DNA of 64,000 bases from Marinosulfonomonas sp. (lineage in GTDB: Bacteria > Pseudomonadota > Alphaproteobacteria > Rhodobacterales > Rhodobacteraceae), in assembly GCA_026984915.1 (NCBI GenBank), contig JALSRG010000081.1:62001-126000 (forward strand), written 5' to 3'. Made by a program: the position numbers and the translations under genes. Shown here in pieces: positions 1-64,000 of this stretch. Numbering within the stretch: position 1 is the first letter of the stretch; each line of letters starts with the position of its first letter. The notes beneath the pieces were generated by a model. It was not told where the DNA came from and did no database searches. It saw only the letters and a program-made list of their open reading frames with translations.

Positions 1-701
1 TTCAATTCGGCCACAGCGTTTTTGTCATACCAGCGCCCATGCGCCAGAATAATGCGCTCCGGCCCCCAGTCGATCATCTGTTGCACACTGGCCCGTAGCT
101 TGTCACGGTGCTTGGAAAAGGTCATGCGCATATCGCGGGGCATCCCGCCGTCCGGGTCCTGTATTCCGCCCCATCTGGTCAGGATTCGCAGAAATTGGCC
201 CAGTTTGTCTGGCTCGAAATTTTCAATCAGATCGGTCAGGATCAGGGTTTTCGAGGGGGAGTGAAAGAACACCGCCTCGCGGTGGATTTTGCTGCCCTCG
301 ACAATCATCTGTTCGATCTGGCCGGCCCAGGCGGCGGGCGGGGTCTGGGTCAGTTCCTCGTCAAAGCGCAGGCGCATCCCGTGCTTTTCTGCCCGCTTCA
401 CCACGCCGGGGGCGGCATAGGCGCGGGCCTTGGGAAATGCCTTTTGCCATTCGGTGATATAGGCATAGTGAATCCAGTTGGGCGCAATCAGGTGGCAAAC
501 CGGGCCAAGGGCGGCCACTTCATCCCGCAGGCTGTCGCAAATTTTGGTGGGTGAGTGCAGCCAGATATCGCCGTTTTCCAGCCGCACCACGGTCATGCGG
601 GTGGAAAAGGGGACGCCGTAGAACCTGATGGACGGGCCATCCACGATCCAGATGTTTTCCGCGACGGGTTTCAGGGTGTTCAGGGGGGCGTAGCCGGCCA
701 T
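1..701 (-). CDS. DUF4336 family protein (3' end outside window)
   Basis: The reading frame runs from an ATG at 701 leftwards and is still open at base 1, so the C-terminus is missing; about 233 codons are present. The N-terminus reads MAGYAPLNTLKPVAENIWIV, followed by a VDGPSIRFYG segment and later a HLIAPNWIHY segment and LTDLIENFEPDKLGQF. This layout resembles DUF4336 proteins, which have a degenerate metallo-beta-lactamase-like fold; I do not see a complete HxHxDH motif. No biochemical role is established for the family as far as I know. It is divergent from lysA, with about 140 bases between them. The family call is from recall of the sequence pattern. Confidence 0.7.
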   Translation of the reverse strand, partial: MAGYAPLNTLKPVAENIWIVDGPSIRFYGVPFSTRMTVVRLENGDIWLHSPTKICDSLRDEVAALGPVCHLIAPNWIHYAYITEWQKAFPKARAYAAPGVVKRAEKHGMRLRFDEELTQTPPAAWAGQIEQMIVEGSKIHREAVFFHSPSKTLILTDLIENFEPDKLGQFLRILTRWGGIQDPDGGMPRDMRMTFSKHRDKLRASVQQMIDWGPERIILAHGRWYDKNAVAEL

Positions 702-839
702 TCTCTCGGTTTTCGGTTATGGTGGTAATATATACCGGATTTGTACCGGCGCGGATATCCTTAACCTTGGTTGAAGGGTTGCTATTTATTATGGTTTCCT
801 TATCCGTATGCGGCAAATATAACGAACAAGGCCAGCTAG

Positions 840-2105
840 ATGGACCATTTTCTATACCAAAACAGCATCCTCCATGCCGAAGACGTTGCAATCCCCGAAA
901 TCGCCGCACAGGTGGGCACCCCGTTCTACCTCTATTCCGCCGCCACCCTGCGCCGCCATTACCGGCTGTTCGACGAGGCGCTGGAGGGTCTGGACCATCT
1001 GGTTTGCTATGCGATGAAGGCCAATTCCAATCAGGCGGTGCTGAAACTGATGGCCGATATGGGCGCGGGTATGGATGTGGTTTCGGGCGGGGAATATGCT
1101 CGCGCAAAAGCCGCCGGTGTGCCCGGCGAGCGGATCGTGTTTTCCGGCGTTGGCAAAACACGGCAGGAAATGTACATGGCGCTGACCGGTGGCATACGCC
1201 AGTTCAATGTTGAATCCGAACCGGAAATGGAGGCGCTGAACGAGGTGGCATTGTCGCTGGATATGGTCGCCCCCGTCACCATTCGGGTGAACCCGGATGT
1301 CGACGCCAAGACCCATGCCAAAATCGCCACCGGCAAAGCGGAAAACAAATTCGGTATTCCGATCTCGCGGGCCTCGGCGGTTTACGCCCAAGCGGCGGCG
1401 ATGAAGGGGCTTGAGGTGATCGGCATTGACGTTCACATCGGTAGTCAGTTGACGCAACTGGACCCTTACCGTGCGGCTTATGAAAAGGTGGCTGACCTGA
1501 CAAAACAACTGCGCGCCGAAGGGCACAGCATCCGTCGCCTTGATTTGGGGGGTGGTCTGGGCATCCCCTACGAGCGCTCCAATGACGCCCCGCCCCTGCC
1601 GGCGGAATACGGCGCCATGGTCAAGGAAGTGCTGGGTGATCTGGACTGCGAGATCGAGATTGAGCCCGGTCGCCTGATCGCCGGAAACGCCGGCATTCTG
1701 GTGGCGCAGGTGATCTATGTGAAACAGGGTGAGGACAGGCAATTCCTGATTGTGGATGCGGCCATGAACGACCTGATCCGCCCCGCGATGTATGAAGCAC
1801 ACCACGACATCCTGCCGGTGACCGAACCCGTGGCGGGGGCGGAACAATCCCCTTACGACATCGTTGGCCCTGTCTGTGAAAGCGGTGATACATTCGCCAA
1901 ACAGCGCAATTTGGCGCCGCAACAGGCGGGTGATCTGGTGGCGTTCCGCTCGGCCGGTGCTTACGGCGCGGTGATGGCCTCGGAATACAATTCTCGCCCT
2001 CTGATCCCCGAAGTTCTGGTCGATGGGCATCAATTCGCTGTCATCCGGGCCCGTCCGACCTTGGAAGATATGATAAAACGGGATAGCATCCCCGAGTGGC
2101 TTTGA
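840..2105 (+). CDS. lysA: diaminopimelate decarboxylase
   Basis: PLP-dependent decarboxylation of meso-diaminopimelate to lysine, the last step of lysine synthesis, in the cytoplasm. The 421-residue length is normal. The PLP lysine lies in the N-terminal barrel motif CYAMKANSN (near residue 60). The glycine-rich phosphate-binding segment LDLGGGLGIPY, the EPGR motif (EIEPGRLIAGNAG) and the C-terminal CESGDTFA and SAGAYGAVMASEYN segments are all characteristic of fold-III decarboxylases. The start ATG follows AAGGCC. The DUF4175 gene follows 48 bases downstream on the same strand and may be cotranscribed. Confidence 0.97.
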   Translation: MDHFLYQNSILHAEDVAIPEIAAQVGTPFYLYSAATLRRHYRLFDEALEGLDHLVCYAMKANSNQAVLKLMADMGAGMDVVSGGEYARAKAAGVPGERIVFSGVGKTRQEMYMALTGGIRQFNVESEPEMEALNEVALSLDMVAPVTIRVNPDVDAKTHAKIATGKAENKFGIPISRASAVYAQAAAMKGLEVIGIDVHIGSQLTQLDPYRAAYEKVADLTKQLRAEGHSIRRLDLGGGLGIPYERSNDAPPLPAEYGAMVKEVLGDLDCEIEIEPGRLIAGNAGILVAQVIYVKQGEDRQFLIVDAAMNDLIRPAMYEAHHDILPVTEPVAGAEQSPYDIVGPVCESGDTFAKQRNLAPQQAGDLVAFRSAGAYGAVMASEYNSRPLIPEVLVDGHQFAVIRARPTLEDMIKRDSIPEWL

Positions 2106-2153
2106 CGCACCATCGTCCTTTGAGAGGTGCGATGAGCAGTTGAAAAAGGTGAG

Positions 2154-4769
2154 ATGATCGAAACCGAACACCATAAACACCAAACACAACGATCTTTGGA
2201 CCGTGCCGTTTTTCTGACGCGTATCGGTCTGCTGGCCGAACGTGTCAGCCGTGCCTTCTGGCCATTGTGGAGCATTTTGCTGATAGGTTTTGCACCCCTG
2301 ATGATGGGTTTGCAGGACAACCTGTCCGAAAGTGTTTTCTGGGCCTTGTCGACGATCTGGATGATTGGGCTGATCTGGACCATTTGGTATGGTGTACGTC
2401 GGTTTCACTGGCCTTCCAAGGCCGAAGCCGAAGCGCGGCTGGATCAGAGCCTGCCCGGCCACCCGCTGGCGGCCATTCAAGATACCCAGGCGATTGGCAC
2501 ACAGGACGAAGCATCGCGCGCCGTCTGGCAGGCGCACCGGCATAGAATGGCCGAAAGGCTGAAAGCGGTGCAGGCTGTCGAACCTGACCTGAAGATTTCG
2601 CGGTTTGACCCTTTCGGGCTACGGTATACAGCGCTCCTGGCTTTTGTCGTTGCGCTCATATTTGGTACATTCGGACAGGTGGCGAGTATTACGTCGCTGG
2701 CTTCCGGTCCGGGCGGTGCAGCCCTGGCTTCAGGCCCGACCTGGGAAGGTTGGGCCGAACCACCAAACTATACGGGAAAGCCCAGCCTTTATCTGAACGA
2801 CCTGATCAACAAGCCGTTGCGCGTTCCGGAAGGGACACGCATAACCCTGCGGTTCTACGGAGGAGATGGCAGCGCACGGTTCTCGGAAACCGTATCCGGG
2901 CAGCAAGCCAGGCTCAATGCACCAGCAGAAACCGGGGCCATCAGCTTTGAGGTGCTTCATGATGGTGATCTGACAATTTCCGGCAGCGACGGTACAAGCT
3001 GGCGGGTTATGGCTTTGCCTGATATGGCACCATCGGTTCAATTGGCCGGGCCAATGAAACGCGAAGCGCGTGGAAAGATGAGCCAGCCGTTTAGTGCTCA
3101 GGATGATTATGGCGTGGTCTCCGGACAGGCCCGGTTCACCCTTGATCTTGCAAAGGTCGATCGCCGCTATGGCCTGGCAGAAGAGCCGGAGCCCCGCGAG
3201 GCACTGGTGCTTGATCTTCCGATGCCGATTACCGGTGATCGTGCAGAATTCACCGAGGATCTGGTGGATGATCTGTCCAAACACCCGTGGTCAGGCCTTC
3301 CGGTTACCATGACCTTGCAGGTGATGGATGCCCGCGATCAGACCGGAGACAGCACACCTGAAAGCATGACCCTTCCGGGGCGGCGGTTTTTTGATCCGCT
3401 CGCCAAGGCGGTTGTTGAGCAAAGGCGCGATCTGTTGTGGTCCCGCAAAAATGGCAGGCGCGTGGCACAAGTGTTACGGGCTGTGACGAATAAGCCGGAA
3501 GGGTTTGTTCGCAACGAAAGTGGCTATCTGATGTTGCGGGTGGCTATCCGCCGTCTGGAGGCGGCTGTTGCATTCGGCCTGACCGAGGACGTGCAAAATG
3601 AAGTGGCGGATGCGCTCTGGGAAGTTGCGCTGTTGTTTGAGGATGGCTCACTTGCCGATGCGCGCGAAAGAATGCAGCGTGCTCAGGAACGCCTGTCAGA
3701 AGCCATGAAAAACGGCGCCTCCAAAGAGGAAATCGCCGATCTGATGCAGGAATTACGGGAAGCAACACGTGATTATATGCGCCAGTTGGCCGAACAGCAG
3801 CAGGCAGATCCCAATCAGCAAAATGCACAGAATCAGAACGGCCAGACGCAGGAAATCACCCAGGAACAGATCCAGGCGATGATGGACAAGATTCAGGAAC
3901 TGATGGAACAGGGCCGCATGGCCGAAGCCCAGCAGTTGATGGAGCAGTTCAACCAGATGATGGAAAACCTCCAGGTTACGCAGAATCAACCGGGGAAAGG
4001 TGGCAACAATCCAGGTGAGCAGGCCATGGACGGGCTGAAGGAAACACTGCGCGAACAGCAGGGGCTGTCAGACCAGGCATTTCGGGATCTTCAGGAGCAA
4101 TTCAATTCACAGACCGGTGCAGGCCAGAGTAGTGAAAACGAAGGCCTGAACGGAGGTCAGGGTCGGGGCCAGAGCCATAATGGCCAAGGCGGTGAACAAG
4201 GTAAGGGCGACGGGCAAGGCAAAGGCCAGGCGCAGGGTCAGCAACAGGGTGAGCCGGGAGGTGACACAACCGGCCAAAGCCTTGCAGACCGCCAACAGGC
4301 TCTGCGTGATCAGCTTGGGCAGCAACTGGGCAATCTTCCGGGCGGCAACGGGCCGGAAGGGCAGGCCGCGCGCGAAGCACTGGGTCAGGCAGGTGATGCC
4401 ATGGACCGGGCAGAAGATTCCCTGCGCAATAACGATCTGGCGGCTGCGCTGGATCAGCAGGCAGAAGCGATGCAGGCGCTTCGCGAAGGCATGCGTAATC
4501 TGGGCGAAGCATTGGCGCAGCAACAGCAACAGAACCAGCCGGGCCAGCAGGGGCAGGTGGCGGGGCAGGCCAATCAGCAGGGGCGTGACCCTCTGGGACG
4601 TGAAAGCGGCACGCGTGGCAAGGTCGGCACCGATCGGGAACTGTTGCAGGGCGAAGATGTTTATCGCCGTGCGCGTGATCTTCTCGATGAAATCCGCAGA
4701 CGTTCAGGCGAACAAAACCGCCCAAAGAACGAGCGCGACTATCTGAAACGCCTGCTGGATCAGTTCTGA
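2154..4769 (+). CDS. TIGR02302 / DUF4175 family membrane protein
   Basis: Large protein of 871 residues with two or three predicted N-terminal membrane helices (about residues 35-85 and 155-180), then a long periplasmic-looking region. The C-terminal third (about 540-820) is dominated by Gln, Gly and Asn, with coiled-coil-like stretches such as IQAMMDKIQELMEQGRMAEAQ. The family is common in alphaproteobacteria and found between lysA and ftsE regions in Rhodobacterales. Its function is not known. The ATG at 2154 follows a GGTGAG site. The gene overlaps the end of the convergent zinc-ribbon gene by 10 bases. Confidence 0.88.
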   Translation: MIETEHHKHQTQRSLDRAVFLTRIGLLAERVSRAFWPLWSILLIGFAPLMMGLQDNLSESVFWALSTIWMIGLIWTIWYGVRRFHWPSKAEAEARLDQSLPGHPLAAIQDTQAIGTQDEASRAVWQAHRHRMAERLKAVQAVEPDLKISRFDPFGLRYTALLAFVVALIFGTFGQVASITSLASGPGGAALASGPTWEGWAEPPNYTGKPSLYLNDLINKPLRVPEGTRITLRFYGGDGSARFSETVSGQQARLNAPAETGAISFEVLHDGDLTISGSDGTSWRVMALPDMAPSVQLAGPMKREARGKMSQPFSAQDDYGVVSGQARFTLDLAKVDRRYGLAEEPEPREALVLDLPMPITGDRAEFTEDLVDDLSKHPWSGLPVTMTLQVMDARDQTGDSTPESMTLPGRRFFDPLAKAVVEQRRDLLWSRKNGRRVAQVLRAVTNKPEGFVRNESGYLMLRVAIRRLEAAVAFGLTEDVQNEVADALWEVALLFEDGSLADARERMQRAQERLSEAMKNGASKEEIADLMQELREATRDYMRQLAEQQQADPNQQNAQNQNGQTQEITQEQIQAMMDKIQELMEQGRMAEAQQLMEQFNQMMENLQVTQNQPGKGGNNPGEQAMDGLKETLREQQGLSDQAFRDLQEQFNSQTGAGQSSENEGLNGGQGRGQSHNGQGGEQGKGDGQGKGQAQGQQQGEPGGDTTGQSLADRQQALRDQLGQQLGNLPGGNGPEGQAAREALGQAGDAMDRAEDSLRNNDLAAALDQQAEAMQALREGMRNLGEALAQQQQQNQPGQQGQVAGQANQQGRDPLGRESGTRGKVGTDRELLQGEDVYRRARDLLDEIRRRSGEQNRPKNERDYLKRLLDQF

Positions 4770-5815
4770 GGTTCGCTTGTCGGGGCGCCTGCCGAGTTGT
4801 CGGTTCCACTATCCGGAGACATTGTTGCATCCGGGCCCTTGTCACCGCCCATCATGACGATGGCCCTTTTCATCCAGTCGTCTATCCACAACCGCAAGCT
4901 GTTCACCTTTTCCACATAGGCAACAACATAGGGCTCGCTCTGGGGAACTTTCCTGACGATTGCCGGTGCATAGACATAGGCAAGGATTGCCAAGGTCAAC
5001 AGCAACAGAACAAATCCGAATCCCAGCCGAAACCCGCGCCGACGCCGGGTTTTGACCTCGGGGGTTACCGTTGAATTGTCCTCGTCTCCGTCATCGCGCT
5101 CCGAAGCCGGGCGAAGCGTCGAGTTGATTTCCTCGATATCGGGTAAAAGATCCCGGCGTGTGCCGGTTCCAAGGTCGGCTTGGGTGGCCTCTGGTTCCTG
5201 TGTTTGCGCAGGATGCTCCCCGGCCTCGGCTGTGGTGTCTGGCTCGGCATCATCCAATCCCAGATCAGTCTGGGTTTCCAGTCCGCTCAGAATTTCTTGC
5301 TCACGCTGCTTGATCTCTGCATCGGCCTCTTCGCGCAGAATACTGAGAATGGATTCATCCGGTTTCTGGCGGGGGGGAGTGCCGTCTTCCGATTCGTCAG
5401 CGGCTTCTTCCGTTCCAGCTTCCACGATCTCGGCAATCGTTTCCACAACAGTGGTAGAGACTACCGTTTCTTCTATTTCTTCTTCGGTCAGAATAGTGTC
5501 GTCCTCGGCCGAGAGCACATCTTCCAGCGTTTCCTCAGCCAGAATTTTTTCAAGTGCCGAAGGTTCCTCTTCATCGGCGTCTTCTGGTTCGCCCACTTGC
5601 TGGTGTGAAGTGTCTTGCGCCGCATTTTCTTTGATCTCATGCTGTTCTGGCAGTCCCTGGCTTTCTTCCTGTTCCTCTTTTGCAGCCTGGGTGGCTGCAG
5701 AAACCTGAAACCATGTGTGCCCACAGCTTGAGCACTGAACATCGCGCCCACTGCTAGGGATAACGTTTTCGTCGACCTCGTATTGAGCGCTGCAATTCGG
5801 GCAAATCAGCCGCAT
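4760..5815 (-). CDS. MJ0042-type zinc-ribbon membrane protein
   Basis: 351 residues. The N-terminus carries the MJ0042 zinc-ribbon: CPNC at about residues 5-8 and CSSC at about 29-32, ending HTWF, the standard form of this finger. A long acidic, Glu/Asp/Ala-rich low-complexity linker (about 40-250) follows, then a basic RRRRG stretch and a single hydrophobic helix (about 262-285, GFVLLLLTLAILAYVYA). The C-terminal tail is short and polar. The topology suggests a cytoplasmic finger tethered to the inner membrane. It is transcribed away from ftsE, a conserved arrangement in this group. The function is unknown; a role in envelope or division control is only inferred from position. Confidence 0.85.
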   Translation of the reverse strand: MRLICPNCSAQYEVDENVIPSSGRDVQCSSCGHTWFQVSAATQAAKEEQEESQGLPEQHEIKENAAQDTSHQQVGEPEDADEEEPSALEKILAEETLEDVLSAEDDTILTEEEIEETVVSTTVVETIAEIVEAGTEEAADESEDGTPPRQKPDESILSILREEADAEIKQREQEILSGLETQTDLGLDDAEPDTTAEAGEHPAQTQEPEATQADLGTGTRRDLLPDIEEINSTLRPASERDDGDEDNSTVTPEVKTRRRRGFRLGFGFVLLLLTLAILAYVYAPAIVRKVPQSEPYVVAYVEKVNSLRLWIDDWMKRAIVMMGGDKGPDATMSPDSGTDNSAGAPTSEPQN

Positions 5816-5981
5816 GTCGTATTCCGCCTATATTTGCGGTGTTAAAACCGCATGAAACCCTTTATTTCGCAACGTTGTATCAAGGGTTTGCCAAAGTTCA
5901 AAGCATTTGCATGTTGAAAGCATTGAAACATTGCCAATCGTTGGGCAAAACTGTTGCCAGAATGTCGAAAAGGAATATCGG

Positions 5982-6659
5982 GTGATTGAGCTGGAAAACG
6001 TGTCATACAACTATGGCGGAGGAGAACTTCTTTCAAATGTCTCGCTTAATCTGGCCCCCGGATCCTTCCATTTTCTGACCGGGCCTTCCGGGGCCGGAAA
6101 GACGACATTTCTGAAGCTTTGTTATATGGAATTGCGGGCAACTGCCGGACATGTGCAGGCATTTGGGGCCGATGTGCGCAGCATGGGCCGTGACGATATT
6201 GCCCGCGCCCGACGGCGCATTGGTGTCGTGCATCAGGATTGCCAGTTTCTGGACCACCTTCCAATTTCTGAAAACATCGCGCTGCCGCTCGCGGTCAGTG
6301 GTCAAAGCACCAGCGCCGAAGCTGACAACCTGGATGACCTGATGCAATGGGTCGGCCTGAAGCGGCGCGCGCATGCGCTTCCGGCCGAGCTTTCGGGAGG
6401 GGAACGGCAACGGGCTGCTTTGGCCCGTGCCGTCATAATGTCACCGGATGTGATTCTGGCGGATGAGCCAACCGGAAATGTGGATTGGGAAATGTCCAAA
6501 CGCTTGTTGTCATTGCTTGTCGAATTGAATCGTATGGGCAAGGCCATTCTGATTGCTACCCATGACCTGAACCTGATACGCACAGCAAAATCGCAGGTAA
6601 ATGCCCGTGTTTTAAGAATAAAAGACAGGCACCTGCAATTAGCGGGGGCAGATCTGTGA
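5982..6659 (+). CDS. ftsE: cell division ATP-binding protein FtsE
   Basis: ABC ATPase of the FtsEX complex, which couples the Z-ring to peptidoglycan hydrolases. Visible motifs are Walker A (GPSGAGKTTFLK), a Q-loop (VVHQDCQFLDHLP), the signature LSGGERQRAALARA, Walker B with catalytic Glu (VILADEPTGNVD) and the switch His (ATHDLN). I chose the GTG at 5982 because it gives the usual N-terminus (V/M-IELENVSYNYGG) and has AAAAGGA 8 bases upstream; an in-frame ATG at 5907 would add 25 atypical residues. The product is 225 residues. The stop overlaps the ftsX start by 4 bases. Confidence 0.95.
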   Translation: MIELENVSYNYGGGELLSNVSLNLAPGSFHFLTGPSGAGKTTFLKLCYMELRATAGHVQAFGADVRSMGRDDIARARRRIGVVHQDCQFLDHLPISENIALPLAVSGQSTSAEADNLDDLMQWVGLKRRAHALPAELSGGERQRAALARAVIMSPDVILADEPTGNVDWEMSKRLLSLLVELNRMGKAILIATHDLNLIRTAKSQVNARVLRIKDRHLQLAGADL

Positions 6660-7561
6660 GGTTGTTTCAGTCTGTACCGGAACGTTTCCGCAGAACTTCC
6701 GGCTCAGAAAAGAGCGTCGTTCCGCCGACCGGTTTTACCGCACAGCTGACCTTGTTTTCGGCTGCGGCCATGGCCTTTCTGGCCGTTTTTGCCCTGGCGC
6801 TGTCGCAGGCTTCGGGGCGTCTTGCGGATCGGTGGTCGGCAGAGCTTGCGCGTAGTGCAACCGTTCGCATCAACGCACCCAAAGACCAGATAGATGCGCA
6901 GACCGAGGCTGTCATGAAAGTTCTGAAAACCACTGTTGGAATTGCCGAGGCCAGGGTGATCGGGAAAGACGAACAACAGGCGCTGCTGGCCCCTTGGTTC
7001 GGCCCGGATTTGCCGCTAGATGCCCTGCCGCTGCCGCAGTTGATCGAAGTCATCGAAGATGAAACGGGTTATGACAGTGATGGTCTGCGCCAGCGCCTGG
7101 CGGCGGAAACACCTGGCGCGGTTCTGGATGACCATACGCGCTGGCGGAAACCACTCGTCAAGGCGGCTGACCGGCTCCGGTCACTCGGGCTGATTTCCAT
7201 CATTTTGATAACACTGACCATGGGGGCAATGATTGCCTTGGCCGCAAATGCTGCACTTGCAGCAAACGCACAAGTGATACGTGTGTTACGCCTGATTGGC
7301 GCACGTGATGCGTTTATTGTGCGTGCATTTGTACGACGATTCACCCTGCGTGCGGTCGGCGGAGCGCTGGTTGGTACCGCGCTGGGCATGGTTTCGGTTG
7401 CCTTCCTGCCAGCGGCTTCGACGGCCGGTGGTTTCCTTACGGGGTTAGGCTTTCGGGGCTGGAATTGGTTCCTGCCTCTTACAATTCCATTGCTGGCCGG
7501 GCTTGTTGCTTTCTGGGCCACGCGCTGGGCTGCATTCCGGCGCCTGAGGGAGTTGACCTGA
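6656..7561 (+). CDS. ftsX: cell division protein FtsX
   Basis: Membrane partner of FtsE, 301 residues. It has a cytoplasmic N-terminus, a first membrane helix (about residues 30-50), a periplasmic domain (ARVIGKDEQQALLAPWFG and following), then three helices (about 178-205, 230-255 and 270-290), the FtsX/MacB-type topology. It starts with a GTG overlapping the ftsE stop. Its own stop overlaps the next start (TGATG), so ftsE-ftsX-plsC form a translationally coupled operon. Confidence 0.93.
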   Translation: MRLFQSVPERFRRTSGSEKSVVPPTGFTAQLTLFSAAAMAFLAVFALALSQASGRLADRWSAELARSATVRINAPKDQIDAQTEAVMKVLKTTVGIAEARVIGKDEQQALLAPWFGPDLPLDALPLPQLIEVIEDETGYDSDGLRQRLAAETPGAVLDDHTRWRKPLVKAADRLRSLGLISIILITLTMGAMIALAANAALAANAQVIRVLRLIGARDAFIVRAFVRRFTLRAVGGALVGTALGMVSVAFLPAASTAGGFLTGLGFRGWNWFLPLTIPLLAGLVAFWATRWAAFRRLRELT

Positions 7562-8289
7562 TGGGATATGCCATACAATGGCTGCGCTCGCTGATTTTCG
7601 TGGTGCAGATGTACATGATGATGCCATTGATGGCGATCGTGTTCGTACCTTGGGCGATTATCCGTCGTGATGGCGTCTATACCTATATTCGAAACTATGC
7701 GCATTATGTGCGCTGGACCGCCGCATGGATGGTTGGCCTGAAAACCGAAGTGCGCGGAGAAGCGCCAACAGATCAGGTTCTCGTCGCCTCAAAGCATCAG
7801 TCTTTTCTGGATGTCGTCATATTGGTCAGTGTGCTGCCGCGGTCACGTTTCATAATAAAGAAAGAACTGCACAATATGCCGATCTTCCACTTTTTCGGCA
7901 AGCGGATGGGAAATGTGCCGGTGGACCGCGGCAAACGCAAACAGGCAATTGCCAAGATGATGCAGGATGTTGCCAGCGGCAAGAACCTTCCCGGGCAACT
8001 GGTCATTTATCCCCAGGGGACACGTATCGCACCGGGGGTCAAGGCGCCTTACAAGGTCGGGGTCGGGCTGCTTTATGAACAGACTGGTCTGGATTGTGTG
8101 CCAGCGGCAACAAATGTGGGTGTGTTCTGGCCGAAACGCGGAATCTACCGGCGCCCCGGAACAGCGGTACTGGAGTTTTTACCCCGTATTCCGGCGGGGT
8201 TGCCCCTAGAGGAATTCATGGTCAGGCTTGAGACAGAGATTGAAAGCGCTTCAGACCGTTTGCTGGCTGAGGCTGGCTTCCAGAAGTAG
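7561..8289 (+). CDS. plsC: 1-acyl-sn-glycerol-3-phosphate acyltransferase
   Basis: Transfers an acyl chain to lysophosphatidic acid, giving phosphatidic acid, at the inner membrane. The 242-residue protein has an N-terminal hydrophobic segment (about residues 5-35), the HX4D catalytic motif (KHQSFLD, near residue 80), the substrate-binding NVPVDRG segment and the YPQGTR motif corresponding to EGTR. The ATG at 7561 overlaps the ftsX stop; an in-frame ATG further upstream would lie inside ftsX and is rejected. The paralogue could also be an ornithine-lipid acyltransferase (OlsA-like); the sequence alone does not separate these. Confidence 0.9.
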   Translation: MGYAIQWLRSLIFVVQMYMMMPLMAIVFVPWAIIRRDGVYTYIRNYAHYVRWTAAWMVGLKTEVRGEAPTDQVLVASKHQSFLDVVILVSVLPRSRFIIKKELHNMPIFHFFGKRMGNVPVDRGKRKQAIAKMMQDVASGKNLPGQLVIYPQGTRIAPGVKAPYKVGVGLLYEQTGLDCVPAATNVGVFWPKRGIYRRPGTAVLEFLPRIPAGLPLEEFMVRLETEIESASDRLLAEAGFQK

Positions 8290-8305
8290 AAAAGGCGGTG
8301 AAAAC

Positions 8306-8911
8306 ATGAACTTTATTGAAACGACCGAATCGCTTGAGGCGTTATTTGACGCCCCTGCAACGGCATCTCTCATAAAGGTTGCCCCCTGCCTGACACCGGC
8401 CTATCGGCAATGGATTATGCGCAGCCGGTTTTGCGTGCTGTCCACAATCGGCCCCAACGGCACCGATGGCAGCCCGAGAGGGGACAGAGGCCCGGTTGTG
8501 CAGGAGCTGGATAAACACACTCTGCTGATGCCCGATTGGCGCGGAAACAACAGGCTGGACAGCCTGCGAAACATTGTTGCCGACGGGCGGGTTTCGTTGA
8601 TGTTCATGGTGGCCGGCAGTGACAGCGTTATCCGAATCAACGGTACGGCCAAACTGACCACCGACGCCGATATGCGTGGCCGGTTCGCGCAAAATGGTAA
8701 GCTGCCAAAGCTGGTGATCATTGTGCGAATTGCCGAGGTTTACGCGCAATGTGCCCGGGCGATCATGCGGGCGGGACTATGGCGCGACGGCGATCAGTCA
8801 CACGGGCTGCCAAGCATGGGGGATATCCTGGCCGAGCAGACCAAAGGTGATTTTGATGGCCAGACCTATGATGCGGCCTGGCCCGAACGCGCCAGAAAAT
8901 CGCTATGGTAA
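8306..8911 (+). CDS. PPOX-class FMN-dependent flavoprotein (pyridoxamine-phosphate-oxidase-like)
   Basis: 201 residues. The sequence matches the MSMEG_1061-type PPOX flavoproteins: a split-barrel fold with RFCVLSTIGPNGTDGSPRGD at the FMN site, MPDWRGNNRLDSLRNI, and the C-terminal CARAIMRAGLW segment. Such proteins bind FMN or F420-like cofactors and carry out redox reactions on small molecules; the substrate is unknown. The ATG at 8306 is preceded by AAAGGCGG and starts just 16 bases after plsC, so it probably belongs to the ftsEX-plsC transcript. Confidence 0.85.
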   Translation: MNFIETTESLEALFDAPATASLIKVAPCLTPAYRQWIMRSRFCVLSTIGPNGTDGSPRGDRGPVVQELDKHTLLMPDWRGNNRLDSLRNIVADGRVSLMFMVAGSDSVIRINGTAKLTTDADMRGRFAQNGKLPKLVIIVRIAEVYAQCARAIMRAGLWRDGDQSHGLPSMGDILAEQTKGDFDGQTYDAAWPERARKSLW

Positions 8912-8921
8912 CGTTGTGCAA

Positions 8922-9575
8922 TCAGGCGGGTAACGCACCGGTCGATTTGGCAATATGCGTGGCGATGGCATCCATCAGCGGTGGCGACAGCGCGTCATAG
9001 GGCTCCAGTCCCAGCGCTTTCAGTCTTGCACGAATGTTATCCATGCGTGACGGGTCAACACCCCCCTCGATGACCGAGGAAACAAAGGCGGCAAATTCTG
9101 CGCCCGACCAGCCGCTTTCCGGCGAAAGTTCAGTGTGAACAAAATCCAGCCCGTAGAACGGATGATCCTTGTTCTCGATCCTGCCATACATATGTACACC
9201 GCAATCTTTGCAGGCATGCCGCTGAATAGCGGCATCTTCGTCTATGATCGCCAGCTTTTCCTCGTTTTCAACCACTGTAACTGCACCTCTGTCCACGACG
9301 GCAACCTGTGAAAAGATAGCGCCGGCCGGTTTCCAGCATTTGGTACAGCCGCAAACATGATTGTGGGCTGTTTGGGCCTTGACAACAACTTTGACCGGGT
9401 CAGACGTGCAGTGACAAACCAATGTGCCACCGGAAAAACCTGGCTGGCCAGGGCTGACACCATTATCGACACTCGGATGTATTTTCACGGAAGGCCCAGG
9501 ATCAGCAGGCCCGCTTCCGTTGGCCGAAGGGCTGTGGCTTTGTCCTCCTCCGAAAAGGCGTTTGAGAATTCCCAT
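8922..9575 (-). CDS. gfa: S-(hydroxymethyl)glutathione synthase (glutathione-dependent formaldehyde-activating enzyme)
   Basis: Condenses formaldehyde with glutathione, the first step of glutathione-dependent formaldehyde oxidation. The zinc cysteines of the GFA fold are visible: CHC near residues 54-56, CGCTKCW (about 75-81) and [21 protein letters not shown] (about 120-140). The core begins at [10 protein letters not shown]. The ATG at 9575 has an excellent upstream site (GGGAGG, 6 bases away). The 217 residues include an N-terminal extension of about 28 residues, Gly/Ser/Pro-rich, not expected in typical Gfa. It is the first gene of the C1 island and converges with the PPOX gene. Confidence 0.93.
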
Positions 9576-9714
9576 TTTTTCCTCCCTGATACCAGAGGGC
9601 AACCGCAATTGCTGCAGGCTCTCCATGATGTACTTTAATGCGTTTTTGAATGGGAAAAAACTGGACCAAAGCACTATAAATAAGGGGCCATGCAGGTTTG
9701 TTTCACGCAGATTT

Positions 9715-10389
9715 TCACTTGGAACCGCTCTGCAGAACACGACGAACATCAGCAAGCGTTTCCTGCAGGTCACGTGTTGCGGCTGGCTGCGAAATGCTGT
9801 GGTCAAGCCGGATACTGGCAGGCGTTCCATCCAGCAGCAGAATACGGTCGGCCAGTTCTGCTGCGTCGCTCAAGCTATGGGTTACCAGAATGGTTTGAAA
9901 TTCGGATTCATTCAGTATTTTTCTGACCATGGCCCGCATGCGGTTGCCGGTTGCTTCATCCAAAGAGGCAAAAGCCTCATCCAGAATGAGAGTGTCGGGT
10001 TTGGCGGCAAGAGCACGCGCCAGAGCGACCCGGCGTTGTTGCCCCAGCGATAGCTGACGCGGAAAGGCCTGCTGCCGCTCTTTCAACTCCACGCGTTCCA
10101 ATGCGTGCTCGGCCACCTGTTTGGTGCAGCCCGCAGCAATCAGGATATTGTCCAGAACACTGCGCCAGGGCAGCAATGTCGGTTCCTGAAAAACCATTGC
10201 AACCTTTCCAGTCCCGGCGACCGCCCCGCTAAAGTTCCGGTCCAGCCCGGCAATTATCCGCATCAGGGTGGATTTGCCGATTCCCGAAGGCCCGGTGAGT
10301 GCAAGGACTTCACCTCTCTCCAACGTCAGAGAGATCGGGCCAAGCACCTGCCTGTCACCAAAGGATTTTTCCAGGATTTCAGCTTTCAT
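9715..10389 (-). CDS. ABC transporter ATP-binding protein, NitT/TauT type
   Basis: 224 residues. Walker A is [12 protein letters not shown], the signature is [14 protein letters not shown] (Leu-Ser-Leu-Gly-Gln instead of LSGGQ), Walker B is [12 protein letters not shown] and the switch His is in [11 protein letters not shown]. The protein is somewhat short for SsuB/TauB-type ATPases. Its start overlaps the end of the permease gene by 11 bases, giving a three-gene operon (binding protein, permease, ATPase) transcribed towards gfa. The substrate is not determined by sequence. The position inside a XoxF island suggests a ligand needed for methanol oxidation, such as a metal complex, PQQ or a C1/sulfonate compound. 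Confidence 0.88.
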
Positions 10390-11179
10390 TCAGGCGCCAT
10401 CCAGAGGCCGATTTTTCCCAAGGCTGCACGATCAGGTATTCAATCGCAAGCATGATGGCAACAAAGCTCAGGGCATATGCCAGAATATGGCCAACCTCAA
10501 ACAACTGAAAATACAAATGGATCTGGAACCCGACGCCATTGCTGCGCCCCAGAAACTCAACCACCAGAACGATCTTCCAGATCAAGGCGAAACCGGTTCT
10601 TCCGGCCGCTGCAAAATGCGGCGCAAGCTGAGGTAAAATAACGTGGCGCCATGCGGATGAACGCGGCATGCGAAAAACCTGCGTCATATCGTTGAGTGCC
10701 GGGTCAAGCGAACGCGCGCCTTCGCGCATCATTACGGCGATCATTGGTATCTTGTTCAGGGCAACGGCCGTCACGGCGGCGGCTTCCGTCAGGCCGATCC
10801 AGAGATAGCACAATACGATAATGACGAGGGCCGGCAGATTCAGAAAGATGATCAGCCAGGGGTTGGCCCAGGCGTTGAAGGCTTGATTGCGTCCGGCCAC
10901 GATCCCCAACAGGCTGCCTATGCTCATGGCCAGAAAAAATGCGGCAATGACACGAAGCAGGGTGGCCAGAAGATGCCTTCCCAGTTCACCGGTTCGGGCT
11001 TCCAGCCAAAAAATACGCGCCACTTCGGTTGGTGGGGGCAACAGGCTGCTGTCGTTAATATAGCGGGACAGGGCCACCCACATCAGCAGGAACACGCCAA
11101 ATGATAGCAGACCTCTTACAAGGTTTGATCTGCTAGCTGCCCGGTGTGTAGAAGGTGCCATCTGGGAGTGATTTCGCAT
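10379..11179 (-). CDS. ABC transporter permease, NitT/TauT type
   Basis: About 266 residues with six predicted helices and the EAA loop (ALNDMTQVFRMPRSSAWRHVILPQLAP), typical of SsuC/TauC-like BPD_transp_1 permeases. The exact start is uncertain. GTG at 11200, TTG at 11188 (GGAG 6 bases upstream), ATG at 11179 and ATG at 11161 are all in frame and all overlap the preceding binding-protein gene; I list 11179. It works with the flanking ATPase and binding protein. Confidence 0.85.
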   Translation of the reverse strand: MRNHSQMAPSTHRAASRSNLVRGLLSFGVFLLMWVALSRYINDSSLLPPPTEVARIFWLEARTGELGRHLLATLLRVIAAFFLAMSIGSLLGIVAGRNQAFNAWANPWLIIFLNLPALVIIVLCYLWIGLTEAAAVTAVALNKIPMIAVMMREGARSLDPALNDMTQVFRMPRSSAWRHVILPQLAPHFAAAGRTGFALIWKIVLVVEFLGRSNGVGFQIHLYFQLFEVGHILAYALSFVAIMLAIEYLIVQPWEKSASGWRLNES

Positions 11180-12101
11180 TGCCGACAAGTTTTTCTCCAC
11201 CCAGTTCTGCCATCAATGCCAGGAATTTTGAAGCTGCTTCCAGATCAACCGGTTTTTGTTCGGGGATTCCAGCCCGGAAACCGGCTTTCAGTGCTTCAAA
11301 AGCGGCATCGCTTTTTGCCTTCATGAACGGGCGCAAACGATCCCATTCCGCATCATCCGTGGCCAGTTTGTCTTTGGCCATTCGAGAGGCCGCGGCAAAC
11401 CCTGCCACCAGATCAGGATGGTTACGTGCGAATTCACCCTTGACCACATAGCCCAGCAACGGTGTTTCCGGGTCCAGACCCAGCGCTTGTGCTGCCTCTG
11501 ACACGGAAACAAGTTCGCGAAACCCCTTGGCTTTCATCTTGGCCAGAAAGTGCCAGAAATTTATGGTTCCCTGCAATTCGCCTTGCAATGCCTTCTTGAA
11601 TATGAGTGGTGGCGCGCCAAATACCTGTTCAGTATTGGTTTTCAGGTCGAACCCTTCGCTTTTCATTGCATAGGCCTGCAGGATCAGCCAGCTTTTATCA
11701 AGCGGGCCACCGGCTATTCCAATTTTTGTGCCTTTCAGATCTGAAAGTTTTTGCGCCGGGCTGTCTGCCGGAACCATCAGGCTGCCGACCGACTTTGAAT
11801 ACGGAATGAAGACAAAATCTTTTCCGGCTGCCCGCTGTCGGGCCACCCAAATCCAATCGGAAACGATGATATCGGCCTCACCACCCTGAAAGGCAATCTT
11901 GGCAGCCGGTCCACCGGCCATGCCCATCACCTCCATTGTAAACCCGTTGGCCTTGTCAAAACCATTGTGTTGTATGGTGTTCAGTTCCCAGTTGACGGTG
12001 CCAAATTTCAGAACCGCCAGTTTCAGCGTTTCAGCCGAACTGGTAACTGTCGCGGCTACTATCAGCAGAAAAGATGCAAGAATCGCGGAAATATGGCGCA
12101 T
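11133..12101 (-). CDS. periplasmic substrate-binding protein of NitT/TauT-type ABC importer
   Basis: 322 residues with a clear signal peptide (MRHISAILASFLLIVAATVTSSA). The mature part has the SsuA/THI5-like fold pattern: LKFGTVNWELNTIQHNG, GGPAAKIAFQGGEADIIVSDW, LKGTKIGIAGGPLDKSW and TINFWHFLAKMKAKGF. In sulfonate, nitrate and pyrimidine systems this fold captures small anions or heterocycles. The ligand here is unknown. It is divergent from the response-regulator gene at 12350, with 248 bases between, a likely site for shared control. Confidence 0.86.
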   Translation of the reverse strand: MRHISAILASFLLIVAATVTSSAETLKLAVLKFGTVNWELNTIQHNGFDKANGFTMEVMGMAGGPAAKIAFQGGEADIIVSDWIWVARQRAAGKDFVFIPYSKSVGSLMVPADSPAQKLSDLKGTKIGIAGGPLDKSWLILQAYAMKSEGFDLKTNTEQVFGAPPLIFKKALQGELQGTINFWHFLAKMKAKGFRELVSVSEAAQALGLDPETPLLGYVVKGEFARNHPDLVAGFAAASRMAKDKLATDDAEWDRLRPFMKAKSDAAFEALKAGFRAGIPEQKPVDLEAASKFLALMAELGGEKLVGNAKSLPDGTFYTPGS

Positions 12102-12349
12102 GGCCCGGCCTCCAGGTTAGTATTCTGCCGCAAGCCTAACGAGGCTGGAAAAAAGTACAAATAAGACCTATGGGCAATCGCCCTGAAGGTTGTGATATGG
12201 TCAGTTAAGCAGAAGGCTTGAAACTTGTTGATGTATAATACCATCGCTTCTCTGGTGGGACGCTGTACTGGGAAAGCGTAAAGAGTGAACAATCGGGCTT
12301 CCGGGATCAAGGTATTGGGACCTGAAGGCAGATAGGAGAATAGTCGGAA
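12102..12349. promoter_or_regulatory. divergent intergenic region between ABC importer and response regulator
   Basis: 248 bases between the start of the importer operon (minus) and the response regulator (plus). It contains TATAAT at about 12225-12230 but no convincing -35 hexamer at the right distance. No gene is visible in it. It must hold the promoters for both directions. A GGAGAA site precedes the regulator start. Confidence 0.45.
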
Positions 12350-13042
12350 ATGACCGATGCGGGTCGCAAAGAAGATTTTACCAAAAGCATTCGCTCGGTT
12401 CTGGTCGTCGATGATCATCCCCTGTTTTGCGAGGCTCTTTCAGCGACGTTGGAAAGCATTCTGGATCTGAACAACATTCAAACGGCAAACTCGCTGACCA
12501 ACGCTCTTGACCTTCTGAATGGGGGGCTTGAGGTTGATGCTGTGGTACTGGATCTGAACCTGCCGGACGTATCCGGTGTCGACGGTTTGTTACGTTTGCG
12601 TGCCCAAACCCCCAAAACCCCGGTTGTCGTGGTTTCGGCCCTGGGGGACAACCGTGTCATCACGGCCGTTATCGCTTCTGGTGCCGCTGGGTTCATCCGC
12701 AAGGATGCTCCAAGGGATGTTCTGGAAAATGCCTTTCGTAAAGTCTGGGCAGGAGAAACCTATTTTCCGGAGGACTATATCCGACCGTCCGGCGAAGAAG
12801 GTGCTGCGGATGAAACCGAGCAGATCGTAGAACGCCTTTCCAGTCTGACGCCGCAACAGGTCACAATCCTGAAACTGGTTTGTGAAGGCAAGCTGAACAA
12901 ACAGATTGCTTACGATCTGTCGATTGCCGAAACCACTGTAAAGGCCCATATAACCGCGATTTTGCGCAAACTCGGGGTACACAGCCGGACACAGGCGGCA
13001 CTTTTGGCCAAGGAGGCACAGTTTTCAGCTTTGTTGAAATGA
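12350..13042 (+). CDS. LuxR/NarL-family two-component response regulator (FlhR/RfdR-like)
   Basis: 230 residues. The receiver domain (about 16-135) has the acidic pair in VVDDHPLF, phospho-acceptor Asp68 (VVLDLNLPD), Ser in VVVSALGD and Lys in FIRKDAP. A LuxR-type helix-turn-helix (about 165-225; LTPQQVTILKLVCEGKLNKQIA ... ETTVKAHITAILRKLGVHSR) follows. NarL-type regulators with a partner kinase control formaldehyde and methanol oxidation in Paracoccus (FlhRS) and Rhodobacter (RfdRS); the position beside a FIST protein, a kinase and the flhA/xoxF genes makes the same job likely here. This is an inference from context. Confidence 0.9.
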   Translation: MTDAGRKEDFTKSIRSVLVVDDHPLFCEALSATLESILDLNNIQTANSLTNALDLLNGGLEVDAVVLDLNLPDVSGVDGLLRLRAQTPKTPVVVVSALGDNRVITAVIASGAAGFIRKDAPRDVLENAFRKVWAGETYFPEDYIRPSGEEGAADETEQIVERLSSLTPQQVTILKLVCEGKLNKQIAYDLSIAETTVKAHITAILRKLGVHSRTQAALLAKEAQFSALLK

Positions 13043-13102
13043 GGGGGCGTGTGAAGTAGACTTGTGGGGTTGCATGTCTTGTCTGCCAGGTGGGGAAAAT
13101 AG

Positions 13103-14281
13103 TTGGAAGCGGTTGCCGATAACAGGCCAAACAAGCTGACCGAAGGTGATGCAATCCGTATTGGTGCCTCTAGCAAAACGGATTCCGGTCAGGCAATTGA
13201 GGAAATCCAGGATGCGATTTGGCAACCGGATATTGCCTTTGTCATATTGTTTGTTTCCCCGGAATTTGACCATGATCAGCTTTCCCAGGCATTAAGTTGC
13301 GCCTTTCCGGATGTCCCGGTTCTTGGATGTACCACAGCGGGCGAGATCACCCCGGACGGCTATGCCGAAGGGGCGATTGCAGCGGTTTCTTTTTCTCGCC
13401 GGCATTTTTCGGTCTGCAACCGTTTGCTGGACCAGATCAGTACAAAGGGGATCGGTGAAATCTCCGAGATCGCCCAAAGCATGGTTGCGGAAATCGAATC
13501 AAAGCCAGGCTGGAAAAAACTGGCGTTGCTTTTTGCGGATGGAATTTCTCTCTGTGAAGATGCGGTTGTTGCCGCACTTGATGCGGCCCTTGCACCAATT
13601 CCGCTTTTTGGCGGATCAGCCGGCGATGGTATGTGTTTTCAGGAAACCTTTGTTATCCGCAACGGCGTTTTCCACTCGGATGCCGCGTTGTTGATTCTGG
13701 TCGAAACCGATTACCGGTTTGTCGAAGTCACCTTTGACCATTTTCTGCCAACGCAAAAACAGATGGTTGTCACGGATGCCAAGCCTTCCGAACGGGTTGT
13801 CTGTGAAATAAACGGCGAACCCGCAGCCGAAGAATATGCGCGCATTATCGGATATCCCAAGAAACAGCTTGGTCCTTTCCTGTTTGCCTCGTTCCCGACG
13901 CTGGTACGTGCCGGCGGGCGAAACCATGTGCGTGCAATCCAGTCCGTTATCGGTGAGACCTGTCTGAAATTCTTGTCGGCCATTGATGTGGGGCTGGTTC
14001 TGACAATCGGAGAAGCTCAGGATATTCACGGTGAAATGAAGAAGCAGTTTCATCAGCTGACCCAGGAAAACGGCAAGCCGACATTGGTGCTTGGGTTCGA
14101 TTGCATCTTGCGCAAGATCGAAATTGTGACCATCGGAGAAAAGCAGCGAATCTCGCAGATTTTCAAAGATAACAATGTCGTCGGTTTCAGCACTTACGGC
14201 GAGCAACACAATGGCATGCATGTCAATCAAACCTTTGTTGGTGTTGCCTTTTTCCAACCGCAAACGGGCCGGACATGCTGA
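13103..14281 (+). CDS. FIST-domain sensory protein
   Basis: 392 residues. It shows the FIST N domain (FVILFVSPEFDHDQLSQAL, PVLGCTTAGEITPDGYAEGAI, KLALLFADGISLCEDAVV, PLFGGSAGDGMCF) and FIST C domain (EINGEPAAEEYARIIG, LGFDCILRK, VGFSTYGEQHNGMHVNQTFVG). FIST domains are predicted to bind small ligands and are often encoded beside histidine kinases. The start must be the TTG at 13103 (GGGGA 6-7 bases upstream), since no suitable ATG or GTG exists nearby. Its stop overlaps the kinase start by 7 bases, so sensor and kinase are translationally coupled and probably act together. It has no signal peptide and should be cytoplasmic. Confidence 0.9.
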   Translation: MEAVADNRPNKLTEGDAIRIGASSKTDSGQAIEEIQDAIWQPDIAFVILFVSPEFDHDQLSQALSCAFPDVPVLGCTTAGEITPDGYAEGAIAAVSFSRRHFSVCNRLLDQISTKGIGEISEIAQSMVAEIESKPGWKKLALLFADGISLCEDAVVAALDAALAPIPLFGGSAGDGMCFQETFVIRNGVFHSDAALLILVETDYRFVEVTFDHFLPTQKQMVVTDAKPSERVVCEINGEPAAEEYARIIGYPKKQLGPFLFASFPTLVRAGGRNHVRAIQSVIGETCLKFLSAIDVGLVLTIGEAQDIHGEMKKQFHQLTQENGKPTLVLGFDCILRKIEIVTIGEKQRISQIFKDNNVVGFSTYGEQHNGMHVNQTFVGVAFFQPQTGRTC

Positions 14282-16527
14282 TCAACCCGGAAGATTCGCT
14301 CGAACGTCAGGTAGAAAAACTGCAAAAGATTGTGCGGTCCCTGATGCAGCGGGTCGAGCAAAGCAGCGAGATGGGCGCAACGCCCTATGCCTTGTTTCAA
14401 ACCGCGATCAATCTTGAAAACCGGGTCAACCTTCGTACGGCCGACCTTCAGAATGCGCTGGACGATCTGAGCCATACCCATGAAGAACTGTCGCGGGCCT
14501 TGGCAGATGCCGAATCTTCGCGCCAGAATCTGCTTGATGCCCTTGAGGCGATGAGCGAAGGCTTTGCCCTGTTCTCTGATGACGCTCTGGTGATCTGCAA
14601 TGAAAGGTTCCGCCGGCTGCTGCCGGATGTTGCCGACAAGATTGTCGAGGGAATGAGTTTTGACGAATACACCCGGGTTGTTTCCCAGAGTTCCGGTCTG
14701 GAACTGGAGGAAGGCCAGGACAGAACGGAATGGCAGGCGTTTCGCAGGCGGCAGCACGGACGCAGGCGCGCGACATTTGTGGTCCGCCTGAAGGGGGATC
14801 GTTGGATTCAGGTGTCTGACCGTTCCATGTCCAAAGGACGTGCCGCCATTGTGCATACGGATATTACCGAGATGGTGCGCGAACAGCGCCTGCAACGGGA
14901 CCAGATACTCGATCGTCAGGCGCGTCTGGCGCGGGCAACCATTGACCATATGAGCCAGGGTGTCTGCACCTTTGACGCAGATCACAGGCTGGTGACAAGC
15001 AACAGCCGTTTTCACGAATTGCTTTCTCTGCCGGTCCGGCTGGCGCAGGACGGGGCCAGGCTGGAGGAGATTCTGCGTTATCTCGATGATGATATTCTGG
15101 AAAGCAACACGCTCATCCGCAAGCTTTTACCTTGGATCAGAAACGCAGACCGGCGCACAACTCTGAAACTTGATGTGTGCCGGTCCGACGGTATCATTCT
15201 GACAGCCAGTTTTCGCAAGCTGCCGGATGCAGGGTTTGTGGCCAGCTTTACAGATGTAACCGCCGAACGTCAGGCGGCCGAAGCCTTGGCGCGGTCAAAG
15301 GCAACGCTTGAATTGCGAGTTGCCGAGCGCACTTCGGCATTGACCAAGGTCAATAGCCAACTGGTTCGAAAATCACGAGAACAGGAACGGGCCGAACTGG
15401 AAATGCGTGCAGCCAAAGAAGCCGCCGAAGCCGCCAATCTCTCCAAGACCCGGTTTCTGGCCGCGGCCAGTCATGATTTGTTGCAACCGCTGAATGCTGC
15501 CAAACTGTTCTTGTCAAATCTGCAGGATACGCGCCTCGACAACAAGCAGGTTGAAACGATCAGCAGTCTGAGCCGGTCCTTCAATTCTTTGGAATCCATC
15601 CTGAATGCATTGCTCGATATTTCGCGTCTGGATGCGTCAGGGGCGGAGTTTTCTGTCAAGCCCCTGCGCCTGAATTCGGTTTTCGCGGCTTTGAAGGAGG
15701 AGTTTGAGCAACTGGCTGTCAGCAAGGGGATAACACTGAAAGTCATGCAAACCAGCGCCGTGGTGAATAGTGATGCAACCTATTTGCAGAGAATCATTCG
15801 CAACCTTCTTTCCAATGCAATAAAATACACTGACAGCGGCAAGGTGTTGCTTGGCTGCCGCCGAAAAGACAAAAAGGTCGCCATCTGCGTTCTGGATACG
15901 GGGCCGGGAATAGCCAAGAAAGATCAGAAAAGGATATTCGAGGAGTTTTTGCGCCTTGGTAATGACAACCATGATCAGGGCATGGGGCTTGGCTTGTCAT
16001 TTGTCGAACGCGCCTGCCGCCAGCTTGGGCATGATCTGAAGTTGCTGTCAAAACCTGGCGCCGGTTCCCAATTTCAGGTCAGTTTGGAATGTTCACGCCT
16101 GGCGCCTCTGGAAAATCGGATTGAGTTCGAAGAACAAGCTGCTGAACACCCCGAAGAAATGGATGTGCTGGCGGCATTGGTGGAAAATGACAGGGAAGTC
16201 CTTTCGGCGATGGTTGGCACACTTGAAAAGTGGGGTGTTAGCGTCATGCCGGCCAAATCAACCAGCGAACTGATGGCACTTGTAGAAGAATTGGGTGTCC
16301 CGCCGGATGTTATCATTGCCGATTATCATCTGAACGGAGAGGATACCGGCCTTCACAGCATAGATTTGCTGCGGCGCAGGTCTGGCACGCGAATTCCGGG
16401 GATTCTGGTCACTGCGGACCGTGGCCATCAATTGCGCCGTGCCGCAAAGGAAATGGGGGTGGATATTCTGACGAAACCTCTGAAGCCACAGGCTTTGCGG
16501 GCCTTGTTGAACTGGACTTTGCAATAG
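14275..16527 (+). CDS. hybrid sensor histidine kinase (NahK/FlhS-like)
   Basis: 750 residues with no obvious membrane helix. Order: N-terminal coiled coil (VEKLQKIVRSLMQRVEQ), two PAS-like domains (about 85-200 and 220-335), coiled coil, HisKA domain with phospho-His400 (AASHDLLQPLNAAK), HATPase with N box (NLLSNAIKYTDSG) and G boxes (LDTGPGIAKKD, GMGLGLSF), then a C-terminal receiver with Asp683 (VIIADYHLN) and Lys in LTKPLKP. It is coupled to the FIST gene and should phosphorylate the LuxR-type regulator upstream. Soluble PAS kinases paired with FIST proteins are seen near PQQ-alcohol-dehydrogenase genes in other bacteria. Confidence 0.92.
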   Translation: MLINPEDSLERQVEKLQKIVRSLMQRVEQSSEMGATPYALFQTAINLENRVNLRTADLQNALDDLSHTHEELSRALADAESSRQNLLDALEAMSEGFALFSDDALVICNERFRRLLPDVADKIVEGMSFDEYTRVVSQSSGLELEEGQDRTEWQAFRRRQHGRRRATFVVRLKGDRWIQVSDRSMSKGRAAIVHTDITEMVREQRLQRDQILDRQARLARATIDHMSQGVCTFDADHRLVTSNSRFHELLSLPVRLAQDGARLEEILRYLDDDILESNTLIRKLLPWIRNADRRTTLKLDVCRSDGIILTASFRKLPDAGFVASFTDVTAERQAAEALARSKATLELRVAERTSALTKVNSQLVRKSREQERAELEMRAAKEAAEAANLSKTRFLAAASHDLLQPLNAAKLFLSNLQDTRLDNKQVETISSLSRSFNSLESILNALLDISRLDASGAEFSVKPLRLNSVFAALKEEFEQLAVSKGITLKVMQTSAVVNSDATYLQRIIRNLLSNAIKYTDSGKVLLGCRRKDKKVAICVLDTGPGIAKKDQKRIFEEFLRLGNDNHDQGMGLGLSFVERACRQLGHDLKLLSKPGAGSQFQVSLECSRLAPLENRIEFEEQAAEHPEEMDVLAALVENDREVLSAMVGTLEKWGVSVMPAKSTSELMALVEELGVPPDVIIADYHLNGEDTGLHSIDLLRRRSGTRIPGILVTADRGHQLRRAAKEMGVDILTKPLKPQALRALLNWTLQ

Positions 16528-16631
16528 CGCTTTCTGCGCACGAACGCAGGGGGCCTAGACCAATTGCCGATACAGAAAAAGCCGTAAAAGGGTTACGGAA
16601 AATGAAGGTTCAGAAAGATTGGAGATGTGGA

Positions 16632-17300
16632 ATGCTCTCTCTCTCAAGATTGTTTGCCCGGATTGCCCTGATTGCGGCTCTGGCGGGGGCGACCAGCAGT
16701 AACGCCAGCCCTGCGACCGACCTTGTCTTTTCGGCAGAGGCTCTCAACAACATACCGGCCAGATCGGAAGTTACCTATTTGCACGAACGCTCCGGTACAG
16801 GAGAAAAGCTGTTTCATCCGGTAAACGGCACCGCCTCGCTTAGGTTGCAGCCAGGGTCCGACGGAAACCAAGTGATCCTGACAATGCGGGAAGACGGCAA
16901 ACTCCGCAGTCAGACACCCTTTCCAGCCGATGTTGGCAACCCGCTGGTCATGGCATTTCTGGAATACACCCTGCGCTCCATGGCCCAATCAACAGGTGGC
17001 AGCCCGTTCTATCTGCGCAACCGGATAAAGGACTCTCTCAGGTCTGGGGGGACGGTGGAAAATGTGACGGTCAAGATCAACGGTGAGGATATCAAGGCCC
17101 AGGACGTGGTTTTCCGCCCGTTCATGCAGGATCCGAACGCGCCGAAGATGGGCGATTTTGCCAGGCTGGAGTTGCATTTCGTTGTGGCGCAATCGGTTCC
17201 GGGCGGATTTGTCCGGTTTCAGGCCGCCACACCTGACAAGGATGGCAAGCGCCTGTATCGTGAGGTCATCGAATACGCAACCTTGTCCAGACAGGAGTAG
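16632..17300 (+). CDS. secreted protein of unknown function, XoxF-island associated
   Basis: 222 residues with a clean signal peptide (MLSLSRLFARIALIAALAGA, cleavage near SNASPA). The mature part is beta-rich (LVFSAEALNNIPARSEVTYL, GTASLRLQPGSDGNQVILTM) and resembles lipid-carrier-like beta-sandwich or barrel proteins only in overall character; I do not recognise the family. I chose the ATG at 16632 because GGAG lies 7 bases upstream and it yields a proper signal peptide; an ATG at 16602 adds ten atypical residues. It is followed 3 bases later by the small Cys protein and sits downstream of the kinase. Confidence 0.75.
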   Translation: MLSLSRLFARIALIAALAGATSSNASPATDLVFSAEALNNIPARSEVTYLHERSGTGEKLFHPVNGTASLRLQPGSDGNQVILTMREDGKLRSQTPFPADVGNPLVMAFLEYTLRSMAQSTGGSPFYLRNRIKDSLRSGGTVENVTVKINGEDIKAQDVVFRPFMQDPNAPKMGDFARLELHFVVAQSVPGGFVRFQAATPDKDGKRLYREVIEYATLSRQE

Positions 17301-17303
17301 GCC

Positions 17304-17666
17304 GTGAAACACCTGAACCGATTTCTTGCAGCAGCAATTGCCGCCGGGCTTGTGAACGTCGCGCCGGTCATGGCGCAGAACGTTCTCAATCTCAGTGACT
17401 ATCCGACCGAGGCGCGGGCTGACTACGTGTTTGCCTGTATGGCGGTCAATGGTATGAACCGCCGATCGCTTTCACGCTGCTCCTGTTCGATTGATGTGAT
17501 CGCAAGCATCCTGACATATGATGATTATGTCAGTGCCGAGACGGTTCTTTCCATGCGGCAGGTCGGGGGCGAAAATACCGGAATGTTTCGCGATTCAGCC
17601 ATGGCAAAAGGCGCGGTGGCTGATCTGCGCCGCGCGCAGGCCGAGGCCGAAATCCGCTGTTTCTGA
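17304..17666 (+). CDS. small secreted cysteine-containing protein, unknown function
   Basis: 120 residues with a signal peptide (MKHLNRFLAAAIAAGLVNVA, cleavage after VMA). The mature part contains four cysteines: Cys45, the close pair Cys59-Ser-Cys61 (RCSCSIDVIAS) and the penultimate Cys119. Starts at GTG 17304 with AGGAG 6 bases upstream, three bases after the preceding gene. I do not recognise the family. The pattern suggests two disulfides or a metal site in the periplasm, as for other quinoprotein helpers. Confidence 0.72.
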   Translation: MKHLNRFLAAAIAAGLVNVAPVMAQNVLNLSDYPTEARADYVFACMAVNGMNRRSLSRCSCSIDVIASILTYDDYVSAETVLSMRQVGGENTGMFRDSAMAKGAVADLRRAQAEAEIRCF

Positions 17667-17684
17667 CAGAATGATAGAATAGCG

Positions 17685-17710
17685 CGGGCAACAGGCGCCT
17701 CTGTCGCCCG
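17685..17710 (+). terminator. stem-loop after the regulator/secreted-protein operon
   Basis: CGGGC (17685-17689) pairs with GCCCG (17706-17710) and ACAG (17691-17694) with CTGT (17701-17704), with one mismatch between the two stems and a six-base loop. It begins 18 bases after the plus-strand stop. There is no strong T-run, so it may be a Rho-dependent or weak intrinsic terminator. Confidence 0.5.
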
Positions 17711-17826
17711 GATTTGCCGGCGCCACGCCAGTTGTCGCACCGAATCAGCATCAGGCTGGAAACAGGGCGTTGCGCCTTCCGGAAAAGCATCGCCCCGAGC
17801 CCATGAAATCAATCACTTGGGCGAAA

Positions 17827-17846
17827 ATGTTTCGCGCGCGAAACAT
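17827..17846 (-). terminator. 20-base perfect palindrome, likely terminator of the minus-strand carrier gene
   Basis: A perfect 20-base palindrome (ATGTTTCGCG and its reverse complement). On the minus strand it lies about 25 bases after the stop of the SoxYZ-like carrier and is followed by TTTTCG, which fits an intrinsic terminator. On the plus strand it is followed by CTGAAAAA. Confidence 0.6.
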
Positions 17847-17870
17847 CTGAAAAACAGGCTTGCAGAAGCA

Positions 17871-18731
17871 TCATGACTCGTTTCTGACAACGGGAAAGCT
17901 CTGCTCAAACACTTCCCCTTCGGTGTCGGATGCGCGGACACGGATGGTATCGGCACCATTGTCGGTATAGGTGAACCGGAAACTGGGGTCCGTGCTGATG
18001 GAAATTCCGGCCTCCAATTTGAACAACAGTTCTTCGCCCTGATAGACTTCGAGTTCATCAATAAAGCGCGGGCTGATAAACAAATGGGTCATCTGATCGC
18101 GCTGCAACCCCGAATAATTCGGGTGTTTGATCATCACTTGCGCCACGCGGCGTACGCCGGATGCCGGTACGGACTGTTGCAATGTATCGGTCGCGTTCAG
18201 GGCCGCAGTGAGCTTCTCAAGCTGCTTCAGCTTCATCCGGCCCAGTGATGCCATCGCCGCTGCAGCGTCCTTTGCAGCCGGTGCCGAACATCCGCCAGAT
18301 GCCTTGACATAACGGCCTACCATCAGCGTATCACCTGTTTCGGTTGTGGCAATGGCGCGGATGTTTGAATATTGGTTGACCCGTACCCGGGTTTCCAGAT
18401 CAAGCGGATACATGGCCTTGCCAAAAGTGAACGTGGCAACCAGTGGTGAAGGATTTTCATCAATGACCAACATCATGGTCGTGATATGATCACGGCTATC
18501 GGCTGGCTGAGCGATATGTACAGGAACCGTTGCCGCATCAAAGGCCCGGAAAGGGGCTTCCATGCTTACCCGTCCGGTTCCGTCGGACAATTGTACATCA
18601 CCGACGATATCTCCCTTCAGATCGGCCCAGGTCGGGCTGTCTATCATCGGGTTGTCTTTCTCGGTGCCTGCAAAGCCAATGGTTGAGGACAGTACAACGG
18701 CCGCAACCCCGGTCAATATCCGTTTCATCAT
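17871..18731 (-). CDS. quinoprotein dehydrogenase-associated SoxYZ-like carrier (first copy)
   Basis: 286 residues with a signal peptide (MMKRILTGVAAVVLSSTIGF). The N-terminal domain is SoxY-like and ends in GGCSAPA with Cys148; the C-terminal domain is SoxZ-like (VMIKHPNYSGLQRDQMTHLF ... FIDELEVYQGEELLFKLEAG ... FRFTYTDNGADTIRVRASDT). The mature protein contains exactly one cysteine, at the position of the SoxY swinging-arm thiol. This fits the TIGR04557 family. The name implies a periplasmic carrier of a covalently bound intermediate; the cargo is unknown. Start at ATG 18731 with GGGAGA upstream. Divergent from the metallohydrolase gene. Confidence 0.87.
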   Translation of the reverse strand: MMKRILTGVAAVVLSSTIGFAGTEKDNPMIDSPTWADLKGDIVGDVQLSDGTGRVSMEAPFRAFDAATVPVHIAQPADSRDHITTMMLVIDENPSPLVATFTFGKAMYPLDLETRVRVNQYSNIRAIATTETGDTLMVGRYVKASGGCSAPAAKDAAAAMASLGRMKLKQLEKLTAALNATDTLQQSVPASGVRRVAQVMIKHPNYSGLQRDQMTHLFISPRFIDELEVYQGEELLFKLEAGISISTDPSFRFTYTDNGADTIRVRASDTEGEVFEQSFPVVRNES

Positions 18732-18927
18732 TGCGTTCTCCCGGAAACTTCTGTTCGCATTGATTCTATCGAGGCAGATTTTTGTCGTCCTGTAAATTGG
18801 ACATAGGTCGTTCTGGAGCCGGTAATCCGCGTGGTTTTCACTATAAATCAATCACAATTTGGTGAAGCGGTCTTTTTCAGAAATCTGATAGCTTGGCTTC
18901 GCGCCCTGTTTTTCCGGAGGATTTCCT

Positions 18928-19974
18928 ATGGTGTCACTTGTCCTGACGGTTTGTCTTGCGATGCAGACAGATGTCTGTGCGCAACGCCTGTTGCCTGTTG
19001 CCACGGTGGAAACACAGGCTCAATGTCAGGCATCCGCAGTCGAAAGGCTTGCGGCGTGGCAGGCTCGACATCCGCAATTTGTTGCCAGCGAATGGTCCTG
19101 CAAGACACCGGATCTTTCGCCGCTGGCGGTGAAGGAAGTTGCACCGGGAATTTGGGTGCACAAAGGCCTGAATGAAATCCCGTCGCCGGAAAATGCCTCG
19201 GATCTGGCCAATATTGGTTTTGTTATTGGCGAGGAAGCGGTTGCCGTGATTGATGCGGGGGGCTCGCGTCTCGTGGCCGAGCGTCTGCTTCTGGCAATCC
19301 GCGAAAAAACGGACCTGCCAATCCGCTGGCTGGTTCTGAGCCATATGCATCCTGATCACGTCATGGGCGCGTCGCTTTTTGTTGATGCCGGGGTGCCGGT
19401 GGTTGGCAGTCCGACATTGCCGGCAGCGCTTCAGGCGCGCGCAGAAACATATGAGGCAAACTATGACCGGCTGATTGGCCCGCAGCAGATGATCCTGTCA
19501 CAGGTGATTGACCCGGAAGGGATTACAACCGATGTTTCGCAACTTGACCTGGGAAAGCGCCGTCTGCTGCTGAGTGCACATCCCACCGCCCATACCAACA
19601 ACGATTTGACGGTCTATGACCCCAATAGCAAAACAATCTGGATGGCTGACCTTGTTTTCGCCCAGCACATACCGGCGCTGGACGGCTCTATCCGCGGCTG
19701 GATCAGTGTTCTGGATGAAATGCGCCCGTTTGATGCGCGCCGGCTGGTGCCCGGTCATGGCCCGGCAAGCCTGCCCTGGCCCGAGGGGATGCAGGCAACC
19801 TATGACTATCTGACAGCGCTTGCCGGCGAGGTGAAAGAGGCAATCGATAGTGGCGAAAGCCTCGGCAGTGCCGTCACCCATGTGGGTGAAGACTTGCGGG
19901 GAAACTGGATGCTTTTTGACGAGTTCAACGCCCGGAACGTAACCGCAGCCTTTGCAGAACTGGAATGGGAGTGA
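18928..19974 (+). CDS. quinoprotein relay system zinc metallohydrolase
   Basis: 348 residues of metallo-beta-lactamase fold: LVLSHMHPDHVMG gives the HxHxDH zinc motif (near residues 137-142), then LLSAHPTAHTNNDL, IWMADLVFAQH and LVPGHGP provide the further His/Asp ligands. An N-terminal region of about 65 residues (four Cys: LTVCLAMQTDVCAQ, EAQCQ-type and WSCKTPD) precedes the domain; a short hydrophobic start could act as signal. It matches the TIGR04559-type enzymes found with SoxYZ-like carriers and PQQ dehydrogenases. The substrate is unknown; a hydrolase releasing a cargo from the carrier is a natural guess. ATG at 18928 follows GGAGGA. Confidence 0.87.
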   Translation: MVSLVLTVCLAMQTDVCAQRLLPVATVETQAQCQASAVERLAAWQARHPQFVASEWSCKTPDLSPLAVKEVAPGIWVHKGLNEIPSPENASDLANIGFVIGEEAVAVIDAGGSRLVAERLLLAIREKTDLPIRWLVLSHMHPDHVMGASLFVDAGVPVVGSPTLPAALQARAETYEANYDRLIGPQQMILSQVIDPEGITTDVSQLDLGKRRLLLSAHPTAHTNNDLTVYDPNSKTIWMADLVFAQHIPALDGSIRGWISVLDEMRPFDARRLVPGHGPASLPWPEGMQATYDYLTALAGEVKEAIDSGESLGSAVTHVGEDLRGNWMLFDEFNARNVTAAFAELEWE

Positions 19975-19976
19975 TC

Positions 19977-20579
19977 CTATTCAAGATGTGATTGCAAGGC
20001 GCGGGAAATGGCAAAAATGCGTTTCTCAAGGATAACCGGCGTTTCACAGACGTAGGTCAGCGACTGGCGTCTTTCCTTGAAGATTCTTTCATCCCAGATC
20101 AGGGTGTCTTCCATTTCTTCCAGTTTATCCAGGTTCGGGTTTTCCTGCGCTTTCAGATTGCGGATTTCCGTTCGTTTGGTCTCAATGGATTTTGAAAGCT
20201 CTGTTTGTGTTTTGGCATAGCGCGCAATGCCGGACATGACAGCGTTTCTCTCCTGATTGATCAGGGTAAAAGCCTGATCAAAGACGGCGGTCAGCTTGTC
20301 CGATTTGTCTGCGCCCAATCCCTTGGCAAAATCGTCAATCATCTTTTCCGCGTCTTCGATGGGAATGCGCCGCAAAGCCAGCTGTGCCGCAATTGCCTGT
20401 ATATCGGGATCTGTTTCCAGCTGGCGGATGCGATCCGTAATCTCGGGGCCTGCCCACATCAGACCGGGGGTAAGGCTGGGAACCTTGCGCTGTTGGCAGG
20501 GCCATTCAGGATCATCAAACGATGCGGCGGAAGATGGGGAGGCTGCCATGAGTAGTGCCAACAGGAATAATGTGCGCAT
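19977..20579 (-). CDS. secreted coiled-coil protein of unknown function
   Basis: 200 residues with a signal peptide (MRTLFLLALLMAASPSSA). The mature protein is largely helical with a probable coiled coil (ELSKSIETKRTEIRNLKAQE, about residues 125-160) and two cysteines (PWPCQQRK-type near residue 28 and TYVCETP near 177). It ends 2 bases from the convergent metallohydrolase gene. The family is not recognised; similar proteins seem to accompany XoxF islands. Start at ATG 20579 with AAGGAA upstream. Confidence 0.72.
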   Translation of the reverse strand: MRTLFLLALLMAASPSSAASFDDPEWPCQQRKVPSLTPGLMWAGPEITDRIRQLETDPDIQAIAAQLALRRIPIEDAEKMIDDFAKGLGADKSDKLTAVFDQAFTLINQERNAVMSGIARYAKTQTELSKSIETKRTEIRNLKAQENPNLDKLEEMEDTLIWDERIFKERRQSLTYVCETPVILEKRIFAISRALQSHLE

Positions 20580-20841
20580 GTGAGGTTCCTTTTTCAGTCT
20601 GGCTCAACATTAGCGCGTCAGAAAAATATTCGCACCCGGAACCTTGGTGTTATTTGTGCGCCATATGGCGTGTATTCGCCAGCAGAGGAAAGCCGGCGAT
20701 GCAGGGTTTCCGCTTGACAGGGCGCAGCGGGCGGGTCTTTGGAAGAGGAACCGGCTCAAAAGACGAAATGACGCAATGTTGATGCTATTTCCATCTCCGG
20801 AACGGATATAGTTTTACGGTTGGCGGCTATACGGAGAATCT
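20580..20841. promoter_or_regulatory. divergent intergenic region with a 12-base palindrome
   Basis: 262 bases between two divergent secreted-protein genes. It holds a perfect palindrome CGCCATATGGCG at 20659-20670 and a TTGACA at 20714-20719 facing right, though no good -10 follows at 17 bases. No gene is visible. The palindrome is a candidate regulator site. Confidence 0.35.
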
Positions 20842-21492
20842 ATGAACACCAGAAAGGCGAATATCAAACAGCCCGGAATCCTTGCAGATCGCCAGACGGC
20901 AAATAGCAGATCAGTTGTGCGTGCTCTGCTGCAAGCTTTTGTAATCACGATGGTAACAGGGCTACCGGCCTATTCCGCGCCAGATTTGGTGAGTGATGAT
21001 GATCTATTCTCAGGGTTCTCGGAAACTTGCTCGCAGAAGATCATTTACCGTCCTACCGCGCGGGTTTCGCAGGCCGAACATGACGAAAATGGAAACGAGG
21101 TTATTGTTCTGGATCCAAGCCTCAAATCACCGGCGGAAAAGAGCAGACGTATATTTCTGGCAGCTCACGAATGCGCCCATCATCTGTTTGGCCACACCTC
21201 TGCCGAAGGCCTGATCGAAAGGCGGTATGTTGTTGGAATGATTGCCAAACAAGAGCTTATGGCCGATTGCTGGGCTGCCGAATATCTGGGGCGTCTCGGA
21301 CAGGGGGGCGACATGGCTGCAATCGCCGAGAGTTTCTATCGCCGGGGGCGGCTCTATGCGGTAAATGGTTACCCCTCGGGAATTGAACGCGCCCTGACGG
21401 TTCGGCGCTGTTGGCGGAAGGGGTTGAAAACAAGGCGGAACGAAAGCCCGACAGCGGACGAAAACGCATCCTTTTCCGACCGGTCCGACTAA
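20842..21492 (+). CDS. predicted secreted HExxH zinc metallopeptidase-like protein
   Basis: 216 residues. A basic N-terminus and hydrophobic stretch (VVRALLQAFVITMVTGLPAYS, about 25-45) look like a signal peptide or anchor. The core carries AAHECAHHLFGH, an HExxH zinc motif near residue 112, followed about 35 residues on by KQELMADCWAAEYL, an ExxAD-type third-ligand motif of M48-like gluzincins. Six or so conserved-looking features but only a short domain; the C-terminus is basic and polar. It is located between the relay genes and the formaldehyde genes. The substrate is unknown; processing or quality control of secreted island proteins is conceivable. ATG preceded by GGAGAA. Confidence 0.78.
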   Translation: MNTRKANIKQPGILADRQTANSRSVVRALLQAFVITMVTGLPAYSAPDLVSDDDLFSGFSETCSQKIIYRPTARVSQAEHDENGNEVIVLDPSLKSPAEKSRRIFLAAHECAHHLFGHTSAEGLIERRYVVGMIAKQELMADCWAAEYLGRLGQGGDMAAIAESFYRRGRLYAVNGYPSGIERALTVRRCWRKGLKTRRNESPTADENASFSDRSD

Positions 21493-21632
21493 TGTCTAAT
21501 CCCTTTCGGTTGCAGGTCATCTTTATATTGACAGTGAACATCAGGCTGCGGGATTGTGCTCTGCGTTGTAGTAAGGACATCGCAAGAGCGTGATTTCATA
21601 CGCAGCATGTCATAGTAGGGGACACCAAAACC

Positions 21633-22745
21633 ATGAAAACACGCGCTGCAGTAGCTTTTGAAGCCGGAAAACCGCTGGAAGTGACCGAAGTCAATCTGGA
21701 AGGCCCCAAAGAGGGCGAAGTTCTGGTTGAAATCAAGGCAACCGGCATCTGCCACACCGATGAATTCACCCGCTCGGGCGCAGACCCGGAAGGGCTGTTT
21801 CCGGCGATTCTGGGGCATGAAGGCGCCGGCGTTGTCATGGAGGTCGGCCCGGGTGTGACAAGTCTGAAACCCGGCGACCATGTCATTCCTCTCTACACAC
21901 CCGAATGCCGCGAGTGCGAATACTGCCTGAACCCGAAAACCAACCTGTGCCAGTCTATCCGCGAAACACAGGGTAAGGGGCTGATGCCGGACGGGACATC
22001 GCGGTTTACCACACTGGATGGAGAGCCGATCCTGCATTACATGGGCTGTTCGACATTTTCAAATTTCACGGTGATGCCGGAAATAGCGCTGGCCAAGGTG
22101 CGCGAAGACGCCCCGTTTGACAAGATTTGCTATATCGGTTGCGGTGTAACGACCGGCATTGGTGCGGTCATCAACACGGCTAAGGTGGAAATTGGCAGCC
22201 GTGCCATTGTGTTTGGTCTGGGCGGCATTGGACTGAATGTCATTCAAGGTTTGCGGCTAGCCGGAGCAGACCAGATTGTCGGTGTGGATCTGAACCCGGC
22301 AAAAGTGGAAATGGCAACGCGGTTTGGGATGACCGATTTTGTCAACCCGTCCGAAGTTGATGGCGATTTGGTTGCCTATCTTGTGGCCCTGACCAAAGGT
22401 GGGGCCGATTATACATTTGACGCAACCGGCAATGTCGGCGTCATGCGCACGGCGCTTGAAGCGGCCCACAAGGGCTGGGGTGAAAGCATCATTATCGGAG
22501 TCGCACCGGCGGGGGCTGAAATTTCAACCCGCCCGTTCCAGCTTGTTACCGGGCGCAGTTGGCGTGGAACGGCCTTTGGCGGCGCGCGTGGGCGCACGGA
22601 TGTCCCCAAGATCGTGGATTGGTACATGGAGGGCAAGATCGAAATCGACCCGCTGATCACCCACACGATGCCGCTTGAGGATATCAACAAGGGTTTCGAT
22701 ATGATGCACGCCGGTGAAGGTATCCGCAGCGTGGTGATTTACTGA
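21633..22745 (+). CDS. flhA: S-(hydroxymethyl)glutathione dehydrogenase / class III alcohol dehydrogenase
   Basis: NAD-dependent oxidation of S-hydroxymethylglutathione to S-formylglutathione. The 370-residue protein has the catalytic zinc site ([20 protein letters not shown]), the structural zinc cysteines ([15 protein letters not shown]), the [17 protein letters not shown] segment and the Rossmann motif [12 protein letters not shown]. The closing [27 protein letters not shown] region is typical of class III ADH. GGGGA precedes the ATG. The next gene, S-formylglutathione hydrolase, starts 1 base after the stop. The name flhA follows Paracoccus usage; adhI or frmA are synonyms. Confidence 0.96.
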
Positions 22746-22746
22746 G

Positions 22747-23574
22747 ATGAAAACCATTTCTGAAAACGCCTGTTTCGGCGGCACCCAGGGCGTTTACAGC
22801 CATTCGTCCAAGGTTTGCAATTGCGATATGACCTTTGCGGTTTACCTGCCACCACAAGCCAAATCCGGCCCCGTGCCGGTGCTGTGGTATCTGTCCGGCC
22901 TGACCTGCACCCATGAAAACGCGATGACCAAGGCCGGGTTGCAGGAACATGCGGCCCGCCGGGGCATTGCCGTGGTTTTCCCCGACACCAGCCCGCGCGG
23001 CGAAGATATTGCCGATGACGAGGATTACGCGCTTGGTCAGGGTGCAGGGTTTTACGTGAACGCAACGGAAAAGCCCTGGGCCCCGCATTTCCAGATGTAT
23101 GACTATGTGTTGAAGGAATTGCCGCAGCTTGTGGCTGATCAGTTTCCCGTGAACGATTTGCGCGGCGTAACAGGCCACTCGATGGGGGGGCACGGGGCGA
23201 TTACCTTGGCTTTGAATAACCCTGAGCGGTTTCAGTCTCTTTCGGCCTTTGCCCCGATCGCGAACCCGACCGAGTCAGACTGGGGCCGCAAGCAATTGGC
23301 GGCGTATCTCGGAACAGATGAAGCAAAATGGGCGCCACATGATGCAACGCTGCTGATCAGGAACAAAGGATGGCACGGTGATATTCTGGTGGATCAGGGC
23401 ACAAGCGACCCGTTCCTGGAGTTGCTGAAGCCCGAGAGCCTTTCGCAGGCCTTGGCCAGCGAACGTGTCCCGAGTGTTTTTCGCATGCAGGCGAATTACG
23501 ACCATAGTTATTTCTTCGTTTCCAGCTTTTCTGCGGACCATGTTGACTGGCACGCAGACAGGCTGCTCTCCTAA
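22747..23574 (+). CDS. fghA: S-formylglutathione hydrolase
   Basis: Serine hydrolase that converts S-formylglutathione to formate and glutathione. 275 residues with the oxyanion-side segment YLSGLTCTHENAMTKAG, the nucleophile elbow GHSMGGHGA (Ser near 147), and DQGTSDPF and YDHSYFF supplying the Asp and His. It is the esterase D family. Placed directly behind flhA, it completes the glutathione pathway begun by gfa at 8.9 kb. A strong terminator follows at 23607. Confidence 0.96.
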   Translation: MKTISENACFGGTQGVYSHSSKVCNCDMTFAVYLPPQAKSGPVPVLWYLSGLTCTHENAMTKAGLQEHAARRGIAVVFPDTSPRGEDIADDEDYALGQGAGFYVNATEKPWAPHFQMYDYVLKELPQLVADQFPVNDLRGVTGHSMGGHGAITLALNNPERFQSLSAFAPIANPTESDWGRKQLAAYLGTDEAKWAPHDATLLIRNKGWHGDILVDQGTSDPFLELLKPESLSQALASERVPSVFRMQANYDHSYFFVSSFSADHVDWHADRLLS

Positions 23575-23606
23575 CCATCTGAAAGGTAAGTGTATTACGG
23601 ATTTGG

Positions 23607-23628
23607 GCCGAGGCAACGCCTCGGCTTT
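23607..23628 (+). terminator. intrinsic terminator of flhA-fghA
   Basis: GCCGAGGC (23607-23614) and its exact complement (23618-23625) form an eight-base-pair GC-rich stem with a three-base loop, followed by TTT. It starts 33 bases after the fghA stop and separates the formaldehyde operon from xoxF. Confidence 0.8.
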
Positions 23629-23858
23629 CCCGCGTCGTTCGTGCCGTTGACAGGCTGTTTTTCAACTGCGCCACCTACGACTAACGGCCAGTTGCCCTGT
23701 GACAAACTGTCAGCCTTAATAAGAGTCTCAATAGAGGAAACTCGCTGCTACGTGACGCCCGATAGGGGTCATGCTCTGTCAGGTGGTCGGGGGTGTGGAG
23801 GAAACATCCAACAGATCGGCAGCGCGGGGAACCATCCCGGCCAAACAAGGAGGAAAGC
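23629..23858 (+). promoter_or_regulatory. xoxF upstream region
   Basis: 230 bases between the fghA terminator and xoxF with no gene. It contains a small inverted repeat TGACA-AAC-TGTCA at 23700-23712 and TTGACA at 23647-23652, neither with a convincing -10 at the usual distance. An excellent AAGGAGGA ribosome-binding site lies 5 bases before the xoxF ATG, consistent with high expression. It must contain the xoxF promoter and leader. Confidence 0.5.
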
Positions 23859-25658
23859 ATGAAGTATATTCTCACAGGCGCTGCAGCAATGCTGATGACC
23901 AGCATGATGCCTGCGGTTGCCAATGAATCCGTCATGAGCGCGACGGCGGATCCGGCAAACTGGGCGATGCAGGCCGGCAACTATGCCAATACCCGCTATT
24001 CGACCCTGGACCAGATCAATGCCGACAACGTCGGAAATCTGCAGGTTGCCTGGAGTTTCTCGACAGGTGTTTTACGTGGGCACGAGGGTTCACCGCTGGT
24101 CATCGGCGACGTGATGTATGTACATACGCCGTTTCCGAATATCGTTTACGCACTGGATTTGAACAACGACGGAAAAATCCTGTGGAAATATGAGCCAAAG
24201 CAGGATCCGAATGTCATTCCGGTGATGTGCTGCGATACTGTCAATCGCGGCCTGGCCTATGCCGATGGCAAGATTTTCCTGCATCAGGCAGATACCACAC
24301 TCGTGGCTCTGGACGCCAAAACCGGCGAAGCTGTCTGGTCGACGGTAAACGGTGACCCGACAAAGGGTGAAACAAATACCGCCACGGTTCTGGTGGTAAA
24401 GGACAAGGTTATCGTGGGGATTTCCGGCGGTGAATTTGGCGTGCAAGGCAGTGTTACAGCCTATAATATCAGCGATGGGACACGTGCCTGGCGGGCCTAT
24501 TCAGTTGGCCCGGATGACCAAATTCTTATGGATCCCGAAAAGACAACCGTGCTGGGAAAACCGGTCGGTAAGGATTCAAGCTTGAAAACCTGGGAAGGTG
24601 ATCAGTGGAAAATCGGCGGCGGTACAACCTGGGGCTGGTATTCCTATGATCCCGAACTGAACCTGATCTATTACGGTACTGGCAACCCATCGACCTGGAA
24701 CCCGGCCCAGCGTCCTGGCGATAACCGTTGGTCGATGACCATCATGGCGCGTGATGCGGATACGGGCATGGCCAAATGGGTCTATCAGATGACCCCGCAT
24801 GATGAATGGGATTATGACGGCATCAACGAAATGATCCTGACAGATCAGGAGATTGACGGCCAGATGCGCAAGGTCCTGACCCATTTTGACCGGAACGGTT
24901 TTGGTTATACGCTTGACCGGGAAACAGGTGAGCTTCTGGTTGCCGAACTGTTTGACCCGGCTGTCAACTGGACAACCGGTGTCGATATGGATCCGAACTC
25001 GCCAACATATGGCCGCCCGGCCGTTGTTGCGGCAAAGTCCACCGAGCAGAATGGCGAGGATGTAAACTCGACAAATGTCTGCCCGGCGGCTCTTGGCAGC
25101 AAAGACCAACAGCCAGCAGCCTATTCGCCAAAAACCGAGCTGTTCTACGTGCCGACAAATCATGTCTGCATGGATTATGAACCGTTCCATGTATCCTACA
25201 CCGCTGGCCAGCCTTATGTCGGTGCGACCCTGTCGATGTATCCGCCAGAAGGCGAAACCAACATGGGCAACTTCATTGCCTGGGACGGCAAAACCGGCAC
25301 CATCAAGTGGTCTGACCCAGAGCAGTTCTCGGTCTGGTCCGGGGCGCTGGCAACGGCCGGTGATGTGGTGTTCTATGGCACGCTCGAAGGCTATCTGAAG
25401 GCGGTCGATGCCAAGACAGGCAAGGAACTGTACCGGTTCAAAACCCCATCGGGTATTATCGGTAACGTCATGACCTATTCGCATGGTGGCAAACAGTACG
25501 TTGCTGTCTATTCAGGCGTAGGCGGCTGGGCTGGCATCGGACTGGCGGCCGGGCTGACCAATCCGAATGACGGATTGGGCGCTGTGGGCGGTTATGCGGC
25601 CCTGAGCGACTATACGGCTCTGGGCGGAACCCTGACTGTCTTTACCCTGCCAAACTAG
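23859..25658 (+). CDS. xoxF: lanthanide-dependent PQQ methanol dehydrogenase XoxF
   Basis: Periplasmic quinoprotein that oxidises methanol (and possibly formaldehyde) with PQQ and a rare-earth ion. 599 residues, signal peptide [21 protein letters not shown]. Visible features are the adjacent disulfide Cys124-Cys125 (VMCCDTV), metal ligand Glu192 (GGEFGVQG), Asn276 (GTGNPSTWN), catalytic Asp318 and, two residues later, Asp320 (DEWDYDGIN). Asp320 is the extra acid that marks lanthanide-type XoxF; calcium-type MxaF has Ala there. Repeated propeller motifs such as [15 protein letters not shown] support an eight-bladed fold. No mxaF or mxaI gene is in the window. Confidence 0.97.
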
Positions 25659-25686
25659 GCGATACGTCAGACTAATGGCCTATTGG

Positions 25687-25720
25687 ACCGGCGCAGTTTC
25701 AGAGGCGAAACTGCGCCGGT
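25687..25720 (+). terminator. perfect 14-bp hairpin between xoxF and xoxG
   Basis: ACCGGCGCAGTTTC (25687-25700) and its exact reverse complement (25707-25720) form a perfect 14-base-pair stem with a six-base loop (AGAGGC), 29 bases after the xoxF stop and 29 before the xoxG start. It is followed by ATTCATT, not a T-run. It could stabilise the xoxF transcript against 3' exonucleases or attenuate read-through so that XoxF exceeds XoxG. Confidence 0.75.
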
Positions 25721-25748
25721 ATTCATTGAAGCGGAAGGCAACCCAAAC

Positions 25749-26285
25749 ATGAAAAAAACGACCAACACGTATGTATCATTTACCGCTGCCAGCCTGATGA
25801 TCCTGTCATATGGTATGGCAACACCGGCACTGGCAGCAGGTGTTCAGGACACGGCCGCCGCCTACAGCGAGGGAGGCCGGTATTTTACCAAGGACGATAT
25901 CCCGACCTTTAATATCGGCGAGGATGGAACTGTCGATTGGCCCACATACGAAGGATTTCGCAGGTATCATTCGGAATGCCACGTTTGCCATGGGCCGGAA
26001 GGCGAAGGGTCAAGCTATGCCCCGGCTTTGAAAAAGTCGGTCATGAATATGGATTATTACGATTTCCTGGAGATTGTCGCAGGCGGAAAAGAGGAATCAA
26101 AGGGCGGTACCGAGTTTGTGATGCCCAGTTTTGGCACCAACAAGAATGTCATGTGCTATATTGATGATATTTACGTGTATCTGAGAGCCCGTGGGGCCGA
26201 CGCCGTTCCGCGTGGACGGCCCAGGAAGAAGGAGCCCAAATCGGATGAAATCCGGCAAGCACAAAAGGACTGTCTGGATGGCTAG
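25749..26285 (+). CDS. xoxG: c-type cytochrome XoxG, methanol-oxidation electron acceptor
   Basis: 178 residues with a signal peptide (MKKTTNTYVSFTAASLMILS ... ALAAG). One haem-binding motif, CHVCH (Cys77, Cys80, His81), is preceded by DWPTYEGFRRYHSE; a likely axial Met is in VMPSFG. It matches the methanol-metabolism-related cytochrome family TIGR03874. It takes electrons from XoxF and passes them to the respiratory chain. I chose the ATG at 25749, since upstream codons lie in the hairpin region. The C-terminal tail is basic (RPRKKEPKSDE). Its stop overlaps the start of xoxJ. Confidence 0.93.
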   Translation: MKKTTNTYVSFTAASLMILSYGMATPALAAGVQDTAAAYSEGGRYFTKDDIPTFNIGEDGTVDWPTYEGFRRYHSECHVCHGPEGEGSSYAPALKKSVMNMDYYDFLEIVAGGKEESKGGTEFVMPSFGTNKNVMCYIDDIYVYLRARGADAVPRGRPRKKEPKSDEIRQAQKDCLDG

Positions 26286-27117
26286 GTTCTGGAGCCGTTC
26301 GCTGACCTTTGGATTGGTGGCGATGTCTCTGTCAGTGACTTACGCCCATGCCCAGACTGCGGATCTTGTGTCGAAAACGGCATTTCGGGTCTGTGCGGAC
26401 CCGGCCAACAGCCCAATATCGAACAAGGATGGAACAGGATTTGAAAACAAGATTGCCCGGCTCTTTGCGGATGATCTGGGGTTGCCGCTGGAATATACCT
26501 GGTTTCCCATGGCAACCGGTTTTGTAAGGAAAACGCTGTTTGATTTTCGTTGCGACGTGATCCTGGGGTTTGCCCAGGGGCAGGGAATGGTTCTGAGTAC
26601 AAACCATTATTATACCGCGCCTTACGTCATGGTTGTGCACGCAGACAGTGATCTGGCCGGTGTGGAAACCCTGTCGGATCCCCGTCTGAAAAACCACAAG
26701 CTGGGTTTGATCGCGGGTAGCCCGCCCGCCTCGCATATGGCCAGAAACGGTTTGCTCGGACAGATCAAATCCTACCAGTTGTTCGTCGACCGGCGGTTCT
26801 ATTCGCCCAACGAAGAGATGCTGGCCGATCTGCGCAAGGGCACCATTGATGCCGCCTTCATGTGGGGCCCGATAGCCGGGCCGCTCCTGAAGGACAAGGG
26901 CGACGGCCTTGTACTCATACCATTGCTGAAGGAAACGCTCCCGCCCGCCATGACATACCGCATTACCATGGCGGTGCGTCCGGGGGATCTGGTCTGGAAG
27001 CGCAAGCTCAATTCGCTGATACGCAAGGATCAGAAGAAAATCGATGCGATCCTGACCAGCTACGGGGTGCCGCTGCTGGATGATATGGGGAAACATCTGA
27101 AAGGAGATGCGCCGTGA
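26278..27117 (+). CDS. xoxJ: quinoprotein dehydrogenase-associated periplasmic binding protein XoxJ
   Basis: 279 residues with a signal peptide (MARFWSRSLTFGLVAMSLSV, cleavage after AHA). The mature part is a type-II periplasmic binding fold (FRVCADPANSPISNKDGTGF, ENKIARLFADDLGL, LRKGTIDAAFMWGPIAG), family TIGR03871. XoxJ/MoxJ proteins associate with PQQ methanol dehydrogenase and probably help its activation; no ABC partner is adjacent. The ATG at 26278 overlaps the xoxG stop by 8 bases and has AAAGGA 9 bases upstream, better than an ATG at 26245. Confidence 0.92.
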   Translation: MARFWSRSLTFGLVAMSLSVTYAHAQTADLVSKTAFRVCADPANSPISNKDGTGFENKIARLFADDLGLPLEYTWFPMATGFVRKTLFDFRCDVILGFAQGQGMVLSTNHYYTAPYVMVVHADSDLAGVETLSDPRLKNHKLGLIAGSPPASHMARNGLLGQIKSYQLFVDRRFYSPNEEMLADLRKGTIDAAFMWGPIAGPLLKDKGDGLVLIPLLKETLPPAMTYRITMAVRPGDLVWKRKLNSLIRKDQKKIDAILTSYGVPLLDDMGKHLKGDAP

Positions 27118-27677
27118 ATATGATACGGATAGCTGCTGTTTTGCCAGTAATCTTGCTTTTGTTTGCAACCCCTGTTCTTTCCCAATCGGTTGCGGTGGAG
27201 GAGCCGGACGACTATCGGATGGAGCACTACCGCGCCCCGGTTCCGGCCACTCTGAAAGGGGCAACCGTTCTGGACGACGAAGCTGTTCATGATCTTTGGG
27301 AAAAGGGTGAAGCCGCGTTTGTAGATGTGGTTCCGCGCCCGCCCAAACCGGCAAATCTGCCGGAAGGCACGATCTGGCGGGAAAAGCCACGCCATTCCAT
27401 TCCCGGCTCGATCTGGCTGCCAAATGTGGGGTACGGCAAGATAGCCCCGCAAACCGAAGCCTATTTCAAAGCCGGGCTTGAAAAGGCCACGCAGGGTGAC
27501 AAGGACCACCCGGTTGTTCTGTTCTGTCTGGCGGATTGCTGGATGTCATGGAATGCGGCCAAACGCGCACAGGAATACGGCTACTCAAAAGTGTACTGGT
27601 ATCCGGACGGTACGGATGGCTGGACGTTCAATGACTGGCCAACGGAAGTTGTTGAAAGGGAACCTGGCGAACAGTGA
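27114..27677 (+). CDS. PQQ-dependent catabolism-associated CXXCW-family protein (rhodanese-like)
   Basis: 187 residues with a signal peptide (MNMIRIAAVLPVILLLFATP). The rhodanese-like region contains AAFVDVVPRPPKP, SIPGSIWLPNVGYG and the hallmark FCLADCWMSWNAAKRA with Cys138 and Cys142 (spacing CxxxC followed by Trp143). It belongs to TIGR03865, found beside PQQ alcohol dehydrogenases. The active-site-like loop suggests a sulfur or thiol role in the periplasm. It starts with a GTG overlapping the xoxJ stop, so xoxF-G-J and this gene form one operon. Confidence 0.9.
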   Translation: MNMIRIAAVLPVILLLFATPVLSQSVAVEEPDDYRMEHYRAPVPATLKGATVLDDEAVHDLWEKGEAAFVDVVPRPPKPANLPEGTIWREKPRHSIPGSIWLPNVGYGKIAPQTEAYFKAGLEKATQGDKDHPVVLFCLADCWMSWNAAKRAQEYGYSKVYWYPDGTDGWTFNDWPTEVVEREPGEQ

Positions 27678-27700
27678 TCTGTCAGGACAGGCCCTGGAGC

Positions 27701-28537
27701 CTATCCCTGATCGAGTGAGAATTGCCGTGTGAATTCAGCACCTTCAGTGTCTACCATATGCACTGTGATGGCCGCGGTCTCGGGCGAAAGATCAACGGCC
27801 AAAGATGGATTTTCACTGAGTGAGATGCTGCCGGTCATCGAAAAAACCGGCTGATCATTCGCTTTCAGATCAACCGTTTCTATATATCGGGCCGGCAGAA
27901 AAAGCAGTGTGATCTGATCCATTTGCAGCCCGGAATGGCTGGGGTGGTCAAAAGTGATTTCCACCCGCCGGTCTGCCGATTCTTTTGCCATGGCACTGGC
28001 GCCGGCAAGCTTTGCAAGTTTTTGGGTCGCCACGCCGCTGTCAGCAACCTGTACAGTCATTTGCCCAAGTGTTTTCAATGCAGTTACAGGGTCTGTTCCC
28101 GGAGGGGCGGCACAAGCGCCAAGGCCAGAGGTTTTTGATGCACCCTCACGGACCAGAATGCGCCCATCAGCCGTTTCTACAGCAAGATGAATGCCGCTTG
28201 GCCCGTTCAGGCGCATGCTGGCATCGAATGCAAAGTGATTTGTGGCCTGTTTCATGTCGAACACTGCCGAAACCGGCATCGGGTTTTCATCAATGACCAG
28301 ATAGACTTTGCGAATGATCACGTCTTCAGGGAGTTCAATCCGCCCACCCAGCATGACGCGCGTGTCATCCGTGGCCCGATAGGGCGCGTGCAATTCAAGG
28401 CCGTCAGCCTGCATTTCAATGCTACGGCCCTCAAAAAGCATACTGCTGATATCATCCCATGCCTCTCCGGCGAGGGCAGGGCCTGACGGAAAGGCCAGCA
28501 GTGCCGCAAAACAGGTGGAGAGTGAAGTCATCCGCAT
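27701..28537 (-). CDS. quinoprotein dehydrogenase-associated SoxYZ-like carrier (second copy)
   Basis: 278 residues with a signal peptide (MRMTSLSTCFAALLAFPSGP, cleavage after ALA). The N-terminal SoxY-like domain leads to LGACAAPPG with Cys142, and the SoxZ-like domain follows (VEITFDHPSHSGLQMDQITL ... YIETVDLKANDQPVFSMTG ... VHMVDTEGAEF). As in the copy at 17871-18731, the mature protein has only one cysteine, at the same place. The two copies share the MLVIDEN/YLVIDENP segment but are otherwise clearly diverged. It is last in an operon with a propeller, an SRPBCC and a DUF3280 protein. GGAG precedes the ATG. Confidence 0.86.
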   Translation of the reverse strand: MRMTSLSTCFAALLAFPSGPALAGEAWDDISSMLFEGRSIEMQADGLELHAPYRATDDTRVMLGGRIELPEDVIIRKVYLVIDENPMPVSAVFDMKQATNHFAFDASMRLNGPSGIHLAVETADGRILVREGASKTSGLGACAAPPGTDPVTALKTLGQMTVQVADSGVATQKLAKLAGASAMAKESADRRVEITFDHPSHSGLQMDQITLLFLPARYIETVDLKANDQPVFSMTGSISLSENPSLAVDLSPETAAITVHMVDTEGAEFTRQFSLDQG

Positions 28538-28622
28538 GAAATACTCCTCTGGAAACTCGGATTTCGGGCAGTTTAATAAGTGAAAAAGCCTGTGTCACTG
28601 CACTTATGGTCGTAGATCCAAG

Positions 28623-29588
28623 TCATTGATCTGGCTTGGGAATGCTTAAAATGAATTTGCCAAACGCCCTGGGGCCGTCGCCGACATCTATCTCGTCAAC
28701 GACCTTCAGACTGGCCGCATCGATGACCGTCAGGGCGTTGGAGAACCAGTTGCTGACAATAACGCTTTTGCCATCGGACGTCGTATCAATCCCTTCCGGG
28801 TATTCGCCAACGTCAATTTTTGCGAGAGGTTCGAGAGTCTTCAGGTCAAACGCAGTTACGGAGTCGTCGTACTGATTGGTGACAAAGCCGCGTTCGGGTG
28901 TAAGGGCAATGACATAGGGCCGTTTCCCGGTGGGGATGCTCGCGATCACGCATTGGCAGGGAATACCGATCACCGTTACGCTGTCGGACTGGACATCGGC
29001 CGTGTAGGCGCGCGCGCCGGCTGAATCTATGGTAATGCCAAAGGGCGCCTTGCCTGTGGGCACTGTTGCGATCAGTTTGCCGGTTGATGTGCTGATGATC
29101 GAAACCTGATCGGATTCCCTGTCTGCCGTTAGAACCATTTCACCGTCCGGGGTAACGGCGACGCCAGAGGGTGATTTCCCGGTATGAAAACGCCGGGTGA
29201 TACGGCCTTTTGCCGGATCTATTTCAAAAAGCTGCGTGCCGTACCAGTCGGCAACATAGACCGGGGCGCCGCTTGGGTGCACGGCAACCCCCAGCGGACC
29301 GCCTTCAAGCTTTATTCGGGCGGTGATTGCCAGAGGGTCAGTGCCGATGACTGTCAGCAACTGCCCCTCGGGACTGGTGACAAAGACCTTGGCAGAATCT
29401 GGTGTGGTTGCAACCCCGGCGGGCTTGCCGCCGATCTGTATGGTTTTCAGAATGGCGCCGGATGCAATGTCCACCACAGAAAGATTATCGCCCGTCTGAT
29501 TGGTGACGAAAGCGATATCCTTGGCGGCTGCGGTGGACAGTTGCGTGGCAAAGGCAAACAGCACGGCCGCAATGGCCCGGCTTTTCAT
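28623..29588 (-). CDS. secreted YVTN-type beta-propeller protein
   Basis: 321 residues with a signal peptide (MKSRAIAAVLFAFATQLSTA). Seven YVTN/NHL-like repeats are seen, for example IAFVTNQTGDNLSVVDIASG, GVAVTPDGEMVLTADRESDQ and VIVSNWFSNALTVIDAASLK, giving a seven-bladed propeller. A Cys-Gln-Cys pair (VIGIPCQCVIASI) sits in one blade, unusual for the repeat and a possible redox or metal site. The start overlaps the SRPBCC stop (ATGA). The role in the island is unknown. Confidence 0.86.
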   Translation of the reverse strand: MKSRAIAAVLFAFATQLSTAAAKDIAFVTNQTGDNLSVVDIASGAILKTIQIGGKPAGVATTPDSAKVFVTSPEGQLLTVIGTDPLAITARIKLEGGPLGVAVHPSGAPVYVADWYGTQLFEIDPAKGRITRRFHTGKSPSGVAVTPDGEMVLTADRESDQVSIISTSTGKLIATVPTGKAPFGITIDSAGARAYTADVQSDSVTVIGIPCQCVIASIPTGKRPYVIALTPERGFVTNQYDDSVTAFDLKTLEPLAKIDVGEYPEGIDTTSDGKSVIVSNWFSNALTVIDAASLKVVDEIDVGDGPRAFGKFILSIPKPDQ

Positions 29589-30127
29589 TCAGCGGCCCCA
29601 AAACGCTCGACCAGCGCATCCAATCCCGCCTTGTATACCCCCGTGACGGCCTTGACAGCGGCTTCGTCGTTCAACTCTTCGGGGGGATCATTCAGCGGAT
29701 AGCCGCGATAAAAGGCGCCTCGCCATTCGATAAGCGAGCCGCCATTGTCCAGGGGTTTTACAGTCAAATGCGATGAGTAATTGGTCACCGGCAGCACTTT
29801 CACATCAACTTCCTGAATCCGGTAGGAATAGCTCATTTTTTCCGGGTTATACTTGTACAGAATTTCTGAAATCGTGGGCCCGTCTTCCTTGGCCAGGGTC
29901 AGAAGGCGTGTCGCGTCAACCTCGTTGCCGCCTTCCCCTTCGGTTTTATAAACAACCGGATGCCAGCTCATATCCTGAAAATTGCCGATCACGGCCCAGA
30001 CTTCTTCCGGCGGGGCTTTGACCTTGGCCGTGACAGTGATTTTCTGCCGGGTTGGTCCGTGGGCGGAAACGGGCAAGGCCATGAGCATGATGGCAAGGGC
30101 TGCCCAGACTATCTTGAGTGATTTCAT
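29585..30127 (-). CDS. secreted SRPBCC-family protein
   Basis: 180 residues with a signal peptide (MKSLKIVWAALAIMLMALPV, cleavage after SAH). The mature part matches the START/Bet v1-like PYR1-type pattern: KAPPEEVWAVIGNFQDMSWH, SYSYRIQEVDVKVLPVTNYS and LIEWRGAFYRGYPLND. SRPBCC folds bind hydrophobic ligands in a deep cavity. An export signal is unusual for this fold and hints at carrying a small molecule in the periplasm. AAGGAGAAA precedes the ATG at 30127. The stop overlaps the propeller start. Confidence 0.85.
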   Translation of the reverse strand: MKSLKIVWAALAIMLMALPVSAHGPTRQKITVTAKVKAPPEEVWAVIGNFQDMSWHPVVYKTEGEGGNEVDATRLLTLAKEDGPTISEILYKYNPEKMSYSYRIQEVDVKVLPVTNYSSHLTVKPLDNGGSLIEWRGAFYRGYPLNDPPEELNDEAAVKAVTGVYKAGLDALVERFGAAE

Positions 30128-30147
30128 GTGTTTCTCCTTTTTTGTGT

Positions 30148-30681
30148 TCAGGACGAATTGCATCCTGCCTGATTGTCCAGAATGTGATGGTCAAAAATGA
30201 AAGCAATGCCGCGTTTCCATGCAAGGTCTGTATTGCCGCGAATATCGACAGACAGCCCCTTGGGTTGCATGCCCGTTTCAACATCCCTGATCTGAATGTT
30301 CACGGACTGGATCAGGTTGGAGACCTTGGTTACCTCGCTCACAACCACATATTTGACGCCCAGTTGGCGGCCGAATTTGAAATCGCAGCCATTACATCGT
30401 GCCGGGTTGAATACCTTGGCCAATGCTTCGGCAATGGGGGCGTTTGACACGACATCAAAGCCGGCTTCCTGCAAGCGGCGAATGATGTAGTTTTCACTCA
30501 GCAGTATGCGTCTGACCTCGTCCTTGCGGATGCCGTTATATGCTCCTTCGGTGCTCAGATCGGTAAAATGAATGCCCAAAAAGGCGGTTTTGGCATTGCA
30601 GTCAAGCGTGTGTTCTGCGGCTGTTGCAGGGAACGAAGTTAGCGCAATGATAGCCGTTAGGAGAAGATTCACTGTACGCAT
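30148..30681 (-). CDS. secreted DUF3280/DUF2380-like protein
   Basis: 177 residues with a signal peptide (MRTVNLLLTAIIALTSFPATA). The mature part begins with a Cys (LDCNAKT), has a CNGC-type pair (ARCNGCDFKFGRQLGVKYVV) and segments KTAFLGIHFTDLSTEG and VNIQIRDVETGMQ seen in DUF3280/DUF2380-like secreted proteins. The function is unknown. It is first in the minus-strand operon and divergent from the substrate-binding gene at 30827. Confidence 0.75.
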   Translation of the reverse strand: MRTVNLLLTAIIALTSFPATAAEHTLDCNAKTAFLGIHFTDLSTEGAYNGIRKDEVRRILLSENYIIRRLQEAGFDVVSNAPIAEALAKVFNPARCNGCDFKFGRQLGVKYVVVSEVTKVSNLIQSVNIQIRDVETGMQPKGLSVDIRGNTDLAWKRGIAFIFDHHILDNQAGCNSS

Positions 30682-30826
30682 GGGCTTATGCTTGCTTACG
30701 CATGAAAGGCAGGCAACAGGACCAAAGTATAGGGGGTATACCATTGCGTGGTTGGCGCTGGTAGGTCTAGTCTTTGGCGAACGGGAATGGTCTGGAAAAC
30801 AGCAGAATTCTCCCGACGGAGGTTTA

Positions 30827-32038
30827 ATGAATCAATACAGACAGGCCTTGATTTTACCCGCCATTTTGGCTGGACTCTGGGCGTTGATACTATTGCCAAT
30901 GGCACAGGCGGAAGAACTGCCGACAGTTTTTGCGGCGGTTATCCGTGTTGACAATCCGAACCGGCCGCAACCGATTTCGCGGTTGGATCTAGCGCCTGAT
31001 GACCTGGGGTTTGCCGGGGGGGATCTTGCAACATCCGACAACCTTACGACAGGCCGGTTTCTGGGGCAGGATTACAAGACATTGAACATTGCCGCAACGC
31101 CGGAGACCGCGCAACAGGCGCTGGAACAGGCCCTGGCTGCCGGTGTGAAATTCATTGTGGTGCTGGCGTCTGCTGACATCGTGCTGGAGCTGGCAAACGC
31201 TGCGGGTGAGCGGGCACTGGTGATGAATGCACAGGCGCCCGATGACAGCCTTCGCAATGACAACTGCCGGGCCAATCTGGTGCACATTGCCCCGAGCCGG
31301 GCGATGCTGAGCGACGCGCTTGCCCAGTTTCTGATGTGGAAAAAGTGGAACCGCTGGTTTCTGGTTGAGGGATCGCACCCCGAAGACAAGGCCTTGGGGG
31401 ATGCCTATCGCCGGGCTGCGCACAAGTTCGGCGCGAAAATCGTGGACGAACGTGTTTTTACCGACACTGGCGGCGCCCGGCGCACCGATACCGGTTATGT
31501 TCAGGTACAGCGACAGATGCCGGTTTTCACCCAGAGAGCCGGGAAATACGATATATTGATTGCCGCAGATGAAGCCGGGGTTTTTGCCGCCTATTTGCCG
31601 TACCAGACCTGGGACGCCCGCCCGGTTGCCGGGTCGGCAGGGCTGCGGCCCACCACCTGGGATCCGTCGCTTGAGGCCTGGGGAGCAACACAGTTTCAGC
31701 GCCGGTTTGAAAAACTGAGCGGCAGATACATGCGTGTTGAGGATTATCAGGTGTGGCTGGCGTTGCGGGTTCTGAGCGAGGCCGCAACCCGCACCCAATC
31801 CGTTGATCACCAGGAATTGCTGAAATACATGCTGAGCCCGGATTTTGAGCTGGCGGCCTTCAAGGGCGAGAAAGTCAGCTTTCGGCCCTGGAATGGTCAG
31901 TTGCGGCAACCGATTTTACTGACGAACGGGCATATCATGGTGTCTGTGTCTCCTCAGGATGAATATCTGCATCGGCTGACACAACTGGACACTCTCGGAA
32001 TTGACGAGCCGGAAAGCACCTGTACTGGCTTCAGATAG
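30827..32038 (+). CDS. periplasmic binding protein, PQQ-dependent alcohol dehydrogenase system
   Basis: 403 residues; signal peptide in MNQYRQALILPAILAGLWAL ... PMAQAEE. The mature part has the type-I (LivJ-like) binding fold: VKFIVVLASADIVLELANAAG, FLMWKKWNRWFLVEGSHPED, IDERVF-like segments and MLSPDFELAAFKGEKVSFRP. It matches TIGR03863. It is encoded with an ABC ATPase and ABC-2 permease, which is odd because that permease class normally exports. Start ATG 30827 has GGAGG 5 bases upstream; an upstream in-frame ATG would overlap the DUF3280 gene. Confidence 0.87.
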   Translation: MNQYRQALILPAILAGLWALILLPMAQAEELPTVFAAVIRVDNPNRPQPISRLDLAPDDLGFAGGDLATSDNLTTGRFLGQDYKTLNIAATPETAQQALEQALAAGVKFIVVLASADIVLELANAAGERALVMNAQAPDDSLRNDNCRANLVHIAPSRAMLSDALAQFLMWKKWNRWFLVEGSHPEDKALGDAYRRAAHKFGAKIVDERVFTDTGGARRTDTGYVQVQRQMPVFTQRAGKYDILIAADEAGVFAAYLPYQTWDARPVAGSAGLRPTTWDPSLEAWGATQFQRRFEKLSGRYMRVEDYQVWLALRVLSEAATRTQSVDHQELLKYMLSPDFELAAFKGEKVSFRPWNGQLRQPILLTNGHIMVSVSPQDEYLHRLTQLDTLGIDEPESTCTGFR

Positions 32039-32057
32039 CAACAAAAGGATGAAAAAG

Positions 32058-33053
32058 ATGGTCAAACGGTTATTCAGTTTCAGTGTCATGGCAACCTGCG
32101 GCATGCTGGCCGCGGGTTCGGCGGCCGTTGCCAACGTGATTTACGTGACCAACGAGAAAGACAATACGGTCACTGTTTTAGACAGCGAGTCGCTTGAGGT
32201 AACAGCAACCATTGACGTCGGCCAACGTCCGCGCGGGATAACGCTCAGCCCGGATGGAAAGGAATTGTATGTTGCGACATCAGATGATGATGTTGTCCGG
32301 GTCTTTGACACGCAAACCCTGAAACAGAAACATCTGCTACCGTCTGGCCCGGACCCGGAACTGTTTGATCTGGCTCCGTCGGGCAACCCGCTCTATATCG
32401 CGAACGAAGACGATAACCTTGTCACGGTGGTTGATGTGGACAGCCAGCAGGTTCTGGCGGAAATCCCTGTTGGGGTCGAGCCGGAAGGCGTGGCCGTCAG
32501 CCCGGATGGCAAGGTTGTGATCAACACCTCGGAGACCACCAATATGGCGCATTTCATCAATGCGCAGACCTATGAAATCTTTGCAAATGTTCTGGTGGAC
32601 CAGCGGCCGCGCTGGGCGGAATTCACCGATGACGGAACGCTGCTCTATGTCAGTTCGGAAATCGGGGGCACGGTCAGTGTCATAGATACGAACAGTGCCA
32701 AGGTGATCCACAAGATCACCTTTGACATTCCAAATCTGCCGCCCGAGTCGATTCAACCAGTCGGAATCAAGATTACGCATGATGGCGGTACGGTTTTTGT
32801 GGCGCTTGGTCCGGCAAACCGGATTGCGGTCATTGACGGCAAGACGTTTGAAGTTCGCAAGTATCTGCTGGTTGGCCAGCGGCCGTGGCACATGGCCTTT
32901 TTGCCAGGCCAGAAAATTCTTTACACAGCTAACGGGAACTCGAACGATGTTTCGGTTATTGATGTCGATCGCCTGAAGGTCACAAAGTCCATACAGGTCG
33001 GGCGTCAGCCTTGGGGTATTGTGGTTTCACCTGAACAGGGAGAAGAAAAATGA
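32058..33053 (+). CDS. PQQ-dependent catabolism-associated beta-propeller protein
   Basis: 331 residues with a signal peptide (MVKRLFSFSVMATCGMLAAG, cleavage after AVA). YVTN-type repeats (VIYVTNEKDNTVTVLDSESL, GVAVSPDGKVVINTSETTNM, TANGNSNDVSVIDVDRLKVT) form a seven-bladed propeller, family TIGR03866. I prefer the ATG at 32058 because AAGGA lies 8 bases upstream; an ATG at 32049 adds MKK and would overlap its own ribosome site. It is one of two propellers in the island. The stop overlaps the next start by 4 bases. Confidence 0.87.
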   Translation: MVKRLFSFSVMATCGMLAAGSAAVANVIYVTNEKDNTVTVLDSESLEVTATIDVGQRPRGITLSPDGKELYVATSDDDVVRVFDTQTLKQKHLLPSGPDPELFDLAPSGNPLYIANEDDNLVTVVDVDSQQVLAEIPVGVEPEGVAVSPDGKVVINTSETTNMAHFINAQTYEIFANVLVDQRPRWAEFTDDGTLLYVSSEIGGTVSVIDTNSAKVIHKITFDIPNLPPESIQPVGIKITHDGGTVFVALGPANRIAVIDGKTFEVRKYLLVGQRPWHMAFLPGQKILYTANGNSNDVSVIDVDRLKVTKSIQVGRQPWGIVVSPEQGEEK

Positions 33054-33490
33054 AAAAGCTGACGCTTTTGGTGGTGGCCATTCTTATGGCGGTACCTGCC
33101 GGCGCGCGCGATCTTGGGCTGGGACCGGCCGGGTTGCTGGCCGGAAGCAACAAGGAAGAGCTTGAACCTCTCATGCTTGGTTCTGGCAAGCCCGTTGCAA
33201 CCACGGATTATGTTCTGACGTCGGGCACGTATTATGAACTGACAATTGAGGCGGACGGAACGGAAACTCTGGCCTTGACAGGCGGTGATTTTTTTCGTGC
33301 CGTTTGGGTGGATACGATTGAAACGGAAAGCGGAACGATCTGGCCGGTTGGCATGAACGGGATCGAGATGGGGGACGAGGGCGAAATGACATTGTCTTTC
33401 ATTGCAATTGTCCCCGGGCGATATACGCTTTCAATTCCCGGATCGCGTGGTGAAACACAACGGGCCGTGTTCAATATAATTGGCCAGTAG
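33050..33490 (+). CDS. small secreted protein of unknown function, PQQ-system associated
   Basis: 146 residues with a signal peptide (MKKLTLLVVAILMAVPAGA). The mature part is beta-rich (YVLTSGTYYELTIEADGTET, MTLSFIAIVPGRYTLSIPGS) with the flavour of a cupredoxin-like sandwich, but I see no Cys or complete copper ligand set. It lies between the propeller and the ABC ATPase, overlapping both neighbours (4 bases upstream, 11 downstream). I do not recognise the family. Confidence 0.75.
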   Translation: MKKLTLLVVAILMAVPAGARDLGLGPAGLLAGSNKEELEPLMLGSGKPVATTDYVLTSGTYYELTIEADGTETLALTGGDFFRAVWVDTIETESGTIWPVGMNGIEMGDEGEMTLSFIAIVPGRYTLSIPGSRGETQRAVFNIIGQ

Positions 33491-34262
33491 CTGGGCTGAA
33501 AGGGCAATTGAAATCGACAAAGTAGCTGACAAAAAGGCGCTGGAAGTAGACCATGTCAGCCATTCCTTCGGGCGTCTGGTTGCACTGGACGATGTATCAC
33601 TGTCGGTGGACCAGGGGCGGTTTCTTGCGCTGCTGGGGGTAAACGGCGCAGGCAAGACGACACTGTTTTCACTGATTACAAGGCTTTATGATAACGTAAC
33701 CGGTGCCATTCGTGTGGATGGGTATGATGTCCGGCGCCAGCCCGAGCCCGCCCTGGCCCGGCTTGGAGTCCTGTTTCAGTCGATCGCCCTTGATCGTGAT
33801 CTTACCGTTCGGCAGAACTTGGCATACCACGCCGCATTGCATGGGTTGCCGCGCTCTCTGGCGCGCAAAACTGCGGAGATCATGATTGAACAGGTCGGGC
33901 TGACAGGGAAAATGGACAGTCGTGTTTCAACCTTGTCCGGCGGTCAGATGCGGCGGGCAGACATCGCGCGGGCATTGCTGCATCGTCCGCGACTGTTGTT
34001 GCTGGACGAACCGACCGTCGGTCTTGATGTCCAGTCCCGGCTTGAGGTGAATGCCCTGTTGCGGGAACTCGCTGGCAGGGAAGGTGTGGCCGTGGTCTGG
34101 GCCACCCATTTGCTGGATGAGGTGCAACCCGGTGACCAGGTGGCCATTCTTCATCATGGCCGGATTCGGCGCAGCGGTGTGGCCGCTGACATTGCAGGTG
34201 AGGCCAGCCTGGAGGATGCGTTCCTGAAACTGACCAGCAGCACGCCGGAGCCTGCAACATGA
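33480..34262 (+). CDS. ABC transporter ATP-binding protein, PQQ-dependent alcohol dehydrogenase system
   Basis: 260 residues. Walker A is GVNGAGKTTLFS, Q-loop LGVLFQSIALDRDL, signature LSGGQMRRADIARA, Walker B LLLLDEPTVGLD and switch His in WATHLLDEV. These are features of the NodI/CcmA/DrrA-type ATPases that pair with ABC-2 exporters, and the sequence fits TIGR03864. The start is unclear: TTG at 33480 is the only standard candidate and overlaps the preceding gene by 11 bases; an ATT preceded by AAAGGG at about 33507 is an alternative. The stop overlaps the permease start by 4 bases. Confidence 0.9.
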   Translation: MASSWAERAIEIDKVADKKALEVDHVSHSFGRLVALDDVSLSVDQGRFLALLGVNGAGKTTLFSLITRLYDNVTGAIRVDGYDVRRQPEPALARLGVLFQSIALDRDLTVRQNLAYHAALHGLPRSLARKTAEIMIEQVGLTGKMDSRVSTLSGGQMRRADIARALLHRPRLLLLDEPTVGLDVQSRLEVNALLRELAGREGVAVVWATHLLDEVQPGDQVAILHHGRIRRSGVAADIAGEASLEDAFLKLTSSTPEPAT

Positions 34263-35110
34263 ACCGCAGGAAAGCTGAAAAGGGGGCAGGTTCTGGAGCG
34301 GGCTTTGTCGAGTTGGGATGGCCGGGCCGTTTGCGGGCTTTGCGGGGTATCGTGTGGCGTGAGGTGCTACGTTTTGCCCGGCAAAGAGAGAGGTTTTTGT
34401 CCGCTCTTGTCCGCCCTTTGGTGTGGTTGTTCATTTTTGCGGCTGGATTCCGGTCTGTTCTGGGGCTGTCTATTACGCCTCCTTACGAAACCTATGTGCT
34501 GTATGAGGTATATGTGACACCCGGGCTGTGCGCGATGATCCAGCTTTTCAGCGGCATGCAATCCTCCTTGTCCATGGTTTACGACCGGGAAACAGGTGCC
34601 ATGCGCAGCTTTCTGGTGAGCCCATACCCCCGCTGGTTTCTGTTGGGATCAAAGCTGTTGGCAGGGGTTGCGGTTTCAATTGTACAGGTTGTCGTGTTTC
34701 TGTTCATAGCCTGGCTGTGGGGGATTGATCCACCGGTGATGGGCTATCTGACCGTGCTGCCGGCATTGGTTCTGACCGGGATGATGCTGGGATCAATGGG
34801 GTTGTTTCTCTCGTCGGCAATACGCCAGTTGGAGAATTTTGCCGGGATCATGAATTTCGTAATTTTTCCGATGTTTTTTGCGTCCTCCGCGCTTTATCCG
34901 CTGTGGCGCATGCAGGAATCCAGCACGCTGCTCTATGATATTTGCCGGCTGAATCCTTTCACCTACGCCGTTGAACTGATCCGGTTCGCCCTGTACGGGC
35001 AGGTGAACTGGACGGCCTTGCTGGTCGTATTCGGGGCAACAGTGTTGTTTTTTGGCGCTGCGGTTTATGCCTATGATCCGTCAAAGGGGTTGATTGGCCG
35101 ACGTCGCTAG
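34259..35110 (+). CDS. ABC-2 type permease, PQQ-dependent alcohol dehydrogenase system
   Basis: 283 residues with six predicted helices, the ABC-2 (NodJ-like) layout: VWREVLRFARQRERFLSALV before the first helix, DRETGAMRSFLVSPYPRWFL in the first cytoplasmic loop, and a NPFTYAVELIRFALYG segment near the C-terminus. It matches TIGR03861. ABC-2 permeases usually export, so the substrate probably leaves the cytoplasm. It is the last gene of the island and ends 7 bases from the convergent carboxypeptidase gene. Confidence 0.9.
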   Translation: MNRRKAEKGAGSGAGFVELGWPGRLRALRGIVWREVLRFARQRERFLSALVRPLVWLFIFAAGFRSVLGLSITPPYETYVLYEVYVTPGLCAMIQLFSGMQSSLSMVYDRETGAMRSFLVSPYPRWFLLGSKLLAGVAVSIVQVVVFLFIAWLWGIDPPVMGYLTVLPALVLTGMMLGSMGLFLSSAIRQLENFAGIMNFVIFPMFFASSALYPLWRMQESSTLLYDICRLNPFTYAVELIRFALYGQVNWTALLVVFGATVLFFGAAVYAYDPSKGLIGRRR

Positions 35111-35117
35111 GCCGGTA

Positions 35118-36641
35118 TCAGGACGGGCCGAAAGCCGAACACTGGATATTTCGTGCAACCAGCCTGCGACAGGCCAGATCGGCAGTTTCCCGGCTCATCC
35201 CCATGAAGTTTGCATCATAGCCGGATTTGCGCTTCACAATGCGGCGAAGTGTTCCGTCAAGGGTACTCATCTCGGCCAACGCTGTTTTCAGCAAAACCCG
35301 TTCGGCTTTGTAACGGGAAGGATAGCGGCCGATATTGATCCCCCACAGCCGGCCGCCCGATGTGGAAATGCGGGTAACGACGACAGGCTTTTCGTCCGGA
35401 ATGGGCTGTTCAGGCTGGATGGAGGCCAGAACGACCTGTGCGGGCCGTGGTCTCGGTGTGCCAGCAGGTTCTGTTGCTGTTGCAAGTGCAGAGGCAACGG
35501 CTGAATCTATTGCCGGCGCGGAAACAGATGTGACGGCAGTAATGGTTGCCTCAGCGGGTTTTGCAGCAGGTCTGGTGGTCTGCTCCTGAACCTGAGCCGT
35601 GTTTTGCTGCGCTTCGGCAACCGCATTGCGGATATCGTTCTGCATGGCCACCAGCAGTTCCTGCGGCGGATTCTGGTTTGGCCGTGCCCGTGGGCGTGGG
35701 CTTTTCCGCACGGCTGTTACAATTCGGATGGTTTTGCCGACAGCCCTGGGGGTGCTTGGGGTGCTGGTTGTGGTCGCCACGTAAGAAGGCCGGCTGGGCT
35801 TGCGAATGGGGGCCCGGCCGGGCGCCCGGCGGAACCCGAGATCCAGAAGCTCGGCCATTTTGGCATTGCGGGCAGCCGTGGAGCGACCACCGAATATGAC
35901 CCCGATGATACGAACATTTCCACGTTTTGCAGAGGCAACGAGATTGAACCCGGCCGCACGGGTATATCCTGTTTTGATACCATCAGCGCCGCGGTATGCC
36001 GCAAGAAATTTTCTGTTGGTGCTGGCAACGCGACGAACGCCGGCATCCGCCGAGCGGCGAGAGAAAATATTGTAATATTCCGGGAAATCATAGAACAGGT
36101 GCCGGCCAAGCGTTGCCATGTCCCGTGCGGTGGACAAGTGGCCGGATTCGGTCAGGCCGTTTGCGTTCTTGAATGTTGTCCGGGTCATGCCCAGCGCCTT
36201 GGCCGTCCGGTTCATGCGCCGTGCAAAAGCCGCCTCGGACCCTTCTATTGCTTCTCCCAGAGCGGTGGCAGCGTCATTGGCCGATTTGATGGCCGCGGCG
36301 CGGATGAGATAGCGCAGCTTGATGCGCTGCCCGGCCCGCAACCCCAGTTTTGAGGGTGGTTCGGATGCTGCCTTTTTTGAGATTGTCACGACAGTGTCGA
36401 GAGAGATTTCACCGTGATTTATCGCCTGAAAAACAATGTAAAGGGTCATCATCTTGGTCAGGGAGGCCGGGTGCAATCGCGTGTCGGCATTGCGCGAATG
36501 CAATACCTGACCGGTTCGTGCATCCATCACAAAGGCCGCATAGGGGGCCGCCACACCCTTGCCGGGCGCAGCTACACCCAGACAGATGACCACTGCCAAA
36601 AAAAGAATACTACGGACACACTGCCCCAGACGCGTTTTCAC
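35118..36641 (-). CDS. D-alanyl-D-alanine carboxypeptidase with C-terminal SPOR domain
   Basis: 507 residues. Signal peptide (about 1-32), then a penicillin-binding peptidase S11 domain with SLTK (Ser60-Lys63), the SAN triad (120-122) and KTG (GIKTGYTRAAGF). A long Pro/Ala/Thr-rich linker (about 290-420) leads to a SPOR-like domain at the C-terminus (WGINIGRYPSRYKAERVLLK ... ADLACRRLVARNIQCSAFGP), which binds denuded glycan at division sites. It trims pentapeptides in the periplasm. The fusion is common in Rhodobacterales. Confidence 0.93.
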   Translation of the reverse strand: MKTRLGQCVRSILFLAVVICLGVAAPGKGVAAPYAAFVMDARTGQVLHSRNADTRLHPASLTKMMTLYIVFQAINHGEISLDTVVTISKKAASEPPSKLGLRAGQRIKLRYLIRAAAIKSANDAATALGEAIEGSEAAFARRMNRTAKALGMTRTTFKNANGLTESGHLSTARDMATLGRHLFYDFPEYYNIFSRRSADAGVRRVASTNRKFLAAYRGADGIKTGYTRAAGFNLVASAKRGNVRIIGVIFGGRSTAARNAKMAELLDLGFRRAPGRAPIRKPSRPSYVATTTSTPSTPRAVGKTIRIVTAVRKSPRPRARPNQNPPQELLVAMQNDIRNAVAEAQQNTAQVQEQTTRPAAKPAEATITAVTSVSAPAIDSAVASALATATEPAGTPRPRPAQVVLASIQPEQPIPDEKPVVVTRISTSGGRLWGINIGRYPSRYKAERVLLKTALAEMSTLDGTLRRIVKRKSGYDANFMGMSRETADLACRRLVARNIQCSAFGPS

Positions 36642-37109
36642 GTCGCTCGCCTCTTCAACTGCCTCATGCTGCCGGTTTTCCGGTCAGCTCGTTTTTTGTT
36701 GTGCCGACGTTAGCATAGTGACGACTCCGAGAAAACACTAAAAATTCAATAGGTTTTCTACGGTTGCTGAAGTGCAATAACAATATTTTGTGGGTTGAGA
36801 TCTGGCATCCCCGATATGTTCGATTATGGCGAAAATGTGGCGGGCGCGTCAGGCGAAAAGGGCGCCTGACTGTCACGGAACAAATCTGGCCCGGTATTGA
36901 TTTCCCCCGGCTTTTTCAAACATGTGTCAGCCAGGCGGAATTGGGTGCAAAAGGGAATGGATTTGATGCGATGGAGCGCTGCCAAGGACCTGCCAGAGAA
37001 AGAAGCAGTGTTTTTCCTGCAATTGACCGAATTCGGCTCTTTTTCAATTGCTCCAAGCCGACTATATACTGCGACCAGACTTGATATGGATTTCTCATTG
37101 CAACATGAC
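36642..37109. other. 468-base non-coding interval upstream of clpS
   Basis: No convincing gene is visible; the frames open here lack a ribosome site and show no familiar protein. It includes the promoter of the carboxypeptidase gene on the left, a perfect eight-base-pair hairpin at 36848-36870 and an AT-rich stretch before clpS (TATACT at 37065-37070). Confidence 0.4.
36848..36870. repeat. hairpin in the clpS upstream region
   Basis: GTCAGGCG (36848-36855) and its exact complement CGCCTGAC (36863-36870) flank a seven-base loop (AAAAGGG). There is no T-run on either side, so it is not a clear terminator. It may be a regulatory hairpin or protein site. Confidence 0.45.
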
Positions 37110-37451
37110 ATGAACATGAAACCCCTGGTAATGGGCGGCAAGGATGGTGGAGATGACTCCGGAACCGACGTTGCAACGAAAACGCGGACCAGAACAGCCC
37201 GCCCGCCGCTATACAAGGTTATTCTGCTGAATGATGATTACACGCCGATGGAATTTGTCGTGCATGTCCTGGAGCGGTTTTTTGGTCTCAATCACCAGCA
37301 AGCTTTTGACATCATGCTGACGGTTCATAAAAAAGGCTTGGCTGTTGTGGGTGTCTTTTCCTTTGAAGTGGCGGAAACCAAGGTTGCGCAGGTCATGGAC
37401 CTGGCACGGCAGGAGCAGCATCCGCTGCAATGCACCATGGAAAAAGAATAG
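37110..37451 (+). CDS. clpS: ATP-dependent Clp protease adaptor ClpS
   Basis: Adaptor that delivers N-degron substrates to ClpAP. 113 residues from the ATG at 37110. The conserved core is complete: [20 protein letters not shown] (binding-pocket Asn-Asp and Met), [20 protein letters not shown] and the C-terminal [20 protein letters not shown]. The N-terminal tail is flexible and Gly/Asp/Thr-rich, as usual. Longer in-frame starts add no conserved sequence. The methyltransferase gene follows 15 bases later. Confidence 0.95.
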
Positions 37452-37466
37452 GCCCGGCTCAGGATC

Positions 37467-38468
37467 ATGAAACCTTCCCGAATAGCTTTGGCGATGGAAA
37501 GCGGTGCATTGATACTGCCGGATTCGGGGCGGATTGCCGTGTTTAACCCCGCCGCTGATGAGATACTGTCGGTTTTGCCGAAGGAAAGGGTGGATATCAT
37601 ACAAGGGTTTCGCCCGGATTATGATGCCTTTGCCGCGCAAGCCTATCATACGATTACCGCTGCAAACGGCCCCTATGCGGCATCTCTGATCTTTCTGCCG
37701 CGTGCCAAAAAGCTGGCGCAGGCTCTTGTTGCCGAAGCGGTCAGCAAGACACCAGACGGTTTGATCCTGCTGGATGGGCAGAAAACGGATGGTATAGACA
37801 GCCTGTACAAATCCTGCCGAAAACGCGCCCCTGTTTCAGAGGCTTTTTCAAAAGCGCATGGAAAACTGTTCTGGTTTGCCGCCAAACCGGTATTTGATGA
37901 CTGGACTGCAAAAGGTCCGACAACTCTGCCAGAGGGGTTTGTTACGGTCGCAGGCCTGTTTTCAGCAGACGGGATTGACCCGGCTTCAAGACTGCTGGCA
38001 GAGAATTTGCCGCCCCGCCTGCCTGCGCGTATTTTGGATTTAGGGGCCGGTTGGGGCTATCTTTCACGTGCGGTTCTGGAGCGGGACGGGGTTGAAGAGC
38101 TTCACTTGATCGAAGCCGATCATGCGGCACTCGGCTGTGCGTGTCACAACATAAAGGATGCACGGGCGCATTTTCACTGGGCGGATGCGCGCAGTTTTCA
38201 GCCCGAAGGGCTCTTTGATATGGTGATCTCAAATCCGCCTTTTCATGTTGCGCGGAAGGCTGACCCGGATTTGGGGGCTGATTTCATAAAGGCGGCGGCG
38301 CGTATGCTGAAGCCGTCAGGCCAGTTCTGGCTCGTTTCCAACCGTCATCTTCCCTATGAGGAAACCCTCCGGGCTCTTTTTGCAAATGTCGAAGAGAAAC
38401 CCGGTGACAACCGCTTCAAGCTGTTCCATGCAAGCCGCCCCAAAAGCGGCTCTCGCAAGCGGCGTTGA
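37467..38468 (+). CDS. class I SAM-dependent methyltransferase, RsmC-like
   Basis: 333 residues. The N-terminal half (about 1-160) is the degenerate RsmC-type first domain; the C-terminal half has the SAM-binding motif ILDLGAGWGYLSRAVL, an acidic loop (LHLIEADHAALGCACHN) and the NPPF catalytic motif (MVISNPPFHVARKADPDLG), which marks exocyclic-amine methylation of nucleic acids. The most likely activity is 16S rRNA guanine-N2 methylation (G1207 type). It is cotranscribed with clpS. Confidence 0.88.
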   Translation: MKPSRIALAMESGALILPDSGRIAVFNPAADEILSVLPKERVDIIQGFRPDYDAFAAQAYHTITAANGPYAASLIFLPRAKKLAQALVAEAVSKTPDGLILLDGQKTDGIDSLYKSCRKRAPVSEAFSKAHGKLFWFAAKPVFDDWTAKGPTTLPEGFVTVAGLFSADGIDPASRLLAENLPPRLPARILDLGAGWGYLSRAVLERDGVEELHLIEADHAALGCACHNIKDARAHFHWADARSFQPEGLFDMVISNPPFHVARKADPDLGADFIKAAARMLKPSGQFWLVSNRHLPYEETLRALFANVEEKPGDNRFKLFHASRPKSGSRKRR

Positions 38469-38511
38469 AATCCCGTAGTCTGCATCCTGAAGTAAACGAG
38501 GAGAACTGCGC

Positions 38512-39318
38512 ATGTCGTTTTCGATCGCCGGAAAAACCGCCATTGTAACGGGTGCCGCCAACGGTGTTGGGCGCGCCATTGCCAGACATTTCGCCGGGCA
38601 GGGCGCGAATGTGATGTTTGCCGATATGGATGAAAAGCAACTGGTCAAAGACCTTGGCGAGATCAGTGATGACGGGAATGTACGTTATTTTGCGGGTGAT
38701 CTGCGTGAAAAGCTGACCATTGCAAACCTGTTGTCAGCCACTATCGATGCGTTTGATCGCGTTGATATTCTGGTCAATGCATCACGGCAGGTTCTGGTTT
38801 CTGATCCCCTCAATGCAGATGATGATACCGTGGAGACGTTGTTGCAGCAGAATCTTCTGGCAACATTGCGGTTGTGCCAATTGATCGCCAATCGCCTGAT
38901 TCACCAGGCAGAAGAAGAGGGCAATGATGAAGAACCGGTCGGCGCCATCGTCAACCTTTCCTCAATTGCCGCACACCGCGCCAACCCCTGCCTTTTGGCT
39001 TATTCAGTTTCAACCGCAGCATTGGATCAGATGACACGCTCGCTGGCGGTGGCCTTGGCCCCGAACCGGATACGGGTAAACGCGGTGGCCTTCGGATCGG
39101 TGATGAGCGCAAGTTTGCAAAAAGCGCTGAAAAACAACCCGGACTACCGGGATGAAATCATAGAGCACACGCCTTTGGGGCGGATCGGAGAAGCGGCAGA
39201 AGTGGCCGAGGCTGTGCAGTTTCTGGCCTCGGGCGGAGCCGGGTTTGTGACAGGTGAAATTCTGACGCTGGATGGAGGGCGCAGCCTGCTTGATCCGGTT
39301 GTTGCCCCGGCTCACTGA
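38512..39318 (+). CDS. short-chain dehydrogenase/reductase-like protein lacking the catalytic Lys
   Basis: 268 residues of classical SDR fold. The cofactor motif is TGAANGVGRAIA, the acidic ADMDEKQ follows strand 2, and the catalytic Ser is in VNLSSIAAH. The active-site motif reads Tyr164-Ser-Val-Ser-Thr168: the near-universal Lys of YxxxK is replaced by Thr. The C-terminus has EILTLDGGRSLLDP, standard for the family. The loss of Lys suggests weak or no dehydrogenase activity, or a binding or regulatory role. AGGAG precedes the ATG. It is downstream of the methyltransferase gene on the same strand. Confidence 0.88.
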   Translation: MSFSIAGKTAIVTGAANGVGRAIARHFAGQGANVMFADMDEKQLVKDLGEISDDGNVRYFAGDLREKLTIANLLSATIDAFDRVDILVNASRQVLVSDPLNADDDTVETLLQQNLLATLRLCQLIANRLIHQAEEEGNDEEPVGAIVNLSSIAAHRANPCLLAYSVSTAALDQMTRSLAVALAPNRIRVNAVAFGSVMSASLQKALKNNPDYRDEIIEHTPLGRIGEAAEVAEAVQFLASGGAGFVTGEILTLDGGRSLLDPVVAPAH

Positions 39319-39319
39319 A

Positions 39320-39694
39320 CTACCCGTTGGGATGCGCGCTCTGACATGCCCTGATTTCCTGTTTTGCCTGATGAAGCAGGGCGCGGCGTTTGGTTTTCAG
39401 CGCGGCCAGTTTGCGGCGTTCGGTGACAGGGTCGATTGCAACCGGTTTGTCGCGAAGGACGACCTCGGGCTGGGTGCAAAACAGCACATGGTCGTCGGGG
39501 TTGGCACAAAGGTTCAGGCCAAAGGTGGTATGGGGTTCGGATTTTACCGCATATCCCCGCGCCAGATTTTCATTGGTCTGCGCGATCAGGCTATCAATCA
39601 CCTTCAGGTTTTTTGTCGCCTTGTTGATGCAGGCCTGTTGCGGCGTGGCGCAGGCCGCCAGAACCAGCAGGGCAAGGGTGCTAAAATAACGCAT
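39320..39694 (-). CDS. putative lipoprotein of unknown function
   Basis: 124 residues. A lipobox (LALLVLAACAT) gives an N-terminal lipid-modified Cys. The mature part contains four further Cys (QQACINKA, NLCANPDD, LFCTQPEV, IRACQSA) and a helical middle and end (ERRKLAALKTKRRALLHQAK). No family is recognised. AGGAG precedes the ATG. It ends 1 base from the convergent SDR gene. Confidence 0.72.
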   Translation of the reverse strand: MRYFSTLALLVLAACATPQQACINKATKNLKVIDSLIAQTNENLARGYAVKSEPHTTFGLNLCANPDDHVLFCTQPEVVLRDKPVAIDPVTERRKLAALKTKRRALLHQAKQEIRACQSAHPNG

Positions 39695-39795
39695 GTCAGG
39701 CTCCTGTCAGGATGTGAGAGAGTATAGGGGCTTGTCGTTTTAACCGCAAACCCGATAGAGCAGATGCAAGTACAGCCCATCCAAGGAGGTCCGTT

Positions 39796-40686
39796 ATGAG
39801 CGACCCGTTCAAAGAAAAAAAGAAACGTGCAGCTGATTGGTTCATTACATTACGGGATGAAATCTGCACCGCATTCGAGGCTTTGGAAGACAGTCAGACT
39901 TCGGGCCCGTTTGCGGATCGGCCGGCCGGACGGTTTGAGCTGCGTAAAACGAAACGGGCCTCGGAGGATGGCGCAGATGCCGGGGGCGGGCTTATGAGCG
40001 TCATGCGCGGTGGCCGGTTGTTTGAAAAGGTCGGGGTGAATGTTTCCGAGGTTTACGGAACCCTGGGGGCGCGCGCGCGAAAAGCAATGGCTGCACGCGG
40101 GGTTCCGGGTATGGAGAACGACGCCCGGTTCTGGGCCTCGGGCGTGTCGCTGGTGGCGCATATGCAAAACCCGCATACGCCTTCGGTTCACATGAACACG
40201 CGCATGTTCTGGACACCGGGTGCCTGGTGGTTTGGCGGCGGCTCTGATCTGAACCCCTGTATCGAATACGCACAGGACACGGCTGATTTTCATCAGGCGC
40301 TGAAGGCGCGCTGTGACCGGCATGATGCGGCCTATTACCCGCGCTTCAAGGCCTGGGCCGATGAGTATTTCTTTGTGCCGCACCGCAACCGCGCCCGTGG
40401 CGTGGGCGGGGTATTCTTTGACGATCTCAATACCGGGGATTGGGAGGCCGATTTTGCCTTTACCCAGGATGTCGGGCGCGCGTTTCTGGAAGCTTTCCTT
40501 CCTGTGACCGAACGTCGCCGCAATACCCCCTGGGATGATGCGGACAAGGATAAACAGTTGGTGCATCGTGGGCTTTATGCCGAATACAACCTTGTTTATG
40601 ACCGGGGCACAAAATTCGGACTGGAGACGGGGCATGACGCGAATGCGGTTCTGATGAGCCTGCCGCCTCTGGCCAAATGGGTTTGA
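39796..40686 (+). CDS. hemF: oxygen-dependent coproporphyrinogen III oxidase
   Basis: Converts coproporphyrinogen III to protoporphyrinogen IX using O2, in haem synthesis. 296 residues with the family motifs SVHMNTRMFW, WWFGGGSDLNPC, RARGVGGVFFDDLN and LVHRGLYAEYNLVYDRGTKF. GGAGG precedes the ATG by 7 bases. It stands alone between the lipoprotein and convergent parE. Confidence 0.97.
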   Translation: MSDPFKEKKKRAADWFITLRDEICTAFEALEDSQTSGPFADRPAGRFELRKTKRASEDGADAGGGLMSVMRGGRLFEKVGVNVSEVYGTLGARARKAMAARGVPGMENDARFWASGVSLVAHMQNPHTPSVHMNTRMFWTPGAWWFGGGSDLNPCIEYAQDTADFHQALKARCDRHDAAYYPRFKAWADEYFFVPHRNRARGVGGVFFDDLNTGDWEADFAFTQDVGRAFLEAFLPVTERRRNTPWDDADKDKQLVHRGLYAEYNLVYDRGTKFGLETGHDANAVLMSLPPLAKWV

Positions 40687-40787
40687 CACGAATTGTCTGT
40701 AAAACCCCGCACCTGACCTGACGATGATGGCCATCCGATTGTCAGGCTCTGGAGGGTTGTTTTTCTTCAGTCCGGGACTGCATTTTC

Positions 40788-42761
40788 TCAGATATCCAGT
40801 TCCTCGACGAAGCGCGCATTATCCTGAATGTACTCAAACCGTTTTTCGGGTTTTTTCCCCATCAGACGCTCAACCAAATCCGCGGTTTCACCCGGTTCAT
40901 CCTCGTCTATTGTCACCCGGATCAGTTTGCGTGTTGCCGCATTCATCGTGGTTTCTTTCAGGTCTTTGGCATCCATTTCACCCAGCCCCTTGAACCGCTG
41001 TACATCTATCTTGCCTTTGCCGCCCAGGCCTTTTTCCAGCATCTGTGCCTTTTCCGCGTCGTCGGAAACATACACACGTTTGGCGCCTTGCGTCAGGCGA
41101 TACAAAGGGGGGCAGGCAAGATAGAGATGGCCCTGATCAATCATCGGTCGCATCTGGGTAAAGAAGAATGTCATCAGCAGGCTGGCAATATGGGCACCGT
41201 CCACATCGGCATCCGTCATGATGATAATCTTTTCGTAGCGCAGATCATCGAGGTTGAAGCGTGTGCCAAGGCCCACGCCCATTGCCTGACACAGGTCGTT
41301 TATTTCGGCATTCGTGCCGATTTTTGAACTGGCCGCGCCGAGAACATTCAGTATTTTCCCGCGCAGCGGCAGCAGGGCCTGGGTTTTCCGGTCACGGGCC
41401 ATTTTGGCTGAACCGCCGGCGCTGTCGCCTTCGACAATGAAAAGTTCGGTGCCTTCGCGATTTGTGGCCGAACAATCCGTCAGCTTGCCCGGCAGGCGCA
41501 ATTTCTTTGTAGCCGATTTTCGCTGGGTTTCCTTTTCCTGGCGGCGGCGCAGGCGTTCCTCAGCCCGCAGCACAAGGTAGTCGAGAATGGCCCCGGCTGC
41601 CTTGGTATCGGCAGCAAGCCAATTGTCGAAATGATCGCGCACTGCATTTTCCACCATGCGCTGGGCCTCGGTTGTTGCGAGACGATCTTTGGTCTGGCCA
41701 ACAAATTCGGGTTCGCGGACAAAAACCGAGATAAGGGCGCAGCCCCCGGCCAGCATGTCTTCGCGGGTGATCTGGCTTGCCTTGCGGTTGTTCACCAACT
41801 CGCCATAGGCGCGAATCCCCTTCAGAATGGCGGCCCAGAAGCCGGATTCGTGGGTGCCGCCTTCGGGGGTTGGGACAGTGTTGCAGTAGCTTTGGATGAA
41901 CCCGTCGCGTGCGGGGGTCCAGTTCACGGCCCATTCCACATAGCCCGGCACGCCAAACTTTTCGCGGAAATCCACTTTTCCGGCAAACGGGGAATCTGCA
42001 TATGTGGCGGCATTGCCCAGGGTTTCATTCAGATAGTCAGACAGCCCGCCAGGGAAGTGAAAGACAGCTTCAAGCGGCGTTTCACCGTCATCAATTTCAG
42101 ATTTCCAGCGGATTTCCACACCGGAGAACAGATATGCCTTGGAGCGCGCCATCTTGAACAGTCGCGCGGGCTTGAATTTGAGCTTGCCAAAGATCTCGGC
42201 GTCGGGGTGGAAGGTAACTGAGGTTCCGCGCCTGTTCGGTGCTGCCCCGATCTTCTGTAGCGGCCCCTTAGGGATGCCGCGGGCAAACTCCATTGCAAAC
42301 AGTTCACGGTTTCGGGCAACTTCCACGCGCAGGAAATCCGAGAGCGCGTTGACTACAGAAGAACCAACACCGTGCAACCCGCCGGATGTCTGATAGGCGT
42401 CGCCTGAAAATTTACCGCCGGCATTCAGGGTGCAGAAGATGATCTCAAGGGCTGTTTTCTTGGGGTCCTTGGGGTGCGGATCAATCGGAATCCCGCGGCC
42501 GTTATCGCGTATGGTGACAGAATGGTCGGCATGGAGTTCCACTTCGATCCGGGTGGCATGCCCGGCAACAGCTTCGTCCATGGAATTATCAATGATCTCT
42601 GCCACGAGGTGGTGAAAGGCGCGTTCGTCCGTGCCCCCGATATACATGCCGGGACGCAGACGCACATGTTCCATATCTTCCAGAACCTGAATGGAAGAGG
42701 CATCGTAAGAGGAATCTTTCCTGTTGGGAGTGTTTCCCATTAGAAGATCATCGGCGGGCAT
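40788..42761 (-). CDS. parE: DNA topoisomerase IV subunit B
   Basis: 657 residues. ATPase features are EIIDNSMDEAVAGHA, TIRDNGRGIPID and GGLHGVGSSVVNALS; the TOPRIM domain has EGDSAGGSAKMARDR and DADVDGAHIASLLM; the C-terminus has the RFKGLGEMDAKDL motif. The lengths and the FSGDAYQTSGGLHG segment favour ParE over GyrB. It decatenates chromosomes with ParC, which is not in the window. An internal ATG at 42740 is a possible alternative start. Confidence 0.95.
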   Translation of the reverse strand: MPADDLLMGNTPNRKDSSYDASSIQVLEDMEHVRLRPGMYIGGTDERAFHHLVAEIIDNSMDEAVAGHATRIEVELHADHSVTIRDNGRGIPIDPHPKDPKKTALEIIFCTLNAGGKFSGDAYQTSGGLHGVGSSVVNALSDFLRVEVARNRELFAMEFARGIPKGPLQKIGAAPNRRGTSVTFHPDAEIFGKLKFKPARLFKMARSKAYLFSGVEIRWKSEIDDGETPLEAVFHFPGGLSDYLNETLGNAATYADSPFAGKVDFREKFGVPGYVEWAVNWTPARDGFIQSYCNTVPTPEGGTHESGFWAAILKGIRAYGELVNNRKASQITREDMLAGGCALISVFVREPEFVGQTKDRLATTEAQRMVENAVRDHFDNWLAADTKAAGAILDYLVLRAEERLRRRQEKETQRKSATKKLRLPGKLTDCSATNREGTELFIVEGDSAGGSAKMARDRKTQALLPLRGKILNVLGAASSKIGTNAEINDLCQAMGVGLGTRFNLDDLRYEKIIIMTDADVDGAHIASLLMTFFFTQMRPMIDQGHLYLACPPLYRLTQGAKRVYVSDDAEKAQMLEKGLGGKGKIDVQRFKGLGEMDAKDLKETTMNAATRKLIRVTIDEDEPGETADLVERLMGKKPEKRFEYIQDNARFVEELDI

Positions 42762-42888
42762 GACTGGCTGCTCTTTTATTGTCTGGTTTGGTTGCGTATT
42801 AGAGCAGGGAAGGCCGCTGGGGGCAATGGGCAGAATGAGCGCAATGCACCGGACAAGGCAAAAAAACCCGCAATAAAACAGGGACAGG

Positions 42889-43800
42889 TCAGGTCTTCAG
42901 AAGATATGGCTTCAGGCTGTCGCGGAAAGCTTCCATGAATTCCAGGGTGATCATTGAAATCGGCGTGTGCGTCGGATGCAGCAGGGTCAGCCTGTGCGGC
43001 AAGGATGGCCGGAACGGTTTTGAGACAAGCCCTTTGCCACCACCGCAGGTCTGATAGGCCTGAGCATCCAGTTCACTGACGACAGAAACCCCAATGCCTT
43101 GTGCCACCAGCATGCATGCGGCCGTGAATTGCCGGACCTCTACCAATGAATTCAGCATGATTCCGCGTTGCTGAAAGGTTCCTTCCAGGGCGCGGAAGAA
43201 AGCGCTGTCGCGGCGAGTGTGAATCAGACCTTCATTGGCGATATCTTCGGGCCAGATTTCCGAACGAGACACAAGCGGATGTCCGACAGGAAGAATGCAG
43301 ACCGTTCGCATGTCGAGTGTTTCGCTTTGTACAGCCGGATGGCCGGAAAAACCGTCGGTTATGCCAAAATCATATTGTTCCCCGATAATCCATTCCAGAA
43401 TGCGTTCCGGGCGGTCGGGTTCCAGAGAAACGGTTACACCAGGGCGGGGTTTCAGGAAATCGGCCAGAACGCCGGGGAGATGACTGGTGGCAAAGCCCGG
43501 CAGGCAGGCTATGCGCAGGTGGCCTGCCTTGCGATCGGTAATGTCCTTGGTCAATTCCTCGATATGATGCAGGCTGTCGAGCAGACGGTCCACTTCTCCC
43601 AGCAGAAAGCGGGCCTCCTGGCTCGGAACCAGCCGGCCATCCCGCCGCTGGAACAGGTCAAAGCCGACGGTATCGCCGAAATGGCCAAGCAGGCGGCTGA
43701 CAGCAGGCTGTGAGATCTTCAGACTGGCCGCTGCGCGGGTTACAGACCCCGTGCGTGCCACAGCACGGAAGGCTTCAAGCTGGCGTAGACGAATGGTCAT
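42889..43800 (-). CDS. LysR-family transcriptional regulator
   Basis: 303 residues with the N-terminal winged helix-turn-helix (MTIRLRQLEAFRAVARTGSV ... ISQPAVSRLLGHF) and the C-terminal effector-binding domain. It is divergent from ugpB with 187 bases between, so it probably controls the ugp operon and itself. It belongs with the CysB/NocR-like group in general pattern. An inverted repeat of LysR type lies between the two genes at 43830. Confidence 0.92.
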   Translation of the reverse strand: MTIRLRQLEAFRAVARTGSVTRAAASLKISQPAVSRLLGHFGDTVGFDLFQRRDGRLVPSQEARFLLGEVDRLLDSLHHIEELTKDITDRKAGHLRIACLPGFATSHLPGVLADFLKPRPGVTVSLEPDRPERILEWIIGEQYDFGITDGFSGHPAVQSETLDMRTVCILPVGHPLVSRSEIWPEDIANEGLIHTRRDSAFFRALEGTFQQRGIMLNSLVEVRQFTAACMLVAQGIGVSVVSELDAQAYQTCGGGKGLVSKPFRPSLPHRLTLLHPTHTPISMITLEFMEAFRDSLKPYLLKT

Positions 43801-43829
43801 GCGAAATTTTATCTGATCTCAGCAGCTTC

Positions 43830-43844
43830 ATAACAAAATGTTAT
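43830..43844. promoter_or_regulatory. candidate LysR operator between the regulator and ugpB
   Basis: ATAACA-AAA-TGTTAT is a perfect inverted repeat of six bases per arm and a three-base centre. It lies 30 bases upstream of the regulator start and about 145 upstream of ugpB, and it contains the T-N11-A core typical of LysR sites. Confidence 0.55.
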
Positions 43845-43987
43845 AATCGCCGTTACAAAACTTTCAATTGAATTATGATCTTGCCCGTGATTTTGTAGCG
43901 ACAGGAAAGGGGGATACGGGCCGCGATGCGGTGCAAGTTCGCCTTTTACTGTAAACTGACAAGATAGCGATCTGGGAGGTCGAACGA

Positions 43988-45292
43988 ATGAAACATACTT
44001 TTATTGGTGCTGTTGTTGCCGGCGCAATAGCAAGCCTGAGTACAGCGGTCTATGCCGAAGTGGAGGTGCAGTGGTGGCACGCGATGGGCGGGGCCAATGG
44101 TGAGCGTGTCAACAAGATCGCAGAGGACTTCAACGCGACCCAATCGGAATACAAGATCGTTCCGGTGTACAAAGGCAATTACACAGAAACCATGACGGCA
44201 GCAATTGCCGCTTTCCGGGCACATGAACAGCCGACAATCGTGCAGGTGTTTGAAGTGGGAACGGCCACGATGATGGCTGCAAAAGGTGCGATCTACCCGG
44301 TAGAACAGTTGATGAAGGATACGGGTGAGCCATTTGACAAATCCGGTTTTCTGCCTGCCGTGATTTCCTACTATCAAACACCGGAAGGCGAGTTGCTCTC
44401 GATGCCTTTCAACAGTTCCACCCCGGTTCTGTGGTATAACAAGGACGCTTTGGACAAGGCCGGTGCTTCGGTTCCCACGACTTGGGATGAAATGAAATCC
44501 GCCTCTGAAAAGCTTGTTGCAAGTGGCATGAAATGCGGCTTTTCCTTTGGCTGGCAGAGCTGGGTGATGATTGAAAACTATTCGGCATGGCACAACCTGC
44601 CGATCGGCACCAAGGAAAACGGCTTTGCCGGTTTTGATACAGAACTGGTTTTCAACAATGATGCTGTTGAAAACCGCCTGCAGGCGGTTGCGGATTGGTC
44701 AAAGGACAATCTGTTCGTCTACGGTGGGCGCCGCGGTGACAGCCTGCCCATGTTCACCAACGGTGAATGCGGCATGTGGATGAATTCTTCGGCCTATTAC
44801 GGTTCCATCAAGGCCCAAGCGAAATTCAACTTTGGCCAGAGCATGTTGCCACTGGATACAGAGGTTGCCGACAAGCCGCAAAACTCGATCATTGGCGGCG
44901 CGACGCTTTGGGTCCTGCAAGGTAAGTCTGACGATGAATACAAAGGCGCTGCCAAGTTCCTGACCTATCTGTCTTCGCCCGAAGTACAGGCATGGTGGCA
45001 TCAGGAAACCGGCTATGTTCCGATTACAACCGCAGCCTATGAGCTTTCGAAAAGCCAGGGGTTTTATGAAAGCAATCCGGGCACGGATACCGCGATCAAG
45101 CAGCTTAGCCTGAACACGCCAACACCGAATTCCCGTGGTCTTCGTTTTGGCAGCTTCGTTCAAATCCGCGATATCATCAATGAAGAGATGGAAGCGCTTT
45201 GGGCTGGCGACAAGAACGCCAAGGAGGCGATGGACTCCGCAGTTCAGCGTGGCAACGTTCTGTTGCGCAAGTTCGAACGGTCTGTAAAATAA
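43988..45292 (+). CDS. ugpB: sn-glycerol-3-phosphate ABC transporter, binding protein
   Basis: 434 residues with a signal peptide (MKHTFIGAVVAGAIASLSTA). The mature part begins EVEVQWWHAMGGANGERVNK, and continues with VYKGNYTETMTAAIAAFRAH, QVFEVGTATMMAAKGAIYPV and PFNSSTPVLWYNKDA, which are the UgpB hallmarks. It binds glycerol-3-phosphate or its diesters in the periplasm. GGGAGG precedes the ATG. A strong hairpin lies between it and ugpA. Confidence 0.94.
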   Translation: MKHTFIGAVVAGAIASLSTAVYAEVEVQWWHAMGGANGERVNKIAEDFNATQSEYKIVPVYKGNYTETMTAAIAAFRAHEQPTIVQVFEVGTATMMAAKGAIYPVEQLMKDTGEPFDKSGFLPAVISYYQTPEGELLSMPFNSSTPVLWYNKDALDKAGASVPTTWDEMKSASEKLVASGMKCGFSFGWQSWVMIENYSAWHNLPIGTKENGFAGFDTELVFNNDAVENRLQAVADWSKDNLFVYGGRRGDSLPMFTNGECGMWMNSSAYYGSIKAQAKFNFGQSMLPLDTEVADKPQNSIIGGATLWVLQGKSDDEYKGAAKFLTYLSSPEVQAWWHQETGYVPITTAAYELSKSQGFYESNPGTDTAIKQLSLNTPTPNSRGLRFGSFVQIRDIINEEMEALWAGDKNAKEAMDSAVQRGNVLLRKFERSVK

Positions 45293-45308
45293 ATCAGCAC
45301 CACAACAG

Positions 45309-45338
45309 CCATGCCGCCGCATGTCGGCGGCATGGTTT
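45309..45338 (+). terminator. perfect 11-bp hairpin between ugpB and ugpA
   Basis: CCATGCCGCCG (45309-45319) pairs exactly with 45325-45335 around a five-base loop and is followed by TTT. It lies 16 bases after the ugpB stop. As for other binding-protein operons, it probably stabilises or partly terminates the ugpB transcript so that UgpB is made in excess. Confidence 0.78.
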
Positions 45339-45370
45339 GATGACGGACTGTTACTCAACGGAGCCTTTGT

Positions 45371-46252
45371 ATGTTGAAGCGCGTTCATTTTCCGCCTTCG
45401 ATACTGCCGTATCTGCTGGTCGCGCCGCAGGTGGCTATCACACTGATTTTCTTTATCTGGCCGGCGGCCGAGGCTCTGTATCAGTCTTTTCTGATCGAGG
45501 ACGCTTTTGGTCTCAGCACCGAATTCGTCTGGTTTGAAAATTTTGACGCGCTTTTCAAGGATCCCCAGTATACGGGGGCCTTTTTGCGCACGGCATTCTT
45601 TTCCGGCGCCGTTGCGTTCCTGTCACTGTCTCTGGCCATTGTTCTGGCGGGATTCGCCGATCGGGTGGTGCGCGGGGCAACGGTTTATCGCACGCTTCTG
45701 ATCTGGCCTTATGCCATCGCGCCTGTGCTTGCCGGGGCGCTTTGGGCCTTTATGTTCAACCCGACGCTCGGGATCATTTCTTATGCCCTCGAATTCATCA
45801 ATGTCGACTGGAATTACAAAGTGAACGGCCGGCAGGCCATGGCGCTGGTCATCATGGCCGCTGCCTGGAAACAGGTGGCGTATAATTTCCTGTTTTATCT
45901 GGCGGCAATGCAGTCCATCCCCAAATCCGTGATCGAGGCCGCTGCAATTGACGGGGCTGGGCCAATCCGCCGTTTCTGGACGATCATTTTCCCGCTGGTT
46001 TCCCCGACCACGTTCTTTTTGCTGGTGATCAATGCCGTTTACGCGTTCTTTGACACTTTTGGCATCATTGATGCAGTTACGCAGGGCGGGCCGGCCAATG
46101 CCACCACGATCCTGGTTTACAAGGTTTATAATGACGGTTTTGTCGGGCTTGATCTGGGGGGATCTGCCGCACAATCCGTTATCCTGATGGCCTTGGTCAT
46201 CGCAATGACGGTGGTCCAGTTCCGTTTCATTGAGAAAAAGGTGGAATACTGA
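45371..46252 (+). CDS. ugpA: sn-glycerol-3-phosphate ABC transporter, permease
   Basis: 293 residues with six predicted helices and the EAA loop ([22 protein letters not shown]). UgpA features include [20 protein letters not shown] and the [16 protein letters not shown] segment. It is preceded by GGAG (7 bases upstream). Its stop overlaps the ugpE start (TGATG). Confidence 0.94.
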
Positions 46253-47103
46253 TGGTTGAACATCGCCCCATCCTGACGGTCCTGACGCATCTGGTGATGC
46301 TGACCGGCATTCTGCTGATTGCCTTTCCGATCTGGATTACCTTTGTCGCGGCCAGCCATGATGCGATCCGCATGACGCAGGTGCCCTTGCCCCTGTGGCC
46401 GGGCGACCAGTTCTGGCACAACATGAAAATCACACTGTTGGGAAGCGGTCTCAGGGGCACGGAAACCACACCTGTCTGGTGGATGATGTTCAACTCTCTG
46501 GTCATGGCCTTGTCGATTGCTTTTGGCAAAATTGCCATTTCGATCATTTCCGCTTTTGCTATCGTCTATTTCCGTTTTCCCTTTCGGATGGGCTTTTTCT
46601 GGTTGATTTTCATTACCCTGATGCTGCCGGTCGAGGTGCGCATTCTGCCCACTTTTGAGGTGGTGGCCAATCTGGGTCTGCTTAACAGCTATGCCGGTTT
46701 GTCGTTGCCGCTGATTGCGTCGGCAACGGCGACATTCATGTTCCGCCAGGTGTTTCTGACAATTCCGGACGAGATGCTGGAAAGTGCCAGGATTGATGGC
46801 GCCGGGCCGATGCGGTTTTTCTGGGATATTCTGTTGCCGCTTTCGCGCACCAATATTGCAGCCCTTTTTGTCATTCTGTTCATCTACGGCTGGAACCAGT
46901 ATTTGTGGCCGCTTTTGATTACCACGGATGCGGACATGACCACGGTGGTGGTCAGCCTGAAACAGATGCTGACAGCCGCAGAAGCCACACCCGAGTGGAA
47001 TATCATCATGATGACGGCTTTGCTCGCCATGCTCCCGCCAATTCTGGTGGTGGTATTCATGCAGAAACTCTTCGTCAAAGGCCTGACGGAAACGGATAAA
47101 TAG
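46252..47103 (+). CDS. ugpE: sn-glycerol-3-phosphate ABC transporter, permease
   Basis: 283 residues, six predicted helices, EAA loop (LESARIDGAGPMRFFWDILLPL). Features such as VAASHDAIRMTQVPLPLWPG and FIYGWNQYLWPLLITTDADM are typical of UgpE. It overlaps the ugpA stop by one base and ends 9 bases before ugpC. Confidence 0.94.
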   Translation: MVEHRPILTVLTHLVMLTGILLIAFPIWITFVAASHDAIRMTQVPLPLWPGDQFWHNMKITLLGSGLRGTETTPVWWMMFNSLVMALSIAFGKIAISIISAFAIVYFRFPFRMGFFWLIFITLMLPVEVRILPTFEVVANLGLLNSYAGLSLPLIASATATFMFRQVFLTIPDEMLESARIDGAGPMRFFWDILLPLSRTNIAALFVILFIYGWNQYLWPLLITTDADMTTVVVSLKQMLTAAEATPEWNIIMMTALLAMLPPILVVVFMQKLFVKGLTETDK

Positions 47104-47112
47104 GAACAAGAA

Positions 47113-48162
47113 ATGGCGAGTCTGACACTGAAAGATCTCTACAAATCCTATGGAAATACCGAGGTGTTGCATGGCATATCCGGTGAAATCCAGGATGGTG
47201 AGTTTGTTGTGATCGTAGGGCCTTCGGGCTGTGGGAAATCTACATTGCTGCGCATGATTGCTGGCCTGGAGATCATTTCGGCCGGTGAAGTTTACATCGG
47301 TGACCGCAAGGTAAATGACCTGGAGCCGGCGGATCGCGATATCGCGATGGTTTTCCAGAATTATGCTTTGTATCCACATATGTCGGTGCGCCAGAATATG
47401 GCCTACGGGCTGAAAATTCGTGGCATCTCCAAAAAGGAAATCAATCGCCGTGTCGAGGAGGCTGCGGATATTCTGGAAATCCGCGAGTATCTGGACCGCA
47501 AGCCACGTCAGCTTTCCGGCGGGCAGCGCCAGCGGGTCGCAATGGGGCGGGCAATCGTCCGTGAGCCGGAGGTTTTCCTTTTTGATGAACCGCTGTCCAA
47601 CCTTGATGCAAAGCTTCGTGTGCAGATGCGCCTTGAAATCCGCAAGTTGCAGCAACGTTTGGGGGTGACGGCGGTATATGTAACCCATGATCAGGTGGAA
47701 GCCATGACACTTGGCGACAGGCTGATGGTGCTGAATGCGGGTTACGTTGAACAGTTTGGCACGCCGCTGGAGTTGTATGAGCGGCCGGCATCCCTGTTCG
47801 TTGCCGGGTTTATTGGCAGCCCCGCCATGAATTTTCTCGAGGCCAAGGGTCAGCCCGATGGCATGTTGCAACTGGAAAACGGGGTTGTGATTTCCGGTGC
47901 GAAATCCGAAGGCCCTGTCACCCTGGGAATGCGCCCTGAACATCTGATCGAAGATACCGAGGGGCCGATCCGAATTGAGGTTTCGGTGCTGGAGCAATTG
48001 GGCGCCAATACACTGATCCATGGCACGCTGGAAGGGACGGAGCGTGAGATGGTCGCCAGCCTTCCCGGGATTCATCAGTTGGAGCCTGGCCGGGTTCTGG
48101 GCTTTTTGATCCGTCCCGATGAACTGCACCAGTTTGACAGCAAGACAGGCAAGCGCCTTTGA
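47113..48162 (+). CDS. ugpC: sn-glycerol-3-phosphate ABC transporter, ATP-binding protein
   Basis: 349 residues of the MalK/UgpC type: Walker [14 protein letters not shown]-loop [13 protein letters not shown], signature [14 protein letters not shown], Walker [14 protein letters not shown] and switch His in [12 protein letters not shown]-terminal TOBE domain ([20 protein letters not shown]) follows. It completes ugpBAEC. A hairpin at 48174 may terminate the operon. Confidence 0.95.
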
Positions 48163-48173
48163 AAAGGTATGGT

Positions 48174-48192
48174 CGGCGCGGCATGTGCGCCG
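48174..48192 (+). terminator. hairpin after ugpC
   Basis: CGGCGC (48174-48179) pairs with GCGCCG (48187-48192) around a seven-base loop, 11 bases after the ugpC stop. There is no T-run, so termination is plausible but not certain. Confidence 0.4.
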
Positions 48193-48220
48193 CCGTGATC
48201 CGGCTGGTTGCCCCGCCAGA

Positions 48221-49306
48221 TCAGCGCTTCAGATAACGACGGAAGACTTGCGTCAGTGCCTTGTCTGACTGAAGCCGCGTATCGGTATCATGTATCGGGT
48301 TGTCGTCATTCGGCCAGGTCTCGTTCCACCAGGAGAATCCGATCAGGTTGGGCAGCTGTCGGCTGTAGATCAGTTTCAGGGCTGCTTTGGCCCAGGGCGC
48401 GGCCGGTTCACGCGGGTTGTGAACATCTGTGCCAAACTCGGCGATGATGACCGGCTTTTCCGCCGCCATGTGGTTCAGCCGCGCAAAGGTATTTCTGATT
48501 TCCGCGAATGCCGTCGGTTCTGTCTCAAACGGGGCCTGCATGGAATAAAGCGATATCCCCAGCCAATCAATGTAGCTGTCACCGGGATAGTATTTTTCCA
48601 TTCGGTTCCAGGATTTTGGCGGCCCGTCCGCCCAATTTACATGAAAGACCCATATGATGTTGGTCGCACCGTTTTTCCGGGAAAGATCAATGATATGTCG
48701 ATATGCAGCGGCAAAGCGTTCGGCGCCTTTGCGCCTTCCGTTCCAGCGTGCGTTCCACTGAAACCATTCTCCGTTCATTTCGGTACCGTATTCGGCCAGG
48801 ATGGGTGTTCCGAAACGCGCCGCTTCCTGCATCCAGCGCGTCAGATCCGGGTCAAAATCACCCCGCGCGATGGACTTTGTTTTATAGAGCGGGTCGGCGT
48901 GGTCCTGCTCGGGGTCAGAACGCATCATCAGGCGGACAAAGGGCGTTGCCCCGTGTTTGCGTATCCATTTGGCCGTGGTGACCGGAAACCTGCGCGAACG
49001 ATACCAGTTGTTGGAAAAATAGACCCAGTCGACGCGGCGCCCGACCAGGCGTTCATAAGCAACCACGTCATTCAGGGTCATGTCGTCTTCTTCGCCGGTT
49101 TTGCCGCCAACGTAAGCGCCGAACAGCAATGTGCCGTCTGGGGGTGTCAGGGCACGAAGGGCCTGTTTGTGCGAGACAGTTTTCGCCTGGCCGGCAAAGG
49201 CCAGAAGCAGCGAAAGAAAGCACAACACTCCCAATTTGCGTATACGTGCGCCTGTCAGGGCAAGCTGGGCGCGCTTCCCTCCAAACCCTGCCTTTTCAAT
49301 CGTCAT
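48221..49306 (-). CDS. secreted GH26-like glycoside hydrolase (beta-mannanase-like)
   Basis: 361 residues with a hydrophobic N-terminal segment (RIRKLGVLCFLSLLLAFAGQ), probably a signal peptide. The barrel has LLFGAYVGGKTGEEDD, WVYFSNNWYRSR, the acid/base Glu in EYGTEMNGEWFQWN and the nucleophile Glu in PVIIAEFGTD, as in GH26. It should cleave a beta-mannan or related glucan outside the cytoplasm. The ATG at 49306 is 1 base past the metG stop; an upstream ATG at 49357 would add 17 residues inside metG. Order suggests cotranscription with metG. Confidence 0.82.
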   Translation of the reverse strand: MTIEKAGFGGKRAQLALTGARIRKLGVLCFLSLLLAFAGQAKTVSHKQALRALTPPDGTLLFGAYVGGKTGEEDDMTLNDVVAYERLVGRRVDWVYFSNNWYRSRRFPVTTAKWIRKHGATPFVRLMMRSDPEQDHADPLYKTKSIARGDFDPDLTRWMQEAARFGTPILAEYGTEMNGEWFQWNARWNGRRKGAERFAAAYRHIIDLSRKNGATNIIWVFHVNWADGPPKSWNRMEKYYPGDSYIDWLGISLYSMQAPFETEPTAFAEIRNTFARLNHMAAEKPVIIAEFGTDVHNPREPAAPWAKAALKLIYSRQLPNLIGFSWWNETWPNDDNPIHDTDTRLQSDKALTQVFRRYLKR

Positions 49307-49307
49307 G

Positions 49308-51026
49308 CTAATCACGGCTGCCCGCGAAACGCGCCTGCCATTCTTCCCGCTGTTCATCGCTTATTTTGGCAAAGAGCACATCGGGAACGCTAAAGTTGTG
49401 ACCGGCCGGAAGCACGGAAAGCGCCTGTTCGACATTATCGGGCCAACTGTCATTTTTCGTTTGCAGTGCCTGCAGCATCTTCTCGGCGGCATCAGGAATG
49501 AAAGGGGCTGACAACACCGCATACAGGCGGATCAGATTGAGAGAGAACCGGATGATTGCCGCAGCATGATCCGGGTCTTCCTTGAACACAGTCCAAGGTG
49601 CTGCCGATTGCAAGTATTCGTTTCCGGCAACCCAGATGGCGCGTAATTCCTGCGCAGCTTTTCGGATTTCCATGCTTTCCATGAAGTTCTCATAGGCGCG
49701 GATGCGCTTCTTCAGTTCGGCAATCAGCTTGTGCTCGGCCGGGCCATATGTGCCGCCAGCCGGCACGTGTTCACCAAACTTGGCGCGGCAGAACTTGGTC
49801 ACGCGCGAGACAAAATTCCCCAGCACGTCCGCCAGATCCTTGTTGACCGAAACCTGAAAATTCTCCCAGGTAAATTCGCTGTCCGAGCTTTCAGGCGCAT
49901 GGCTGAGCAACCACCAGCGCCAATAATCGGCCGGGAGGATCGAAAGCGCCTGATCCATGAAAACACCGCGCCCCTGGCTGGTGGAGAACTGGCCGCCGTC
50001 ATAGTTCAGATAGTTGAAGGATTTGATGTAGTCGACCAGCTTCCAGGGTTCCCCCGAGCCCATGATCGTGGCCGGGAAAGACAGCGTATGAAAGGGCACA
50101 TTGTCCTTGCCCATGAATTGCACATAACGCACATCCTGTGCGCCCTTGTCCGTGCGCCACCAGCGTTGCCAGGCGCTGTCATCCAGACCATTCGCGTCGG
50201 CCCATTCTGCCGTGGCACCGATATATTCGATGGGGGCATCGAACCAGACATAAAAAACCTTGCCCTCCATACCGGGCCAGGGCTCATCCCCTTTCTTAAC
50301 CGGCACACCCCAATCAAGATCACGGGTGATGCCTCGGTCCCGAAGTCCGTCACCATCATGCAGCCATTTCTTGGCGATCGAGGTTGTGAGGACCGGCCAG
50401 TCTGACTTGCTGTCAATCCATGCATCCAGTTTGTCACGCAGCCGGGATTGGCGAAGATAGAGATGTTTCGTTTCCCGCACTTCAAGCTCGGTCGATCCTG
50501 AAATGGCACTGCGTGGCTCAATCAGGTCGGTGGGATCCAACTGTTTCGTGCAGTTTTCGCACTGGTCGCCCCGCGCTTTGTCATAGCCGCAGTTGGGGCA
50601 GGTCCCCTCGATATATCTGTCGGGCAGAAACCGTCCGTCGGCTTTTGAATAGACTTGTTTTTCCGCGACTTCCTCGATGAGTCCGTTCTCGGCAAGCTTT
50701 CCGGCAAAGTGCTGCGTCAGTTTCTTGTTTCTTTCGGATGAGGAGCGGCCAAAGAAATCAAAGGACAGCCGAAAGCCTTTGGCGATATCGGCTTGCACCT
50801 CGTGCATTTGCGCGCAGTATTCCGCTACCGGTTGACCTGCCTTGGCTGCGGCCAGTTCGGCCGGGGTGCCATGCTCATCCGTGGCGCAGATGAACATCAC
50901 TTCGTTGCCACGGGCGCGCTGGTAGCGTGCATAAAGATCGGCAGGCAACTGGCTGCCAATCAGATTTCCGAGGTGTTTGATCCCGTTGATATAGGGAATG
51001 GCCGAGGTGATTAGAATGCGTGACAT
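49308..51026 (-). CDS. metG: methionyl-tRNA synthetase
   Basis: 572 residues. It has the ATP motif HLGN ([16 protein letters not shown]), the zinc knuckle CPNC...CENC ([20 protein letters not shown]), the anticodon-side WYGWF-like region, and [11 protein letters not shown] as the KMSKS-equivalent loop, the form seen in one class of MetG. I chose the ATG at 51026, giving [15 protein letters not shown]; longer frames upstream add no conserved sequence. It charges tRNA-Met in the cytoplasm. Confidence 0.94.
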
Positions 51027-51088
51027 GGTTTGTTCCTGAATGATCCATGTTGCTTTACAGGATGCATGGCGGGCGTTCCAGAGCGGAT

Positions 51089-52312
51089 TTAGCGCTTGTC
51101 CCGCTGTTTGCCCAGCAGACGCCCGATCAGGAAGGATGTACGCGGTGCATAGATATATGCGGTACGCTTTTTGCGGGTCGGGCGCACGCCCATTCTCCAG
51201 AGGCCAAAGAGAATGAGTCCACCGTGGGCAAGGGCAATGAACGCGAACAGGGCCCAAGGGCCAAGGCTGCTGATCAGACCAGAGGCAACAAGCGGCGAAG
51301 CAATGGCGCCGATCGCGTAGAAAAACATCAGCGCGGCCGACAATTCTACCCGTTCGGAACTGTCGGCAAAATCATGGGCGTGTGCGCTTGAAATCGAAAA
51401 GATCGGGAAACTTGTCAGCCCAAACAGGACCGCGGCCAGCATGACGCCGTCACGCCCGGTGCCGCTGGCAGCAATCGTTGCCGCGCAGGAAAGCATTGCT
51501 GCCGCTGAAAACCAGATCAACACCCAGCGGCGGTCATATTTGTCGGCCAGCCAGCCTGCGGGATACTGTGCCAGTGCACCGCCCAGCACAAATGCTGCCA
51601 GAAAGAAGCCGATCTGGCCGGCGGGCAGGCCAACTTCCTGCCCGTAAATCGGCCCGACCATGCGAAATGCCGCGCTGGTCAACCCTGCCACTACAACCCC
51701 GGTTGCTGCCAGAGGCGAACGGCTGATAGCCAGCATCGGGCGAAGGCGCGGTGCCGCAGGTGTTTCCGGCTGTGGGGCCTTTGTCAGCGCCAGTGGCAGA
51801 AGGGATGCGCAGCACAAGATGGCGAGCAGATTATACGACACATAGCTGGCAGGTTCCAAAACGCCAATCATCAACTGTGCCAGCAATGAGCCGGACATAT
51901 CCACCATCCGGTAAGTGCCCATGGTGCGGCCCCGGATGCTGTTGGTCAGCCGGGCCTGCATCCATGCTTCGATTACAGTATAGCAGCCGGCAACGCACAA
52001 TCCTGTGGCAACACGCATGATGGCCCAGGGAACAGGGGCAATGATCAGCATATGCGCCAAGAGCCCGATGGTGCCGGCTGCAGTGAATGCGGCAAAGGCC
52101 CGGCTATGGCCAACTGTTCCCATCAGGCGCGGCGCCCACCAGCAGCCAATAAAGAACCCCAGAAAATGCGCGGACCCAAGCAAACCCACCTGCGCCTTGC
52201 TGAATCCCAGCGACAGGCCTGAAAGGGCATCCAACGGGCCAAGCCCGCCCGAGGAAAGCTGCAATAGTATGACCGAAAAAAACAGGGCCGCGAACGTTAT
52301 CGGCAAACGCAT
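51089..52312 (-). CDS. major facilitator superfamily transporter
   Basis: 407 residues with about 12 predicted helices, resembling the YcaD-type family: [20 protein letters not shown], the A-motif-like loop [16 protein letters not shown] and [19 protein letters not shown]. The substrate is not clear. It is upstream of metG on the same strand with 62 bases between. Confidence 0.85.
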
Positions 52313-52401
52313 GAAGCACTCCGAGGAGGTTTTCGTTCACCTTGGCGTTCAGACGCAGCTGTGGTCTTGCCTCTTGCCGACATGGCGTGTCGGTTTTGCC
52401 G

Positions 52402-52977
52402 TTATTTTACCGCTTTGATGCGGGCCAGAATGCGAAGGTCTATCCGGTTTCCCACAATGTCGGAAAACCCGCTCGCGCCAAATTCGGAACGGTTGACGAA
52501 GCCGGTCAAAAGAATGGTCAAAAGGGAAAGGTCGTCTTTGGGGCGTCCTTTCTGTCGAAATAGCCTTGCCTGCAGTTGCATCGGCCGGGTGACTCCGCGC
52601 AAAGTGACCTTTCCTTCGATGGTTGCCCCGGCGGCTGTCGGTATGATGCGCGTACTTTGAAACAGGATCATGGGATGATTTGCGACATTCAGAACGGACC
52701 GGCCGCGCATGGCCTCGGTGGCGAAAATCAGCCCGGTTCTGGCTCTGCTTGCATTCAGAACCACGCGCACCGTGGATCTGGACAGTCTGTCAAAATCCAG
52801 TTGCAGATCGGCGCTGTTTACGGGCATTGACCCTTTTGCCGGTTGCCCGTTCAGCGTGTAGGTAAAGCGAACGCTGGATTTGTCCTGTTGCAGATCATAG
52901 GCTTCCGATGCTGCCGAAACATTCAAAGGGAATAATCCGGCGAGGCAAAGCGTGAGTATGGGCAATAGGTGTTTCAT
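52402..52977 (-). CDS. YceI-family periplasmic protein
   Basis: 191 residues with a signal peptide (MKHLLPILTLCLAGLFPLNV, cleavage after SAAS). The lipocalin-like YceI barrel is seen in YDLQQDKSSVRFTYTLNG, LQLDFDRLSRSTVRVVLNAS and VEGKVTLRGVTRPMQLQARL-type segments. YceI proteins bind isoprenoid-like lipids. It is followed on the same strand by no close gene and preceded by the DUF2268-like gene 33 bases away. Confidence 0.87.
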   Translation of the reverse strand: MKHLLPILTLCLAGLFPLNVSAASEAYDLQQDKSSVRFTYTLNGQPAKGSMPVNSADLQLDFDRLSRSTVRVVLNASRARTGLIFATEAMRGRSVLNVANHPMILFQSTRIIPTAAGATIEGKVTLRGVTRPMQLQARLFRQKGRPKDDLSLLTILLTGFVNRSEFGASGFSDIVGNRIDLRILARIKAVK

Positions 52978-53010
52978 GAATTCCCGAAATTGAACCCATA
53001 ATAACCGGTT

Positions 53011-53763
53011 TCAGATGTTGCCCGATACATTTTTTCGTGAGGCAAGATTTTCCAGATGGATGTGAAAGGCAGCGGCGGGTATTTTTGCCAGCTTTGATGG
53101 ACGGGCTTTGTGGTGTGTTTCCAGATAATTTGCAACCAAGCTGTACCCCAGCGTGTAACCGGACCAACGCGGGAGATCCCCAGTTCCAAAAAACCAGTGC
53201 GGATGATCATAGGCTTTGATTTCTTCTAAGGCCAATCCGGCAAGCTTTATGATTTGGTTTGCGGGAACGGCGGATTCATAGATTTCCGGCGGGTTGAAAT
53301 ATAGCTCATGCACAAATTGCCCCGCCAGGCCTTCGCTGACCAGAGCTTCGAGCAGAGTTTTTCCGTAGCCCGGTCCGCTCCAGCGTAAAGCATGGTGTAA
53401 CTCATGGGCTAGCATTCGCTCCATAGGTTCACCCAGATGTGCGGTCAGATTCGGATTGTCAGGGTCAAGATTTAGATAGATCAATCCGGCATGCGGGCAA
53501 TAGCCCATGAGACCCATTTCCGGAATGACGATTGATGGTTGACCCTGGACTATTATGTCCAGTGGGGGAAGATGAACGCCACAAGCCGCTGCACGAAAGG
53601 CAACGGCATCCAGTGCCTCTTTTATGCATTGCAGATAGGGCATCAGGCTGCCGTCTGCATTCAACAGGTGGAGGTGCCATTCAGGTGCCGGAGTTGTCAG
53701 GAGCATGCGCGATGTTAGCATATGCTCAGGCTGTGGCAACGGGGTGAAGACAGCACCGCCCAT
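53011..53763 (-). CDS. putative zinc-dependent protease, DUF2268-like
   Basis: 250 residues without a clear signal peptide. The zinc motif is AHELHHALRWSG (HExxH) followed by EALVSEGLAGQF, in which Glu serves as third ligand, the layout of DUF2268 (YjaZ-type) gluzincins. The substrate is unknown. The gene is upstream of yceI on the same strand. Confidence 0.82.
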   Translation of the reverse strand: MGGAVFTPLPQPEHMLTSRMLLTTPAPEWHLHLLNADGSLMPYLQCIKEALDAVAFRAAACGVHLPPLDIIVQGQPSIVIPEMGLMGYCPHAGLIYLNLDPDNPNLTAHLGEPMERMLAHELHHALRWSGPGYGKTLLEALVSEGLAGQFVHELYFNPPEIYESAVPANQIIKLAGLALEEIKAYDHPHWFFGTGDLPRWSGYTLGYSLVANYLETHHKARPSKLAKIPAAAFHIHLENLASRKNVSGNI

Positions 53764-54031
53764 TCCGGCTCTTCAACTGCCAGCGGCCCTACATCCCTTG
53801 TGGCCCGTCATCCTCAGGCGTCAGTAGCAGGCCGAGTGGTATCGTAGCACCCGCGTCTGCGCCAGTGCTGGCCTGTCCCGAAATGCTTGCTGGCTGTCAC
53901 GTGTGGTGACAAGGTTTCTGAATAGGCGCAGCATATGGCAAAATCGTATATCCTCTTTATTTCCCAATAAAGATGTTACGTATTTCCGCCAAATACGGTT
54001 AGGCTGGGGTGTGAAGAAACAGGAGGAAACG

Positions 54032-54478
54032 ATGAAAAATACAATTGCAGCGATGCTGCTTGCGATCTGCAGTGTTATTATACTGGCCCCTGCAGCCCTG
54101 GCGGAGGGGGTGCAACACCATGTGGCTATCCATGTTGACCAGAATGACCCAAAGCTGATGAATCTGGCGCTGAACAACGTTGAAAATATAACGAAATACT
54201 ATGAATCTCAGGGGGATACCGTTGTGATCGAGGTCGTTGCCTATGGTCCTGGACTAAACATGTATATCCCCGGAAAAAGCCCTGTGGAGGACCGGATCGA
54301 GACGCTTTCGCTGGCTTTGGAGCGCGTGTCTTTCTCGGCCTGTGGGAACACGCGCCGAAAAATGAGTGAAAAGCTCGGGCACGAAGTTGCAATCATGGAA
54401 GAAGCCAGCGTTGTACCATCGGGTGTGGTGCGGCTGATCGAGTTGCAGGAGCAGGGCTATGCATACGTGCGGCCTTGA
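54032..54478 (+). CDS. secreted DsrE-like protein
   Basis: 148 residues with a signal peptide (MKNTIAAMLLAICSVIILAP, cleavage after ALA). The mature part resembles DsrE/DsrF-like folds: HHVAIHVDQNDPKLMNLALN, VVIEVVAYGPGLNMY and FSACGNTRRKMSEKLGHEVA with one cysteine. These folds handle sulfur or act as thiol carriers, but this protein is exported. AGGAGGAAAC precedes the ATG. A terminator follows. Confidence 0.84.
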   Translation: MKNTIAAMLLAICSVIILAPAALAEGVQHHVAIHVDQNDPKLMNLALNNVENITKYYESQGDTVVIEVVAYGPGLNMYIPGKSPVEDRIETLSLALERVSFSACGNTRRKMSEKLGHEVAIMEEASVVPSGVVRLIELQEQGYAYVRP

Positions 54479-54511
54479 GACATCTGCGCGTATGGGGAAA
54501 TGAAGCAGGTT

Positions 54512-54539
54512 CCCCGCCCGGAGAAGGCTTCGGGTGGGG
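54512..54539 (+). terminator. hairpin after the DsrE-like gene
   Basis: CCCCGCCCG (54512-54520) pairs with CGGGTGGGG (54531-54539), nine base pairs including one G-T, around a ten-base loop, 34 bases after the stop. The downstream sequence CATTTCGTT has only a weak T-run. Confidence 0.55.
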
Positions 54540-54622
54540 CATTTCGTTCCATGCAGGAGTGAGCGCTTGAAGTTGAGGTTGTAAATCTACAAATCAGAAG
54601 CAGAGCCATAAGGAGCGTGCTC

Positions 54623-55336
54623 ATGCCTGCGGAAACAACCCAAGCCAATCCTGAAGCTGAGCTTTCAGAGAAAACGCGCCGTAAACAGACCCGGATCCTG
54701 ACGGTGCTGCTGGTTCTGCCGGTGGTCGGGCTTGATCTGGTATATTTCGGCTCATTGGGAAATTGGCTATTCTGGCTGGGGATAGCGCTGATCATGTCTC
54801 TTGGACTGGCGGTTCTGTATGCGCAACGTGCCCACCGCATGGGTTTTTTTGAAGAGGTGCTTCTGGCCGAGGTCTTTGTCATGTCATTGATCGGGATCGG
54901 CCTGACAAACGTGTCACCGCAAAGCGGATTGCGGTTCTGGTTGGCAATGTCGTTGCTGATGGCTGTTTCGGCATTGGTCATGGGGACCGTCCAGAATGCC
55001 GGACAGAAAACCGGGAAGGCGAAATTTCTGGTTACGCAGCTTGTGCACTGGGGGGCGACATTGTTGACGATCGGGGCAGTTTTTGCCCTGTTCCGGGCCG
55101 GACGGCTGAACCATGACAACACGGCCCTGGTTCTGTTGTTGGTGCTTGGGTTGTCCACCTTTCTGGATGGATACCGCATATCATGGCGTTTTGCGGTGAT
55201 TGGCGTCTTGATTGCCGGCACGACACTTATGGCAGCGTATATTGAGCAGTACACCTGGCCAATGATGATAATTGGTTTGGTCTTGCTTTCGGGCGTGATT
55301 GCCATTGAATGGCTGCGGCACAAGCGAGCCAGATAG
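54623..55336 (+). CDS. membrane protein of unknown function
   Basis: 237 residues with about seven predicted helices (for example ILTVLLVLPVVGLDLVYFGS, WLFWLGIALIMSLGLAVLYA, FEEVLLAEVFVMSLIGIGLT). The C-terminus ends EWLRHKRAR. I do not recognise the family. The ATG at 54623 has AAGGAG 8 bases upstream; the GTG six bases earlier is an alternative. The aldo/keto reductase gene follows 62 bases downstream. Confidence 0.75.
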   Translation: MPAETTQANPEAELSEKTRRKQTRILTVLLVLPVVGLDLVYFGSLGNWLFWLGIALIMSLGLAVLYAQRAHRMGFFEEVLLAEVFVMSLIGIGLTNVSPQSGLRFWLAMSLLMAVSALVMGTVQNAGQKTGKAKFLVTQLVHWGATLLTIGAVFALFRAGRLNHDNTALVLLLVLGLSTFLDGYRISWRFAVIGVLIAGTTLMAAYIEQYTWPMMIIGLVLLSGVIAIEWLRHKRAR

Positions 55337-55398
55337 TAGGTACACTTGCGGAAAATCTTGAATGCGTTAGCACTGACCATTCAGATATAGGGGGAAAT

Positions 55399-56442
55399 AT
55401 GCGCTATAAGACATTGGGAAGGACGGGGTTGAAGGTCTCCGAGCTGTGTCTGGGGTCAATGACCTGGGGAACGCAGAACACTGCCAGCGAAGGCCATGCG
55501 CAGATAGACATGGCGCTGGAACACGGGATCAATTTCATCGATACTGCGGAAATGTATCCGGTCAATCCGGTATCGGCCGAAAATATTGGCAAGACCGAGG
55601 CGATAATCGGCGAATGGTTGAAAAAGAGCGGGCGGCGCGACGAAGTCATCATTGCCAGCAAGATTACCGGCAAGAATGGCGGATTTGTGCGGGATGGGCG
55701 GGGAATTGACGCCCAAACAATACGTGAAGCCATCAAAGGATCGCTGAAACGATTGCAGACGGATTATATTGATCTCTACCAACTGCATTGGCCCAATCGC
55801 GGCTCTTACCATTTCAGACAATACTGGACCTACGATCCTTCGGATCAGAACCGGGAGGAAACCCTGGCCAATATGGCCGAGGTATTGGAAGAACTGCAAC
55901 GTCAACAGGATGCGGGCGCCATTCGCCACGTCGGGCTGAGCAACGAAACCGCCTGGGGCACGGCGCAATGGTTACGGTTGGCCGAACAGGGCGCAGGGCC
56001 CCGGATGGTCAGCATCCAGAACGAATACTCGTTGCTGTGTCGCATTTTTGATACCGATCTGGCCGAGTTGAGCGTCAACGAGGATGTCGGATTGCTGGCA
56101 TTCTCGCCGCTTGCAACGGGGCTGCTGACCGGAAAATATGCGCCGGATGTGACCCCGCCGGGGTCCCGCCGCAGCTTGAATGCCGATTTGAACGGGCGCA
56201 TTACCCCGCGGATTTGGGATGCTGTTGCCGCCTATCATGATATTGCGCAACGGCATGGTCTGAGTTTGCCGCAAATGGCGCTTGCCTGGCTGCGCACACG
56301 GCCGTTCATGACTTCGGCCATTTTCGGAGCGACCAGCCTTGATCAGCTTGATGTTGCCTTGGGAAGCGAAGAGATAGACCTGTCTGATGAGATTCTGGCG
56401 GAGATTTCCGCAGCATACAAAGCCCATCCGATGCCATATTGA
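55399..56442 (+). CDS. aldo/keto reductase, Tas-like
   Basis: 347 residues of the (beta/alpha)8 NADP-dependent reductase fold. Catalytic residues are visible: Asp and Tyr in NFIDTAEMYPV, Lys in VIIASKITGK and His in YQLHWPNR. The cofactor end is FGATSLDQLDVAL. The best match in pattern is Tas of enteric bacteria. The physiological substrate is unknown. The ATG follows GGGGGA. Confidence 0.92.
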   Translation: MRYKTLGRTGLKVSELCLGSMTWGTQNTASEGHAQIDMALEHGINFIDTAEMYPVNPVSAENIGKTEAIIGEWLKKSGRRDEVIIASKITGKNGGFVRDGRGIDAQTIREAIKGSLKRLQTDYIDLYQLHWPNRGSYHFRQYWTYDPSDQNREETLANMAEVLEELQRQQDAGAIRHVGLSNETAWGTAQWLRLAEQGAGPRMVSIQNEYSLLCRIFDTDLAELSVNEDVGLLAFSPLATGLLTGKYAPDVTPPGSRRSLNADLNGRITPRIWDAVAAYHDIAQRHGLSLPQMALAWLRTRPFMTSAIFGATSLDQLDVALGSEEIDLSDEILAEISAAYKAHPMPY

Positions 56443-56569
56443 AGATGTGGTCTGCTCTCTTGTGCCATCATGTGTCCTTGAGTGGCAAAGTCCCTTGGAA
56501 AACAGCAGGTGCACACGGTACTAATGTTTTGAACATGATTTCTTGAGCGTAATGAGAGACGGGGAAAAA

Positions 56570-56917
56570 ATGAAAGTTGGCGCGGTAATACTGCTACTGA
56601 TGTTAGGAACACTCGCCGCTTGCAAAACGCAATCCGGGCCTGCGCAGGACGGGGCGTCGGACTATGACCCGCATCTGTTTGAGAAACAGCGTGCCGCTTG
56701 TGAGAAACGGGGCGGAACCTTTGCCGAGGGAAAGCCGGGCGGTGCATTTGTATGCTTCAATAGAACGCGTGATGCCGGGAAAGCCTGTACTGCCGCAAAA
56801 CAATGCGAGGGCGCATGTCTTGCGCGCAGCCGTACTTGCGCACCTATAAAACCGCTGTTTGGATGTAACGAAGTCCTTAGCAACAGCGGCGCCATTTCAA
56901 CTGTCTGTGTGAACTGA
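56570..56917 (+). CDS. Cys-rich lipoprotein of unknown function (tandem copy 1)
   Basis: 115 residues. Lipobox LGTLAACKT. After it, eight cysteines: ACEKRGG, FVCFN, GKACTA, KQCEGACLA (two), RTCAP, FGCNE and STVCVN. The same eight-Cys pattern, DAGK, CEGxCLA, RTC and FGC motifs recur in the next gene, so the two are tandem paralogues. I do not recognise the family; a disulfide-rich outer-membrane-anchored domain is likely. I prefer the ATG at 56570 over the TTG at 56543. Confidence 0.76.
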   Translation: MKVGAVILLLMLGTLAACKTQSGPAQDGASDYDPHLFEKQRAACEKRGGTFAEGKPGGAFVCFNRTRDAGKACTAAKQCEGACLARSRTCAPIKPLFGCNEVLSNSGAISTVCVN

Positions 56918-56941
56918 ATCGGTGCAAGAGGAGTATGACAG

Positions 56942-57277
56942 ATGTTCAGGTCTATTCTGACAGGCACGATGTTTGTATCCTTGGCGACACTCTCAGCCTG
57001 CCAACAGGACCGTATGCCAGACGACCCTCCGGCGGCGCAGATGCGTCAGGAAAAGGCAGAGTGCGAGGCAAAGGGCGGATCTTATGAGCGTGCGGGCATG
57101 TTCGGGCACGCCTGCATATTGCAAACCAAAGACGCGGGAAAATCCTGCAATAGAGAAAGTGACTGCGAAGGCATCTGCCTGGCGAAAACAAGGACCTGCT
57201 CGGCGATTACACCAATGTTCGGCTGTTTTTCCATGTTGGATGATGCGGGCAAGACGGTCGAACTGTGTATTGACTAG
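56942..57277 (+). CDS. Cys-rich lipoprotein of unknown function (tandem copy 2)
   Basis: 111 residues. The lipobox lies in ATLSACQQ. The eight cysteines of copy 1 are conserved (ECEAKGG, HACIL, GKSCNR, SDCEGICLA with two, RTCSA, FGCFS, VELCID). It starts 24 bases after copy 1 with GAGG upstream. The 3HCDH-like gene begins 9 bases after the stop and may be cotranscribed. Confidence 0.78.
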   Translation: MFRSILTGTMFVSLATLSACQQDRMPDDPPAAQMRQEKAECEAKGGSYERAGMFGHACILQTKDAGKSCNRESDCEGICLAKTRTCSAITPMFGCFSMLDDAGKTVELCID

Positions 57278-57286
57278 GCATCTGCC

Positions 57287-57811
57287 ATGAACCGTTCAGT
57301 GGCGATCATAGGTGCAGGTCAGGCCGGGGCAGGCTGGGTGGTTCGCTTTTTGCTGGCCGGCTGGAAGGTTCGTATCTTTGATACTGACCCGCGTGCCGGG
57401 GAGAGGGTTGAAAGCGTTCTGCACGACACAGAAAAACGGCTCTCTGATGGTAATCTGACCTTTCATGAAACGCTGTCAGAAACGGTCAGAGGTGTCGGCT
57501 GGATTCAGGAGAGCCTGCCGGAGCGGTTATTGCTGAAACGCAAGGTGTTCCAGAAAATACAAGAGTTTTGCGAACGCGATGCGGTCATCGCATCGTCAAC
57601 AGCAGGGTTTTCGCTCTCTGAAATTCAAGGATGCGCAACTTGGCCTGGACAGATCGTGATTATGCGCCCTGAAGATCCTGCATTTCGTTTGCAGAGTGTG
57701 GAGTTTCTGTCCAATGGGAACAATCCTTCGCATCTGGTCGCACAAGTAAATACGGTGCTTGACCAGCTTCGGCTTGGTTGCAAGGCAACTGCCCCCCCGA
57801 TTATCCGTTGA
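57287..57811 (+). CDS. isolated NAD-binding domain of the 3-hydroxyacyl-CoA dehydrogenase type
   Basis: 174 residues comprising only the Rossmann half of a 3HCDH/carnitine-dehydrogenase-like enzyme: AIIGAGQAGAGWVVRFLLAG, IFDTDPRAGERVESVL, WIQESLPERLLLKRKVFQKI and IASSTAGFSLSEIQG. The usual GHPFNP motif carrying the catalytic His is replaced by IMRPEDPAFRLQSVEFLSNG. The C-terminal helical domain is absent and there is no room for it before the convergent gene. It is a natural short protein or a remnant; activity is doubtful. Confidence 0.8.
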   Translation: MNRSVAIIGAGQAGAGWVVRFLLAGWKVRIFDTDPRAGERVESVLHDTEKRLSDGNLTFHETLSETVRGVGWIQESLPERLLLKRKVFQKIQEFCERDAVIASSTAGFSLSEIQGCATWPGQIVIMRPEDPAFRLQSVEFLSNGNNPSHLVAQVNTVLDQLRLGCKATAPPIIR

Positions 57812-57854
57812 GGGGAAAGGGCCGGAGCATCCATCGCCGGTGCGGGCAGGGGTG

Positions 57855-58715
57855 CTATTCTATGCGGCTTTGCAGTTGCGACAAATAATCTGGAAAATTA
57901 CGTGCAGATACTTTCGATTCTCGTACAAGCCAGTCAAAATGTCCGGACAAAGCCTGCACACGTTCATTATCCCGAAAGGCCAGGTAATTGCGCCCCAGAT
58001 ACAAGACCGCCAGCAACGGGCCAAAAACGGTAATCGGGGCGGAAAATACGCGGCGCGCATCAAACAGGAAAACCCGAAGGGTTGGGTATAACTGGTCATG
58101 GAGTTTCAGCATTCGGTCAATCTGTGCCGTCCGCAGCTTTGCTGGCAGCCCCTCATAATATCCTTCGGCAAAAGCAAAGCTGCGAATTTCATGAAGCGGC
58201 AGGGCGATTTCGTAATCGGAATGCTTGCTGCGCAACCAGTCCAGCCTGTCACGTGTGGCGCCAATTGCCTGATCACTCGTGCGGCCAAGTTGGGCAGTGT
58301 ATTCCCATTCAAGCATTTCCGGCGTTTTCAGCATATCGGGGAGTGTGGCCGGAACATGCCGGATCTTGTAGCCGACCGCCTCCTGATGCCATGTGAATAT
58401 CTGCTCATCTATCAGGGCGCGCGGCGCCTCTGTAACGGTGATCGATGCGGCCAGCAGGTCTGCCGCAAGTTCCGGGTGTTCGGTCAGGCCCAGCAGCCAG
58501 TCCGCGGAAACCCCGAGAAAGGCGGCACATTCGCCGATAAGATGTGCATTGGGCAGGCGGGTATCCTGACCTTTCAACAGTTGCGAAATCGTCGAGCGAT
58601 CCACCCCAATGGCGCGCGATAATTCGCTGCGGTTCATTCCGCTTTGGGTCAACGCCTGATTCAGACGTTGCCGAAACAGTTCAGCGCGTTCCCGTTTGTC
58701 GGTTCTAAGCGGCAT
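57855..58715 (-). CDS. XRE-family transcriptional regulator with large C-terminal domain
   Basis: 286 residues. An N-terminal helix-turn-helix of the XRE type (ELFRQRLNQALTQSGMNRSE ... DRSTISQLLKGQ) is followed by a C-terminal region of about 200 residues I do not recognise (YEIALPLHEIRSFAFAEGYY, FGPLLAVLYLGRNYLAF). It is divergent from the DUF2061-desaturase pair with 101 bases between, so it probably controls them. I chose the ATG at 58715; the upstream GTG-like extension lies in the operator region. Confidence 0.86.
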   Translation of the reverse strand: MPLRTDKRERAELFRQRLNQALTQSGMNRSELSRAIGVDRSTISQLLKGQDTRLPNAHLIGECAAFLGVSADWLLGLTEHPELAADLLAASITVTEAPRALIDEQIFTWHQEAVGYKIRHVPATLPDMLKTPEMLEWEYTAQLGRTSDQAIGATRDRLDWLRSKHSDYEIALPLHEIRSFAFAEGYYEGLPAKLRTAQIDRMLKLHDQLYPTLRVFLFDARRVFSAPITVFGPLLAVLYLGRNYLAFRDNERVQALSGHFDWLVRESKVSARNFPDYLSQLQSRIE

Positions 58716-58729
58716 TGTTGAATAAAAAC

Positions 58730-58747
58730 CATTTCGTTGAAGAAATG
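58730..58747. promoter_or_regulatory. candidate operator between XRE regulator and DUF2061-desaturase
   Basis: CATTTC-GTTGAA-GAAATG forms a perfect six-base inverted repeat with a six-base centre, 15 bases from the regulator start and 70 from the DUF2061 start. It is the most obvious symmetric site in the divergent interval. Confidence 0.5.
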
Positions 58748-58816
58748 TTGTGCAGATCCTGAATACACACAACCCCGGCCATGGGCTAGAGGTTTCATTG
58801 TGAAGGAGACCGGAAA

Positions 58817-59035
58817 ATGAATGTTTGGGGACGGTTCTGGCTGAAGGCCTTGTGTTGGCAGGCGCTGGGATTTCTCACAATGGCAATCGTGGGGGCTGGG
58901 TTCACTGGATCGATCACGACGGGTGGTGCCATGGCTGCTGTCAACAGTGGAGTAGGCCTGATCGCTTATGTTTTCTATGAATGGATCTGGGAAAAATTCA
59001 GCCTTGGGCACCACCACATGAAAAAAGGGCTCTGA
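58817..59035 (+). CDS. DUF2061 small membrane protein
   Basis: 72 residues with two predicted helices (ALCWQALGFLTMAIVGAGFT and SGVGLIAYVFYEWIWEKFSL). The WEKF/YEWIW and K-A-W-Q signature fits DUF2061. The function is unknown. GGAG precedes the ATG. The stop abuts the desaturase start (TGAATG), indicating translational coupling and a shared role in the membrane. Confidence 0.85.
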   Translation: MNVWGRFWLKALCWQALGFLTMAIVGAGFTGSITTGGAMAAVNSGVGLIAYVFYEWIWEKFSLGHHHMKKGL

Positions 59036-59938
59036 ATGGCTGCGGCAGATAAACTCAGGCGCGTAGAATGGCCGACATTGGGGTTGCTGGTCTTATGCTA
59101 TGGAGTCTGGATGATCGGTACGACGTGGCTGGCAGAATTCTGGCAACCACTTGGTTTTCTGGCGACAATGCTGGCTTTGACGCAGCATTCTTCGCTGCAG
59201 CATGAGGCATTGCACGGGCACCCTTTTCGCCATTCAGAACTGAACGAAGCGCTGGTTTCCCTGCCTGTCGGGCTGTTTATCCCGTACCGTCGCTTCCGCG
59301 ATACGCATCTGGCGCACCATATAGACTGTAATCTGACAGATCCCTATGACGACCCCGAGAGCAACTACCTTGACCCGAAAGTCTGGCCGCGGCTTTCGGG
59401 GTGGCAGAAAACGGTGCTGCGCCTCAACAACACATTGCTGGGCCGGATGGTGTTGGGGCCGCTGATCTCGCAGGTGTATTTCATGTCTTCTGACTGGCGC
59501 TCGGTCCAAAGCGGTGATCGCCGGGTATTGACTGCCTGGGTGCTGCATCTTGTCGGTCTGGTTCCTGTTGTCTGGTGGCTGACCCGGATCAGCCACTTAC
59601 CCCTGTGGGCCTATGTTCTGGCGGCCTATGGGGCGCTTTCAGTCCTGAAAATCCGCACATTTCTCGAGCATCAGGCCCATCCGGATATTACCGGCCGTAC
59701 CGTGATCATCGAGGATCACGGTCCATTGGCGGTTTTGTTTCTGAACAACAATTTACATCTGGTTCACCACATGAAACCAAAAGCGCCCTGGTACAAGCTG
59801 CCAGCCCTTTATGCGGCGCAGAAGGAAAGCTTTCTGCAAATGAACCGGCACTATGTGTATCTTTCTTACGGGCAGATTTTCCACCGGTACTTTCTGGCCG
59901 CAAAAGATCCTGTTCCACACCCCTTGCGAGAGGAGTAG
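59036..59938 (+). CDS. fatty acid desaturase-family protein
   Basis: 300 residues with several membrane helices and three His boxes: HEALHGH (about residues 54-60), HLAHH (about 91-95) and HLVHH (about 240-244), the di-iron ligands of membrane desaturases and hydroxylases. It probably introduces a double bond in acyl chains or modifies a carotenoid or other lipid. It is coupled to DUF2061 and under probable control of the divergent XRE regulator. Confidence 0.88.
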   Translation: MAAADKLRRVEWPTLGLLVLCYGVWMIGTTWLAEFWQPLGFLATMLALTQHSSLQHEALHGHPFRHSELNEALVSLPVGLFIPYRRFRDTHLAHHIDCNLTDPYDDPESNYLDPKVWPRLSGWQKTVLRLNNTLLGRMVLGPLISQVYFMSSDWRSVQSGDRRVLTAWVLHLVGLVPVVWWLTRISHLPLWAYVLAAYGALSVLKIRTFLEHQAHPDITGRTVIIEDHGPLAVLFLNNNLHLVHHMKPKAPWYKLPALYAAQKESFLQMNRHYVYLSYGQIFHRYFLAAKDPVPHPLREE

Positions 59939-59977
59939 GGGGTCGACAGCCGCCACAGGCCCTGACATTAAGCGGCT

Positions 59978-60883
59978 GTGGAATTATGGATACCCATAAC
60001 AATTGGCGCAGCATTTGCACAAAATCTGCGTTTCATGCTGCAAAAGCACCTGAAGGCAACGCATCTGACCGCCGCCGGGGCAACTTTTGCGCGCTATGTG
60101 TTTTCGGCGCCGCTGATCGTCATGCTGGTATTGGTCTATCTCGCGGCTTCCGGGCAGTCGCTTCCGGATGTGTCGCGGCGCTTCTTTGTCTTTGGCGCTT
60201 TTGGATCCGTTGTCCAGATACTCGCGACCGTTTGTGTCGTCGCGCTTTTCGCCGAGCGGAATTTTGCAGTTGGCATCACCTTCAAGAAAACCGAAGTGGT
60301 TCTGACCGCTATCGTTGGCTATCTGGTGCTGGGAGAGGGGATTACCCGCCTTGGGGCTGTGGCCATTCTCCTTGGTCTGGCTGGCGTGATCCTGCTGTCG
60401 GATCCCCCCGGAAATACGCGTGCTTCCGGGCTGAAACGCGTGGTCAACAGGGCGTCTTTGCTCGGGCTGGGGGCCGGGTTGCTCTTTGCATTTTCTGCGG
60501 TGGCCTATCGTGGAGCCTTGACCAGCCTGTCTGGCGGCACGGTTTTTCTGCACGCTTCCTTTACCCTGGCCTGCGTTACGACATTCCAAAGCTTGCTGAT
60601 GGCTGTCTGGTTACACTGGCAGCAACCGGGCGAAATGCAGCGTGTCTTTCGCAACTGGCGTGTGTCCGGCCTGGTTGGCGTCGCCAGCATGATAGGTTCA
60701 CTGGGCTGGTTTACGGCGTTTTCCCTGCAAACGGCAGCCTATGTCAAAGCCCTGGGCCAGATCGAACTGGTATTCAGCTATCTGGCAACCCATTTTGTGT
60801 TTCATGAAAAAAGCTCGCGCCGCGAACTGTTGGCCATGGGGCTGATCATATTGTCTATTCTTTTGCTTGTTCTTGCGCTCTGA
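59978..60883 (+). CDS. EamA-like drug/metabolite transporter
   Basis: 301 residues with ten predicted helices in two EamA repeats (RFMLQKHLKATHLTAAGATF ... GYLVLGEGITRLGAVAILLG and FSAVAYRGALTSLSGGTVFL ... ELVFSYLATHFVFHEKSSRR). The substrate is unknown. The start is a GTG at 59978 with only a weak ribosome site. It ends inside the convergent Nudix gene's last codons (29-base overlap). Confidence 0.85.
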   Translation: MELWIPITIGAAFAQNLRFMLQKHLKATHLTAAGATFARYVFSAPLIVMLVLVYLAASGQSLPDVSRRFFVFGAFGSVVQILATVCVVALFAERNFAVGITFKKTEVVLTAIVGYLVLGEGITRLGAVAILLGLAGVILLSDPPGNTRASGLKRVVNRASLLGLGAGLLFAFSAVAYRGALTSLSGGTVFLHASFTLACVTTFQSLLMAVWLHWQQPGEMQRVFRNWRVSGLVGVASMIGSLGWFTAFSLQTAAYVKALGQIELVFSYLATHFVFHEKSSRRELLAMGLIILSILLLVLAL

Positions 60884-61568
60884 GAGGGCTTTTGCCCGCG
60901 AGACGCAGAAACAGGCTTTCTTCATCTGTGTTGCGAAAGAAGGGTGTTGTTTCGGGAAAGTCTGCTCCTGCACGTATCAGCGCGGCAATTTCGGCGACGA
61001 CAACTTCGGTGATGAATGGCAGATCGAAGTGGCGTACCTTGTCCAGCGAAATCCATTGCAGATGTGAGAGTTCGTCGCAGGCGTGGGTGAAATCATCGGG
61101 GTCGCCCTTGATTTCTGCCGCATCGCCCAGAAAGAACCGCGCATCAAACCGGCGTGGTCTGCCTGGGGGCGTTATCGCCCGAAAAACAAACCGCAAACCT
61201 GCCCCGGTCGGTCTGTAGCCGGCATTGGCAAAGCTTTCCCATTCGGCAGGCGGCGGGCAAGGCCATTTGCCCGATGTGCCCAGAATAAGGCCGGTTTCTT
61301 CCCACAGTTCCCGCACGGCAGCTGCAACAAGGGCGTCGCATAATTTCGGGTCGGTTTCCTGCGACAGGCGTATTTTACAGGGTTCGGGCAGTGGCTCGGC
61401 CAGCGGAACATGTGCATCATCCGGGTCAACCGCCCCCCCGGGAAAGACAAACTTGTTCGGCATGAAAGCGGCCTGCGCCCCACGCTGTCCCATCAGTATT
61501 TTCGGATCACTTTCGCGGTCCCGCAGCAGAATGACGGTTGCAGCATCTCGAACGGCCATTTTTGGCAT
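60855..61568 (-). CDS. Nudix hydrolase (NUDT19/CoA-type)
   Basis: 237 residues. The Nudix fold is visible: VFPGGAVDPDDAHVP followed, after an insertion of about 40 residues, by AAVRELWEETGLIL, the REL..EE part of the Nudix box. The long insertion between these parts is typical of the NUDT7/NUDT19-like group, which cleaves CoA derivatives. I chose the ATG at 61568; one at 61643 would overlap the DUF983 gene by 40 bases. Confidence 0.88.
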   Translation of the reverse strand: MPKMAVRDAATVILLRDRESDPKILMGQRGAQAAFMPNKFVFPGGAVDPDDAHVPLAEPLPEPCKIRLSQETDPKLCDALVAAAVRELWEETGLILGTSGKWPCPPPAEWESFANAGYRPTGAGLRFVFRAITPPGRPRRFDARFFLGDAAEIKGDPDDFTHACDELSHLQWISLDKVRHFDLPFITEVVVAEIAALIRAGADFPETTPFFRNTDEESLFLRLAGKSPLRAQEQAKE

Positions 61569-61603
61569 GGGAATCGTTTCCGTAATCTGGCACCTGGTTT
61601 CAG

Positions 61604-61999
61604 CTATGAGTCTTCTGCGAACCCATGCATGCGTTTTGCCCACTGGATTGCAACAAGCATACCCTTGAGACGCGGTAAAAGGAAAAGGGAGAGAGCGACA
61701 CAGCCAACGATGAAAACCGAAGAAAGTATAACGGGATCCGGTCGGTATTTGATGAAGGCGATAAGGATCAAAGGCGCCATTATATGGCCAACGATCAGAA
61801 TGGTCAGATACGCAGGCCCGTCATCGGCACGCTGGGGCGTGTAGTCTTCGTCACACACCGGACAGTTTGCACGAACCTTCAGATAGCCCTTGAACAGCGG
61901 GCCTGTACCACAGGATGGGCACTTGCGTCGCCAACCCCGCCACATGGCCGGTTTCATCGGACGGTCGCTTTCGGATAAATTCATGGTCGTTTCGGTCAT
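61604..61999 (-). CDS. DUF983 family zinc-ribbon membrane protein
   Basis: 131 residues. The N-terminus has a Trp-Arg-Lys-Cys-Pro-Ser-Cys motif and a second CxxC (ANCPVCDEDY), giving a zinc ribbon, followed by two membrane helices (YLTILIVGHIMAPLILIAF and VILSSVFIVGCVALSLFLLP). The function of DUF983 is unknown. It is upstream of the Nudix gene on the same strand. Confidence 0.87.
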   Translation of the reverse strand: MTETTMNLSESDRPMKPAMWRGWRRKCPSCGTGPLFKGYLKVRANCPVCDEDYTPQRADDGPAYLTILIVGHIMAPLILIAFIKYRPDPVILSSVFIVGCVALSLFLLPRLKGMLVAIQWAKRMHGFAEDS

Positions 62000-62474
62000 T
62001 GAGGGCCTCTTTGTATTCGCGCGATAGAACCTCTTAGCAGATATAGGAACGGCTGTCGCAGGAAAGATGGCGAATGGTCCTTGCGGCGGGATGTCGCAAA
62101 TTTCCCGGTTTTTCAGCGACGGAATTGTTCGGCTGTCGCATTAGGGTGCAGGGTTTACAGATCTGCGCCCTGGCCACCCGAATCCAAAGTTCGCGACATA
62201 TTGGCAATCGTCCCCGGATCGCTTCACTGTCGATCCAACCCACCACAAGCCGGGACCAAACAACTAGGCCGTAGTATCCATTATGATCAAGCGGCTACTG
62301 AAGAAGTTGTAAACAAACAACAAGGCGTGACAGAAGAAAGGGCTGGGCGTTGATTTTTTCGCGAGATATTATCGGAATTGAACCCATGCGGCCCGGCGGA
62401 GCGAAAACGTTATGCCCTGCGGCTGGAAAGGGCGTTTGCGCCCGGGTGAAAGCCGCAGGACAACGTGACTGAAT
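62000..62474. other. 475-base interval without a gene
   Basis: I see no credible gene; the frames open here have no ribosome site or familiar motif. It contains the DUF983 promoter region on the left and a nested hairpin at 62416-62459 on the right, next to the pleD stop. Confidence 0.4.
62416..62459 (-). terminator. nested hairpin after the PleD-like gene
   Basis: CCTGCGGCT (62416-62424) pairs with AGCCGCAGG (62451-62459). Inside it GGGCG (62430-62434) pairs with CGCCC (62439-62443). On the minus strand it begins 15 bases past the stop. The following T-run is weak, so the terminator call is tentative. Confidence 0.45.
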
Positions 62475-63863
62475 TCAAGCGGCGGACCGGCTGATGATGA
62501 CCTGATTGCGCCCGTCCGCCTTTGCCGCATAAAGGGCCCGGTCGGCCTGGTCCAGGATTTCTTCGGTGTTCGGGTTCGCTGTATCGCCCCCACCCATGGC
62601 AACGCCAATGCTGAGGCTGATGGAAAGAGACTGATCAAAAGAGGCCAGTTTGACTGGTGTTTCATTGATTCGCTTCCGCAGGCGCTCTGCCGCCCGCTCA
62701 GCTTCTTTCAGGCTGGTGTCCGGCATGACAACCATGAATTCCTCACCACCGATGCGGGCGACGAGATCCAGGCTGCGCAGTTCACTGCGCAGACGCTGTC
62801 CGACCTCTCGCAGAACATCGTCACCGGCGCTGTGTCCGTAAATATCGTTCACGGATTTGAACCGATCCAGATCGAGCAACATCAAGGCATAAGGCTTGCA
62901 ACTGGAACGGGCTATGCGCGCAAGATGCGGCATGGCATAACGGCGATTGAAAAGCCCGGTCAATGGGTCAATAACGGCCAGCCGCAACCCGTCGTGCAGG
63001 GTTTTTCGTAAACGGTCTGCCTGCCGTTTTTGTAAAATCTGCCGATTCAGACGCAAGACCATCTCTTCCGGATCAAAGCCCTCTGCCAATACATCATTGG
63101 CGCCAATATCCAGCGCGGCAACCGTTTTGCGGACAATACACTCGGTAGATTCGGATTTGTCGAGAACGACGATAATGACAGCATGCCTGGTTTTTGCCCG
63201 GCTGCGCAATTCACTCACCAGATGCAGCCCGTCTCCGGTACAGCCCTTGCTGCCTTCGATAATCAGAATATCCGGGGCCGGGTGGCCCTCAGCCAGGGCC
63301 AGCGCATTTTTTCTGGCCGAAATGCGGGTGTTGCAGTTCAACAATTCTGACAGGGATTTTTCCCACTTCACGCCGGTTTCATTCTGCACGGTGATGAGGG
63401 CAATATTGACCGGTGCGTCAAAGGATGCGTGCTGTTCCGCAAAGCCCAGATGTTGGCTTGTTTCCTCTCGGAGTCGCAACTCCTCGGCGGTATCGCGTGT
63501 TCGCAGAAGGCTGCGAATGCGCGCCAGCAACATTGTTTCGTCGATGGGTTTTACCAAAAACTCGTCGGCTCCGGCGCGCAAGGCACGCAGTTTGTTGCAG
63601 CGATCCTTTGCCGGGGAAATCATGATGACTGGAATGTTCGCGCAGGCGGGATTTCTTTTCAGATCCTCGCAGATTTCAATGCCATCTGATTCGGCCACAT
63701 TGGCGCTGAGAAGTATGATATCAGGCTTGTCCTGAACGGCGACTTCAATGGCTTCTGCCCAGTTGCTGGCCTGCAAGACCTGATAGCAAGCCGACGCCAG
63801 CTTTACTTTCAAGACGATGCGGTTGGTCGCTACATCGTCAACAATCAGGATTCGGCCAGACAT
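62475..63863 (-). CDS. pleD: PleD-like response regulator with GGEEF diguanylate cyclase domain
   Basis: 462 residues: receiver 1 (about 1-120), a degenerate receiver 2 (about 150-280) and a GGDEF domain (about 295-460) with the active motif GGEEF (ARIGGEEFMVV) and the inhibitory RxxD five residues before it (RSLD). It should make cyclic di-GMP. In receiver 1 the acidic pair VDD and the Lys (FLVKPID) are present, but the phospho-acceptor position is Ser53 (DIILLSANVAESDG) where PleD has Asp. GAGGAAGC precedes the ATG. A companion divK would lie just beyond the right edge if present. Confidence 0.9.
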   Translation of the reverse strand: MSGRILIVDDVATNRIVLKVKLASACYQVLQASNWAEAIEVAVQDKPDIILLSANVAESDGIEICEDLKRNPACANIPVIMISPAKDRCNKLRALRAGADEFLVKPIDETMLLARIRSLLRTRDTAEELRLREETSQHLGFAEQHASFDAPVNIALITVQNETGVKWEKSLSELLNCNTRISARKNALALAEGHPAPDILIIEGSKGCTGDGLHLVSELRSRAKTRHAVIIVVLDKSESTECIVRKTVAALDIGANDVLAEGFDPEEMVLRLNRQILQKRQADRLRKTLHDGLRLAVIDPLTGLFNRRYAMPHLARIARSSCKPYALMLLDLDRFKSVNDIYGHSAGDDVLREVGQRLRSELRSLDLVARIGGEEFMVVMPDTSLKEAERAAERLRKRINETPVKLASFDQSLSISLSIGVAMGGGDTANPNTEEILDQADRALYAAKADGRNQVIISRSAA

Positions 63864-64000
63864 GCTTCCTCATCAATTTATTAAAAATGTCCTGTTGATT
63901 GATAGTAATTGTTGAGATTAGTTAAGAATTCCTTTCGGCAAGCAAAAGAAGATCAATGAATCAGGAGCAGGCAGAAGTATTTTCCGTGCAGGCATTGGGC
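63864..64000. other. upstream region of the PleD-like gene
   Basis: 137 bases to the right window edge. It is AT-rich (ATCAATTTATTAAAAATG and nearby), which fits a promoter. No gene can be recognised within it. Confidence 0.35.

Follow-up and report, generated by a model that had tools for sequence, protein, structure and literature searches.

Genes of the locus

The window, by which we mean the whole 64,000-nucleotide stretch of DNA that was analysed, holds a methanol island with two fused SoxY-SoxZ carrier genes. Its main features are given below; the homologue counts refer to the 80 carrier loci described further on.

16602–17300, plus strand: conserved protein outside any named family, apparently secreted (homologues at 71 of the 80 loci)
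17304–17666, plus strand: conserved four-cysteine protein outside any named family, apparently secreted (homologues at 73 of the 80 loci, the four cysteines kept)
17871–18731, minus strand: carrier 1, a fused SoxY-SoxZ carrier (TIGR04557, 286 residues, single Cys148 in KASGGCSAPA)
18928–19974, plus strand: SoxH-related hydrolase of the metallo-beta-lactamase fold (TIGR04559, "quinoprotein relay system zinc metallohydrolase 2")
19977–20579, minus strand: conserved protein outside any named family, apparently secreted (homologues at 68 of the 80 loci)
21633–22745, plus strand: probable glutathione-dependent formaldehyde dehydrogenase, named from sequence reading
22747–23574, plus strand: probable S-formylglutathione hydrolase, named from sequence reading
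23853–25658, plus strand: PQQ alcohol (methanol) dehydrogenase (TIGR03075, motif WDYDG)
25752–26285, plus strand: c-type cytochrome (TIGR03874, methanol metabolism-related)
26266–27117, plus strand: MoxJ/XoxJ-like periplasmic binding protein (TIGR03871)
27114–27677, plus strand: rhodanese-fold protein (PQQ CXXCW, TIGR03865), with conserved Cys138 and Cys142
27701–28537, minus strand: carrier 2, a second fused SoxYZ carrier (TIGR04557, 167.8 bits against a cut-off of 140; arm SGLGACAAPP)
28623–29588, minus strand: beta-propeller protein adjoining carrier 2
29585–30127, minus strand: SRPBCC protein (PF10604, Polyketide_cyc2)

The dehydrogenase at 23853–25658 is an enzyme that we take to be XoxF-like. 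The probable formaldehyde dehydrogenase and S-formylglutathione hydrolase genes (21633–23574) sit between the SoxH-like hydrolase and the dehydrogenase. No Pfam or NCBIfam match over cut-off was found for the products of 16602–17300, 17304–17666 and 19977–20579.

Several further genes lie on either side. At 30572–35110 there are an ABC substrate-binding protein, a beta-propeller protein and an ATPase (TIGR03863, TIGR03866 and TIGR03864, all over cut-off), together with a putative permease; these three families make up the ABC system found at loci for PQQ alcohol dehydrogenases. This system is probably of the lut/ped lanthanide uptake type. The lut cluster of Methylorubrum imports lanthanides, and the available portion of that article contains no word beginning with "Sox" (PMC7391723). 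At 12350–16527, a response regulator and a large protein resembling a hybrid histidine kinase, as judged by eye, are placed around a NosP-like FIST protein, which scores 394.6 bits and is below the NosP cut-off of 450. The ABC transporter at 9715–12101 has a binding protein that is weakly sulfonate/taurine-like (below the curated cut-offs), with homologues in 3 of the 80 loci.

Structure and family of carrier 1

The carrier 1 reading frame is intact, from an ATG at 18731 to a stop at 17871, and a signal peptide is apparent by eye at the N-terminus of its product. A SoxY domain covers residues 41–148 (Pfam PF13501, 4.7e-29), and a SoxZ domain covers residues 193–279 of the same chain (Pfam PF08770, 1.8e-22). 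Cys148 is the sole cysteine of the whole protein. The domain matches and the cysteine count confirm the sequence-only reading, which had described a SoxY-SoxZ fusion with one cysteine, in GGCSAPA, inside the chain and followed by a SoxZ-like domain. The GGC of carrier 1 was aligned with the GGC close to the C-terminal end of the SoxY chains 4uwq_B and 2ox5_Y; therefore, Cys148 occupies the place of the swinging-arm thiol, as had also been claimed.

The AlphaFold2 model of carrier 1 (mean pLDDT 88.4) contains the SoxY and SoxZ folds together. In a fold search, its SoxY part resembled 2oxg_Y with a TM-score of 0.83 by target length, and its SoxZ part resembled 1v8h_A with a TM-score of 0.75. The blocks that include the arm (residues 141–160) have pLDDT values of 74–75, and a linker block (residues 181–190) has a value of 56.

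Judged from its sequence, carrier 1 is a member of a family that has already been named, TIGR04557, "quinoprotein dehydrogenase-associated SoxYZ-like carrier". It matches the profile over its full length with 253.4 bits (cut-off 140; residues 35–276 on profile positions 1–226 of 226), SoxY and SoxZ are fused in it, and a quinoprotein dehydrogenase system is nearby, namely the TIGR03075 enzyme at 23853–25658 with the cytochrome and the MoxJ-like protein. It is very improbable that carrier 1 is instead an ordinary thiosulfate-oxidising SoxYZ that was fused by chance. Homology to SoxY and SoxZ agrees with such an origin, but carrier 1 is far below the cut-offs of the canonical equivalogs (SoxY_true, 57.2 versus 125 bits; SoxZ_true, 51.4 versus 76 bits), and its GGCSAPA arm is internal, unlike the terminal GGCGG of separate SoxY proteins. 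The genome also has true, separate soxY and soxZ genes on another contig, where the split SoxY (L003) ends in VTIGGCGG, and its only SoxB is on contig C113, while the window is on C81. Moreover, the split SoxY and SoxZ rows part from the fused carriers at 99% in a quick tree of 89 rows, whose support values are all SH-aLRT.

A second carrier in the same island

The sequence-only reading held that there was no other Sox gene nearby. This does not hold, because carrier 2, also of TIGR04557, lies 9 kb from carrier 1, and the SoxH-related metallohydrolase gene adjoins carrier 1 divergently. Carrier 2 has a different arm (GACAAPP, compared with GGCSAPA in carrier 1), and Cys142 is the single cysteine of its mature form. 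These two are the only fused carriers of the genome that exceed the TIGR04557 cut-off.

In the 89-row tree, carrier 1 falls within a set of 26 rows (98%) and carrier 2 within a set of 16 GAC-arm rows (100%), and both sets are contained in one larger set (97%). Fourteen GGGC-arm rows form another set (95%), to which five rows with other arm types are joined (98%). The presence of two arm types among the carriers of one methanol island may perhaps reflect two steps or two partners. Among the 43 loci with a rhodanese gene, a stricter profile test found carrier 2 to be present in 31 and absent despite sufficient room in 10, with 2 undecidable.

Two carriers also occur in genome G468 (locus L250, C1:2827200-2846700), where they group together (95%) and belong to one gene run; this arrangement is apparently separate from that of the window. 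The L250 run comprises a XoxF-like enzyme, a weak cytochrome match, MoxJ, a carrier, a beta-propeller protein, an SRPBCC protein, a degenerate hydrolase and the second carrier, and it also includes a weakly thioredoxin-like protein.

The SoxH-related hydrolase

The hydrolase at 18928–19974 scores 368 bits against TIGR04559 (cut-off 280). In an alignment, the seven ligand positions of its predicted metal site are intact (H139, H141, D143, H144, H222, D241 and H277). The AlphaFold2 model has a mean pLDDT of 97.2. The solved structure closest to it is 8d2z, an unassigned Burkholderia protein (Z 31.6, rmsd 2.4, 273 aligned residues), followed by chlorothalonil dehalogenase 6uxu (Z 29.7, rmsd 2.7, 275 aligned residues) and then by beta-lactamases. 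Alkylsulfatases of the SdsA1 type are among the Foldseek matches listed, and neither glyoxalase II nor ETHE1 was found among the best 50 Foldseek or VIA-align rows, an absence that carries no weight against such a kinship. The nearest solved structures and the alkylsulfatase matches do not favour a thioesterase.

Eight of 126 aligned hydrolases, the window's included in the total, depart from the seven-ligand set. Four have NHDYHGH at these positions (L115, L259, L260 and L261), where NLHPDY replaces HxHxDH and the later Asp is missing. The L250 hydrolase has HREFSGH, and two others (L202 and L203) have Asn in place of Asp241. The eighth deviating row (L208, G000:C88:16433-17281) is from the window genome itself; it is a distant hydrolase relative that scores 151 bits, below the TIGR04559 cut-off, and its ligand positions are unconserved in an alignment that may be off there. 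The broken-site hydrolases that stand beside fused carriers are as follows.

L115, 7709–8461: NHDYHGH
L259, 8442–9260: NHDYHGH
L260, 8491–9351: NHDYHGH
L261, 8454–9287: NHDYHGH
L250, 10086–10919: HREFSGH

Two of the four NHDYHGH proteins were scanned (L115 and L259), and both nonetheless exceed the TIGR04558 cut-off ("zinc metallohydrolase 1"). The L250 protein is below the cut-offs of both TIGR04558 and TIGR04559. In all, seven low-scoring hydrolases were scanned, of which five were over the TIGR04558 cut-off and two (L250 and L196) were below it. With these five broken metal sites beside carriers, and Asn for Asp241 in L202 and L203, hydrolysis cannot be universal; the five broken sites argue against its being an obligatory step.

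The type of carrier arm and the score class of the hydrolase, divided at a limit of 240 bits that we set ourselves, agree in 113 of 114 pairs less than 3 kb apart. Over 54 loci, the carrier–hydrolase pair gave the highest distance correlation of six gene pairs (r 0.94). This adds little, because all six pairs lie between 0.73 and 0.94 and the genes travel together.

Conservation of the arm cysteine and of the neighbourhood

Relatives of carrier 1 were collected by scanning genome contigs with the pattern [FY][VI]KA[AS]GGCS, which returned at least 588 relatives, and 80 loci were kept. Because the pattern includes the cysteine, these 80 carriers cannot show its conservation. However, all 57 carriers that were found without a cysteine-containing pattern retain the cysteine, as do all 31 second-type (GAC) carriers of the 80 loci. 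An alignment of 169 fused carriers was made with the window included, identical rows removed and limits of at least 120 bits and 200 residues; 80 of its members came from the cysteine-containing pattern. Exactly one cysteine lies within the aligned region of 165 of these carriers, and P151 is conserved in 166. In an alignment of 18 sequences, the invariant positions include N93, P94, G146, C148, P151, H203, P204 and G208. On the evidence of these alignments, the single arm cysteine is not a chance feature.

Neighbours in the 80 loci were counted as best phmmer matches among the window proteins (E 1e-5), so that a few distant homologues are included, and many loci are cut by contig ends. With this reading of the numbers, the hydrolase was found in 76 loci, the histidine kinase in 67, the response regulator in 63, the FIST/NosP-like protein in 61, the formaldehyde dehydrogenase in 58, the XoxF-like dehydrogenase and the formylglutathione hydrolase in 47 each, the cytochrome in 44, MoxJ and the rhodanese in 43 each, carrier 2 in 33 and the beta-propeller protein in 29. 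A phylum-wide sample supplied 36 carrier stretches, each about 19 kb long, in which neighbours were counted at 55 bits or more: the hydrolase was near in 31, the rhodanese in 25, a dehydrogenase in 16 and MoxJ in 11. Four of the 80 and five of the 36 loci have no intact hydrolase nearby, and tblastn also gave no full hydrolase there.

Occurrence across genomes

Matches with internal stops were left out of the carrier counts by that criterion alone. In the class sample, 20 of 240 genomes were over the TIGR04557 cut-off, and two of them (G197 and G087) were omitted for internal stops, which leaves fused carriers in 18 of 240. In the phylum sample, 17 of 50 over-cut-off genomes were omitted on the same ground, untranslated, which leaves 33 of 299. 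The idea that full-length TIGR04557 matches with stops inside them represent interrupted or recoded carriers was rejected, because those that were translated (L021, L024, L026, L028, L029, L032 and L033) are in-frame pairs of soxY, stop and soxZ.

A TIGR04559 hydrolase over cut-off is present in 13 of the 240 class genomes, and all 13 are among the 18 carrier genomes (Fisher p about 8e-18, ignoring relatedness); these genome-wide counts are for TIGR04559. Whole-genome searches were made in five carrier genomes that showed no hydrolase near the carrier. Three of them (G391, G321 and G317) hold an over-cut-off hydrolase elsewhere, G238 gave a weak match only, and G125 gave no hydrolase at E 1e-25. 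SoxB occurs in 25 of the 240 class genomes and in 4 of the 18 carrier genomes, with none shown in the other 14; therefore, genomes that lack the thiosulfate Sox pathway still retain the carrier. An association between the carrier and SoxB was considered and is not significant (Fisher p 0.10).

Two genomes (G130, 97% complete, and G155, 79% complete) have carrier and hydrolase and gave no PQQ alcohol dehydrogenase at E 1e-80. Thus, service to the quinoprotein is a strong trend and not a rule. In G130, carrier and hydrolase lie side by side (L194, C1:277500-297000). Conversely, G131 has a XoxF-like enzyme with neither a fused carrier nor a TIGR04559 match, so the relay must be dispensable.

Type of the neighbouring dehydrogenase

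An Asp two residues past the catalytic Asp (DxD) marks the lanthanide type of PQQ alcohol dehydrogenase, and by this sequence motif the window enzyme is of that type. A looser form of the motif pattern also caught chance WD matches, and only WD[FY][DSTA] beside the usual flanking residues was read. A first sample consisted of 80 stretches around over-cut-off dehydrogenases, leaving out the window's own and one in G071; several stretches were cut by contig ends, and the last held none. Its 82 dehydrogenase reading frames comprised 50 with DxD and 32 with Thr or Ser at that position. A fused carrier lay within 9 kb of 11 of the 50 DxD enzymes and of none of the 32 others (Fisher p 0.005, ignoring relatedness), and 8 of the 11 XoxF-like dehydrogenases have one. 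All 45 typed dehydrogenases in the 80 carrier loci are also DxD enzymes. Lanthanide use may not extend to some DxD enzymes from remote groups.

The first sample thus suggested that carriers were strictly confined to lanthanide-type loci. This was weakened by three loci of the second sample (L262, L267 and L271), where carriers are near DxS/DxT dehydrogenases only, and the lanthanide link is therefore kept as a trend. WDFDG enzymes occur elsewhere in the genomes G413 and G368, and no DxD enzyme was found in G285 at E 1e-80. MxaI (PF02315), a marker of the calcium methanol dehydrogenase, was found in none of the 240 class genomes, and the controls were equally without a match, so this marker is uninformative.

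Candidate thiol partners

In the rhodanese-fold protein, Cys138 is conserved in all 74 sequences and Cys142 in 72 of 73. Near the carrier, a WCPIC thioredoxin was found in 5 of the 36 phylum loci (L246, L247, L249, L252 and L253), and a DsbD/CcdA protein was also found in three of them (L249, L252 and L253). A Pfam check of the thiol partners covered two thioredoxins and one DsbD/CcdA protein (L247 and L253). In L246, L247 and L253, the hydrolase, carrier and rhodanese genes point in the same direction; in L249 and L252, no hydrolase was found near the carrier. No homologue of the thioredoxin or of the DsbD/CcdA protein was found in the window. The rhodanese, thioredoxin and DsbD/CcdA neighbours fit a thiol that needs a reduced state, without proving it.

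Proposed relay and alternatives

A conserved single arm cysteine, together with a hydrolase that occurs only with the carrier in the 240-genome sample, is at the level of sequence the signature of a load-and-hydrolyse relay. We consider it probable that carrier and hydrolase form such a relay. Cys148 would sit on a presumably mobile arm between the SoxY-like and SoxZ-like domains, and the partners of carrier 1 would be the dedicated SoxH-like hydrolase and a quinoprotein alcohol dehydrogenase that is in most cases of the lanthanide type. The thiol may capture the aldehyde made by the dehydrogenase as a covalent load, and oxidation of this adduct would give an S-acyl thioester (here S-formyl), from which the hydrolase could free the acid. 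The two-cysteine rhodanese-fold protein, in some lineages with thioredoxin and DsbD/CcdA, might keep the carrier thiol reduced. The sequence-only reading had proposed a periplasmic covalent carrier of some intermediate, serving the quinoprotein in a relay not yet defined biochemically. Such a carrier remains the best reading of the conserved cysteine, the fold, the hydrolase and the context; the same reading is already contained in the curated family names (TIGR04557, with TIGR04558 and TIGR04559 for the relay hydrolases), and such fusions are discussed in PMC11237559 and PMC12997753.

The nature of the cargo is much less certain than the relay. An aldehyde that passes into a thioester is favoured because the dehydrogenase makes an aldehyde and because the carrier persists in genomes lacking SoxB. 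Nevertheless, an aldehyde cargo is only a tentative assignment, and the whole scheme, in which thiol carrier and hydrolase turn an aldehyde into a thioester and serve the quinoprotein, is in our analysis the best explanation while being somewhat doubtful as a whole. Minimal RB-TnSeq effects in Pseudomonas putida without rare earths (PMC12997753) were counted against an aldehyde relay. A rhodanese partner suits sulfur chemistry at least as well. Because of the rhodanese, sulfur clearance is almost as likely as an aldehyde cargo, which still leaves it rather unlikely in itself: carrier, rhodanese and SoxH-like hydrolase would bind thiosulfate, sulfite or persulfide and clear them from the surroundings of the quinoprotein, and so prevent PQQ adducts. 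The SoxY and SoxZ ancestry of the carrier speaks for this, as do the frequency of the two-cysteine rhodanese-fold protein (43 of 80 and 25 of 36 loci) with its invariable first cysteine and the alkylsulfatases among the hydrolase's listed Foldseek matches. Thiosulfate inhibits growth of Hyphomicrobium on methanol, as cited in PMC11237559 and PMC12997753, and a Sulfurimonas strain is said to use SoxH in place of SoxB (PMC11237559). However, SoxB is found in few carrier genomes, a direct role of the S2 and S4 fusions in sulfur metabolism is judged unlikely in the available portion of PMC11237559, and sulfur clearance alone leaves the DxD-only placement of carriers in the first sample unexplained.

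A third account places the relay in dehydrogenase assembly, for example in the formation of the vicinal disulfide or as a PQQ thiol adduct during insertion. A maturation or redox role has been proposed (PMC12997753), the island also encodes a MoxJ-like protein, and the rhodanese, thioredoxin and DsbD/CcdA neighbours would suit thiol-disulfide work. We regard maturation as unlikely, and less likely than the other two, because the vicinal CC is shared by every one of the 32 non-DxD dehydrogenases in the first sample, none of which has a carrier within 9 kb; this argument is itself weakened by the second sample, in which some non-DxD enzymes do have a carrier. The XoxF-like enzyme of G131, which lacks carrier and TIGR04559 hydrolase alike, also stands against maturation, and disulfide formation would not be expected to involve a hydrolase.

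The aldehyde relay can be extended to a more speculative form, to which we give a low probability: a protein-bound version of the glutathione pathway in the periplasm, in which a swinging-arm thiol would take the aldehyde from a lanthanide-type quinoprotein into a thioester for the hydrolase, with two carriers in one island. The TIGR04557 family is widespread and usually accompanies alcohol oxidation by PQQ enzymes, for the most part lanthanide-type ones. Should its thiol carry aldehyde, the oxidation of methanol in the periplasm would include a step between alcohol and acid that has gone unrecognised; should the load be sulfur, the carrier system would be a protection for PQQ.

Comparison with known systems

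Parts of this arrangement are on record. Fused SoxYZ-S2 beside a PQQ alcohol dehydrogenase and SoxYZ-S4 beside xoxF, with soxH near, were described in mSystems in 2024, and carbon rather than sulfur metabolism was argued for them (PMC11237559). SoxH has been noted at xoxF5 (PMC5934484), SoxYZ-like fusion proteins served as an outgroup in 2019 (PMC6382920), and a Pseudomonas locus holds a SoxY-like gene and an MBL gene (PMC12875217). The SoxZ-like protein Snov_1060, a possible member of TIGR04557, was expressed throughout (PMC3797975). In the literature searched, to which subscription papers and preprints did not belong, we found no published functional test, cargo or adduct of a TIGR04557 carrier. 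Among the papers listed on XoxF and periplasmic formaldehyde, none mentioned a hemithioacetal, and those listed on SoxH with metallo-beta-lactamase were unrelated.

The context of carrier 1 is the same as that of SoxYZ-S4, in a paper that concerns symbionts (PMC11237559). The count of hydrolase co-occurrence, the match between carrier arm and hydrolase type, the GAC-arm carrier as the second of a pair and the broken hydrolases go beyond the account in its available portion. Sulfur clearance has likewise been published as speculation, for SoxYZ-S4 and for PP_2666, PP_2677 and PP_2678 of P. putida (PMC11237559, PMC12997753). These three P. putida genes, discussed in PMC12997753, belong to the ped cluster and form the same trio as in the window, that is, a SoxYZ-like carrier (PP_2677), a SoxH-like hydrolase (PP_2678) and a rhodanese (PP_2666). 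The ped system serves the alcohol dehydrogenases PedE and PedH, whereas the window has a XoxF-like methanol island with two carriers. The TIGR04557 name makes no distinction for the GAC-arm clade to which carrier 2 belongs.

Canonical SoxYZ works with SoxXA and SoxB on thiosulfate (PMC12423496). The Paracoccus pantotrophus SoxYZ (2OX5, 2OXG) shares the SoxY fold and the place of the arm GGC with carrier 1; however, it consists of two separate chains with a terminal arm, while carrier 1 is fused and its arm is internal. The logic of the Sox pathway is oxidative conjugation to the SoxY cysteine, followed by hydrolysis by SoxB. In glutathione-dependent formaldehyde oxidation, a thiol hemithioacetal is converted to a thioester, which is then hydrolysed to formate. 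We know of no homology between that pathway and the carrier, and the likeness is one of analogy only, in that the same logic of a thiol plus a hydrolase is proposed for carrier 1. The glutathione pathway uses a small-molecule thiol in the cytoplasm, whereas the thiol of carrier 1 belongs to an apparently secreted protein.
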